Shown here piece by piece: positions 1 through 64,000 of a stretch of DNA of 64,000 nt (its first letter is position 1; every line of letters begins with the position of its first letter). The translations under genes were made by a program, and so were the position numbers. The notes under the pieces were generated by a model that did not search any database, was not told where the DNA came from, and saw only the letters and a program-made list of their open reading frames with translations. Source of the DNA: Galaxea fascicularis (lineage: Eukaryota; Cnidaria; Anthozoa; Scleractinia; Euphylliidae); contig OX419339.1 of assembly GCA_948470475.1 (NCBI GenBank), positions 10,167,363-10,231,362 on the forward strand. Direction: 5' to 3'.

Positions 1-61
1 AAGCCTGGACCAAAGAGGAAGATGCCCCTACTTGCTGAATTTTTAATGGTTCTTATAAGAC

Positions 62-279
62 TCAGGCTTGGACATTGATAAGCTTAACAAAAGCTCTGAC
101 AGACTCAAAAGAAGCAAGATCAACAATCCTGACAACAACTTTGTCACTTCCAGTCTCAGTAATATTGTCCCTTGCAGCATCTTTGGCCTTGTCCTCATCT
201 CGGCAAGGCATCTTTGCAAAATCCAACGCAGTCTCCTTGCCTATTCCAGTGTTTGCACCAGTTACAACTGCAGTTTTGC
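62..279 (-). CDS. Retinol dehydrogenase-like SDR, exon 2 (partial gene)
   Basis: Encodes the N-terminal Rossmann part of a short-chain dehydrogenase of the retinol dehydrogenase 11-14 type: KTAVVTGANTGIGKETALDF (TGxxxGIG cofactor loop), then CRDEDKAKDA and DLASFESVRAF. These enzymes are membrane-anchored NADP(H) retinal/retinol oxidoreductases. The exon starts after an acceptor (AG at 281-280) and joins exon 1 (5653-5725) in phase 1 (G|GC). Odd points: between DFAK and CRDED the usual strand beta-2 segment (about eight residues, typically ...RGARVILA...) is missing in frame. The frame then meets TGA at 62-64 without an obvious donor; GTTAAG a little upstream (about position 84) is a possible one. 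The rest of the gene, including the NNAG and YxxxK motifs, would lie left of the window. The gene may be dead; with exon 1 also hit by an LTR element, I favour a damaged gene. Confidence 0.72.
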
Positions 280-906
280 CTAAACAGAACAGCAATAAAA
301 CCTTTTAAAATCAATGTAACTGCAAGTATGTGGTGTAAACATTTCTTCAGCTGGTCACAAAAAAAACAAAGCTGAGCTGAGTTAAATAAATCATCATCAT
401 CAACAAAACAAGGAAAGATGGAGATAGTCAAAAAGTAAGAGGATGGGGGTACAAGAAAACCTTAAGGTCAAATTCTTACAACAGTGTATGCAATACAAGA
501 CAAGGGGTCAAGCTTTCTCCATATCTGTTCTCATCTCCATGAGTCCTCACTAAAGCTGATACGTGTTACGTCTATAGCTATGGCTTTTCTAGTAGAATGC
601 CCCCAACTTAATGCTGTATTTTTCCCCACTAAAATGCTCTCACTGCCTATCCCATAAAACTAGCAAAATAAAATAAAATAAAATGGCAGGCACATTCAGT
701 AGAACAAAAATATATCATCTTTCCTGGTATCCTAATTTAACGGACTACTAGTTAGCAAATCACTTTACTTGAAATAAACACAAAAAATTGTGCTATACAT
801 TGCTAGGAATTTAAGATTTTTAGAATGTTTGATATAGTTTCTGAGTTGCCACTTCCTCCTGATGAGTTTTTCAATTTTTTGCTGAGGAAAATAATTTTTT
901 GGGAAG
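280..906. other. Intron 1 of the SDR gene, 3' part, no feature
   Basis: No coding signal seen. The stretch ends at the GGAAG target duplication (902-906) of the Gypsy element. Confidence 0.5.
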
Positions 907-1017
907 TGTAGTGTTTTGGCACACACAATCAACACTAAGTTACACTGAGCAGGCCATCATGGCTTCCTACTCTCTTCGCCCGGATGTACTAGTCCCAATT
1001 CCCAGCAGTACACCACA
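907..1017 (-). repeat. 3' LTR of Gypsy element
   Basis: 111 bp, bounded by TGTAGTGT and its near-inverse at the other end. Compared with 5229-5353 it has a 14-bp deletion and a few substitutions. Confidence 0.9.
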
Positions 1018-1238
1018 ATCCTTCCCTTTCTCCGGCAATAAACTCTTACATGACAACTTTTTTTTTATATAACATGAACAAAAAAAGCGATCTTACTCAG
1101 CCAATGTCTCGCACGTTCAACGTCTAAAGACTATGAGGATAAAAGCAATATCTTCACTGTTCTCTTAAAGCTTCAATATCAACTAAAGTCATGATGCTGG
1201 CTATCGAAGTTGCCAATCCAAAACAGTTCCCTGAAATT

Positions 1239-1739
1239 TCAATACAATATATAGTCAGCCAGTGCTCTACGGGCTCGTGTAACTCTTCCGGAACGACGTG
1301 GCGTGTTTTCTGGCGTCACTTCCGGAGGCGCATGTTCCTGAATCGGGCGGTCCACATGTTCCGGAGGTGCAGCTTCATCAGGGGGTCTTGGTTCTACTTC
1401 TGCACCGCCATTAATGTCAGGAATTGCCATTGGCTTAACATGTTGTAGGTTCCTTTTGTACTCCACTCCCTGAGGGGACTGCAGGACAACCTGGTCACCA
1501 TGACGACCTGTAACTTTGTAAGGCTCGCTTTCGTAAGACGGGGATAGCTTGTTTTCCTTCTTTCTCTCTAGCAATACTTCATCCCCTACATTGACATCTC
1601 TGTCTTTAGCATGATTTCTTCTATCGGCATAATCTTTGGCCAGCTGTTTCCTCTCTGCGTCTCGGTCTCTGACTTGTTGGTACACCACGGCGCTCTGTTT
1701 TCCATCACCTTCCTGGAGCTCTGGTAACTTGGTTGTCAA
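1239..1739 (-). pseudogene. Gypsy integrase C-terminal region fragment
   Basis: Frame with the post-catalytic part of a Gypsy integrase: DYADRRNHAKD, VGDEVLLERKKENKLSP and PYKVTGRHGDQVVL are typical of the GPY/F-like region. A Pro/Glu/Arg-rich tail follows (PRRSGRVTRARRALADYILY), ending near the 3' LTR. It is in a different frame from the upstream integrase core, so an indel separates them. Confidence 0.8.
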
Positions 1740-2030
1740 CTTCCTCCCGTGATAGTGTGATTGGTAGATCGGTAGGCCAGTAAGAATTTGTTAAGCTCGG
1801 AACGCCAATTTTCCCTTCAGCTTGAAAAACTCGCATGGCCTTCAAAAGAGATCTATTTTCTCTCTCTACCTCACCATTGGCTCTTGGCCACAAGGGTATA
1901 GTGTGGTGATGGACAATGCTCATTTCCTCTAGGTACTTCTCCATCTCATCAGACACAAGGTTGGGGCCATTGTCAGTTCTGAGACCAACTGGTATCCCGT
2001 ACCGAGCAAAATAGTTGTCTAGACACTTAA
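1705..2030 (-). pseudogene. Gypsy integrase core, second half
   Basis: Contains the second catalytic Asp in LRTDNGPNLVSDEM and the catalytic Glu in RANGEVERENRSLLKAMR. Together with the first Asp in the 2031-2390 frame this completes a D,D(35)E core, but a stop/frame break at about 2031 splits the core. The catalytic residues themselves are still present. Confidence 0.85.
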
Positions 2031-2390
2031 TTATTGTGCACTTGTTGTAGAACGAATAACATCAACTTCCATCCACCTAGAGAAATAATCCACCACCACT
2101 AATAGATATTCTCCTCCAGGCATTGGTCCAAGCAGATCCAGGGCTACTTCCTGCCACGCTGTGTCGGGTAGTCTTGTGGGTTTGATTGGTGGGGGCGGAA
2201 CATGTTTGGTAACCATCTGACACCCAAAACATTCTCTACATCTCCTTTCTGCCTGCTGGTCGATACCGGGCCACCAAACCTTAGACCTCAAACGCTCTTT
2301 AGTTTTGACAATCCCCTGATGGCCTTCATGAGCCAGATCAAGGACTCTCTTCCGCAGGGTTCCTAGTTCCACGTAGCACGACCTGGCCAA
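2031..2390 (-). pseudogene. Gypsy integrase zinc finger and first catalytic Asp
   Basis: Shows the H2C2 zinc-binding pattern: His in LDLAHEGHQG, then CRECFGC. The start of the core follows, with the first Asp in WQEVALDLLGPMP and then VVVDYFSRWMEVDV. It overlaps the end of the RT-RNase H frame in another frame, and a stop at its end breaks the core. Confidence 0.85.
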
Positions 2391-3837
2391 CAGAGGTCAA
2401 CTCATTTCGCACCATCACAAAGGCTTTAGGTGCCTCACTCCAGTCATCCTTCTGCAGACACTCACGAACAACCTTCAATTCCTTGTCTTGCAAGGAGGCT
2501 TCTTCTATTTCCTCGATCCTCAAGGCCACAGGTACTGCTTGAAGTGTTACTTCGCGAATGTACTCCTCATCGTGAACATACTTTTGCGATGCTGGTATCT
2601 TGGTCAGCCGAGACAGTGCATCAGCAATGTTTTCTCTAGAGGGAACATAACACACTTTGTACTTGTAGGGTTGCATCCGCAACACCCATCGTTCAATGCG
2701 AGCCGATGGCTTTGATCTTGGACCGTAGATCTTGAGTGCCTGGTGGTCAGTCACTAAATCAAATTTAGGTAAGCCATTTAAGTACAAATTGAACCTTTCA
2801 CAAGCCCAAACAAGTGCTAAAGCTTCTTTTTCTGTTTGACTGTACCGACGCTCAGTGTCACTGAGACTTCTACTGGCATAACACACAGCACGGCTCTGTT
2901 TCCCTACTTCCTGCACTAGGACAGCACCGAGTCCTGCTAGGCTGGCATCTGCTATGACCTTGGTGTGTGCAGTCTTGTTAAAGTAGGCTAGCATGGTCGC
3001 TCCTACCAGTTCCTCCTTCAGCTTCTGAAATGCTTTTTCCTGTGTCTCTTTCCACTCAAACGTGGCCCCATTTCTAGTCAGTGCCCTCAGGGGTTCAGCG
3101 ATAGTTGCGAAATCTTGAATAAACCTGGAGCTGAAACCAACCAGGCTCAGAAAGCTTCTCACCTCTGTCGCTGATGTTGAACGACTTCCCTCTTTCACTG
3201 CCCGCACATTCTCCTCGGTAGGCCCAATGCCGTGCTGGGAAAGGAGAATTCCCATAAAAACCACTTTATTCATTCTGAACGTGTACTTATCGCATCTCAA
3301 GGTCAGATTCTTCTCTTGTAACTTGGCTAATGGCTTGTGTAAATTCTGGTCATGCTCTGCGGTGATTTTCCCATGGCCAATCAAATCGTCCGCAATGTTA
3401 ACAACTCCTTCTACGCCTGCAATTGCTTGACGGATAACATGCTGGTATTTCTTAGGTGCCGCATTCACCCCAAAACTCAACCTCTTGTACCTGAAAAGGC
3501 CTTCATGGGTAATGAAGGTAGTTATGTCCCTCGAATCCTCATGCAACTCTATTTGATGGAAACCCCAGCGAAGATCTAGTTTAGAGAATACCGTGCTGCC
3601 ATTTAACTCTTCAAGCACTTCGTCGACTGTGGGGATGGGCAGCCTTTCGCGGACAATAGCCTCATTAGCACAGCGCATGTCCACACAAAGTCTTATCTCA
3701 CCAGAGGGCTTTGGTGCCACAACAACAGGACTTGCCCATGTGGTAGGGCCTTCGACTCGTACTATAATGTCTTCCCTTAGGAGTTCTTCTATCTTGGCAG
3801 TTACTTTGTCACGAAGTGCAAATGGGACTCGCCTCAA
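2338..3837 (-). pseudogene. Gypsy reverse transcriptase and RNase H
   Basis: Open frame of 499 codons. Reverse transcriptase motifs: PIPTVDEVLEEL, FSKLDLRWGFHQIEL, FGVNAAPKKYQ and the active-site box as VNIADDLI (the usual Y/F before xDD is replaced by Ile-Ala-Asp-Asp). RNase H motifs: VIADASLAGLGAVL, TEKEALALVWACERF and VTDHQALK. The start of the RT, with the link to the protease, lies upstream in other frames (about 3838-4044), so the polyprotein is not continuous. Confidence 0.9.
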
Positions 3838-4044
3838 CTTTGTGCTACAGGAAGTACATTTGGGTCTACATCCAGCTTACACTTGGAATCTTTTAACTTT
3901 CCAACTCCCTCAAACACTTTAGGATACTTTGCTTTGAGTTCACCCACAATGTCATCTTGGGAGAGCATTACAATCTGTAACAGGAGCTGTATTTGGTCCA
4001 ACATGAAGGACTCCTAGTGCTCTTGCTGTTGCATTTCCCAGAAT

Positions 4045-4680
4045 TTACCGCCCATGCTTAACAAGGATGAAATTGGTAGACACTGTAGAATTCCCAGCAG
4101 AAACGTCAGCCTCAAATTGACCGATCACGTCAACCTTATTTCCTCCATAAGCAAACAGTTTCTTTGAACAATGTTCCACCTTCCCCTTAAAACCTGACCC
4201 TCTCAACTTTTGAAAATCTTCTTCACCAATTAAATTGCTCACCGACCCCGAATCAATCAACACTTCTTTAACAATGCCATTAATACTCACATCCATAGCT
4301 GGCTCACTTGAAGTTGACACCATGCATACCTCCTCCGCCGTTTCTTCTATCACAGCAAATGAAAAGGCTGGGTTGCTCTCATCACACCTAACAAAACTCT
4401 CTTCCTCCAAACCAACTCCCACATGATTCGTCTGCGTGCCAACACTTCTTCTATTGTCACCGGCTCTCGGTGAGGGACGATTACTTCCTCTGCAACAAAC
4501 CGCGAAATGTCCATATCTCGAGCACTTGGCGCATTTGCTTCCTTTTGCCGGGCAACACAGATCACGGGAAAAATGTCCATTCTTTCCACAACTGTAACAC
4601 AAATTCTCAACTTGGTCTCCCGTCCTGTCTTCCTTCTTGCCCACGGCGTTGATGCTCGCTCCACTGATCATAAATTGCAT
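4045..4680 (-). pseudogene. Gypsy zinc knuckles and aspartic protease
   Basis: Two CCHC-type knuckles: CYSCGKNGHFSRDLCC (spaced variant) and CAKCSRYGHFAVCC. A retropepsin follows with the active site VLIDSGSVSNLI and the downstream FKGKVEHCSKKLFAYGG region. The frame overlaps the end of Gag by a shift, which may have been natural or acquired. It ends in a stop at 4045 before the RT. Confidence 0.88.
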
Positions 4681-5206
4681 TTGCAGTGACGAGCTGCTTC
4701 CGATGCTCTCGCTTTGCCAAGACCTCAGCCAAAGTGATATTTCTCGTTTCCAGCAATTTTCTTTTCAGCTCCATATCGGTTAACGTTTCGATCAACTGGT
4801 CCATCGAATTATCGACTAACGAAGTACCTAAATTGCAATGTATTGCCTGCTGGCGAAGACGCACCAGAAATTTATCCACTGCTTCTCCCTCGTTTGGCGC
4901 CAGTTGTCGAAATACATGTCGCTCGAACGGTACATTTTCTTCAGCACGGAAATGATGATCTAGTTTCCTAATACACACAGCATACGGATCTTGGTCGGCT
5001 CCCTGATTGGGGTCTGCGATATCTTCAAAAATATCCTGGACTTCCATGCCTGCAAAGTGCAGAAGCTGTGAAGTTTTCTTTCGCGTGTTTTCCAAACCCT
5101 TCCCTTCAGCATAATATTCGAATGCCCTTTTCCACTTTCGCCATTTCTGGGCAACTTGAGATGATGATCCCGTTAGATCAAGCGGCGGTAAAGCTCTCTC
5201 TGACAT
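4607..5206 (-). CDS. Gypsy Gag-like protein (element fragment)
   Basis: ATG at 5206, 23 bases inside the 5' LTR edge, begins MSERALPPLDLTGSS. It continues with a retrotransposon Gag region (WRKWKRAFEYYAEGKGLE, FAGMEVQDIFEDIAD, FVRLRQQAIHCNLG). The ORF also extends upstream into the LTR, but the MSERALPP start sits right after the primer-binding region, where Gag normally begins. About 200 residues are open, then the zinc knuckles continue in a second frame. Confidence 0.8.
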   Translation of the reverse strand: MSERALPPLDLTGSSSQVAQKWRKWKRAFEYYAEGKGLENTRKKTSQLLHFAGMEVQDIFEDIADPNQGADQDPYAVCIRKLDHHFRAEENVPFERHVFRQLAPNEGEAVDKFLVRLRQQAIHCNLGTSLVDNSMDQLIETLTDMELKRKLLETRNITLAEVLAKREHRKQLVTANAIYDQWSEHQRRGQEGRQDGRPS

Positions 5207-5228
5207 TTTATCCGGTCCTCGTCGCCAA

Positions 5229-5353
5229 TGTAGTGTTTTGGCACACACAATCAACACTAAGTTACACTAAGTAGGCCATCATGGCTTCCTACTCTCTTCG
5301 CGCCTTCTTGCATGCCCGGGTGTACTAGTCCCAATTCCCAGCAGTACACCACT
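5229..5353 (-). repeat. 5' LTR of Gypsy element
   Basis: 125 bp. On the minus strand its inner end reads ACACTACA followed by TTGGCGACGAGG (primer site). The outer base at 5353 differs from the inverted-repeat consensus, probably one point mutation. Confidence 0.9.
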
Positions 5354-5652
5354 GGAAGGGAAATGCCACAAAAATACTAACAAAAATTCTAGCACGATGT
5401 AAAAAACTCTGTCTGCAGTTTCTTTCCTACTTGTTTAACTCAAGCATTTGCCTTTCATCCCTGCAAACTGATACAAACTAAATAAACGTGTCACTGCTGG
5501 CAATACTACAGCTTTCATTACGTCAAAGAAATACTAGAAATTTATACCCTGGAAGAAATGAGCTTTAAATCACCTTTGCAAGTAAAACCTTCAAGTTGCA
5601 ATTCATATTCTGCACACTGAAGTGTCACTCAGTATGCTATGGTGAATCTTAC

Positions 5653-5725
5653 CATCCAATTGTGCCTTGCTCTTGCATACTCCTCCACCAAAATACCACT
5701 TAATAAGTCCTACCAAACAAATCAT
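5653..5725 (-). CDS. Retinol dehydrogenase-like SDR, exon 1
   Basis: Reads MICLVGLIKWYFGGGVCKSK then AQLDG, and splices at G|gtaaga (donor 5652-5651) in phase 1 to exon 2 at 279, giving ...AQLDGKTAVVTGANTGIG. A short hydrophobic anchor followed by GGVC(K/R)SKAxLDGKT is the classic N-terminus of RDH11-14-type enzymes, which sit in the ER or outer mitochondrial membrane. The frame is open further upstream on the minus strand, but only across the Bel/Pao insertion: the pre-insertion sequence resumes at 11232 with codons for ISQSPAITLITVIG. So the ATG at 5725 may or may not be the original start. The element lies 2-6 bases upstream of this ATG and separates it from the rest of the 5' exon and promoter. 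Confidence 0.78.
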
Positions 5726-5726
5726 C

Positions 5727-5731
5727 ACTCC
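5727..5731. repeat. Target site duplication ACTCC (left)
   Basis: ACTCC at 5727-5731 is repeated at 11227-11231 and flanks the Bel/Pao LTRs exactly. Confidence 0.95.
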
Positions 5732-5877
5732 TGGATAGACCAAATAAACATAATTTTTAAACACAACGCAGACATGTTTTATTTTGCTTGACCTCGTGCC
5801 CCCACTCGCGCGGGCGCGCTCATGGGAAATTTAAAACAAAACCTGGAGCGAGGCTGCGACCGGAAGTGGCCGCTCCA
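5732..5877 (-). repeat. 3' LTR of Bel/Pao element
   Basis: 146 bp, TGGATAGACC to GGCCGCTCCA. Contains a GC-rich stretch CTCGCGCGGGCGCGCTCATG. Identical to the 11081-11226 copy. Confidence 0.95.
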
Positions 5878-6016
5878 TCCTCCCCGCCGAGTGAGTTACA
5901 AAGAACGAACTCCTTAGAAAACGGTTCCTAGGTTCGACATAACAACAACAATAAGCAATCTTTAAGCAAAGATGTCTTAAACGTTTACTGTCCTCAGAGC
6001 TCTACTGTTCATTTAA

Positions 6017-9000
6017 TCAAGCAGACGCTTCCAACAAGCACAGCTTAGCAGCTGGGCGCATCAAGATTCCATTTGGAGTCTTCACTTCTGCCATACGCAC
6101 TCTGCCATCACTCCCTGAGAAAGTCTTGAGAATCCGTCCTAGAGGCCAATGCGAGCGAGGAGCATCATCATTCTTCAGGAGGATCAGATCTCCTTCTTGT
6201 AAATTTCGCTGTTCTTTATTCCACTTAGAACGGGTAGTCAGGCTAGGTAAATACTCCTTCCTCCACCGGTCTTTAGAGAGCATGAGGAAGGTGGGGCCAC
6301 TGATCCACCGATACTCAGGGGTCAAATCACACATTTCGATCCCTCTTGTGCAGTCATCGGCAACATTCATTGAGCCTGGCACATGGTGCCACTCCTTACC
6401 ATCAGAGGTAGAGGCAATTTCAGCACCTCTGTGCGACACATAAACGCTGAATCTTCTGTGATTGTTCCTAATATAGTGGAGCCCAATCTCTGAGTCACTC
6501 CAGAGGTACGTGTCGTCAACTTCGAAGTCGATTTCCGTTAATATCTTCGACTTCAGCCTGACTGCTATCACTGCAACTTGCAGTTCCAGGCGTGGTATAG
6601 TCAAGGTCTTGATCGGGGCTAGCCTTGTCTTACTCATGATGAAACTCACGTTTACACGTCCATGACCGATTGTTCGGAAATAGGCTACGGCTCCATAAGC
6701 CATCTCTGAGGCGTCACAAAACACATGTAGTTGCACATCTTGGCATTCGTCACGGTGGAATCCATACCACCTGGGAACCGCAATAACCTGAGATGACTTC
6801 AAACCATCTTTCCAGCTTTGCCAGCTCCGAAGAATTTCATCAGGTAGCTCTTCGTCCCAATCAGTTTGACGTCTCCACAGCTCCTGTATGATCAGCTTTG
6901 CCTTAATCACATATGGCGCAGCCAAACCGAGGGGGTCAAACACACTACTTGTGGCACTCAATATTCCCCTCTTGGTGTCAGGGAAGCCACTCTTCACCGG
7001 TCGCAGACATAGGAAATCTTGTTCCGTGTACCACTTGACACCAATAGTTCTTTCTTGTGGCAACTCATTACGATCAAGATCAACAGTATCACATGCCACT
7101 TCAGAGGAGGGAATCGCTGCCAGGACCTCTCGGCTGTTCGACATCCACTTTGTGAGTCTGAAGCCTCCTGTTGCTAGGAGGTTAATTAGCTGCTTGGCCA
7201 AGTCGGCAGCTCCATCGGAATTTGGTTTCGAGGATAGAAGATCGTCCATGTAAAAGTTGCGCAAGACTGCACGGACTGCTTCCTCATTGAAGTTCTTTGA
7301 CTGATCAAGGGCAGTTCTTTGTAATGCATAGTTGGCACAACAGGGTGAGTCGACCGCACCAAAAACATGCACTGTCATTTGGTACTCATCTGGCGGTCTA
7401 GCTTCATCTAAATCTCTCCACAGAAAACGCAGCGAGTCCCTGTCTTCTTCACAAACTCCGACCTGATGGAACATCTGTTCCACATCCGCCATAATACCAA
7501 TCCTTCCACTTCTAAATCGCAACAGGATTCCTACCAAATTATTGAGCAAGTCGGGACCAGTGAGCAGGTTGTCATTCAGGGAAACTTTGTCATACTTTGA
7601 TGCTGCATCAAAAACTACACGAACCTTCCCTGGTTTGTTGGGGTTTAGTACCGCATGGTGTGGGAGGTACCATGTTCTTGAGGTCGTTTTCCTTGACTCC
7701 TCAGGTGTCAATTTCTTAGCATGTCCTTTACTGATATAACTGTTAATCACGTCCCGGTACTTTCTTGCCAGCTCTGGATTCTTCTTAAGCTTCCTTTCAG
7801 CAGAATGGAGACGCGAAACGGCCATAGCACGATTGTTGGGCAAACTTGGCTCCGCCTTCCACAACAGTGCTGTTTTATAGTGGCCTTCCTCCTTCACTGT
7901 GCTGCTTTCTAATATCGACAACGCTCGTCTGTCTTCAGCTGACACGCCAGAGTCAGAGGGGGCTTGCTTGGTAGCATAGGAGTCTATCTCCCAAAACCGC
8001 TCAATTTGGTTCTGCAGTTGAGCTTGTTGATCAGTTACAAGGAAATTGGCATTGATTGTGTCACAGTGTTCATTGTCCACATTTCCAAACAGGGTCCACC
8101 CCAAGGGGGTTTTTACGGCAATGGGTTCATCCCATCGCCCTTGCCTAACGTCCAGATGAATCAGTAAGTGAGCCATGTCAGATCCAACGAGAACCTTTAC
8201 ATCGCTACCATCGAGTTCAGGAAGGTCAATGTTCAACAAATGGTTCCATTGTTCAGCCACCCTTTCCTTCGACACCTTGACGGATGGGACATTGAGTCTG
8301 TCAATCACCCATGCTCCCTGTACAGAAATCGGTTGAGGGTGGACTTTAGATGACAAGGAGAAACTCACTCGACTTACATTCTGGATCTTGGCATCAGATC
8401 CAACTGTGTTCAGACTAATCTGGTGTCTCTCACCACCAAGCCGCAGGTGGTCTGCTAAGTCCCTTCTGATTAAGGTGGAGTCGCTCCCAGCATCAAGGGC
8501 AGCATATGTGTCAACTACACCATGAGGACCATGTATTTGAACTGGCAGGACTTGCAGGAGGACCTTTCTCCGAGGCTCAACGCTCACTTGATTGATGCTT
8601 CTCGGGACTTCAGATGGAACTTGAGGAGAGCTCGTACTGGGTACCTGCGGCTGAGCATTCTCCTTTTGAAAGATTGGTGACCGTACATCAGTGCTTTCGC
8701 AGTGAGCTGAAATATGACTATGTGAGTCGCTTTGATGATCTTCATGCAGGAGAGTGTGATGAGGTCGGTTGCAATGCTCTCTGAGACAACGGTTGGTACT
8801 TGGACATTCTTTCGATTGATGGTTTGCTTTCAGGCAATTAAAGCAAAGTCTATGTTCCCATACAACTTGTTTCCTCTCCTTCAAGGCTTTGGACTTAAAA
8901 GCAGGACAGAAGGCAACACGGTGCCTGTCTGAACAAACAACGCACTTCTGTTCATTAGGATGGGCTGAGTTCCCACCCCCCTTGTTGTAGGGCTGGATTT

Positions 9001-11035
9001 GAACTGCCTTTGGAGGTTTGGTAGTTGTAGCGAGAGAATGAAGCTTCAGATTTGACTTTGGTCTCGTATACGACTGCTTCTTGTTCCACTCTTCACATAT
9101 GAAATCCTCAAGCGGGTTGAATAGGGTGTCAACTCTTTTGCAAAGCCACCTTTCGAACCCTATTAAGGTAGCTCTCTCAGTATGACCATCAATATGTTCG
9201 TACCATCTCACTCTGAGGTTAATGGGTAACCGCATTGTGGCCCTGCTTAGATACTCTGGTGTTAAAAGTATAGCAGACTGACCCATCTTGACACACCAGG
9301 TGGTACAAGCTTTCACTTGATAATAATAATCACGCAATGCCTGTCTATCATGTGACGTCACAACAGAGTTATCAAGCATGTTCTTTAAGTAGGCTGATGC
9401 CACACTGCTGGGGTTCCCAAATTGTCGCTTTAGTATTTTGAGGGCTGTTGGATAACTATAGCCAGTCACACCCAAACTTTCCACTGCTTTCTTAGCTTCA
9501 CCGCTGAGATTTTGAAAGAGATAGGACATTCGATCCGAGTCAGTCAGTGTCATCTTATTATGGATCTGGTCACGAAATCGCTCTATAAACTTGGGCCACT
9601 CAATCGGCTTGCCTGTAAACTTGAAAAGCTCAAGGGGTGGCAAGCGTTGCTGCTCCTGTGCTCGGAGCAGAGCTATACCAGAGTCTGTCTGTGAGCTACT
9701 GAGATTTGCTGTAAAGACAGTCTCCTGACCATCTACCAGCCTGTCAATGAATGCATCTACAGGTTCTCCCACAGGGTCTACTTGAACTGGTCGATGCAGA
9801 GGGTTTGAGTTAACTTGACTTGAGTGGGAAGTCGATGTACTTCTTGGGCTTGGGCACCACAATGGTGAACTACTTGAGCAAGGGTGGTTCAATGGACTTT
9901 CAAACTTTGGATGATCAGGGGGACAGGCTTGGAAACTATTAACAGCAGGTGATGCACTAACACATGTAGGTCTCAACAATGAAGGAATGACTTGAGGAGT
10001 TTGACTACTCAGTTTTTCTGAACACTCAATTTCAGGCTTTGTTGACCAAGAAACTGACGTGACTGGACTTGCGTATCCAGTACTGTATGCAATCGATTGT
10101 TGGGGCGAGTACACGTAATGACATGAGGATGCTGTATTTGTTTGAAGATCTGACACTAACCCAACAGGGGTAATTATAGGCTGAGATACATATTCACTTC
10201 CTTGGCTGAACGGGTATGGCTGAGTTGGCTTTAGGGTAGAACTGTAAGTTTGCATATTGGATTCACTGTCTTTAATAAGGGGTGTCTGAAACGTGGTTGA
10301 TGTGCACCCACAGCTGTTAGGTGCATAAAACTCTAGGACCTTTGGCGGTAAACACTTAGCTGTTGCATTAACTGGGGTATCTGCATGCGAGACGACAACT
10401 TGTTTGTCATATCGCAGAGATGTATGATCTGACGTTTTGTGTTCTTGGGAAACATATCCCGAAGTCATTCCAGGGTTCACTTCAATACATGGCTTTGAAA
10501 ATTCATCCATACTTTCAGCACCAGTATTCACATTAGGACTTGGAACTAAACAATGTTTCATAGATGTTACTGTTTCACTGACCTTGCTGTCTTGATTCTT
10601 TTCGGCGTTTCTTTCGGTAACTTCTTGCCCTATTATTTCGTGTTCGAGCTGGGCTAATTCGGCTTTATTCTGGGCTGAAATAACTGCCTTTTCGCTCTCT
10701 CTTTTCTTTCGAAGCAGCTCCAGCTCCCGTTTCCGATATTCAAGTTTTAACTCTAAGTCGCGTTGAGCCATTTCTTCGCGAAATTCCTCTTCACGGACTT
10801 CATTTTCTCGTTTCACTTGTTCGGCTAACTGTTTTGCCTGTAGGTTGGCGACGGCAGCTTTCATTCTAGCTTCTCGCTTTCTCTTAGACGAGGACGAGGA
10901 CGAGGACTTTGACCTCACGGAATCATTCAGACTTGAAACTTGACTTATCGAGTCTTCAGGACTTACTTCGGGACTGTTTCGAAGCGGGGATATCACACAT
11001 TCATCCACCAAGTGCCACGTACTTTTGAGGCTCAT
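6017..11035 (-). CDS. Bel/Pao polyprotein (Gag, protease, RT, RNase H; no integrase)
   Basis: About 1670 codons in one frame. I place the start at the Met of MSLKSTWHLVDECV (11035), because the longer frame begins inside the LTR. In order: a Ser-rich then highly charged coiled-coil stretch (EEEFREEMAQRDLELKLEYR); a DUF1759 Gag-like region (FTGKPIEWPKFIERFRDQ); zinc-binding cysteines (CVVCSDRHRVAFC, CFNCLKANHQSKEC); an aspartic protease (AALDAGSDSTLIRRDLADHL); the Pao reverse transcriptase (VRVVFDAASKYDKVSLND, GIMADVEQMFHQVGV, catalytic FYMDDLL); RNase H (LHVFCDASEMAYGAVAY, TIPRLELQVAV, LWSDSEIGLHYI). After EYRWISGPTFLML the frame jumps straight to SKDRWRKEYLPSL and the DUF5641-like tail (QEGDLILLKNDDAPRSHWPL). 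The H2C2 finger and DDE integrase core normally found there (several hundred residues) are absent, without a frame break. Confidence 0.94.
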   Translation of the reverse strand: MSLKSTWHLVDECVISPLRNSPEVSPEDSISQVSSLNDSVRSKSSSSSSSKRKREARMKAAVANLQAKQLAEQVKRENEVREEEFREEMAQRDLELKLEYRKRELELLRKKRESEKAVISAQNKAELAQLEHEIIGQEVTERNAEKNQDSKVSETVTSMKHCLVPSPNVNTGAESMDEFSKPCIEVNPGMTSGYVSQEHKTSDHTSLRYDKQVVVSHADTPVNATAKCLPPKVLEFYAPNSCGCTSTTFQTPLIKDSESNMQTYSSTLKPTQPYPFSQGSEYVSQPIITPVGLVSDLQTNTASSCHYVYSPQQSIAYSTGYASPVTSVSWSTKPEIECSEKLSSQTPQVIPSLLRPTCVSASPAVNSFQACPPDHPKFESPLNHPCSSSSPLWCPSPRSTSTSHSSQVNSNPLHRPVQVDPVGEPVDAFIDRLVDGQETVFTANLSSSQTDSGIALLRAQEQQRLPPLELFKFTGKPIEWPKFIERFRDQIHNKMTLTDSDRMSYLFQNLSGEAKKAVESLGVTGYSYPTALKILKRQFGNPSSVASAYLKNMLDNSVVTSHDRQALRDYYYQVKACTTWCVKMGQSAILLTPEYLSRATMRLPINLRVRWYEHIDGHTERATLIGFERWLCKRVDTLFNPLEDFICEEWNKKQSYTRPKSNLKLHSLATTTKPPKAVQIQPYNKGGGNSAHPNEQKCVVCSDRHRVAFCPAFKSKALKERKQVVWEHRLCFNCLKANHQSKECPSTNRCLREHCNRPHHTLLHEDHQSDSHSHISAHCESTDVRSPIFQKENAQPQVPSTSSPQVPSEVPRSINQVSVEPRRKVLLQVLPVQIHGPHGVVDTYAALDAGSDSTLIRRDLADHLRLGGERHQISLNTVGSDAKIQNVSRVSFSLSSKVHPQPISVQGAWVIDRLNVPSVKVSKERVAEQWNHLLNIDLPELDGSDVKVLVGSDMAHLLIHLDVRQGRWDEPIAVKTPLGWTLFGNVDNEHCDTINANFLVTDQQAQLQNQIERFWEIDSYATKQAPSDSGVSAEDRRALSILESSTVKEEGHYKTALLWKAEPSLPNNRAMAVSRLHSAERKLKKNPELARKYRDVINSYISKGHAKKLTPEESRKTTSRTWYLPHHAVLNPNKPGKVRVVFDAASKYDKVSLNDNLLTGPDLLNNLVGILLRFRSGRIGIMADVEQMFHQVGVCEEDRDSLRFLWRDLDEARPPDEYQMTVHVFGAVDSPCCANYALQRTALDQSKNFNEEAVRAVLRNFYMDDLLSSKPNSDGAADLAKQLINLLATGGFRLTKWMSNSREVLAAIPSSEVACDTVDLDRNELPQERTIGVKWYTEQDFLCLRPVKSGFPDTKRGILSATSSVFDPLGLAAPYVIKAKLIIQELWRRQTDWDEELPDEILRSWQSWKDGLKSSQVIAVPRWYGFHRDECQDVQLHVFCDASEMAYGAVAYFRTIGHGRVNVSFIMSKTRLAPIKTLTIPRLELQVAVIAVRLKSKILTEIDFEVDDTYLWSDSEIGLHYIRNNHRRFSVYVSHRGAEIASTSDGKEWHHVPGSMNVADDCTRGIEMCDLTPEYRWISGPTFLMLSKDRWRKEYLPSLTTRSKWNKEQRNLQEGDLILLKNDDAPRSHWPLGRILKTFSGSDGRVRMAEVKTPNGILMRPAAKLCLLEASA

Positions 11036-11080
11036 CCTCAGGCGGCTGGTTTCTTGTATCCGGCTCGAAAGGACCAATTT

Positions 11081-11226
11081 TGGATAGACCAAATAAACAT
11101 AATTTTTAAACACAACGCAGACATGTTTTATTTTGCTTGACCTCGTGCCCCCACTCGCGCGGGCGCGCTCATGGGAAATTTAAAACAAAACCTGGAGCGA
11201 GGCTGCGACCGGAAGTGGCCGCTCCA
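11081..11226 (-). repeat. 5' LTR of Bel/Pao element
   Basis: 146 bp, identical to 5732-5877. The right-hand target duplication ACTCC follows at 11227-11231. Confidence 0.95.
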
Positions 11227-11737
11227 ACTCCTATGACAGTTATCAGTGTTATAGCTGGACTTTGAGAGATGAAATTGTTACCTTTATGATACTGAAACAA
11301 AAACTAGTTATTTTTAATACAATAACACAATGCCACAATCTGACACTATGACAATAACAAAATTCCTTTTTGCACAAATACTTCCAAGTTTCCAATCTTA
11401 TGACAACATTTGTTGGCCATGAACTTGATAAAGTCAGTGAACGTTTTTTATTGTATAGTTGTAGTCTAACTTAATTTCCGATTTCTGAACCAAACCACAA
11501 ATCTCAATGAGTTTCACTCCATTTTTGTGAATTATTCAGCACCTAAACCTGTAATTCTTGGTGGCAATGATGGCAAAGGAATCTTAAAGTACTTTCAGAT
11601 GTTCAAGCCAAATCGAGAGCGAATAATCTTATTGTTTTAGTATAAATCTACTAGTCGTTCAAAATTTTATCTAAATCCTCTTTAGAGACACCTCGAGAAC
11701 GCCAAGAAGTGCCGCTATTTTGTTAACAAGACTCTGC

Positions 11738-11777
11738 TACGCTACTCACTATCTATCACAGAATAGTGAGTAGCGTA
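11738..11777. repeat. 15-bp perfect hairpin
   Basis: Arms TACGCTACTCACTAT (11738-11752) and its exact inverse (11763-11777) with a 10-base loop, between the SDR and P450 genes. Confidence 0.85.
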
Positions 11778-12237
11778 ACCAATCAGAGGACGTCATTCGT
11801 GACAAAACTAAATAGAAACACGGTACAACTTTTCTATTCTTTAAATACTGCAGTCGATCTTCTCTAACGTTTCTCTACACCGGCCTCCTTGGGGACAGAG
11901 GAAAGCGGCCGTGCCCTGAAAACTGTAAAGAGATGGTTGTTATGGGGTGTTAATAATATTATGGGACCTTTAGCTTTTTTGGGAGTGCAACGTTTTTGTC
12001 CTCAAAAATGCTTATTTTAGTGTATAACTGTATGCAACACGGCCACCAAATCTCTCTATCAGCGAAACGGGAACAGGGACAAACGACAAACCGCTCAAGT
12101 TTCGTGACCTTTTACAAAAAAGTTGGATTTTATATACACCGTTGGTCAGTCGTTGATATTTTTGGAAGTTTTGACGCGTTTTAGTGGCCTTTGCTGCTAC
12201 GGAGATATGGCTGTTGTGGAGAGGCGGCCGATTGTTG

Positions 12238-12378
12238 GGTTCTGTCCTGGTGTACGGGTTCACAAGGGAATAACCATTGTTCTTTCTTTGTTGGGGAGTC
12301 ATTGGTTAGCTCTTGTGTATTGTTACATGTTTGGTCCTTTGTAGCGGCTCTTGTGAACCGGTACACGAGGACAGAACC
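12238..12378. repeat. Imperfect inverted repeat (foldback)
   Basis: The left arm 12238-12266, starting GGTTCTGTCCTGGTGTAC, pairs with the right arm 12350-12378, ending ACGAGGACAGAACC, with about two mismatches in 29. The spacer is about 83 bases. Confidence 0.75.
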
Positions 12379-13500
12379 GAGGTGGCCGTCAGTCAGCTCG
12401 ATTAGGTAAAACAAATCAGTGCTCCAAAACTCATGTCATATTTTGCTGATTTGAGATGACTGAGCAGCCCTTCTAATGATGTATGACGAAAAAGTAACGA
12501 CCTTGACATTCAACAACCTTCGTTGACCTTCACTGACAATAAAGCTCTCACTACATTTTGTAGATTTCGTCGATTCAGCGATCTCGAAGGAATTAGAGGA
12601 TATTGTACTTATATACATTATGTGTTGTCAGTTTGCTATTTTGGGACACCGACCGTTCGATTCCGGAGTAGGCTTCTGAAATGTCTGTATTAAATCCAGA
12701 CTATACCTCATTAAAAGTGCACTAAAGTGATTTTACACGGAGCCAAAACTGAAGAGAGAAAAGGAATTAAGCAAACTGTGTCTTCTTTCTTGCCGTCAGC
12801 ATCAAGCTGGAAAATGCACTTGCTGCTAAGATTTCATACCCATAGCGAACTGATTAGCTCATAACCATTTTGTTTACAGAAGATTAGAGAATTAAGTGTA
12901 GAATAATATTTTCCCCAGACATTTGAATAGAGTACACATAATCTTTGCAAAGGCCACTAAAGGCCATCTGAAGACGTCACGACAACATTACGTTGCAGTT
13001 TTTGGGTTAAACATTTCGTAATGCCTTCAGTTTATAAGCAGTTGTCACTGCCTTCATCAGTCTGCCTAGTGGGTTTACTTCACCAGCTGCTGTTACAGTG
13101 AGCATTGTAAAGCCGCCTACTCTGAGTTGTAAGTTACATTTTTTACTGGCAGTAACTATTATTGATTTTACTAATGAACACAGCATAGTCGCGTTAACAT
13201 TTCAAGCCAGAGGCCAAGGATTTTCGTTCAGTTAAGTTATGTGTGTAAAAAAGAGTTTGGATTTTAAAACAGCCAGGCAAAGATGTGTTCACAAACGGGC
13301 AATTTATATTTACCGGGTCACTGGCACTTAAAGCCGGGTCTAATCTAATCTGATACAGTTTAATTTGCAGCCTAAGATGTGCTAAAATTTGTTTTCGTGA
13401 TTTTGACATTTGCTATGTAAATAAAAGATTTACCACTCATTTTTTCACTCATTTTCCTTTCAGGCCTGCTATAAATACTGCAAAATTGAAGGTTATAAGG

Positions 13501-15587
13501 ATGGGATTCCTTCAGCAGATGTTGGCTTTTGAACCCCTCGCGGCTTATCCTGCAGCCATAGCGTCGTTTGTACTCTTGGCAGTCATGTTTCTTTACTGGT
13601 ATGGAACGCGTGGTTTTGCTGACCTCAAGAAACTCAACGTCCCCGGTCCCAAACCTGTTCCATTTTTTGGAAACTTCCTAGAAACGAGGAAATACGGTGT
13701 AGTGCACCTGATGTGTCTCGACTACGCCAAGAAGTACGGCAAAGTTTTCGCTGTGTGTCTGGGTGGTAAACCAACGCTCGTTGTTGCAGATCCGGAGATG
13801 TTAAAGCAAATAATGATCAAAGATTTTCCAAACTTCCGAAATCGTTTCGAAGTTCAGTTTCCGGGTCCTCCATTCGAGAAAAACCTATTGGAGGCAAAGG
13901 ATGAAACCTGGAAGAGGATCCGGTCCACGCTGACACCCACGTTCAGCGCTGGAAAGATGAAGCTGATGTTACCATTGATTGAGAAGTCGTGCGACACACT
14001 TATGGAAAAGCTCGAAGAAGTTGCCGATTCAGGTCAGTATTAATCTTTTTTTCGATTTTTTCCCCATCCCTTGAGTCGCATGCTCTTGACGCTTAAGTGG
14101 ATCATTTTAGCGGGGGCGGCTTTCTCGACTCTGCGTCGGCCCCACCTATTAGAAAGCATTTCAAAAAATTAGTAGACACCAAAAGATGCACGAGTTTGGA
14201 AACCATAGGCAATAAATAGAAACCTGGGGAGGGCAGGGAGGGTAAAACTACCGCGAATGACTTTGAGATGACACTAAACTCGATATGACCAAGGAGAAAC
14301 TTGATGCGAGTGTCAAAAGACAATGCCACGCAAGGAGAGTGTCCGCCCTAATTAAGTATTTTGACGAAGCCAAAACAACCAACTGTTCAGCTAAAGCAAA
14401 CTATACGTGCAGCTAATGTACATTCATTGTTATTGTTTTATGATTCTATTAGCTTATTCGCATTATATGCACCTCAGAAACTAGAAGGAATACTTGTTAA
14501 GACTTTTTCGAGTCTTGTCTTACTAGTAGTCAACTATAGTAGTGTAAAGTTCTCATAACAATACATTTTTCTAACTTTCTTCGGCATGGTTTCGTTTACA
14601 GATCAAAGTGTGAACATGCTAGACTGGTTCAGCAAGCTAACTATGGAAGCGATTTTATCCACTGCTTTTGGTGTGGACACGAACATTCAAATGGGCGAAA
14701 ACACCGAAACGCTTGAGAAAGCTAAGGCCCTGTTTGAAGTGCCTTTTATGGTCAGACTGATAGCCCGCCTGCCACTTGGCAAATTACTCCTTAAGATAAT
14801 GTCCTCTGTACGTGGAAACCCGGCGACATACCTAGGAGACGTCGTCAAAGAAATCATCAAAACACGGCGCCAGCAGGGGTCGACGGGAAGGAAAGATCTG
14901 CTTCATCTTATGATGACCGCCAACGAAGAGACCACGGTGGAAGGGGTCAGCAGACTTTCTGATGAAGAGATTGTAGCTCAATCGATTATCTTCCTTCTGG
15001 CTGGCTACGAAACGTCAAGCAACACGTTAAGCTTTATCCTTTATCACTTGGCTCTAAACCCAGATGTTCAAGACAAGCTGAGGACAGAGATCAAAGAAGC
15101 CGTGGAATCCAATGCCAAGAGGAAGTCTCTGTACGAACTGGCTCAGAGCATGGAGTACCTTGACTGCGTCATCAAGGAGTCTCAGCGACTGTGTCCCGCG
15201 GCTGCTCAAGTCAACCGAGAATGCTGCGAGAGTTATGATCTCAATGGAATCCATATTCCAGCTGGCACGGAGATTATGATTCCAATATATGTCCTGCATC
15301 ATGACCCCGACGCTTGGCAGAGCCCGGAGAAGTTTGATCCCGAGAGATTCCGCAGTCCTGCCAAAGACGCCCGCCATGCTTTCCAGTTTCTACCATTTGG
15401 CGCCGGGCCCAGGAACTGCATCGGGATGAGATTCGCACTGATGGAGGTCAAGATTGCTCTAGTGAGAATTCTGATGAAGTACAAGTTTGTAGCGTCACCT
15501 GAGACACAAGTGCCTCTTGAGATTCGTGAAGGCATTACTTTGTCGGCAAAAGATGGAGTGCTGATCAGAGTACAGTCCACAAATTAA
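13501..15587 (+). CDS. Cytochrome P450, CYP3-like clan
   Basis: Two coding exons: 13501-14032 and 14602-15587, joined in phase 1 (TCAG|gtcagt ... tttacag|AT) to give 505 residues, the normal length for a microsomal P450. ATG is taken at 13501 (MGFLQQMLAFEPL); an in-frame TTG upstream is not a start. Features: N-terminal membrane anchor (about residues 15-35), proline-rich hinge VPGPKPVPFFGN, I-helix AGYETSSN (about 310, oxygen activation), ExxR in KESQRL (about 370), PEKFDPERF, and the haem loop FGAGPRNCIG with the thiolate Cys near 450. The haem region continues MRFALMEVKIALVRIL, as in CYP3A and related families, so an ER monooxygenase of lipids or xenobiotics is likely; the substrate cannot be read. 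A splice acceptor (TTTCAG, ending 13463) suggests an upstream non-coding 5' exon. All key motifs are intact. Confidence 0.95.
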
Positions 15588-17189
15588 AGAATCTTAGCTG
15601 TAATGTACCGTTACAACGTTGTTGTAAAGTTGCCTAAAAACATAGATTAAGTATTAAATACTTATCTCGTAGTCGACGTTTTTTATACAAAGCAGGACAT
15701 ATATCGTGAGTGCCTGTAGTAATGACGTAAGGGCACCCTCGGGACCGTCCGCAATAGCGGGATGTGATGAACATGACTCGGCGTTAAGTTGTAAAGGTTA
15801 AGTGTCATTTATAACGTATCTGACTGCTATACAATTTTACAATATCCAGTTTCTTTAATATAGTACACATTTACTTTGTTGTATAATCAAATAATAGCTG
15901 CCAGCATTGCCTCGGCAAAGTAGTTAAGGACCGTTAAGACGTTGCAAGACAACAAAATAATTATGTCATTTAAGAGCAGCTAACTGACGGGTTAACGAAC
16001 AGAACAGCATGCGATTAACTATTTCCAGAGTCAGCCCCCCAGCAGCCCAGCTTCAGTTAAGGCCGGGTGGGAGTGCTCCCCCTCCTCCACCCCTCCAAAC
16101 TTTAAACATTGCTCCGCGGGAATTGCGATTGTTTTCATAACAAGAATTCACCAGTGTCAACGTTTTCTAACTCTAGGCCAGATTTTCGGATTTTGAATTC
16201 GCTTCCGGTTCGCATAACATGAAAGGCCTATGGGAATGCGTGACCAAGGAGTCACGTATGTCAGCGACCTTCGTTAACCCGTCAGTGCAGATACTAGTGA
16301 TACTCGCATTCACACATGTATATGCTGCTAGAAAAGTTTATTCAAATGGCCTCAACGTTTGGGATTCAAGAGCTCAGCGGTGTAGCATCGACGTAGATGA
16401 TCAACTGGCAAGGAATTTTCATGTTGGTCTTTGAAGCTGATGGATGTTCTATTATCCTTGGAAATGTATTATTTATTTTGATTTATAATACATGTGTTAC
16501 CACTGCTCGCCCCGATTAGCTTCTTTTTTGCGAAACGGTTATTCACGGCTCTGTAAATACGATTTCAACTCAGGAATTTTCCATTTTTGAACTACATTCT
16601 CTGCCGCTCCTATGGAAGCCATTTTGGAATCACATATTCCCCCGCATGAGCCTCGACATCGTGCACTCGCCCAAGGCCGTCCGGGAATACGAATAAGGAC
16701 TATTTGGCGATGTTAGATTATGCAGTATTGCTCCAGACCGAAGAGCAATAAAAACGTTTACTAAAAACGGGTAGTGTTTCAAAACATTTTTTTACAATAA
16801 AATCACTTCTTTAGACTCCTTAAAATTCCACTCAAATTCACATTTACCCCCACCTTAATTTGATTTGTTCTATTTTAATATAATTTAATTGAGTTACCTT
16901 GCCGTAGCAATATTTTGAAAATATTTTTATGTTTTTTAATTGTAATAATGTAAGTGATACGTTTTCATACTACCTGCCCCGAATAGCTTTGCCATATTTT
17001 GAGGTAGTCTGTGTTCGTAATTTTCTTTTGGATAAGTATTAAAGATTTGTTGTTGTGATTTTTGTTTGATTGTTTGAAATATCAGTGAAGGTGGAAATCA
17101 AAGTTAATCGCGTTTTGCATAATTTTAACATTATTTAAGGAATGTAAGCTATCCTCTGTAAGTGATTAAACACAGATTCAATTTCCAGA
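15588..17189. other. Intergenic, no gene seen
   Basis: Holds the 3' flank of the P450 (AT-rich, ATTAAATA near 15652 as a possible weak poly(A) signal) and the 3' flank of the pseudokinase. A 71-codon frame at 16219-16434 has no recognisable features and I do not call it. Confidence 0.5.
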
Positions 17190-20100
17190 CTATTTAGTAG
17201 GGCCATTCATCAGAGGCTCTGGGTTTTCCATCATTCGTTTCATGGCAAAAATCGTGTACACTGCCCCCCTTAGTTTCCGTTTAGCGTTGAAAGCATTCAG
17301 ATGATCCAGGGTTCCCTTCCGGTGAGCGGTCGATAATCTTCTGTTTTGGGTCCACGCATCTTTGACCAGCTCTGTCGCTGTAATTCTTTCATTCCGATCA
17401 ACCATGAACTGCAAAAGTCCAGGAACACAAAGAAATGTTAGGTTAGGAAAAGGCACCACGAGTCTCCCGAGATAACGAAGGGACGCGAGGTTAGGTCAGA
17501 CACCACAGATCTCGCATGGTAAGTAGTAGGGGTACCTAGGTAGCCCCCACCCCTCCCCCCATCTTAATGCAAAAGCTCACTTTTTCTTTCAAACGACATG
17601 CTTTAGTTTGAAATCACAAGCTTTCCAATACAGTTCCTTGCCTGCTATCACTTTTATAATTATTACAAATCTTACGGGCTCATAGTTAAACTTTTAACAG
17701 GCGCGAAGAGCTGCCATTTTGGAAATAGAGACTTCCAAGATTACAAGTGTGAGAACACTGCGCGCATGCGTAACGAGTGCCACCGCAAAAAAAAAAAGTA
17801 TACATCATACCGGGATTTTAGGGAACAAGTTGTATTATTCAGATCGGTCAGAATTGTTTATGATTTCTTAAAAAAAAAATAAAAACGGGGAACTGCAGTG
17901 AAGAATAATTGAAGAAACTCTGCTAATTACCATGCTTTTAATTAGACGTTTAACTCCGTCGGATATAGATCGCCACTCCTGGTCTGGAAGGTTAAACTTT
18001 CCTCGTGCAATAAGTGTGAACAGTTCATCTCGATTTGTACTCCAAAACGGTGGATATCCAGCCTGTCGGGAGAAGATGTAGGGACACATGGCTGGTATTG
18101 AAAAATTAAATTCGTTTTTCTGTCAATTAAACCTCCTTGTCTCGCTTATTTCTATAGAAAAAATCTCTTATGCTTGAACTACTTCTACTGAATACTACCC
18201 CAACTGCAAGGTTAATTTGTGTCCTTGAACTGACTCAATGTATATGGCTGAAAAACTGTCCTTCTGGAAACGACCCCCTTGACTTTTTCTCCAAATACCC
18301 TAGCCTTTATTCTCTTCTAATTGGCCCTAGATTGACACCATGAATACTGTCCCGTACTTTGAACTCGAAACACAGCATAGAACCACACTCGTTCCCTGGG
18401 GCCCGTTTCTCGAAAGTCCCGTAAACGTTCCGGGCCCGAAAAGCCATTTCAAAAACTGCGATCCTAAATGCTGGCCTTTTACTATGATGTCAAGATACGA
18501 AAGGGCAAACGCGTACCAGTTGCAAAATTTCATTACTGGAAACGTCGCGTCTTTGTTTTTGAGATACATAGGAAATTATAGCACCCGAAATAGAGCCAGA
18601 AAGTTTCGGGAGTTTCGAGAAACGGGCCCCATTACGAAGTCTCACTGTTTTATGAGACGTTTCCGGAATGTCCAAACTATAGAACAATTTTCAACGTGAT
18701 TGGGTCATAATACATTCATTGTCACGAAAACACAGTTAACTTACCACCAAGGTGTAGAATATTACTGCGCATGCCCAAACATCGACTTCTGTTCCAATTG
18801 GCTGCCTCGTAACAATTTCAGGAGCAAGATACAAGGGCGAACCCTCAACTGGGCAGGTGATGAGGTCTGAGTGATCTGGAGCATATATGATGGAACATAT
18901 GTTAACCACGAAAAAGGCAATTTCAACGTTCTTAGACGACTAGTAAATGTTAGGGTTGGTGTACAGTAGTGAACGTTCGTTGCCAGGGTTAGGTTTCTGA
19001 TTTCCTCAAAACCCAGCATTCCATCACGTTATTATGATAAGACAGCGGTTATCATTTCACTCACCTTAAAAAATTAAGGCTAAATCGAACAAGGTGTACG
19101 TTCTCCTAAGGTTGAAAGTCTCAAAAAGCCTAAAATGTTTGTCAGCGTTCCCTGATATTTTGTATGGTTTCACGAACCGCTCCGTGGTTGCAAACCCTGT
19201 CCTTTAATGTGTCATTGATACTGATTCCTACCTGGTAACTTCCTCGCCAAACCAAAGCCACTGAGTTTTAAAGGGGGAAAACGATTGTTGTTCTCGGCAG
19301 ACTTCCAGCCAAGAATGAGTTTCTCAGGTCTAATATTCTGTAAAAGAACACCCACTTGAAAATTATAAAAAATCAAAAAGGGACGATAAAAACCGTTTCG
19401 GAGTGAACATGACTCTATTATCAAGGGAATTATGTCACAGATCAGGAAAATTACAGCATTTAAAGTAATCTTGGCGCGAAAATTAACGTAACGGGGCGCG
19501 AAAAATGCTAGAAAAAGCAAGCGTTCTAGACTTCCTTTTAGCAAAGGAATCCGCGATCTTTGTCCCTCAGTACCATACAAATACAGAAGAAAAAGATTCG
19601 CAATGGGTATATTATACTTGGAGAACTGCACTTCCGCGAAAAATGCCCACATATTCAAAGTTTAAAAGTGTCTTTCAAACTTCTTTCAAGCAGTTCGCTA
19701 CACACTTGCAACGAGGCGGGACTTAATTGACTATTCATCTTTCACGTGAATTTTAAAAAGGAAAGCTTTTCAAAATGGTCGTGTTTTTAGAAACGATAAG
19801 ATACGCAATCTATCGTAAAGAAAGCATGATCTTCGTTTCCAAGAAATTTATTCTTCACTATTTCCGAATTGTTTAACAGTACAATGTTCGGGAGAAGATT
19901 AACTAAGATAGCATTCCCTCCCGTCACTAGTCAGGGAAACAAAAGAACTTACTCTGTGCACAATCCTGAGCCCGTGAATGTACTGTACAGCGCTAAACAG
20001 CTGCAACATAACCTCGCGTGCTGTGCTCTCAGAAAACGAACTTCTGGACACCAGGTCCTCGAAGAGCTCTCCGCCACAAGCCAGCTCCATAACGAGGTAA

Positions 20101-23100
20101 TATTTATCGAAGGCAGGGTAAGAGTGGTGCAGTTTGAGAATGTTATGGTGACCCATTTCTTGGAGAATCTGAACGAATAATGAAATCAAAGCATTATATT
20201 CTTAGTATGCTCTAACCTCGACTTTGAATCAAGTAAACATCATGTGTAACCGTTCAAAACAGCTAAAACAAAGAGGTTATCACAATTCAACCAATTACAT
20301 GGCTAGGTGTTTATTATTGGTACCGCGTGGATTCACTCTACTGGAATTAACAGATTAAGGTTGGGGGTAAACATAGCTTCCTACGCAGATATTCTTTTGG
20401 CTCGTCACGTAAGGAGGGTTGAGTAATATTTCGAAGACACTCCACTGAAGGGCTGTTTTTTGCCGGATTCCAACCCCCATGCACTAATAAAAGAAAGCCC
20501 TCAAAGCAAACCAGACAGCGCAAGATCAGTACTGATAAAAATGTACCGACACAAAGAGTGCAAAACACTCCCGTCAACACATTGAACAACTCCATGACAG
20601 ACAAGACAGTTCAGTTTTACTGGCGTTCTTTTTTCAGCAAAAGCAAAGACGAGAGACAGTAAAAGTCACACGATCAAAAGCATGAGGCTTTAAAGAGTCG
20701 GAGTCTGCAATACCGGCGTTTAAACAATTTTTTTGAAACTTTTGAAAACGAGTTTTAACAACAATGTTTTGCTATCATCATGAGAAAAATCAATAATATA
20801 TGTTCGCTTAAACTGGTCAACGAGAAGTGTAACCGGTACAATGTCACAACATTTAACAAACAAAACTTTGTTTGACCGTTAGTCAGTTACAAAGGGTAGA
20901 AATGTATTAAGTCAGCTTGCAAAAGACACAACAATATTTTTATTTTCTCCTTTAATTTAATTCGGCTATTGGCGAGGCCCTGTCGGGGGGGGGGGGGGGT
21001 TTAGTCATCCCTTATCCCTAGAATTCCGGGGGCAGTTATCCCTTATCCCTAAAATTACCGAGACTGTTATCCCCAAAACTACTTATCTTTGGAATTTGAC
21101 ATCTGACACATCTTGCTTGAATTTGGACTGATAAATGACCCGTTACTGTTTGTTACCGGTCGCCGGTAATGCAGATCCTTGGCAAAGACCAAAAGTGTGA
21201 CAATTGAGACTGATCAAAGCTATTTTTTGTCATCCCTAAAATTATCTTAGCGGAGCTCCGCGCGCGCCGAAGGCGCGCGCGCGCGGAGCACCATTGGTAA
21301 GAAAATATGGTAACCCATCCATCCGAGAAATTTTGGTTATGACGTCATCGTACGACCGACCGTCCGACCGACCGTACGTACGTCCACCCCATCATGTAAG
21401 CCAAAGTCAAATGTGATACTCCAGTTAACCCTTTCGTGTGCAAGCTCGCATGTAGGCGCCCTTCCATATGGACTGTTTTTGGAAAGATCATTTGGCCATA
21501 CACGCAGTTCTCAACCCGCGTTTTTGTGGCGGGAAATTGCATGGCCAAATTTTGAAGACAGTTTTAAAACAAAGTCAGTTTTGTTTGGTCTATTCGCTGG
21601 CGGAATATTAGTGACAAACAATGGGAGAAAGAACAAGAAAGGGCACAAGTAAACAGTCAGAGTATCAGTGACGAACAGCGAGAGAAAAAGCACGAGCAAA
21701 CCGGCTGAATTGTATTGTCGAGCAACGAGAGAGAGAACAAGAAAGGGCTCGAGTAAACAGGCTGAATCGTACTGACGAGCAACGGGAGAAAAAACAACAA
21801 AAAGTTCGAGAAAAGAGACGAAATTATAGTGAGGAACAGCGAAAAAGAGAGCGTCTCTTGTCAAGCTGTAAAAACATTACCAAGTGTCAGGAAGTTTCAG
21901 CTTTTCCTCGTGTTTGCCTGCAGAAGCTTGCATGAAGAGAAAAGATCGTGTGGTCTGGCAGGGTTTCAGTAATTATACACTGTCTTCGGACCTTGCTGTG
22001 TATTAAACTGGACGGTTTTGCCGCTAAAATCCTTAATTGAACAAGCTTCCTTGATAGGCATGAGACGTAATAAGACTTACTTTTGTGTGAAATGACCCAT
22101 ATGGCTTCTGCTTAAGCTCTGCGTTCGGAGTGATTGTTGACTGACTTAAACTGTGCTCAGGTTAGTACTCCTGTTTTGTCTTTTATATGGACATTTATGC
22201 CAAGAAAATTGAATAGCGATTTGTTTCGGTTTGTTACTTGTCTTATTTTTTCCGATTTGTACGAGAAACGTCGAATAGACATTCGCATCGGTTTCTTTTT
22301 TCTTACGTTTTGTTGTTTTCACGCTTCCATCTCAAATTGGTTTGGACTCTTGTTTTTTCCAAATGTTTTCTACCCAATATTTCATCTTGGATCCTAAAAC
22401 GTTTCGTTTTTTCCTGCTGTCGCTCATTTTAGGGCACAAAATTTGTTGAAGAAAAGCCAAGCGAAGTCCGGACGGTTTATAACCTCGGCCCCGCTTGGTA
22501 AGTTTGACATTTGGAAAACTCTCGCCGAAAGAATAACAACTCCATGCCAAAAGTAAACGCGATTTTTAACAGTTGCAGCATTGGAAATGCCAGCAATATG
22601 TTGTCCCTCGCCGCAATTCTTAGCAAAGCAATGATTTTGTGTGATATGACGGCTATTATGTAAGCTCTGCGTTCGGAGTGATTATTGACTGACCTAAACT
22701 GTCCGCATCCGCAGGTTTAGTATTCCTGTTTTGTCTTTTATACGGACGCTTAGGTCAAGAACACTCGGACTAGCGATTTACCTAGGTTACTCTCGAGTTA
22801 TGTTTGTTACTTGTCTTATTTTTCCAAGAAACACCAAAACGCCGAAGAAACATTCGTATCGTCTTTTGTTTTCTTACGTTTTGTTGTTTTCACGCTTTTA
22901 TCTCAAATTGGTTTGAACTAAAAAATGCTTGTGTTTTTTCCAAATGTTTTCTAACGAATATTTCATTAGTGGATCCTAAAAGTCTTCGTTTTCCCTGCTG
23001 TCGCTCATTTTTGGGCACAAAATTGGTTGAAGAAAAGCCAAACGAAGTTCGGACGGTTTAAATCCTCGGCTCCGCTTTGTTAGGAACAAGAGCCGGATTG

Positions 23101-25637
23101 ACATTTGGAAAACTCTCGCAAAGAGCGACAACTCCTTGCCAAAAGTAAACACGATTTTTGACAGCTTTAGCAGTCGAAATGCCAGCAATATGTTGTCCCT
23201 CACAGCAATTCTCGTTGTTAGTTAAAAAATCATAGACTTAATGGGCTAATTGCATTAAAAACTTCGTCTTTAATTCAATGTTTATTGACAAATGTTTTTC
23301 TGAAACCGATTTTCTTGTCTGTTGTCATCGCCAATCAGATGTTATCATTAACAATGATGTAAAAAATAATACCGCGCACGACTCGTAGTCAACGTTTGTC
23401 GTTTGCAATATTTGTAGTTGATCGAAGTCAAGAATAAAACCATTCTCAGCCATTTGTAGTTGATCACCTGAGTTGATTTATGGCTTATCGTGCCGCAGCC
23501 ACTTTTCAGAACGAAAAGTTAAGTTAAAGTCATTTTCGCTTAATGTTTTTCGGTGCTATTGTACAAAGGACACAGACGGCACTTTTCTATCGTCTTTACT
23601 CTTATAGCTCACAAAAATGACGCCATAAAATAGTCAAAACAAGGCGAACAAAGTACTTTTCTTCTTTTTTGGGTGGTGGTGCGAAGAGTACCCACTTTGG
23701 GGTTTTACCATTTTGTTTTGTTGAGGAATATTTCGGTTTGTTGAGGTTAAAATGTCAACGATACATGTTAGAAAATTTATGACTTAGCCAAAGCGCATAA
23801 CCGGTTGTGATGTTGGATTTAAAAGTGAGACACTGGGAATGTTAATCTATAGTTTAGAGATTTACACCATTTGTATTGAAATGTAATCGGATGTAATTAA
23901 ACTGTGATGAAGTAAAATCGTTTATGCTCTGGTTATGTAGTCCCTCGATCCAACGTGGCAAAGCCGATGATAAATCGAAAATGTACGTTAGCACATGTTT
24001 GAATGGTGGCTGTGGCTCTGCAGCAAAACAGTAAAAACTATAATCACAATGCAGAAGTCCTTACTAGAGTCCTGGCTCGAGTCCTGGCATTGATTTTATT
24101 TTACCGGTAAATGCCATACAATAAAAAAAGAACTGTGGAGCTCCGCTTTTAGGTTTGCCTAAATATATATATTAGTTATCCCTTATCCCTATAATTATTT
24201 AGTCAGTTATCCCTTATCCCCAAAACCCCTAAACGAGGGCCTCATTGGCAGAAGCTAGGCTTACCAATAGCGATTTATGGAGTTAAACTTGGTTGCACTG
24301 ACCCAGCTCACTTACTAATGAACTGATTCAAGGACGGTGAATTACTGATAATCCAGCTAAATCTTTCATTAAGCCTGTTTATAGTCTCTTTTTCCATGCA
24401 AAAATAATACGCATAAAAGCGTTTACTATCATAGGTTTAAAAATGCAATCAGATTTGTAGTTATTTACGTTAAATGCTAAAGAAAAAACTTGCCTAGCAA
24501 CAGAGACTAATAAACAATCAAATGCACATCACGTTCATGACGTTTCGTAATGAAGATGAGGCGTGATGAAGTGACCAATTAAGAATTTATAGTGTCCAAA
24601 TAATCAACACGCGACTGTGTCTCAACGAGTTACGCCAATATGTGAACATCAACGGTTAGTTTGCAGCTCGCTTTCCCAACTCGTTTGTCTCCCCTGAGAA
24701 AGAATTATTGTCACCCTATGTATGCAGTCAAATTCAGAAGGCCTTTCTTTCTCGAACAACGTGAATGCAGAAAGTCACGTTCATTAACGCGCGAAGGCGT
24801 GGATTTTATGAAATGATTTCCTTTTCCATTCCGTTTTCTCTTTTCTGTTTGCTGTCGTGCATATATTAACTAGCTGTCATTGTTCTGTGGTATTGATCTC
24901 TGTCAAAAAAACTGTCCAGGTTTACGCACTGGCAGTTCTTTTGTGTAAGCTTTATTATGACTTTATAGTCATCACTTCTTAACACGATGAAACAATTCTA
25001 AGGTTGACTGTTGATTTTTTTTTAATTGTGTCGTTTGGTTAGCAATATCGACCATTACTACTTATTGTTAAAGCAATAAACTTAAGCATCTTAAAGATCT
25101 AAGTACTGCTTCAGGAAAAAAAATACGAGTTGCTTGATTAAGTAACTGTGTTAACAGTTATGTTTCTGCTTGGTATAAACTGGACTGCTTTCTTCGCTTT
25201 TCACAGTCCGGCAACAAAGTTCGCGTTTGAACTTTAAATTCCCGTTGACTTTGGCAAAACCATTCAATTGTGTGCTGGGAATATCTGAGAAATTTAAATG
25301 CAGCACGACTGAGGGCAGAGTAATAAATAGAAAAATGAGTGAATTAAGGTCCAGTCTGACTGTTAGTGTAATCTGTTGAAGGCCCGAAGCCAAGCCGGCT
25401 TAGGAAATTTTCTTTGCACTGTGAGAAAGCAACAAAATTGTACCAGTTAACAAATTAAAGGCTAATTCGGCTCACCTCTATCTCCTGTTTAATCTTTTCT
25501 TTCTGCTCGTTTGTATTGTAAGACATTTCTTTCACCGCAAACGCTAGTCTAGTCCGTTTATCGACGCATCTTTTGACTTCGCTGAAAGACCCCTGGCCCA
25601 AAATTTCTCTGACGTCGTACTGGCAAACAAATTCCAT
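17190..25637 (-). CDS. CaMKII/CASK-like pseudokinase, tandem copy of the kinase at 28279-34173
   Basis: Six exons on the minus strand: 25637-25476, 20168-19953, 19337-19232, 18875-18745, 18062-17931, 17408-17190, all phase-consistent, giving about 321 residues. Exons 1, 2, 4 and 5 are exactly as long as those of the neighbouring kinase (162, 216, 131, 132 nt). The Gly-rich loop LGQGSFSEV, the Lys of FAVKEM, the alpha-C Glu region and the APE box (YLAPEI) remain. The catalytic loop reads HRNIRPEKLIL instead of [11 protein letters not shown]: the catalytic Asp is Asn and the metal-binding Asn is Lys. The Mg-binding DFG is GFG (KLSGFGLARKL), as in CASK. The end keeps the CaMKII-like regulatory stretch (HRKGTLDHLNAFNAKRKLRG) and stops after MNGPTK. 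Open frames and intact splice sites argue for a functional non-catalytic or ATP-binding-only role; this is inferred. Intron 1 is 5.3 kb and carries a large repeat element. Confidence 0.88.
18398..18630 (-). repeat. MITE-like foldback, copy 1
   Basis: 233 bp with terminal inverted repeats GGGGCCCGTTTCTCGAAA / TTTCGAGAAACGGGCCCC. Lies in intron 4 of the pseudokinase. Related copies at 26701-26934 and 37963-38165 are in the opposite orientation. Confidence 0.85.
21255..21289. repeat. GC-rich hairpin
   Basis: GCTCCGCGCGCGCC, a GAA-type loop, then GGCGCGCGCG...GGAGC: alternating GC, able to form a very stable stem or Z-DNA, inside the candidate element. Confidence 0.75.
22081..22620. repeat. Tandem repeat unit, copy 1
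   Basis: About 540 bp from TTTTGTGTGA to GCCGCAATTCT. The next 580 bp (22635-23212) repeat it with scattered substitutions and indels, e.g. shared CTCTGCGTTCGGAGTGATT, CTTACGTTTTGTTGTTTTCA, GCCAGCAATATGTTGTCCCT. Confidence 0.85.
22635..23212. repeat. Tandem repeat unit, copy 2
   Basis: Second diverged copy of the 22081-22620 unit in direct orientation, inside the candidate 3.3-kb element. Confidence 0.85.
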
Positions 25638-26525
25638 AACGCACAAGTTTTAGTCCGCTCCAATTATTCCAAAATTGTTCAGAGAGTTCTCTGTGTCAAA
25701 ATGGACTGGGCCGGCGAGTAACTTGAAGTTCATGGAACAACAGTTTTAAAGCCGGAGAATCAACATATGGAGTAAATCCGACTGAATGAAGACAGACTTA
25801 TCCGCAAGGGCTGAAATTGTAAAACCAAGTTGCTACCGAAGGTACGTACTCCTCCACTTTAGTTACTGGGTTGACTCAATTGAGCGATGTTGAAGTTTTC
25901 CGAAAATCGTTCAAACTTGCTAAACTTACTGCATCACATCAGAACAGCTTAAGTGAATAATCAGATGTCAAACCACACATTTAAATTAAAGTAGTGTTTG
26001 ATTTACTTCACTGACCAGTCACAAAGACAGAGTAAATAAACAAATGAGGCACACTCAAGTATTGCTCTTGTCGGACTAACGTCATGGTAGCATTTTTTTG
26101 TGAATAGCACTGAGGCGAGTTATCAATTTTTCGAACAAACTAGTACTGAAGTGGCAAGACGAAGGCATCCAGCGTTTCGATTCATTTTAAAGAGTGATTC
26201 CAATTGAATGTAATTAATTTTATCATATCACGCATGTGCTAATTTCAGTGTAGCGTGAGCTCATGTAGGCAAATGGGGACGGGGTCGGATGTAGGAGAGA
26301 TGCTTGATGAGATCCTATCACCCCCTCCCTCCCCCGTGATCCCAAGCACTTTGTTTCCTTTAACAGGAGAAGCCCTACCTTCACCAGAGGCTAATCTCTC
26401 CACCCTATATAACTTATATAGGTGTGGGATTTGGTTTTATGTCATGCTCAGAAACTGGATTTTTTCTGGGTAGTGGGGAGCCTTTCTCAAAACTCTATGG
26501 GAACCAACGTTGTAGGCAAACTAGC

Positions 26526-26528
<3 letters not shown>

Positions 26529-26608
<80 letters not shown>
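26529..26608. repeat. (AT)40 microsatellite
   Basis: Uninterrupted AT dinucleotide run of about 80 bp. Confidence 0.98.
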
Positions 26609-26610
<2 letters not shown>

Positions 26611-26700
26611 TTATTGCTTTCTTGCTTTAAAGTTTCTTAAAAATCAATTTGAAGTCGAACTTCTGGTAATGAATCCACTAGTGCACCTAAAAGCGCGCCT

Positions 26701-26934
26701 GGGGTGCGTTTCTCGAAACGGCCCCAAAACTTGTCGGGTCTGTTTCGGGTGCAACAATTTTCTACGTATCTTAAATACGAAGACGTTTCCAGGCATGACA
26801 TTTTTGCAACAAATTTGCCCTTTACTGTCTTGAAATCATTTTAAAAGACCAGCATGTTGGAATAAGAGGATCGCAGTTTTAGATCTGACTTTTCGGGCCT
26901 GAAACGTTTTCCGGGACTTTCGAGAAACGGGCAT
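26701..26934 (+). repeat. MITE-like foldback, copy 2
   Basis: Begins GGGGTGCGTTTCTCGAAA and ends TTTCGAGAAACGGGC. The interior shares GGGTCTGTTTCGGGTGC and the CAGGCATGACATTTT motif with the 37963-38165 copy. Confidence 0.85.
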
Positions 26935-27297
26935 CTGGCTCGAAATAACTTAGGGTCTTAAAACTGAGCGAGAAGAGGGAGAGGGGCTGGGGTAGAGCTA
27001 TGTGGACTGTTGACAGTAGAAGTATTGAGCTCTTTGTCAATTAAATTTCAGGCCGCTGACGGTTGGCGTTTGATTTATTACGATATTATACCCGTCGAGA
27101 ATTAAATGTAGTAGTTTTGTATACATTTTTACGCTTCAGTTTTCACTATTTATTTTCTAAACATTAAAGTCAAAATAAACAATGTTTGATTTTTCGACAT
27201 ATCGTACCGTTTTAGCGGTCGTTTTCGTTAACTTTTAGCCAAGCGGTAGAAGTGTGGTCTAGGCGGGAGTTGCATGACGGTATGGACCGACAAAGAG

Positions 27298-27299
27298 AA

Positions 27300-27350
<51 letters not shown>
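27298..27350. repeat. (AAT)n microsatellite
   Basis: About 16 uninterrupted AAT units. Confidence 0.97.
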
Positions 27351-27351
<1 letters not shown>

Positions 27352-28278
27352 CGAACAACAGAAGCACAAGGGAGGGGTGGGGAAAGAACGAGAGGTTTAT
27401 TGGTTCGTTCTCCATTTCGTTCTATTTCGTTCCTTCCCCGCCCTTTATTATTTTTTTTTTCTTTTCGCCCAATGCATTCACGCGAGTTTTGGGCTCGGAA
27501 TCGTGTGTTCTGTGAGTACTTGTCGACCAACTCAGTTGCATGTTTTTTTCCTGGACCACCGTAAGATGTACCTAGATTTGCCGTGTTAGGCCATTTGACA
27601 TTAAATTTACCTCATTAAGACCATCCAATAGAGCAAGTTTTGCCACACTGAGTCTTATAGGGACGTTAAATGCCTTGTTTTCCGTACTTTTTAGCACTTT
27701 TTCCTTACAAATCTCGCCGAGATTACATTCAATCGAAACGTGGTTTCATTAGGTTGGGGTCCTTGATAGAGTAAATTTTTGGATGATTTGTGGAATATTG
27801 GCAGGAAAAAGAGTTGTTTGGAGGAATGGTCAAAATTATGAAAAAGAATGGAAAATATGGGATTTGCAGGTGGTTGAAAATTTGGACTTGAACCGGAAAC
27901 AAGCAAGAAACGAAACACACATGTCAATCCCTCCCCTCCCACCTTGGACGTCCTTGTCACCGGTTTGGAATCTTGTTGCACTCCTTTGTCTTTTACGTCG
28001 TTGTCTGAGTTGTGATTGGTTGATTGCCGTTATCGTCTGATAAAATGCGATTACCGTAAAGCGTGTTCCACATCAGCACCTTGAATCTTTACTGAAGTGT
28101 CAGGCTGACGAACAGTTTTATTTCCTAGCTCCTTTTTATATGGACAAGGACATCTCTAGATCCAGGCGAAACGTTTCTGTAAGCAAGAGTAATCGTATAC
28201 ATAAAGTAATTGCTCTAGTACCCTGCGAGAAGTGTATTGCTCTAGTTTTACGAGAAAATATGCATTATATTAAAGGAG

Positions 28279-31200
28279 CTAATCTTCGTCGTTGGCTTTT
28301 CTGCCTCTTCCCCTTCCTTCTCCTGCCTTGACTTTGACATACACTGAACTACGAAACTGCCGTGATCTTCTCGGTCTGATGTCCGTGAGGTGATATTCTT
28401 TCGGCCCGGATTTGGCTAAGTCGTTATCGCGTCCATTGACTTCTTCGTCGATTTTCGGAAGTCTCTGTTCCTCTTCCTTGTCTTTATTCGACAAAATCTC
28501 CCGTACCTCTTGTTCTAGCTGCTGGTCAGGTGTGTAAGAATCTTTTCTGGACAAACGGACCACGTTTCTACTGGGGGTAAAAGTGAGCCTATAATAAAAT
28601 GTTAAAAGAGCATTTGATCACTGGATAATACACGCCCGTGGCCAAGCTCTTGATCATCTGTTAATCAGCCATACAACTTTCTACTTTTTTGCAGTCAAAC
28701 TGGGCTGTTCTCATATGCCTACCCTCCTATTATTGGTGGAACAACAGATCAGAGACGCAGAATATATTTTTGTAACTAAACATTACAGTCAATCAAAGAC
28801 ACTTTCCATCCTTTGTTTCACAAGTTACTGCTCAGTAGCCTAAGTGGCTAGCACTAGAAAGGGGAGGGGGAGAGGAGAAGTGGGCGCATGCGCGCACATG
28901 CACGGGGAGTGAAACGAGGAAGAGAAAGAAGGGACATTTTACGCGAGGCTCATTCGCCACTCCCTTCCCTTTCTACTCAGTGCATGATGCGCAGCTTAGG
29001 TCACCAATGTCTCTATGCAATTACCAAAGCAGACAACTAGTGAAAAATAGTCTTCAAGGGATGCTGTACCTATAGAAATATAAAGGTTTTGTTTTACATC
29101 CCAAATTAATTCGTGAATGGATGTTATACCTCTTGCGGGCGATAAGTCCCAAAACGACACCTTTCAGCTTTCTTCGAGCGTTGAATGCTGTGAGTCGCAC
29201 GAATGTCGTTCGCCTGTGAAGGGAGGGGACAAAATCGCCTTGTGCTATCCAGTCATGACGCAGGGCATCAGAAGCTGTTATTCTCTCATCGAGATTAACA
29301 GTAAGCTACAAAGATAGTAAAGAAAGCTATGATCACGGATCACACCCGGTTAGAATTAATGTCAGTAATAAACCTACAGTCAGGATTAGCGCTAATATTA
29401 ATAATATTACTATTACTAAATTCTCGGGGACCTAGATCCAACTAGCCTGACATTATTATCAAAGTCAAAAAGCGGAAAACATGTCTGCTGGTCGATGTGG
29501 CTATCCCCGTTGAACGAAATATACATATATCTGTGAAAATGTAGATAAAAAGGTTGTGGTTCTTCATCGTGGTAGTTACAGTAATAACAATATAGTGTAT
29601 CATCGTTTGCCTCACGATGCCGGTGCCACTACTGGGCCGGGTTGTTCAAAGCCCGATTAAGCTAACCCAGGGTTAGCGAGAATTTTGATTTCAGTTTTGT
29701 ATATTTTTGGTTAGGTAATTTGGTTATATTGTTTGCCCTGCAGTTTTGAGCTGTAGTAATCTCAAACTACACCAAAAAATAGTGGTGAAAAACGTTGTCA
29801 AATAAGAAAACGTAATGCTTCAGTTAACGTTTAACCCTGGGTTAACGTTAACCGGCTTTCGAACAACCCGGCCCTGATGTAGATCGCCACTTTCCGACTG
29901 CTTACTGCTGGTCTTCATCAGGCAATGAGGTCGACTGGTTGCGCTCCACAACTTGTATCACAGTGGTCGGCTGTGGTGCATTTCGATCCCACATTGCGCT
30001 TCTACTGAATCACCCAAACTCGTTCCCAGGGCTTTTCCCTTTGAAATCGGGAAAGGGAAAAGCCCTGGGAACGAGGTTGTGAATCACCTTCAAATAAACG
30101 TTTAGTAGCACAATGTATTACCATTTTCCTTATCAGATCCTTAGCGGATTCGGAGACCGTGTCCCAGTACGGAGAAGGAAATGTGTAGTTTCCCTGGAGA
30201 ATGCTCAAAAGTAGAAACTCGACTCTATCGTTCCAGAATGGAGGATAGCCAACCTAGCGAAAAATATTGAAAGAAAATTTAGAAAATTGAAACTCGCTTA
30301 CTAGTCATCATGACTATACGAAAATAGAGCTTGAACTTACTGCCCTTTTTGTTATGAATCATTCATGTGACTTCGTTCCTTTCACCACATTTTTAACAGT
30401 AATGTTAACCTCCTCAGGACTAAAAATACGTACAAGTAACAGATAAAGGATAACACCGCAGGCCCAAATGTCTACGGCGCAATTGACGGGTTTCTCTAGA
30501 ATTGTTTCTGGTGCCATGTACATTGGAGAACCACTACCATGACAAACAACCGCTTGGCCTCTCTCTGCAATGCGAAAAGAAAACAGTCATTTTAACTCAT
30601 TAAGCTCATCATCTTTCACTATCGTGTTTCTACCTACATGTATGTAAGTAGATCTTGAAAATCATACCTTCTATCGACTTTGCGATTCCAAAATCTGTGA
30701 GTTTAATTATTGGTGGACGGTCCCCGGAAGGTATCTCAGCCAAAAGTAGATTTTCTGGTTTTAAGTCCTGCAAGAGAAAGAAAAACACTGGAGGCAATGC
30801 AGGTAATACCATGCGTGGAGAAACGGAAGCAACGACTGGTATTGTTGCTTTCGTCATTCTTACATTTGTCAGAACTGGCCAGCCAGACCGGTCATTTTGA
30901 AAATGAAATAGGCTTCTTCGGAGAGTTTTTGCTAAAAAAACATTCCTGCTATGCATCATACTATGTAGAGATAAACTGATCTGTTTGGACAGTTCTCATT
31001 AATAGTGGAATTTTCTTTACAAATGGACCGGCATGGCCGACCAGTTCTGACTAATAGTGAGCGCCCTTAGTCTTCCCAAAACACTCTTGTCAATTAAAGC
31101 GACGACGTAATAGTCTCGCCACTTATCAGCTTGCTTACTTTCTATGAACAGTGCCTGATATTGCATTAATCCTCTCCAAGAAATAGAGCCAACTACAGAG

Positions 31201-34173
31201 TAAATAGATGGATGAGGGCAAGTGATTTATTTTTAGCACGATTTACGTGCCTGTATTTCCTTACCCTGTGTATGATTCTTTTCCTTGAAAGGTAATTCAG
31301 AGCTGTGATGATCTGTCTCGCACATGCGCAAGCGTCCTTTTCACTGTAGAAAGGTCTCGATACCAGGCCATCGAAGAGGTCCCCGCCGGGAAGGTACTCG
31401 AGCACCATCAGGACTTTGCCTTCCGCGTAAAACACCTGCTCCAGACGAACTATACTCACGTGGTCGAGCTGTTCCAAGATCTGCAAATGATCGGTTGGTG
31501 ACGTAAATTATTTGAAAATAGAACTGCTGTGAAGGTTAAGATCTGAGCGGGTAAAGAAATGATTGCTAGTATTTTCAATGAGGTCATTTTACCAGCACTG
31601 AGGAGATTGTAGCCACGCTGAGTCGTTTTATTGTATTATTATTATAAATTTTTTTTGTCGGACAGTCAACTTATTATCTCAGTATCTGAGGAGTAACATT
31701 ATTCAAAGACATGATGTTATGAAGAATCTGAAATCGTATGACCAAGAAAGAATCACAGAGGTGAATAACAGCATCCAGTTAGCGACCCGGAGAGAAAAAT
31801 TCCCATACGAATTGTTTTATACGTTGCGTACGAACAAACGGACGTTCATCAGTTTTATTCCTGACACGCCCCATTTTTGACACTATTCTTCTCTTGGCTG
31901 AGTTTGTATCTTGTTTCCCGGAAGAAATGATTGTTACCAAGCAAAATTAGTAAATATAACGCGATAGCAAATTAGCATTTGTTTCAGGAATTCTGATTGC
32001 ATCGATAACTTCGTTTATGGTAGGCCCACTCAACAAAATTACTCATTTCTGATTGGGCCAAGAGCAGTATAAGAATCTCAAATTTCTGTTAAGTTTCCAT
32101 GACATCAACGCGCAAGCACAGCTAAATGTGACAAAATCAGTCAAAACTACACTTAAGGTGAAGTTGCGATTCTGTGGAATTTGTAAATGAAAAATTGCAC
32201 GATCTCATTCAAATCTTGGTTTTGTCGAGCGAACTATTAACAAAAATCGCACTGCTTCATCGTGACATTGTACAGTATCCGTGATCATGATGATGACTTC
32301 ATTAGTATTCGTGATTTTGAAAGTTCTCAAATTCGAGAACTTTCAAATTAACTATTGTTCTTATTAATCATTTATTGTACTCAAAGTCCAGCGACTTTTA
32401 ACACTAACACTGCGGTCTGAAAAAACACTAACGGACCTCCTACGATGGGGATGTACTCTGCGGACTGCACAAGAAACTGTTTTAGGATCACCTTAACTAT
32501 CTTATTGTTGATTGTACGTGTGCCATAAAAGTAGTAATAGGGCTCTAAATATCGGTAGAGAGCGTACAGACAAAATAAATAGATTTAATGTCGGGAAAGC
32601 GCTGCTGCGGGGGTAATTAGATCTGTTAATTAGGTAAAAATTACAGGAACGATTACTCCGGAATGACGAGTATTCAATATCAGCGGCATCGGAAGGGAGC
32701 ATTTACATTTTGCGTTGTTCACGGGGTAGACACTGGTAGACACCTTCGCTAAGACGTCACATCTGATAATGAAGTTCAAATTAACACGATCGATGAATGG
32801 TATATTCCGTGAAACCTGAAAATCAAGCTAATCAGCAAACTTTGTGACAGTACTGTCCTGTTGAAGCCTTCATTTTCATTCAAAGTCGTAGAACTGAGTT
32901 AAAACTACTTTTGTTATACAGTACATAGAGACTCCAGAACCGAAATATAGTTTTGCTTCTAGCTCATCCAAGTGGTGAAACTGTCATAATAAGGATAATA
33001 AGGATACTGACATACAGAGGCCTGAGATAGCTACGGCGCACCACTGTGGGAGGGGGGCAACACACTTTGTCTCAAGACCGACAGCACTAAACTGTGCCAG
33101 CTGCCCAATGGCAAAAACTGAAAACTGACAGGATTTTAGACCCGCTAAGTGACAGTGTCATGTCGTATTTTGATAACCCAGCTAATGCTTTGTAAACTTT
33201 TTTACTTTGTGTTTTAGACAAGGAATTGTCACACGTTAACCAACGTTTCCAGTAAAAAAAAAAATCGAAGCGGAAAAAAATATGGACGAGCTTTATTTGG
33301 AGTAGCTTTTAACAAGCCAGCTTGTTGGTAGAGCCCTTCGTGAAAATGGTTAATGAAAATTCAAAATCTCTTTGCCCTAAACCGCCGTAGAGGAAACTAT
33401 AAGTTGACGTCATAATATTCTCATACAGTTCAGTTTGTTTTCATAACTTTCAAATGTGACATTTATTACGTAGCTCAGAAGTTATGTAGAGCCTTAATGT
33501 GTTGTACGATGACAATGTCTTGTCTAATTCAGTTGTTCTTGTTTTGGCCCGTTTATCAAAATGTCTGAAAACTATACCGAATCAAACCAAGACTCTGTTA
33601 GCGGATACGTACAAATCAAAATATAAGGAAAGAATGTCAAGCATTTATTCCCAAACTGTTCTTCTATCTATCACAGCAGCGCTTTTATGTCAATGATAAA
33701 GAAACTCAAAGCTAAACTGACCTAAATTCATTATTTAATGGACAGACTGGTTTCAGAAAGTTCCATAAGTGACCTGTGTCAATGGTAAACAAATGAGCTC
33801 ATCCAGGTTTGTCGTCTGAGTGAATGAAAGCAAAGCACTGGAAGGAAAAGGGGCTTCATGATTGATTCAAAAAATTAACTATGTCTCTTGTGCAATCGGC
33901 CACTTCATTTCTGCTTCCCGCTTCTCGTTTAAAAAGCGTTTCTTTCGCTTGTCCCAAACTCTCAAGTCGATACCTTAACTAAGCATCAAAACTAAATGAG
34001 TACTAACATACCTCTGATTCGCGTTCAACCTTTTCTCTCTCCTCTGCATTTTCGTAGTGAATTTCTTTGACTGCAAATAGCTGTGACGTTTTTCGATTAA
34101 CACACTTCTTGACTTCAGCAAAAGATCCTTTGCCAATAAGCTCCTTTACATCATAAACATCTTCAAATTTCAT
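28279..34173 (-). CDS. CaMKII/CASK-like Ser/Thr protein kinase
   Basis: Seven exons on the minus strand: 34173-34012, 31480-31265, 30767-30668, 30564-30434, 30253-30122, 29305-29130, 28570-28279. All junctions agree in phase (0,0,1,0,0,2) and give about 402 residues. Start [12 protein letters not shown] (34173); the upstream in-frame codon is TTG, not ATG. Motifs: Gly loop [12 protein letters not shown] Lys FAVKEI, catalytic loop [11 protein letters not shown] (split at the exon 2/3 junction), [38 protein letters not shown]. After the catalytic domain, [20 protein letters not shown] matches the autoinhibitory and calmodulin-binding region of CaMKII, including a Thr placed like Thr286. Exon 7 adds a charged Glu/Arg-rich tail instead of the CaMKII association domain, so it is probably monomeric. 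All catalytic residues are present. Head of a tandem pair with the pseudokinase downstream. Confidence 0.92.
29634..29874. repeat. MITE-like element with 22-bp terminal inverted repeats
   Basis: Begins GGGCCGGGTTGTTCAAAGCC and ends with the near-inverse GGCTTTCGAACAACCCGGCCC; the interior has TTAACCCTGGGTTAACGTTAAC. 241 bp, in intron 5 of the kinase gene. Confidence 0.85.
30015..30079. repeat. Snap-back element with 9-bp target duplication
   Basis: 24-bp perfect inverted arms (30019-30042 and 30052-30075, each starting CTCGTTCCCAGGGCTTTTCC in the outward-in direction) with a 9-base loop. Both sides are flanked by TGAATCACC (30006-30014 and 30080-30088). Lies close to exon 5 in intron 5 of the kinase. 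Confidence 0.85.
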
Positions 34174-37147
34174 GTTTAGTGGAGCCGGACGCAATTAACC
34201 TTCAGCGGCGAATAAGGTGTTGTCTCTGTTTTGGGAGTCGGCCTTGTCAGGGGCCTCTGCTGAAGTCGTTTCCAATTCGCCAATGCCCAACTCTCCCAAA
34301 AAAAATGCTTCAAGAATGTGCTGATCGGAAGCGAATCGCTGCCAAAGTTTACTTTATCACTGCAATCCTCGAATATATTAACACATCGCTCTTTTGTCTC
34401 CGTAAATGTTCGCTTTTGATTGATTGACAAAACCTTTTACAAAAATCAACAGCTGTTTGTTGAGTCGAACAAACACAAATGGGACAGAAAATGCCAACTG
34501 CTGAGAGGTTTACTCCAACTCCACTGCATTCCAAGACTAACAAGAGTCGGAAACTACCTTGGTACCTTCTGACTACCTTTATGGTTGCTCTAATAAGAGG
34601 ACACGTTTCATCTTTCTTCTCAAGTAATAGCTTTGAGAAGAATCGTGCGAATCAAATTAGCATGCTGCGCAATTTTCTAATGGTTGTAAAATGGTGACGG
34701 GTCGAGTTTTGAAAGCGAACACTAATTTGAATTTTATTGCTTCACTTCTTTGTCCTATAACTGACAACATTCAGGGTTTATCTTTTCATTTCCTCGTTCC
34801 CTGATTAAATGTTCAAATACCAAACCGCACTTAATCATGAAACGTGCAAAGTTCGGCAAACTTCAAAATGAATGCAAAACGTTTGGCACGCACATCGCAA
34901 GTATCAATTCAATGACGGCTCAGTTCAGTCGATAGGATAACACCAGAGATGTCATTACAAGTCTCACAAATTGGTGTCACGTTTGAAAACGTTAAGAACC
35001 TTCTATAAAGCTCGACTTAACAAAGACGAAAATTGACGAAAGTTTAAACTACTTCGGAGTGTCGATTCACGACTGACAAGAGCTAATAAATTTTAAGGCC
35101 GGCAAATGTCTTGGACGAAATCAACTCGTTGAGCTTAGAATAAGTCAGTGAAAGGTCAGTGAAACATGTAACAGGGCTCCTCAGGATCCCTTATTCGATG
35201 AAATTGCAAGTTGTCTGGGTAGTTAACCAATTGCCATGAGCACAAGCGCAGAAAGACATTTTGCCCCGGAGTGTGCGCGCAGCTCCAGAGGGTGTGATCT
35301 TGTCTGGTTTGAGACTGGCTTATGATTTGAAAAGTACGTTTATCACCAGGCCATTCGATACCGTGAGAGAGGTGCAACATAGGTTTGAGCAGAGTACGAT
35401 ACGCCTTGCGCGATATGGTTTAAAGAGAAGCAATCAGAATCGCGCGAATAGTTTCAGTTGAATTGACCCCCTAAAAATGTGCACCGTGCCCACGTTGACC
35501 CTGATCAGCGAGCATTTCCCCTTAATTCCACAAAATGAATGGAGGCCAGCCGAGTATACTCGTGCCCTTTATCAACCAATGAGAACTAAATCTAAAACCA
35601 ATCATATCTGCTCGCGCACGCATTTTTCCGCGCTTATTGCCGACTACTTGTAATTGCCTCAAATTCTGATTGGTTTATAGCGTTATGTCCACTGTGATTG
35701 GTTCGAGTACTTGCCATGGCAGGATTTTCAAAATCGGTATAGGAGTCGGCTCTTAAACACCTAACAAAGGTTTAAGTACCAGAAATCAGAACTGATCAGC
35801 CAAATTTAGTACTAGAGTGAAAATCTAGCACTAAATTGGGCAACCAAACCAGAGTGAAGGGCCGATGGCGATAAACAAGTGAACGACTGATTAAAATAAT
35901 ATTATATATATTAAAAATCGACGTTGAAGGAAACCGATGGGAGTAGGGTTCTGCCCTGTTTTAGAAAACGGGATATTAACCATTGCAAAGGCGTCTTGTC
36001 TGAAAAACGCTTGGCAATGCAGATAATAAACGAGTTCATCAAGTTACATTTTGAAGTAACTTATTGTAAACAAAGATGGCCGTGCTGGTTTCCGACTCTC
36101 CCTTGATCTAAGTGGAGATTCATCTCTAAATTAAAAATAATTGAACCTGGTGTGTAATTGAGGCATGTTTTTGAAGCATGTTCGAAACATGGTTACGTTT
36201 AAGAGAACTAAACCCACAATTTGCTGTTAGAAAGAATATTTTAAGTCAGTGACATGAGAACCTGTTTCAACTTACCAGTAATCTGTATGGATTAGTCAGG
36301 GGCACCCAACAAGCAAATTCAGCAAAAAAAACCTTTGAGGGATATTTCTAGGCTCCTTGTAATGCTGTTTTAAGCAGCCAGAAAAATTTGATCTGTTCGG
36401 ATTTCTTAGCTGAAAATTGAAGTGCCCGAAAATTTTAGGGAATGAAATCTTCATTTCAGAATTTGCTAGCTGAACGTTACCTTCGAAGAACTTCTCTGCG
36501 AACTATTTGCTTACCCGAAAATGCTAGGCGACCTTTTGCAAAAATAGCCCTTCCGAAAATCTAAGGGACTACAATTATGTTCCCCTGGATTTCCTTGGTT
36601 GCGAATCTTTCAGGTGATGTTTTAGTTAAGAAATCAGTAGCTTTTTAGCATTGCATTATCCGAAAGTCTTAGAACGAGTAGACTCTCCCGAACAGATATT
36701 TCATCAAAGTTCCTGATTAGTGCGTGTTAACCGGATTTCAAATGCATCTGAACAATTTTCTCCACTCATTAAAACATCAATAACTTCAAATAACCATGAA
36801 TCAACGAAACAAGTACAGAAGACAGGCAAATGTGATTCTTTCATTCTTTTATTACTATCTAGTAACTGAATTCTGTTTTCATGAAATATCTACTCTACCA
36901 TTAGAGGCCCATCCGTTATCAGGTCAGATCTCCTAACCGAACCACATGTGGCTGCAGCTACTGGGTCTGTATAAAAAAGCAGAGGGTTGATTTTCTGCAT
37001 CTAAATGGCCAAGATTATTACGACTACATTTTCACCCTCAATACCTAGAATGAATCAAAACTGTTGGACTAGGTCTTCTCCGAAAGCCTCTCATTTTCCG
37101 ATACACCAGATACACAAAAACTACAGTGTACTAGAAAGTTATCAAGT
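34174..37147. other. Intergenic: kinase promoter side and APRT 3' flank
   Basis: About 3 kb with no exon I can support. At 35510-35720 several ATTGG/CCAAT-like copies and a GCGCACGCATTTTTCCGCGC stretch look like a dispersed repeat. Short ORFs around 35156-35461 and 34176-34430 have no family features. Confidence 0.5.
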
Positions 37148-39235
37148 TCAAAACTGTACAAGTGTAAAGCAAGGCGCTGGTACTTTATCCTTTCCCTTGA
37201 GTTCCACCAGTTCTACTAACAGGACACATTCCAATACCTCACCACCAGCCTCATGAACCAGGTGACATGCAGCTTGAAGGGTGCCTTAGATAAAACAGTC
37301 AACATGACAATCAAAAGGCCTGTAACAAAGGACTTAGCGGCCAAGGATCCTGAGTTAGATCCTCAGTTACCTTGATGGAAAAACCGCATATTGGCAATGC
37401 CCCAATAGCTGGATAAGCTAAGAAGGAAGGATGGCCGAGTGGTTTAGGGTGCTGGATTTCAATCCGGTCACCTTGGTTCAAATCCCGCTCTGGCCACTAG
37501 CTGGTGTTGCTCTGGGCAGTCCTCGTCTGGTTCAACTCCTCGGCCATGCTTATAAAGAGCCAAATGGTTTGCTTCCTCCCTATTTGATTTATTTGTTGAA
37601 CATGTATTTGCTTGGCCCCACTAGCCTCTAAATAGACTGCCGAGGGTACATAAAGGTCATTTGTTAAACCGTGTACCTGTCCAATATCCATGTACTCTGA
37701 ACACAGTACCCACCTTTGTCATAAAGGTACTAAAAAGGGCAAGCCAATGAAATCTTAGGGGTAACCGCCTATTGAGAATCCTATACCCCCCAATTTCTTC
37801 AATTAATGAAACCCCTGATCAAACATAGAAAGCTATGAAATTTCTCTTTTAGGTTTAACAAATACATAATTACGAGACAAAAGAGTTGATTAAGAGGGTT
37901 CATACACTGTTTCTGAGACAAAATTCTGAGAATTTTTCAGGCCAGGAAAAGGTTTTATTCTAGGCGTGCATTTCTCGAAACCCCCGAAACTTTTCGGGTC
38001 TATTTCGGGTGCCATAATTTTCCAGGCATGACATTTTGCAGCAAAGTTGCCCTTTCCTATCTTGAAATCATAGTTAAAGACCAGCTTTTTAGAATAAGTG
38101 GATCACAGTTTTAGAAATGGCTTTTCGGGCCCAAAAGTTTTTGGGAATTTCGAGAAACTGGCCCCAGGACCCTTATAATGCACATGAAGTATTTTTCAGC
38201 ATAGTTCCCCTCTAATAACTATGTTTTCAGTTGTTGGATTTTCCCATCCCGCTGCTTCCCAATTGTCTCTCTTCAGTGTCTTGGAAAATGTCACACATGA
38301 GGTAGGTAGATTGACAGATAAATTTCTTCTGGTTAAAAAAGGATTTGGGAGCAGTCTAGACAGCTGAGTCGACATTGTATAAATGTTTGTTTTTGTGTGC
38401 AACATACACCTTAACCCTTTAATTCTCAATTATCAATATGTGTATTCCCCAGTCACAGTTCTCAGATGTTTTATAGGGAGAATTTGTATATTACTACAAG
38501 GATTAGCTGACAACTGGTCCCTGGTGATATTCTGCTATTCTCGTGCCCTATATGCTTGATGAACTGGTGATAATAATAATGGTGAGGAGAAGTTAGGTTG
38601 TGGTCACTATTGTGATGTACATTAGGGTTAACTGGGAACATTTTCAACAGTTGTCTTCAGCGTAGGCATTTTTTATTAAATTTTCCCAATACTCACCCCC
38701 TGTTGCTATCAGGTCATCGAGTATAACCACTTTTTGTCCTTTCTCTATGGCATCTGCTTGTATTTCAAGCACATCCTGCAGAAAAAGGTGGTCATCACAA
38801 CGTTTTTGTAAATAAAAGCAATTATTATGCTGTTTCATGAAACTCATTTAAAATGCCATTTATTACAGTGTACATATAAATCATTTTATGAAGGAAATAT
38901 CTGCAAACACATGAGCACAAGACAAATAAAATTATTTCTATGTGGTGAGCTAGTCAATAGGCAGGAACAACACCAACTGAAGACTGGTGACCTTTTTATA
39001 ATATGGCTTTCACTTGACTCAGATAAACTTTTTCTTTTTCATACAACACATATCTCCTGCCTTTAGTCAATAGAATGTTACTTCATAGTAGTTTTAGCTC
39101 AATCCCTACAGCCATGAAGTTTGTGAAATAATTTTGATCCCTGCAACCTTGAAGTTCAAAAAGTAATACGTATGGGTTATTGACCAAGCGAGAGGTCAAG
39201 ATGGCTGGATATTGGCCAAGTTCTTTTTTTGCGTG

Positions 39236-39268
<33 letters not shown>

Positions 39269-39279
39269 CTCGCAAAAAA

Positions 39280-39314
<35 letters not shown>

Positions 39315-39409
39315 AAGCTTGGTCAATAAAGGATTTATTATATGGGATAAGAGCCGGCTTCAGAGAAATTTTTCTTGCAGGACAAAGCGCATAATCCCGA
39401 GCGGGCAAG

Positions 39410-39443
<34 letters not shown>

Positions 39444-41648
39444 CAGCACGGGATTTGGTTCATCTTGCCCGCTCACGGAGCTACCCATATAATAAATGGA
39501 AGTTAGTGAACATGCTTTTTATCCTTCTCCTTCAAAAAAGACAAGCATTCAGGACTCAGGGTTTGGGTATGAGTACTTGACATGTTATGTGGTTCTTGAT
39601 AGAAACTATATCAACATGGGACACAAAAAAAACTACTAACTTTCCCATATTCTTTAGTTGAGGTTGTCTTGGTTGTTGGTCCAGGTAGTTTGCCAGATTT
39701 ACGGACTGGAATAAAAGCCACACCAAGATTCATGGCAACAAGTGGACCAAACAAAAATCCCCTTGCATCTAGACCTGCAGAACAGGATATAAATATGATG
39801 TAGGCTTTGAATTTGTTACATGTACTTAAACCCAACATAAGATCTATTAATTAATGCAGCACTACTATTTAAAACATTGCACAAATATGCTGGGAAACGG
39901 AGAAAATTTAAGCATTCCACAAGAGACAATAATGCACACCTTAGCAAGTGACAATATGAAAGTACTAGGCTATACTACATCATTACCAAATAAGCCAACC
40001 ACAAACTGGTTTGATCATTACTGAGGTTGATTAATATTAATTAAGCTAAATAAAAGGTCAGGTGAAGTGGAAGAAAACATCCCAAGAACATTACCTAATT
40101 TTTCAGTTTCATCCTGACTGGGTATAAACAAGTATTATTTAACACAAATCCATGTGCAGATTCATGTGAATTATTCGCAAAATCAAAATAATCCTGCTCT
40201 TGAGATAGACACTTTGTTATGTGCTTCCACTAACATAAAAAAAAGCCTTGATTTGATGAAACACAAATGCCACTGACAGAAAATATTATCCAAGGCTGGA
40301 TATCTTTGTTCATGTTTTGCTTCTATCTTACTGAATTAGTGACAGTGAATATATGAAAATCAAACTGTTTGAACTACGGATTTAAATTAATGAATAAGAT
40401 GTAAGTAATCGCTGCAGTTATGAACCGTGACTAATTAAGCAGTAGTGAAAAAAAAGCCTGACAAAAATCCAGGATTGAGCAGGAGTCAAACCTATGACCT
40501 CAGTGACACTGGTGGAGTGCTCTACCAACTGAGCTAGCTACCAATCCAACTGGGAGTATGGTCATTTTGTGGGTTTGTAATAAACCCATGAGGGATGAAT
40601 AAATGAGTGTGAATATATGAAAATCATATGTTTGAACTGTGGATTAATAACTGTGATGTTCACTTATGTCTTCATTTACAGATGAACAGCTTATTTGTGC
40701 AAGCTAAGATATCCGCCAGTAAGATTTGAGGGCTAGAAACTTTTCAAAAGTTACAATGAATGTAGTTCAGATTGGCCCCTTAAAACCAGTGCTGTACAAA
40801 ATGTAACTAGCCAAAGTAGTAGCTCTGGTGCTTTCTTCCCTTTGTTGGAGATAATGGCCACATCCTTTCCCTGCTGTAGTCGGATGTTGATGAAGTTTAT
40901 TCTGGTTATTCACACACACCGCGTGGTTGTGTGTGCTCTCTGCTTATGCATAATGTGCTAACCTACTTACATATGTATATGCGAAATGTAATATACAATA
41001 GGTGCTAATTTGGTGCCACTTTGTTACACCTGCTAACCCATACAAAGTTCCATACTTACCTACAATAGCATCAATATTTGGGAAGTTTGTCTGTAAATGC
41101 TCTGTGAACAAATCAGTCACTGTTCTTAGAGCATTACAATCTTTTAACACTGGGCATATGTCCCTGAAGTAAGATCAGAAGATTCTTTTTTTATTTAGCA
41201 TGTAATTTATCTAGATGGGTTTTATTTCAGGGCCAAGCAAAGAGAAAGAGAGTGATTAAGTCAGTGTGGAAGGTTTTCTTTGTTTTATGTAATAATTAAT
41301 GCGGCATAGAATTTCTTTACAGGTGCTAAATTCATGACCAACTTCCATTTGAACAAATATTTCACTGAACTTTCATCTCCCTATTCATTCATCCCGAATC
41401 AAAGCCAGGTAGTGAACGCGACACCAATCCAGACTGTCCCAGATCGGAATGATGTCATGCCACGTTAAATGAACTTTACGTGTGGATTCCACGAGTACTG
41501 ATTGCATTAAATGCCCGTTACAAGGAAGGAGATGAGCTTACCTGAAGAGAATTCCAGGTTGAGGAAAATCAGGGAAGGGTCTTATGAGTGATTTCACGTA
41601 ATCTAATGCTTTCTCTTGATCGCTGGAATTCTCAACAGAAGTCGCCAT
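37148..41648 (-). CDS. APRT: Adenine phosphoribosyltransferase
   Basis: Five exons on the minus strand: 41648-41542, 41163-41060, 39774-39641, 38775-38697, 37284-37148, all in phase (2,1,0,1), giving 186 residues (family about 180). APRT converts adenine and PRPP to AMP in cytosolic purine salvage. Start [20 protein letters not shown], then [40 protein letters not shown], the flexible loop region [20 protein letters not shown], and the PRPP-binding signature [13 protein letters not shown] split across exons 4 and 5. The last exon reads [20 protein letters not shown] and ends [11 protein letters not shown]. Every catalytic motif is present, so it should be active. Introns hold two SINE copies, a MITE and a foldback. 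Confidence 0.96.
37427..37690 (+). mobile_element. tRNA-derived SINE
   Basis: A-box-like GGATGGCCGAGTGGTTTAG and B-box-like GGTTCAAATCC in tRNA-Leu/Ser-like order, followed by a non-tRNA body. The flanking sequence and absence of a good cloverleaf argue for a SINE rather than a working tRNA gene. In intron 4 of APRT. Right boundary approximate. Confidence 0.7.
37963..38165 (+). repeat. MITE-like foldback, copy 3
   Basis: GGCGTGCATTTCTCGAAA to TTTCGAGAAACTGGCCCC, with an interior close to 26701-26934. In intron 4 of APRT. Confidence 0.82.
39177..39329. repeat. Long foldback in APRT intron 3
   Basis: The left arm 39177-39244 and right arm 39259-39329 pair over about 65 bp, e.g. GATGGCTGGATATTGGCC against GGCCAATATCCAGCCATC and TTTATGGACC against GGTCCATAAA. 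The ends read TTATTGACCAAGC / GCTTGGTCAATAA. Confidence 0.88.
39396..39433. repeat. 16-bp perfect hairpin
   Basis: CCCGAGCGGGCAAGAT (39396-39411) and its exact inverse (39418-39433) with a 6-base loop. A third partial copy CATCTTGCCCGCTC follows at about 39463. Confidence 0.88.
40336..40565 (-). mobile_element. tRNA-derived SINE (minus strand)
   Basis: On the minus strand: TAGCTCAGTTGGTAGAGCAC (A box) and ATAGGTTTGACTCCTGC (B box), then a body with CAGGCTTTTTTTTCACTACTG and a tail with TTTGATTTTCATATATTCAC. The tail motif recurs at about 40610-40640, so it may be a dimer or abut another fragment. In intron 2 of APRT. Confidence 0.75.
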
Positions 41649-42593
41649 TTTGAATTGGTTTCATACCCAGTCTCCTATTTGCTCGCTCCTTAGAGTCGCC
41701 GGTCGTCCTCCACGCAAATCTGAGTTGAATTGGCCTTTCCGAAAATCAAAAGGGAACTGGGGCGAGTTTCAAATTTTGAAGTAATCGATAAATTGACACC
41801 ATCACATGAAAGATAGCATTGAGTTTAGTCGTTTGACCAAGTTTGATTCTTTTATGTTGAACAGAGACCAAGTTATAGACCTTGAAACATAGCTCAAAAT
41901 CCATACAAACGTCTCTAATTTTGTGACAGCGTCCCCCAAAACCATGGTTTTTGGGGACGCAACCTCAAAATCAGATGTTTTCATTACTAAGAATGTTTTG
42001 TGCTTCCTTCAGTGTTTCATTTTCGGAAACAAGAATATCCTTTACATATAATTTACAAGATGTGATTGGTCATTTTGTCTAATGATAGTGGATAACATAT
42101 ACACGTTATTTGGCATTATCTAGTTATCGAATAACAAGCTTCTCATTAGGTGTAACAGACCTCAAGTTGAATAATGTTAGTGGGACTCTGCACTTCAAAA
42201 AATCCTCGTATCCGATTGGCTCTAACAGTCAATAATTGCCAATAATGAATAACAACTTTTGGTGCCAATTATTTTGAAAAAGTACCAATTAATTTGAAAT
42301 AGTGTTATGGATAGTTAATGTTTTGTTTTGGTGAAATGCAGTTGTTCCTTACAACAAACAAAGCAGCAACAAATCTTTAATACTTATTTCAATTTTAATT
42401 TAAAACTTATAAGGCGCAAATACTTATATAAATAATTTATATTCAAATGTGCCATAGTAATAATAATGAATACTAATAATAATTATAATAATAATGATAT
42501 ATAGAATGAAAAACTAATGGATAAAATTTAAGAGATAGTCTAAGCTAAAAGTATAATCTTATATTCTAAGTGGTACAAAATGCTTTTTAAAAA
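41649..42593. other. Intergenic, APRT upstream flank
   Basis: Contains the APRT promoter side. No clear TATA box and no coding signal. Confidence 0.45.
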
Positions 42594-42717
42594 TTTAGTA
42601 TTATCAACAGAGTTGATAAATGTAAATTGACCACCGTAAAGGGATTCTAAAAGCTAGCTTTTAGAATCCCAGTACGGTGGTCGATTTACATTTATCAACT
42701 CTGTTGATAATACCAAA
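42594..42717. repeat. Near-perfect palindrome without spacer
   Basis: Two arms of about 62 bp meet head to head at 42655/42656 (GGGATTCTAAAAGCT|AGCTTTTAGAATCCC) and run out to TTTAGTATTATCAACAGAGT and its inverse. The same sequence modules occur at 46266-46466. Confidence 0.92.
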
Positions 42718-42729
42718 TTTTACTACTTC

Positions 42730-42765
<36 letters not shown>

Positions 42766-42771
42766 CCCCCT

Positions 42772-43610
42772 TTATTCATTTGCTTTTTTAAAAAGGTGAG
42801 TCTTCAACTTTCTCTTAAAAACGTCAACAGAAGTGGATTCCCTGATATATCTCGGTAAAGCATTCCATAATTTAGGTGCGGCAAACACAAAGGCCCACTC
42901 ACCAAGAGTAGCCTTGGACTTAACATTCGGATAACTAAGTAAGGTACTGTTGCTAGATACAGGCTTAGGAGTAATTAAAAAGCTTAAATACAAAGGTGCG
43001 AAGCCCCTAAAAATCTTAAAAACAATCAACAGACTTTTAAATTCAATTCTAAACTTTACAGGCAGCCAGTGTAAGTCCATTAATAAAGGAGGAATGTGAC
43101 AATATTTACTTTCATTATACATCAATCTAGCACACGTTCCGCACACGTTGTAGCTTGTTGAGTTGATACTCCGGCAGGCATATAAAAGGCTGTTACAGTA
43201 ATCGATTCTACTTGAAATAAAAGCATGAACCAAAGTCTTGGTGTTATCTTTAGATAGATACTTTCTTGTGCGTCTCAAATTATACAAATAATAAAAGGCA
43301 GAGTTACATGTTTGACCATGAGCCCAAGTTCCTCGCAGACAACACAGGAGTGATAGTTGCAGCCCCGACACAAAGGCTATTAATGGATACTTTAGCTAAT
43401 AATTTACTGCGATGTGCCAATGATTATGAATTCAGTTTTATCACGGTTAATTTTCAATTTGTCGTTCAGCATCCAGTTATGGATGTCCTCAATACACCTT
43501 TCAACCCTAGCCAATACTCATCAAAATGAGATTACAAACACAGACTACCTGCATATAGCAAAGCTAATCGAGGCAGGTAATGAAGATGTATCACTTACAT
43601 TAATATAATA
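42772..43610 (-). pseudogene. 5'-truncated CR1/L2-type LINE, RT C-terminus
   Basis: The frame 43371-42772 ends a non-LTR reverse transcriptase: LSKDNTKTLVHAFISSRIDY, HIPPLLMDLHWLPVKFRIEF, FKIFRGFAPLYLSFL, FVFAAPKLWNALPRYIRE, FKRKLKTHLFKKANE, the typical C-terminal thumb/tail of CR1/L2/Jockey-like elements. Upstream, other frames to about 43610 encode IHNWMLNDKLKINRDKTEFI, so one or more frameshifts are present. The catalytic RT core is missing (5' truncation). Just downstream (lower coordinates) is the spacerless palindrome. Confidence 0.85.
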
Positions 43611-43754
43611 GACGAGTCCGGATAATCAATAATTGACTGTATTTTGGGATATTTTCATATAATTATTATTTAACATTATTTTCATAATAATTTATTATTA
43701 CATGACATGAAAATATTCCAAAACACAGTTGATTGTTGATTATCCAGACTTGTC
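43611..43754. repeat. Palindromic MITE-like element
   Basis: GACGAGTCCGGATAATCAAT at the left and its near-inverse ending ATTATCCAGACTTGTC at the right; the inner parts (GATATTTTCAT / ATGAAAATATTCC) also pair. AT-rich centre. Confidence 0.8.
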
Positions 43755-44630
43755 AATTGTTGGGAGCTGATCTGAAAAAGATTCTGGATGATTAAGAATC
43801 TGGATAATAAAAAATATGAATATTAAAGAAGATACACAAAGACAAGAACAACAAAGAGAAGAAAGAAATTACGCAAAGACAAGAAAGATTGAGATTTTTC
43901 TAACACTTAAACGTTGCCTACAAGTAATGGAAAAAAAGGAAACATTAAAAGTCATTAATATTCACTTCAGTCTTTAGGTTATCCAATGTTCAAAAGTAAG
44001 ATAAACTTGTTGAATAGACAGTTTTGGCATGGGTTCTGCAGATCATTTTTGCTACAAATCAAAATTCATGAAAAATGGGGAAGATGATAATTTCACTTAA
44101 TTTTAATTCCATTACTACGTTAAAACTGTTACAATATCTTTTTTTATTCCTTGTAACTGTTTGTAAACTTGGCACATTAGCTGTTTATGCTAGGTGCCTA
44201 ACAAGCTCTAGTTGGATTGGAGTATTGCATGCAGATTGAATCAAGATGATCAGCACAGTCATCTGCACAAACCTGCATATTAGCTCTGGCAATCTTGTTC
44301 TAAATCCCCAGCAAAGTATCAGAATCTGACACCTGTAGTCTTCTTTGCAACTGTCATTTGGGTTTGTCATGCAATGTTCCTTCCCCATGACGAGCCCAAA
44401 TGATGGCTGTGAAGGAGACTAAGCATTCTGGGTCTTAGAGACTAAGCATTCTTGGGTCTAGTGATAGTACTAGTTTAAACAGTTATCAATGGAGAAATGT
44501 CTCTGATTGAGTAAAAAGATTTCTCTTGGGCTAGAGACTTGAGAAAGCTGTGTAATCATCCCAGTTTAAATATTTTCAACTAGTGGCATTTCTCTTGCTT
44601 TTTATCTAGTGCTACCACAATCAGCATAAT
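43755..44630. other. Intergenic, no gene seen
   Basis: 3' flank of the SDR gene. AT-rich sequence without a convincing frame. Confidence 0.45.
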
Positions 44631-45401
44631 CTACCAAGGTCGTGCCCTTCCGCTAAAATCAAAGAATCCACCATTTTTTGAATGATTCATGGAGGCCAGC
44701 ACCGTCATCAGACCTTGAACTGATTGCTCAACGGTTAACGTAGCATTTGAACCACCCATCTCTGTCTTCACCCAACCGGGATGCAAAGCAACTGCCATGA
44801 TTCCATCCTCAACAAGATCAACGCTTAGCGACTTGGTCACCATGTTGAGTGCCGCTTTGCTGGACCTGTAGGGATACATGGTACTCCAAGTGTTGTCGGT
44901 TATAGAAGCGACTCCACTTGAAATGTTTACGATAAGAGGTTTAGTTGATTCTTGGCTGCTCCTTTGAGAAGCTGCACGACGAAGAAGAGGAAGAAAAGCC
45001 TTCGTTATCATCAAGGGAGCAACCACGTTAACGCTGTAGACGTTCATCATGCCTTCGGCTGTGACTTGATCGAGCGTCGATCTGTCCATAACTCCAGCAT
45101 TGTTGATCAGCAGGTCCATTCCCTGGCCTTCAAGCTTCTCCTCCACTTCTGAGACAACTCGACTAACTTTTTCGAGATCATTCATGTCCAGTTCTATCAA
45201 ATGGACGTTAGAGTGAACTGCAGCTAGTTTCTGCAGCTCAGGGGATCTCTCTAACGAACGATATGTGGCAAAAATTTTCTTGGGAGGATCATCAAGACAA
45301 AGAAATTGCTTAATAAATTCTAAACCGATCCCTCGGTTAGCGCCTGTTATGAAAATTGACTTGTAAGGCCAAGACTTTGGTAAACTCGCAGCAGCCGCCA
45401 T
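44631..45401 (-). CDS. Intronless short-chain dehydrogenase, sniffer/C-factor type
   Basis: Single open frame of 256 residues from ATG 45401. NAD(P)-binding loop FITGANRGIGLEFIKQ, LINNAGVMDRS, catalytic Ser in IVNISSGVASITDN, and YPYRSSKAALNMVTKS with the catalytic Tyr and Lys (YxxxK). The product is a classical SDR close in style to C-factor and sniffer-like carbonyl reductases, with LHPGWVKTEMGG after the active site. Substrate unknown; cytosolic, since no signal peptide or anchor is visible. It has no introns, so an old retrocopy is possible, but no poly(A) tail or target duplication was seen. It is head-to-head with PSMB5. Confidence 0.93.
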   Translation of the reverse strand: MAAAASLPKSWPYKSIFITGANRGIGLEFIKQFLCLDDPPKKIFATYRSLERSPELQKLAAVHSNVHLIELDMNDLEKVSRVVSEVEEKLEGQGMDLLINNAGVMDRSTLDQVTAEGMMNVYSVNVVAPLMITKAFLPLLRRAASQRSSQESTKPLIVNISSGVASITDNTWSTMYPYRSSKAALNMVTKSLSVDLVEDGIMAVALHPGWVKTEMGGSNATLTVEQSVQGLMTVLASMNHSKNGGFFDFSGRARPW

Positions 45402-45663
45402 TTTGAGCGAACACTCGAATAAGTGGGGTGGGGTGGTACTGTACTAAAAGAAAGAGAAATAGTTGCATTAGCCAGCAAAATCATTTTAAGATGCATGGAA
45501 AGTGTGAAGTAGATTACTTAATTTCCTCTTATAGAATGAACTCATTCAATTTTTCTTTTTACAAGAAATACTCTTTCCAAATCCTTGATGGCATCGTACC
45601 CTTACCCACCCCTGACGGACTTTGACAAGTTTGCGATGCATACTGGGATCTGGGATTATCAAC
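45402..45663. promoter_or_regulatory. Putative bidirectional promoter, SDR / PSMB5
   Basis: Only 262 bp separate the two divergent start codons, so both transcription starts should lie here. No TATA box is obvious; TACTGGGATCTGGGATTATC lies 13-33 bases before the PSMB5 ATG. Confidence 0.6.
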
Positions 45664-51726
<6,063 letters not shown>

Positions 51727-51780
51727 ATTGGAAAATGTAGAACGCGTCTCTTCTCTGTAGGTTAACTGCTAAACGATCCA

Positions 51781-51786
51781 ATTAAA
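51781..51786 (+). terminator. Possible PSMB5 poly(A) signal ATTAAA
   Basis: ATTAAA 55 bases after the stop codon, the commonest variant of AATAAA. No experimental support. Confidence 0.45.
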
Positions 51787-53435
51787 TTGTTACATTTACG
51801 GTACATGACCCTGATGTGTTTTGTTAGTTTGTGTTTGCCCAAAAAGCAAAAGAGAATGGAGGGAAAAACAGCTTATGCTGTTAGTGCAACTTGTTAGATG
51901 CTCTTCACCAATGAAACTTTCGATGGAGTCCAATTGTGTTTCGCTAAGAATGTGTACTAAAGTGTCACTGCAGACGCGTGAGCAAAAAAGATTAATGCTT
52001 TTACTCTACTTGTTTCCAATGTATCGCAGATAAACGTGTATCTGGCTTGTTCTCAGATTAATCTCGCAATTATTACAGTCGACATTGAGTTGATAAAGTT
52101 CGATACTTCTCGAAATGTGTCCCTTTGCTCGCAAAGCTCATGCGACTTTTTCCGACTAGAGGTGGCTCAAAATGATTTCGTTACATCCAGACACCAATTT
52201 ATTTCATGGATCGATACTACTACACTTTTTCGTTGGTTTCCTTGAAAAACAAATGCCCAATTATTTCTCAACAAGTTGTAATCATTTTTTTGACATTTAA
52301 GATTACTATAGCAATACTACAGCCTCTTGGAACACCCTTAATATTAGCTTTATGTGCTTCAAAAATGAGTTCGGTGACCCCCGCTTTTTATTATTGAATT
52401 GCAATCAACACATCAAGGCTCATCTTTCTGCAGCGTTTAAAAAAAAATCTGTACTGTAGGTTCAGAGCCACCTTAAATTATCGAACAGAATATTTTAAAA
52501 TTTTTAAGTCTCCTTAAAAGGTCAAACTTTATAGTACTTGTCTCGCTGACCATTTAAGAGATGGATATAAATAACGGATGGACTGCTTGTTTCACGAGCT
52601 GCTCATACCGTCAAACTATTTCCACCATCCACCCTTGAGATGCAGACCGTGAGTGGACCAGCATTCTATTTTCCGGGGCGGTCTGTACAAAGGTGCAGCT
52701 TTGCTCATCAAGGGTTTCTTTCTCTGGCGACTGACTCCTCGACATGCTTACTTATGCTTTGTTCGTTTGCACAGGCAGTCCTTATGGGATCAGAAGGTTG
52801 CTTGAGACCGGTCTTGAAAATCTGGAGTTTTAGACAGCTGGGCGAAATTGCAAGAAACGAAAAGCTAACGACTTTGGGATTAACGACCAACGATTTTACC
52901 GCCAAACAAGTTCCCAAAGTAATGCTTATTCTGCGTATTCCAAGGAGACTATTCTGTTCATTCGATCATCAGCAGTAGAATGAATAGAATACCGTTCCGT
53001 CCGTAGCCTGTGTAGTAGGTGTTCGAAGTGGAGAGAGAGATAGAAAGGTGGGGGGGGGGGGGGGGAGATATTCGGGGAATTACCTCTGCGCGCTGTCCCA
53101 GTCCCCCTTGAACTATTCCGTGCAATGCGAAAAGAAATTAAGTCAGACAAAAGAACACGGATAGCGTCAATCACGAGTATTTCTTTTTCTGGGATAGTCC
53201 CCAAATACTACGTCCTAAATATCAACTTGTTACGGATTACGGATAATAGAAACCCATCTACTTAAGAAACGAGTAAGCGAACGGGCGTCAGGTAAGTCCT
53301 GTACTTTACTCGCCAAACCATACGTAGAGTTATTTCTACTTGTTGCTTTACATTCGAAGTTTGTTATCTTCTGCCTGTGTAAGGTCTATGCATATATGTA
53401 TTTAGGTTTTGGGATCACAATTAGTTCCTTTGGAT

Positions 53436-53813
53436 CTAGCCTGAGTATCAGGCCCTACCGGGGAAGCGGGGACGAGGGGAAGGAAGAGAAGGGCCTGACA
53501 CAAAGCCATTGATTCGCTTGTGTCCAACATCCAGATTCTGGATGTTACGCTAATTGGTCAAAAGACAATAAGAAACGTCACGTGAGTCAACCGGAAGTCA
53601 AGGCGAAGTGCCAGCGCAGGGGTTACAGACGCCATATTGAAGTTTACTCTCATGACACATGATAGTTACCGGAAGTGAAATTGATTGGCTAATTATAACA
53701 CGCGCTGTCCGGGGGTGGAAGGCTTCTGAGAAGCTGTTTGTGTCAGGCGTGTTTCTTCCTTTCTCGCTCTTTTTGCCTTCCCCACCCTAGAAACGCCTGA
53801 TACTCAGGCTAGG
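53436..53813. repeat. MITE-like element with TTGGAT flanks
   Basis: Begins CTAGCCTGAGTATCAGGC and ends GCCTGATACTCAGGCTAG (18-bp perfect inverted repeat). TTGGAT is present on both sides (53430-53435 and 53814-53819). Confidence 0.82.
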
Positions 53814-55328
53814 TTGGATCAAAACTAAGAACATTTTTTGATCATCACGTCTTGGAAAGTGGTGACTAAATCACAATCGGTTCATTACGGTGTCCACTTG
53901 ACACACGCATTCTATCCAGAAGTGAACCTTAAATCTGAATTTGGGTATGGTACTTCATGTTCCACCAAGTTTTTTGTTGTTGTTGTTTTTACAATTTCCA
54001 TACTACTGAAATTGCTTGTGTTAGGATGACTTGAATGAAAAACAGAATTAAACGTTTCCATCCTGATCACCAGTTGAGTGATTAATACAAAACGGGACGG
54101 TATTGTGGGTTTATCGAACCGAAACATTTATTGCGGTTTGTGTTATTAATGCTAAAAGCTGGCGATACCGCTCCTCTCAATTCGGGTGATTTGTTTTACA
54201 AAGAGATAAAGTGATTTTCTGTGATACATCATATATTTTCTTTATTAAAAACTCGATCGTGTATAAATTTGTTATTAAAAAAACTAGAAAAATAATGTCT
54301 ATTTTCACAGGAATTAACATCTACATCTATCGAGTTACACAAAACTACATATAATATCACTTGTTTCTTTTATCCCCCATCAACTATTTTCTCTGCATGC
54401 GAGTGGTCAAAACGGGTCACGTGGTACAATGTAACTTAGCTAAAACTGGGAACTATCTGATGCCATTCCTACGGTGATAACCCCTAGTTTTAAACTTTAA
54501 AGTGTCAATACCATTATAAGCATAACCCGGGAGTTTGCTGTTGGAACAAACGTTTTGAAACTGATGTTTGTCCAGAGACAAATATCGAAATTCACAGTTT
54601 TCCTCAAACTTCGCCCTTGGAAAGCTGTTTCCATTTCCTTCAGATGTTAAGGTTTACTAATCTACAAATACAGCCATTTTCCATTTTACAGCACCAGCAT
54701 CAACTTTTGAATTCTCATCAAATCTCACTACTAGCTATAAAAAGCATCATGACAATAATCTGAATAACCCAAAAATCAGATTGCCTTTCAGCGGAAAAGG
54801 TGACTGAATGTAAATGATTTGAGTATGAACGTTATACTATTTACAATCAGTACGCGTATAATAATTTAGTTTAGTTGCCTAAATATGATACACAACCTTA
54901 TTCGTAGCCGTATGGTACCGATCATGACAGCTAGCTACCCCTGCACACGACAAACTACACATTATGTTTCTCGAAGTGTGTACTTTATCCAACATCAAAA
55001 CGTTAATGCTTCATCGTCCTGTTCTTTGGCAAAAGTAGCCTGGTTCCTCAGCTGTCAAAGGTCAGAGGTCTGATGCGAGAAAAGTTGCGAGTCTGGAATA
55101 AAACGAGTATGGAAACTTGTCACGACAAGGCAGCCTGAAGACTTTTATATAAAAGCGGTTGCTCTTATTTTGTAAATCGCACGTGTGAACTTGACGAGGA
55201 CACGACACTTGGGAGAGGGGGGAGTCCTCAGGCTCGCCGGACTAGATGGACCATCATCGTCGTCATCGTCACCATTATTATTATTATAAAGCCGCGACCA
55301 CACGAAAACCGAGGCTTGTTGACATTAG

Positions 55329-55731
55329 AAATAAAACACAAACAGCCGAGATAAACATGGCAAACCAACGTACTTTATATAGACTTGACGTTTCGTATGC
55401 TAGGCAACATACATTTTGAAAGTGATCGTTACAATTTTTGAAAACTATTTATATACTTTGAATCTAGGGGTCTGGAAACGAGATTAAGAAAAACTATCTT
55501 AACAGTAAATATATGTAGAAGGATACAACTTATTAATAAAACAACGTCTCACTACTGATGTATATATAAAGTATATAAATAGTTTTAAAAAATGTAACGA
55601 TTACTTTTGAAAATTTATGTTGCCTAGCATACGAAACGTCAAGTCTATATAAAATGCGTTGTTCTACTATGTTTATCTCCGCTGTTTGTGTTTAATTTCT
55701 AATCAAGCTACGATGGTCTAACAACAAGAGT
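55329..55731. repeat. Large foldback element with 13-bp flanking repeat
   Basis: About 130-bp arms: AAATAAAACACAAACAGCCG... and TTGACGTTTCGTATGCTAGG on the left match inverse copies on the right (...CCTAGCATACGAAACGTCAA, GCTGTTTGTGTTTAATTTCT). TTGTTGACATTAG flanks the unit at 55316-55328 and 55732-55744. Confidence 0.82.
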
Positions 55732-55939
55732 TTGTTGACATTAGTTATTTGTACTTCGCACCCCTTGGGTGAGAAAAAAGGCTATTGTTCATGTCTTTAC
55801 CTCATTTTGGATGGACATTATGTTTCACTCTGCAGGTCCCCCCCCTCCCCTCCCCTCCCCTCAACATCCCCCGAAATGACACTGAGGATGGGAGATTCCA
55901 ATCATCAGAGCTAGCGATTCCAGTCAGAACTATACCTAC

Positions 55940-57963
55940 CCTAGGATTCATAACAGCATGTATGTCAGACATCCTCAGTATCCTTCCATGCTTCGGAGGG
56001 CACTGAAAATACTGTTTGCCACCAACACGCCCATCGGTGTTTCCCACTAAACGAAAAATCACAATTCAGTCTCCATGAAACATCGAAACAAAAGCAATGC
56101 ATCAGGCAGATGATCGGTCCAGCTAGGAGTACACGAGTAGAGATAACTTTACGAATAAGCTGCACAATTAGAGAAACTTTCGACTGATTATTCCCGAACC
56201 CAAACCAGTAGTAAATCTGGCTGAACACAACGAAACTGACCAGCGTTATTTCCTTTAATTTAGACCTACTCGCCACTGTTACCACTTTCCTTTCTTCCTC
56301 TTTTTTTCTTGTCCCTTTTATTCGTTGTTATTATGATTTTAATTTTTTTTTTTTTGCTTTCATCTGTAATTGTAGTTATTGTAGATCTCATTGAGTTTAC
56401 ATTGTTCCTCTAGCTTTCCCACTCGAATTCCCAGCCCCCCGCCCTCACCTCAGGGGATATTCTCTACAGTGGGCTTTTCCGCTGATGCTTCGTCCGAAAG
56501 GGCTATTTTTTGAGGCTCCAGGTATATCAAAGGGTTGGGATTTCACGAGTTGAAGTATACGAAAGGGTAGGGAAATCAGTCATTTATAAGTAATTTTTTT
56601 CCGTTTACAACTCCTCTGGTAAGGCTTGATGTTCTCCCGTAACATCGTTCATAAATTCACAAGGATGGAAAGGAAGAAGGGGATGGAGTGTTCTTGAGTA
56701 GGGGCAACATTTTTCAATGGAACGTATACGGGGTACCTTTCTGTTAAAAATGGTATGTGAAAGGGTAGGGGGTTGGATCACGGGGTGGAGCCTCCCAGTA
56801 TAAACTTTTGTTGAGTACCCCTCCCCCCGCCCTCACCCGGGGCTGCTCGCAAAGGGACAACTTACGTTCACTTCCTCAATGGTTTACCTCAACTGAGAAA
56901 CAGCAATGTTTATTCCGTCATGAATGGAAACTATCTTCCAGTCATTTTGTATCGATTTCAATATTGTAGCGACAATGGTTCCTACCTGGCTGATCGAGTT
57001 TTAAACCGACAAACACGCTTGAACCATTAGCACCCGTGCCAAGTTTACCAACGTACTTCACAAGTCCTGTAACATTCATCTTTTCTTCCCCTGTACAAAA
57101 ATAGCGACACAAGGGTAACTTGTGACGAATAACTCACAGAAAGAAATGTCGTTAAGTTTCCATTTTCACCAAAAGCTGAACAAAGGGGTGGCGAAAGTAC
57201 AAGTCATCAGTTTTGCTTTGTCAAAAAGCTGAATTGGTTTGGACGCCAAAACAACACTTACTTACTAAGTGCCTGACCAACCGACCAGCAAAACTTTATC
57301 AACGTGTCCATCTTTGCTATTGCTTAGTCAAGCTCATCACATGGCAGATTAAACATGAGCAATGCCGTTTGATAACGACCCCACCCAGCTTAATACTTTT
57401 ACATATTCCTCCTTCTCAGCTTGTAAGCAAGACCAAGAAATTCACGTTGTAATGAATCAAGAATTGATTACAATCATTCGTTAGAATGGTCCTAACCCTA
57501 ACGCTAGAATAAACTCAGTTTTCAGCGATGTACTTAAAACCTATTTCTCAAAATACTTAAAGTGGTTGTGATCCAGTTTAAACGTACCCGTCACTTTGCT
57601 CTGAATCATAACCTTATCGCCTTTATGAACAGCGCACGACCCAAGGACTTCATCGTCAGCGTCATAGCCATTAACACCAGCCTCCTCTGTCAGAGGGCCG
57701 ATATCACTGCAATATCCGGGCATCCCTGGCACAATCTCGTCATCATAACCAGACCATACTGGTGGAGAGGGCGATCTGATGCCATATGAGGAAGCCGGGC
57801 GCTTAGGGCGAGGCTTGTCAGGTGGAGGGGTACTTGGAGGCCTTGGCGACGTCTCAGGAACTGAGGAATGTCCCGGGCTGCCGTCTTTGTCATCAACATT
57901 TTCTTTTGTTGATTCCCTGGGTGCTTGTTCTTCACCGGCAGGAGCTGGTCTTGTTCGTGCAAT
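55940..57963 (-). CDS. CAP-Gly domain exons (C-terminal part of a minus-strand gene)
   Basis: Three phased exons: 57963-57588, 57066-56986, 56046-55940. The first gives a Pro-rich, low-complexity linker (SPRPPSTPPDKPRPKRPASS) and then HKGDKVMIQSKVTG. Exons 2-3 complete a CAP-Gly fold: LVKYVGKLGTGANGSSVFVG, LKLDQPVGNTDGRVGGKQYF, CPPKHGRILRMSD. The signature GKNDG is GNTDG here, a tolerable variant, while the CPPKHG loop is typical. CAP-Gly domains bind the EEY/F ends of tubulin, EB and CLIP proteins, so a microtubule or plus-end adaptor is likely. The exon starts in phase 0, matching the donor at 58029 (DIK|gtgatt). The final coding exon after NPR|gtaggt (55940) was not found. Confidence 0.82.
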
Positions 57964-58028
57964 CTAGCATTCAGAATTAAGAGTAAATATAACAATAACA
58001 ATTAGTAATAAGTATATATATTAATCAC

Positions 58029-58119
58029 TTTAATATCAGCTTTTGCTTTAGGTTTGTGGTAATCGGAAACTGTTTGTGAACATGATGTATCAGTTGTGTT
58101 TTCAGGTGAGTGCGGACTT
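58029..58119 (-). CDS. Probable linker exon of the CAP-Gly gene
   Basis: 91 nt between CTGCAAG|A and AAA|gtgatt. Reads SPHSPENTTDTSCSQTVSDY and ends in phase 0, so it joins the CAP-Gly exon at 57963 in frame. The upstream partner needs phase 2; the 59829 donor would fit if the exon at 59032 is skipped. Confidence 0.5.
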
Positions 58120-58878
58120 CTTGCAGTTGATTGTTTCTTGTTTATTTGATTTATACTGTGTATATTGACGCAAAGTTTACATTCAAAAGCGCCACACAGT
58201 TTGAATACTAAATTTGAATGATTTAATAATAAAACGGTTTTAAAGGTCTGAAACGCGAGAAAATTTTCATTAAACAGCTGGGTTATCGAATATCTAGAGT
58301 ATGGGGAATTTGATGATCTGTGAAGCCCCAAACCGGTGGGGCATTTGACCGTAAAACTGCATGGCAACATAGTGCAGAATTTGACCAAAATTTTTCTAAA
58401 AAATCAAATGCCCCGGGGTTCGTCCGGGACTGAGGGTATGGGCGTTCTTGGATTTGACTGATACATAGGTTAACCACAACTAACGTGAAACATTTGGTCA
58501 ATTAGTCATCGTGGTAGGTACAACAATAAAATGTTGTACGTGTGGTTTGTATCACGTTGCAGTCATTCGAAAACGTATATCTGAAGTGACTGCATCTCGA
58601 GAGAAACGATCATAGTACATTTCATTGTCATTATTACCATCATCAGGGTTGAAAACTAAATTTCGGGAGCATTCGCCGTCTGAGCGAGTGAAAACCTTTT
58701 TACTCGCCAAATACTCATCAATCAGTGAAATTAACACATCAAGACAATATCAAAGCATTTTACACGGTAAAATGTCCCAACGAAAACGAAAATATCCCAA
58801 GGCACTAGACAACCCAATACGCTTCTCAAGACTTTAGATTTTTCTCATTAATATAAACACAGCATGGAGTATTCAATC

Positions 58879-61800
58879 TCAATTGCTTGCCTTATGGTTA
58901 CTGTTAATGTAACTTTGGTTTAAACGTGGTGTTCCAATCCTGTTCATCAGACGTCTGGATGATAAGCTCATTCCACCACTTTGATATCCACTGTTTGGTC
59001 TTCTCCTGGCTGGTGCACTCTTAGGCCTTCTTCTGCAATCACCCAACAAAAATACTTATTGTACCATACCAAGGGAACGAATGGTGCTCTGGCATAATAA
59101 TTATGCTTTGCCTCGAAACATCAGGCATGCAGAGACGCTCAGCCAATTTAAGATTAGCTCAAACGCCATCTCAAGCAATAATACCTGCTGCCATCAATAA
59201 TTTAAGTACAATTTTATGTCTAGTTCACTACGTTTTTTGTATTTTTTTTTTAAGTTTTGTGTTGTATAAGGGCTCCATTTAGATTGGATGCTGCAGTTAA
59301 TTAATATTTATTCAAATATTTATACAGGAAAATGGCCATCTCGTTATGTTCCTGGTCCAGTCATAGTTATTTGTGGCACATTCCCACAGAACAGCAGCAT
59401 ACAGCTAATACGAAGAGGAAGCACCACTGCACGACAAATTAAACCCAGAGCGGAACACACGTGTACATGTAATAATACTGGCTCAAGAAAGATCTTGCAT
59501 AGATTTTCAGTTATCATGCAATTTTAGAAAGAAGAAGAAAGACTGGTTTATTATTAAATCACATCGCAGTAACCTAAACCTAATTACATCAGTAACCTTA
59601 ACCTAATTACCAATTCTCAAATCTTTACCAAATCACATCTCCTGCACATTTCATTAGCTGCTCTCTCCTAATATTCATAAGCAACTTGTGTCACAAGAAT
59701 AAAGGACTTTATAGTCCAGAAAACACTGATTAACGGTTTTCCGAGAATTGGGCAAAGGAGAATGATTCAAGAACAGTGTAACAAGTAGTCTACTGTCACA
59801 AGTGTAAATCTACGTTCGTAAAACTTACCCCAACACTTTTTCAGCCCTTTGCTTCCACCACTCGCGGTCATTTTGATAAGAGTTCCACAAATCCCAATAC
59901 TGTTTCCTTAACTCGTCTGACTGACACTCCAGCTGCACGATTTCTTTGAGTTTCTCCCCAATTTCTTGGTCCATTTCCGTTATATGACTTTTTAGACTGA
60001 CTGCTTCAAGTTGTTTTTCGTCGAGTTGATCATTCACCTGTTTCTTTTCTTGTTCTAGACTATCTATTTTCTGATCTAATTCCTGAAAAAGTAAGTGGTG
60101 ATTCAGTCTGAGTTCTTGTTTAAGCTGGGTTTAAAAGATTAAAATGACAACTGACTAAAAAAAACGAACAAAATCTTAAGGGTGACACTGGATTGTCAAA
60201 GACGAGACGAGAAGAAAAAGAAACGACCAACTTTGGAAACGGATAAAATGCGAGTATACAAGGAAATAGACTTCAGAGTCGGAACACTTTCTCGTTACTT
60301 TCATCAAATCGAAACACATCACTCACTGACTCAAGCTTTACTATTCCCAGAGAGGAACACGTCTTACACGAATCCCATCTGCGAAACTTCGAAAGACTGT
60401 CACTTCATCTTGGTCATCTGAAATCTCCAAGTGCTGGCTTTCATGTTTGTACAATGTAAGTATCCCGCATTTGTGTTTGTGTCGACAACACAGTATCTGG
60501 CACATCTACAATATACTAGTACAAGTAAGTACAACCAGTTTTCCACGGATCGGAGAAAACATCTGCAACTTACTTTCCGTTTACTCTTTGATTGCTCTAG
60601 ACTTGCTTCGGTTTCCTTGAGTTCAAGTTCCGTGTTTTTCAGGCGGCATTCCAACCTGTGCTTTTCGTCTTCTACATATTCCAGCTTCTTTTCAATATGT
60701 GACATGATTTCTAATTTCTATCAAGAAAAAGATCACTGACAGTAAATTTCCATTCAAAAGGGAAACTGTCAAATCAAATCGTCGAGCAAATGCGTTCATG
60801 AAAAAATATTTTTTGTTATGTTTACCTTTTCTAACTTTACTTTCTGTTCTGTCTCAGCCTCCAAACTTTCTTTGATACTTTTCATATTATTTTCCTTTTC
60901 ATTGATGACATTCCTGGCAATCTATATAACAGTAAGATAATACCCAGATTTCAAAACAATACACATGGAGTAGGCGAAGGTAAGAGGTACAAAAGGCAAG
61001 GAGACAAAATGCGAACAGCACTTTTGAACCGAAAAACCTGGCAACGTAAGAAATCTATAAATGGCACTGTCTTTCAGGGTTCTCAGTAACGTTGAGCCCG
61101 TAACCGGTAACACGTGTCACGGGTATTACCAGTAAGTGTAATGGCTGTAGAAGCGCCAGCGACCAGTTGATACCTGCGGCCATGCACTTCAATGTTACGG
61201 CTGAAAATAGCACAGCAACGGCTGTTTAACATTCTATATTGAGAACCCTGTCTTTACAACAAAGTCATCACAACGATGAACCGTATTTCATACTCCCAAA
61301 AGGACTACTCTGTATGTAATTAGAACCTAAAATGTGCACAAAAAAAGATGAAATTCGTGACACAAACAAAAGACTACATGTATGTTTAATGCAGAATATC
61401 AACAGTATGTCATCATTCAAAATTCTCTTTACCCTCTCTTTCAAATAATTAGAAACACCTCTCTTTATTTTACCTCTGTGTATTGATATAATATTTGTCA
61501 ATGTTAATGTAATTTTGTTAAAAATAAATAAAAACAAATTAAAAAAACGCTTTTATGTTATGTTTCAGTATGGACTCTATTGAACTTTGTACATATGACA
61601 TCCTAATTGTCATGCAGCATACAGTCGTTATTCTAACAGGCTCACCTGTAAGGTGTCTTTCACTTCACTTAGCTCAAGATTTAACATCTGAATTTTGCGC
61701 CCTCTCTCTTGAGCCCTTGCTCTAAAAAACCAAAAACAGAAACGTGTACACTACCAAATACCACCACGTTACTTACATTATCAAGTTCCTTGTTTTCCAG

Positions 61801-64000
61801 CCCAAGTGAATCCAAGAAAACTTACAGTTATTACAGCGAGGTACTCTATGTACATAACCTTCATCTTTAGCAACAAGAAAGGCGACGGCAACGAAAACGT
61901 CATTTTAAAATTTATAAGTTCTCGTTTTTATAACTCTTTCGCAATTATTCTGATTTGTTTAACTTGGAAAATGCTGGCGAACTGTTCAGGGACTATATTA
62001 CTATGAAGAGCGACAAGGTTGCGAGAACTTCTGGTAACTTTTTGAGAAAGAAAAAGTTACCGTCATGCGCTCACGTTGTCAAGAAAACATAAAATTTGGT
62101 CATTTCACGTTGTTGTTTTGCAGAGGACGACAAAGAAATGTACCATAATCTAAAACTCACGCGCAGAGCGATTGTTTTTGGTCATTAAACCCATTGTTTT
62201 GTGGCCCGAGAAGGCTCCTCGTTGCCGTTGCCGTCCTCGTTATCGTCTTGTTAGGTCCGATTCAGACGCCTCTACTTTTCATGAGCCGAACCTAATTCAC
62301 AGAATTAAGTACATGAAAAGTCCGGCGTCTGAATCAATTAGGAACGGCTATTTTAATTTGGAACGGCTCGGGCGTTCTTTTCGCCTGTCTTTGCCGGAAA
62401 TTTCGACTTTAGAACGGCCTTGATTCAGACGCCGAACTTTTCATGTGCCAAACTTGATGCATAAATTATTATTTGGTATATAAAAACATTGACAATATTG
62501 ATTAGTTTTCCTAGGAACGGCTGTGGAACGGCTAATTAAGTTCGAAGTCTGAATCAACATGCGTACTTTTGTTAATTTGGGACGGGTCCAAATTCGATTA
62601 GTTCGGCTAATGAAAAATACGGCGTCTGAAACGGGCCTAATTAATTAAGTTCCACATTCTCACATTACTGCCGATTTTTGGAGAATCGAGAAACACATAC
62701 AACTGGAATGTAAGGAAGTAGAAATTGACCAAATTTGCTTTGAACAATTTTGTTTGCATTTGCCCTTGTTGCAATTACGGTCCATAGCCATTCTCACTGT
62801 AAATGGTTTAAAACCCAAAACCAAAGTCACCATAAAATACGTGAATAATAATATTTGAAGATTTGAAGATTCTTTACCACTGATCAACCGAAAGCTTTAA
62901 ATACGGAACTAAGCACTGATCTTCGTGAGGTTACATAAATTACGAAATTGCCTGGGAAGAATGATTAATAAAATTTTGAGGCAGAGGGGGGAGAAAGGTG
63001 CCTTCGTTGTCAGGAGTCTGAAGGTGCTCATTTTAGATCAGAGAAAAGTGTCAAAAGGGTGAAACTGACTTCAAGACTAAACTCAAAATGTCTGTTTTAG
63101 ATAGTTTTCATCTTATGCTTTGGTGAGGTTTCCACACAGAAAAAATGAAGGGATCGACTGTGTGTCTGTTATCTAACTGGGAAAATTAATACACTTTATT
63201 ACACGACTTAGACAGTCAGAGGGCCAATAACTAAAATCGACCAATAAGATTGCTCTATTGCCAGTTCGATATTCTCTAAGTATTGGACCGGGTATTGTCC
63301 CAAATGATCCCGCGTTGTTCCCGCGTTGTCTTCAGTCGAGTAATAAATCTCTTATTAACCAAGCTTGCTCGGGACCGTACTGTGAGAATATCAGCTCTCG
63401 GTGTTTTTTGTACGGACCTCGCTGCGCTCGGTCCGTACTGTCAAGACCTCGGGCCGATATTCTCCCAGTACGGCCCTCGCGCTTGGTTAATAAGATATAT
63501 GTACAGCTTGGTATGAACAGTGTCTGTTTGAGAATAATATCAGACCTGTCTAGAAGGAAATGGAGTAATTAAGAATACGAAACAGCAGCCAATAGTCCAT
63601 TTTACAGTTGTGTGTTCAGTGACCAGGCCTTTGAGTAGAAGCAAGGGTGGAGGTGTCTTGTTTTGAGACAGGCCTCAACACTTTTGTCATGCAAATCATG
63701 GTATTCCTTAAATAAACTGGTCCTATATTATTTTACATGAGACAAACAAGTCAACTCCAGTCTCGCTTGTACTCAAAGGCCACGTTACTGAACACACAAA
63801 TGTAAAATGGGCTATTCAGCATGCAACTCTTAGAATGGTGAACGGTATTGTACTTACTGGGCCATCTTTAGATCATGCCGTTCCTCATACAAGTCCCTCC
63901 TGACTTGCTCTGTTTCCTCTTTCTGTAGTGCGATTGCCTCTTTACTTTTCCTGAGATGGTCTTTGAGTTCTTCTCTGTCGGCTTTGTACTCCAGAGCACG
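58879..64000 (-). CDS. Coiled-coil exons of the same or adjacent minus-strand gene (5' end off window)
   Basis: Phased exons: (off right edge)-63858, 61721-61646, 60921-60826, 60717-60574, 60082-59829, 59032-58879. Phases 2,0,0,0,2 fit throughout. The product is about 240 residues of heptad-rich helix (EELKDHLRKSKEAIALQKEE, MLNLELSEVKDTLQ, KKLEYVEDEKHRLECRLKNT, LEAVSLKSHITEMDQEIGEK). A Trp-rich end (YWDLWNSYQNDREWWKQRA) and a basic Arg/Ser/Gly tail (GRRPKSAPARRRPNSGYQSG) follow, stopping at 58879. Either this is a terminal alternative exon, or the 59829 donor joins the 58119 exon and makes one coiled-coil plus CAP-Gly protein. Family not recognised. Confidence 0.7.
62254..62637. repeat. MITE-like element with TA flanks
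   Basis: Ends GGTCCGATTCAGACGCC...TTTTCATGAGCCGAAC and an inverse GTTCGGCTAATGAAAAATAC...GGCGTCTGAAACGGGCC. TA on both sides (62252-62253, 62638-62639), as for Tc1/mariner-type insertions. The GGCGTCTGAATC and GGAACGGCT modules recur inside. In an intron of the coiled-coil gene. Confidence 0.8.
63352..63499. repeat. Foldback around TTATTAACCAAGC
   Basis: CTTATTAACCAAGC at the left and GCTTGGTTAATAAG at the right. The inner parts (ACCGTACTGTGAGAATATC / GATATTCTCCCAGTACGG and GTACGGACC / GGTCCGTAC) also pair, giving nearly continuous arms. Confidence 0.82.

Follow-up and report, generated by a model that had tools for sequence, protein, structure and literature searches.

Pseudokinases with active paralogues are already known, and so are pseudokinases with calmodulin segments. 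Some of these described kinases provide points of comparison for gene B of the coral Galaxea fascicularis, the subject of this analysis. We know of no hub domain in the vertebrate pseudokinase CaMKv. STRADalpha belongs to another kinase group and, to our knowledge, has no calmodulin segment.

CaMKv, like gene B, belongs to the CaMK pseudokinases; it has a calmodulin-binding segment with the cognate Ala302, and B has a putative one. According to PMC5095516, the calmodulin binding of CaMKv via Ala316 is needed, while the ATP-binding Lys and kinase activity are dispensable. It also has a PEST domain, whereas B ends shortly past its regulatory helix. PSKH2 shares with B that it is a CAMK-group pseudokinase with an HRN motif, and it has a canonical paralogue, PSKH1. 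However, according to PMC9988210, the HRN of PSKH2 is found in primates only and its remaining ATP-coordinating residues are kept, whereas B has an old HRN and has lost its metal residues as well. STRADalpha has a basic residue at the position of the metal-binding Asn, as B does, and is a pseudokinase that acts in complex with an active kinase (PMC4718504). Here the analogy concerns mechanism only.

The window, the whole stretch of 64,000 nucleotides that we analysed, is C5:10167363-10231362 of the 416.6 Mb Galaxea fascicularis genome. On its minus strand a pair of kinase genes lies head-to-tail, with gene A upstream of gene B. Gene A (34173-28279, minus) has seven exons and encodes 408 aa. 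Gene B (25637-17190, minus) has six exons and encodes 321 aa. The exons, in positions of the window, are as follows.

Gene A exon 1: 34012..34173, minus strand, 162 nt, start codon at 34173
Gene A exon 2: 31265..31480, minus strand, 216 nt
Gene A exon 3: 30668..30767, minus strand, 100 nt, starts at the Asp of HRD and contains KPEN and DFG
Gene A exon 4: 30434..30564, minus strand, 131 nt
Gene A exon 5: 30122..30253, minus strand, 132 nt
Gene A exon 6: 29130..29305, minus strand, 176 nt, regulatory segment
Gene A exon 7: 28279..28588, minus strand, 310 nt, tail and stop
Gene B exon 1: 25476..25637, minus strand, 162 nt, start codon at 25637, Gly-rich loop, beta-3 Lys36, alpha-C Glu52
Gene B exon 2: 19953..20168, minus strand, 216 nt, last residues are the His-Arg of HRN
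Gene B exon 3: 19232..19337, minus strand, 106 nt, starts at Asn127 (for the catalytic Asp) and contains RPEK (Lys132) and GFG (Gly153)
Gene B exon 4: 18745..18875, minus strand, 131 nt, activation segment, APE
Gene B exon 5: 17931..18062, minus strand, 132 nt, C-lobe
Gene B exon 6: 17190..17408, minus strand, 219 nt, end of the C-lobe, RKGT (Thr282), predicted calmodulin-binding segment 289-308, stop

Neither frame is interrupted between ATG and stop, and every intron is GT-AG (6/6 in A, 5/5 in B), so the frames and splice sites of B are intact, as the first-pass annotation of this DNA had stated. The shared exon plan that it described also holds. Exons 1, 2, 4 and 5 have equal lengths in the two genes, and introns 1-5 of A have counterparts in all five introns of B, at identical alignment columns and phases. 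Exon 3 differs in length by two codons, and the extra seventh exon of A encodes a tail of about 100 residues.

Gene A looks like an active kinase. Its HRD, KPEN and DFG lie in the motifs HRDLKPEN and TDFG. The corresponding motifs of B are VHRNIRPEKLI and SGFG. Hence the catalytic Asp, the metal-binding Asn and the Asp of DFG are all replaced, just as the earlier reading had it. B nevertheless retains the beta-3 Lys, the alpha-C Glu, the Gly-loop and APE, and scores 211.5 bits against the Pfam Pkinase family. By the sequence definition B is a pseudokinase: a kinase fold with N127, K132 and G153 in place of Asp, Asn and Asp. We predict that it is inactive as a kinase. Traces of activity are possible in HRN pseudokinases, for which HER3 and JAK2 are cited (PMC9988210).

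The replaced residues are not peculiar to this coral. In a protein search, B had 218 matches, of which the best 120 were examined. The best nine of these are B relatives, P0001-P0009. P0001-P0006 and P0009 are 68-88% identical to B, P0007 is 56% and P0008, from Actinia tenebrosa, 54% identical. Among these 120 matches the closest record reaches 88% and none is identical to B. A profile search with eight B rows, which relies on shared five-residue words, gave 402 matches at E <= 1e-10. Ten of the best 120 are B rows or fragments (P0001-P0009 and P0242), and the remaining listed matches are protein kinases with at most 43% identity to the B of the window.

We counted catalytic-loop residues in nine distinct sequences: the B of the window, P0001-P0005 and P0007-P0009. 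P0006 is an apparent isoform of P0003 and was left out; the letters of P0242 at 154-155 are intron-derived and were excluded from the counts. N127 (for the catalytic Asp), R129 (for the Lys of HRDxK) and G153 (for the Asp of DFG) are each present in 9/9 sequences. K132 (for the metal Asn) is present in 8/9, with Thr in P0004. The last DFG position is Gly in five sequences, Ser in three and Arg in one. In place of the His of HRN, P0004 has Tyr and P0007 has Gln. All eight distinct rows counted for the beta-3 Lys and the alpha-C Glu have both residues, and seven of eight have the Gly-loop; P0007 reads LAMGMF there.

B is also nearly as conserved as A. The mean pairwise identity of the kinase domain is 84.2% for six coral-like B rows (P0005 without its first 58 residues) versus 86.4% for nine A rows, with the coral status of unlabelled rows taken from their identity. 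Residues 289-308 of B, the predicted calmodulin-binding segment, are 100% identical in 6/6 coral-like rows, and the A rows are 94.9% identical there. Protein-level conservation thus differs little between B and the active A. The deep branches are longer in B than in A, with a coral stem of about 0.5 versus 0.17 changes per column, and part of the divergence of B may reflect relaxed constraint.

We find it hardly credible that B is a pseudogene in decay or an artefact of the assembly. One could point to its 5.3 kb first intron with tandem arrays, to its faster deep evolution than that of A and to the absence of an own-species B record among the matches listed. But the frame is open, all introns are GT-AG, and other species have the same substitutions with a conservation near that of A. 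We reject this explanation because orthologues carry the same substitutions. The idea of a maintained pseudokinase, put forward in the first-pass annotation, survives: coral-like rows and Actinia share the replaced residues, the frames are open and conservation is near that of A. B gives the impression of a signalling protein that is maintained without catalysis, not of a decaying gene.

Whether both genes exist in other anthozoans was a further question raised by that annotation. For A the answer is positive, with records named for Montipora, Oculina, Nematostella and Actinia. For B it is positive for Actinia, the only species name among the B-type matches listed, and for the coral-like rows. 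No B record under a stony coral name (Montipora, Oculina) or under Nematostella is present among the matches listed (120/218 and 120/402). Gene prediction, clustering at 90% or real loss could each explain this shortage in named species. Judged by its sequences, the B family is real, conserved and of CaMKII type, here in hexacoral-like rows.

Several records resemble spliced transcripts. P0121, with 408 aa, is near-identical to A (two residues differ) and lies on a contig of 1557 bases. This contig fits a spliced A, since it is too short for the unspliced gene of 5.9 kb. The full-length B relatives P0001-P0004 have 321-323 aa on contigs of 1234-2269 bases. These contigs are probably spliced transcripts as well, because they are shorter than the 8.4 kb unspliced span of B. 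No record or transcript of the window's own B is present among the matches listed (120 of 218). P0009 contains an apparent intron 2 between HR and N, plus the start of intron 3. In P0006 exon 1 is joined in frame to exon 3, so that exon 2 is skipped and residues 55-126 are lost; it is possibly a non-folding isoform. Both records appear to fit the same exon borders in other species.

The C-terminal part of B resembles the regulatory segment of CaMKII. An AlphaFold2 model of B (mean pLDDT 89.5) is a two-lobed kinase with a long C-terminal helix, in which confidence falls over residues 281-310 (85, 69 and 61 in blocks of 10 residues). The best PDB match of the model is an autoinhibited CaMKII, 2bdw from C. 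elegans, with a TM score of 0.90. The regulatory segment of B, AHRKGTLDHLNAFNAKRKLRGAVYTIFAMKR, aligns with the CaMKII rows. B therefore has a putative autoinhibitory and calmodulin-binding helix of CaMKII type. In the distant rows the calmodulin segment is not identical to that of B; it reads KGAVYTMLAMNSL in P0007 and KGAVLTVFAMNRM in P0008.

Thr282, Phe289 and Thr301 of B are what we take to be Thr286, Phe293 and Thr305 of CaMKII. An R-x-x-T at Thr282 is found in 9/9 B rows that cover the site, including P0006 and P0242 (P0008 and P0009 do not cover it). Ala298 of B corresponds to Ala302 of CaMKII and is Ala in 10/10 B rows that cover it, again with P0006 and the fragment P0242. The equivalent of Thr306 is Ile, Val or Met in B rows. 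At the Ala302 position 13 of 14 A rows, several of them near-identical, have Val, and P0134 has Leu. Because this position is Ala in B and Val or Leu in A, the calmodulin segment of B is more CaMKII-like than that of A. Exon 6 of A (29130-29305) has lost both Thr305 and Thr306. The calmodulin binding of A may differ from that of CaMKII.

Overall, B is similar to CaMKII in its best sequence and fold match and in its equivalents of Thr286, Phe293, Ala302 and Thr305. It differs in the absence of the catalytic Asp, the metal Asn, the DFG Asp and the hub domain, and in not keeping Thr306. In Pfam, the hub domain PF08332 has no match in B nor in P0121, the record of A. P0121 also matched two kinase-like families below the cut-offs.

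To explain the persistence of B, we propose that it is an ancient CaMKII-like pseudokinase, here in hexacoral-like rows only, that acts as a non-catalytic binding module gated by Ca2+/calmodulin. We hold this to be probable, if only just. The reading draws on the retained CaMKII-type segment and on the precedent of CaMKv. At rest, the regulatory helix of B would occupy the substrate groove, as it does when CaMKII is autoinhibited. Ca2+/calmodulin would then pull the helix out, and the exposed groove could bind partners without phosphorylating them. Phosphorylation of Thr282 in the R-x-x-T motif, in trans by A, CaMKII or another kinase, would hold B open. B could thus act in response to calcium as a scaffold, a decoy or a sink for calmodulin, in the manner of CaMKv. 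Gene A is a possible target but not a necessary one. Calmodulin binding by B is predicted. The trees described below contained no CaMKv row, and the likeness to CaMKv is one of mode of action.

What happens in the nucleotide pocket is a separate question. B may bind nucleotide without metal, as STRADalpha does, with Lys132 (or, in one lineage, an Arg at the DFG Gly) standing in for the cation and the nucleotide stabilising a closed form that binds partners. We regard this as possible, although we would not expect it. In its favour, the beta-3 Lys and alpha-C Glu are present in 8/8 rows and the Gly-loop in 7/8. In STRADalpha the Arg of GLR and a His at the Asn171 position replace the cation (PMC4718504). 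Among the nine B sequences P0004 is the only one without the Lys, having Thr, and also the only one with Arg at the DFG Gly. This swap is suggestive, not proof: it is a single event, and P0004, which also has Tyr for the His of HRN, may simply be drifting.

The GFG of B also brings human CASK to mind. Human CASK reads HRDVKPHC and GFG, has a CaMKII-like kinase domain and shares an FNA(R/K)RKL segment. Could B then be active after all, as an atypical, CASK-type kinase whose phosphate transfer needs no Mg2+? B combines GFG with an intact Gly-loop and beta-3 Lys, as human CASK does, and human CASK is reported to be active without cations (PMC4718504). Yet human CASK still has its catalytic Asp, in HRD, and B has HRN, with Asn in 9/9 sequences. 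B does not group with CASK, and the CASK of the coral itself reads DFG. We consider such activity in B very improbable.

The coral CASK gene lies at C10:18957796-18966675. Its exons contain HRDLK and PHNILLASKENSAPIKIADFGVA, and HRDLKPHN and DFG are kept. Since coral CASK keeps HRD and DFG, the GFG of B and the GFG of human CASK are best read as separate changes. The first-pass annotation had likened the GFG of B to CASK; this resemblance is best read as convergence. A clade of B and human CASK is weakly rejected (p-AU 0.0349, with a long CASK branch). In Pfam no MAGUK domain (L27, PDZ, SH3, GUK) was found in B, whose 321 aa hold a kinase domain only. None of the five A/B intron columns matches any of the nine piece ends of coral CASK, 6/9 of which have a GT donor within two bases. 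Based on the missing MAGUK domains, the tree, the intron columns and the DFG of coral CASK, we reject a CASK origin of B. The alignment and tree with CaMKII and CASK, which the first-pass annotation had proposed as a check, place B as CaMKII-like and not with CASK.

A and B are identical at 121 of 303 residues (40%), and B and CaMKII are also 40% identical. As A and B have diverged about as much as B and CaMKII, they are an old pair. Both have CaMKII as their best PDB match (B 238 bits to 2bdw, A 281 bits) and score lower to CASK (B about 188 bits, A 227). A tree of 38 rows unites A and B (99/98) and separates them from CaMKII and CASK. This tree did not contain three extra genes of the coral, which change the picture.

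Searches of the coral's own genome (candidates scored: 124/160, 129/281 and 124/274) found no close matches besides the two genes of the window. Three further CaMK-like genes with HRD and DFG lie at C7:15818326-15820363, C8:26159461-26162804 and C8:9122421-9124012. They form one clade (100/99). One intron was found in their kinase domain, in a shared column that differs from the A/B columns. No CaMKII-type regulatory helix was seen in the last frame read of these genes. With them added, the tree groups A with the three genes (97/92) and leaves B outside. Neither the grouping of A with B (p-AU 0.0555) nor that of B with the three genes (p-AU 0.0681) is rejected. All trees were built without the B records P0006, P0009 and P0242 and the A records P0121, P0129 and P0130, which are partial, deviant or near-identical.

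The view of A as the sister of B, taken in the first-pass annotation, is thus uncertain. The exon plan with 5/5 shared introns and the tandem position are in its favour, and at a p-AU of 0.0555 it is not rejected; the best tree, with three genes nearer to A, does not favour it. The three CaMK-like genes may descend from a retrocopy of A, which would have lost the introns of A.

If A and B are a functional pair, B may directly regulate its sister. Their kinase domains or regulatory helices would pair, or A would phosphorylate Thr282 and be held or competed by B. The tandem head-to-tail position and the shared exon plan are consistent with this. Moreover, both types are present in Actinia tenebrosa (P0008 is B, P0133 is A), B has a conserved R-x-x-T, and B is structurally nearest to the kinase domain of an autoinhibited CaMKII. 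However, A and B are no closer to each other than B is to CaMKII, at 40% identity, and three other genes are nearer to A in the best tree. The two Actinia records lie on different contigs, of 59 kb and 145 kb, which are uninformative on linkage. Several named species have an A-type but no B-type record among the matches listed. Direct regulation of A therefore seems unlikely to us.

A more specific combination is a long shot. In it, B would be a hexacoral-specific, non-catalytic Ca2+/calmodulin sensor with a metal-free nucleotide pocket, in which the cation is replaced by Lys in the Asn171 position or, where this Lys is lost, by Arg in place of the DFG Gly. Its calmodulin gating would act through a frozen helix, and A would phosphorylate the Thr286 site, making A and B a writer/reader pair.

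If the calmodulin-gated binding module that we prefer is real, a CaMKII-type pseudokinase arose independently and long ago in non-bilaterian animals, and among close relatives its calmodulin segment is more conserved than its kinase domain. The purpose of calmodulin gating without catalysis could then be addressed in anemone models, in comparison with vertebrate CaMKv. Independently of this, GFG in human CASK and in B are best read as separate events, as coral CASK reads DFG. The Actinia tenebrosa record is labelled calcium/calmodulin-dependent protein kinase type II-like, and its motifs predict inactivity. Among the listed matches in open-access PubMed Central, no title or abstract start names a B-type cnidarian pseudokinase.

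The surroundings of the two genes show a few further features. The first intron of B (20169-25475, 5.3 kb) contains tandem arrays with periods of 57, 31, 24 and 12, and a plus-strand frame within it (21672-21932) consists of repeated basic units with no Pfam match. By eye, intron 5 of A has an inverted repeat at about 30015-30080, CTCGTTCCCAGGGCTTTTCCCTTT with its complement nearby. The kinase pair is flanked by a cytochrome P450 frame (14559-15584, plus; PF00067, 289 bits) and on the other side by a short-chain dehydrogenase frame (44634-45443, minus; PF00106, 114 bits). Two retroelements, at 2341-3876 and 6020-11179 on the minus strand, show a reverse transcriptase/RNase H frame and a Pao-type frame (Peptidase_A17).
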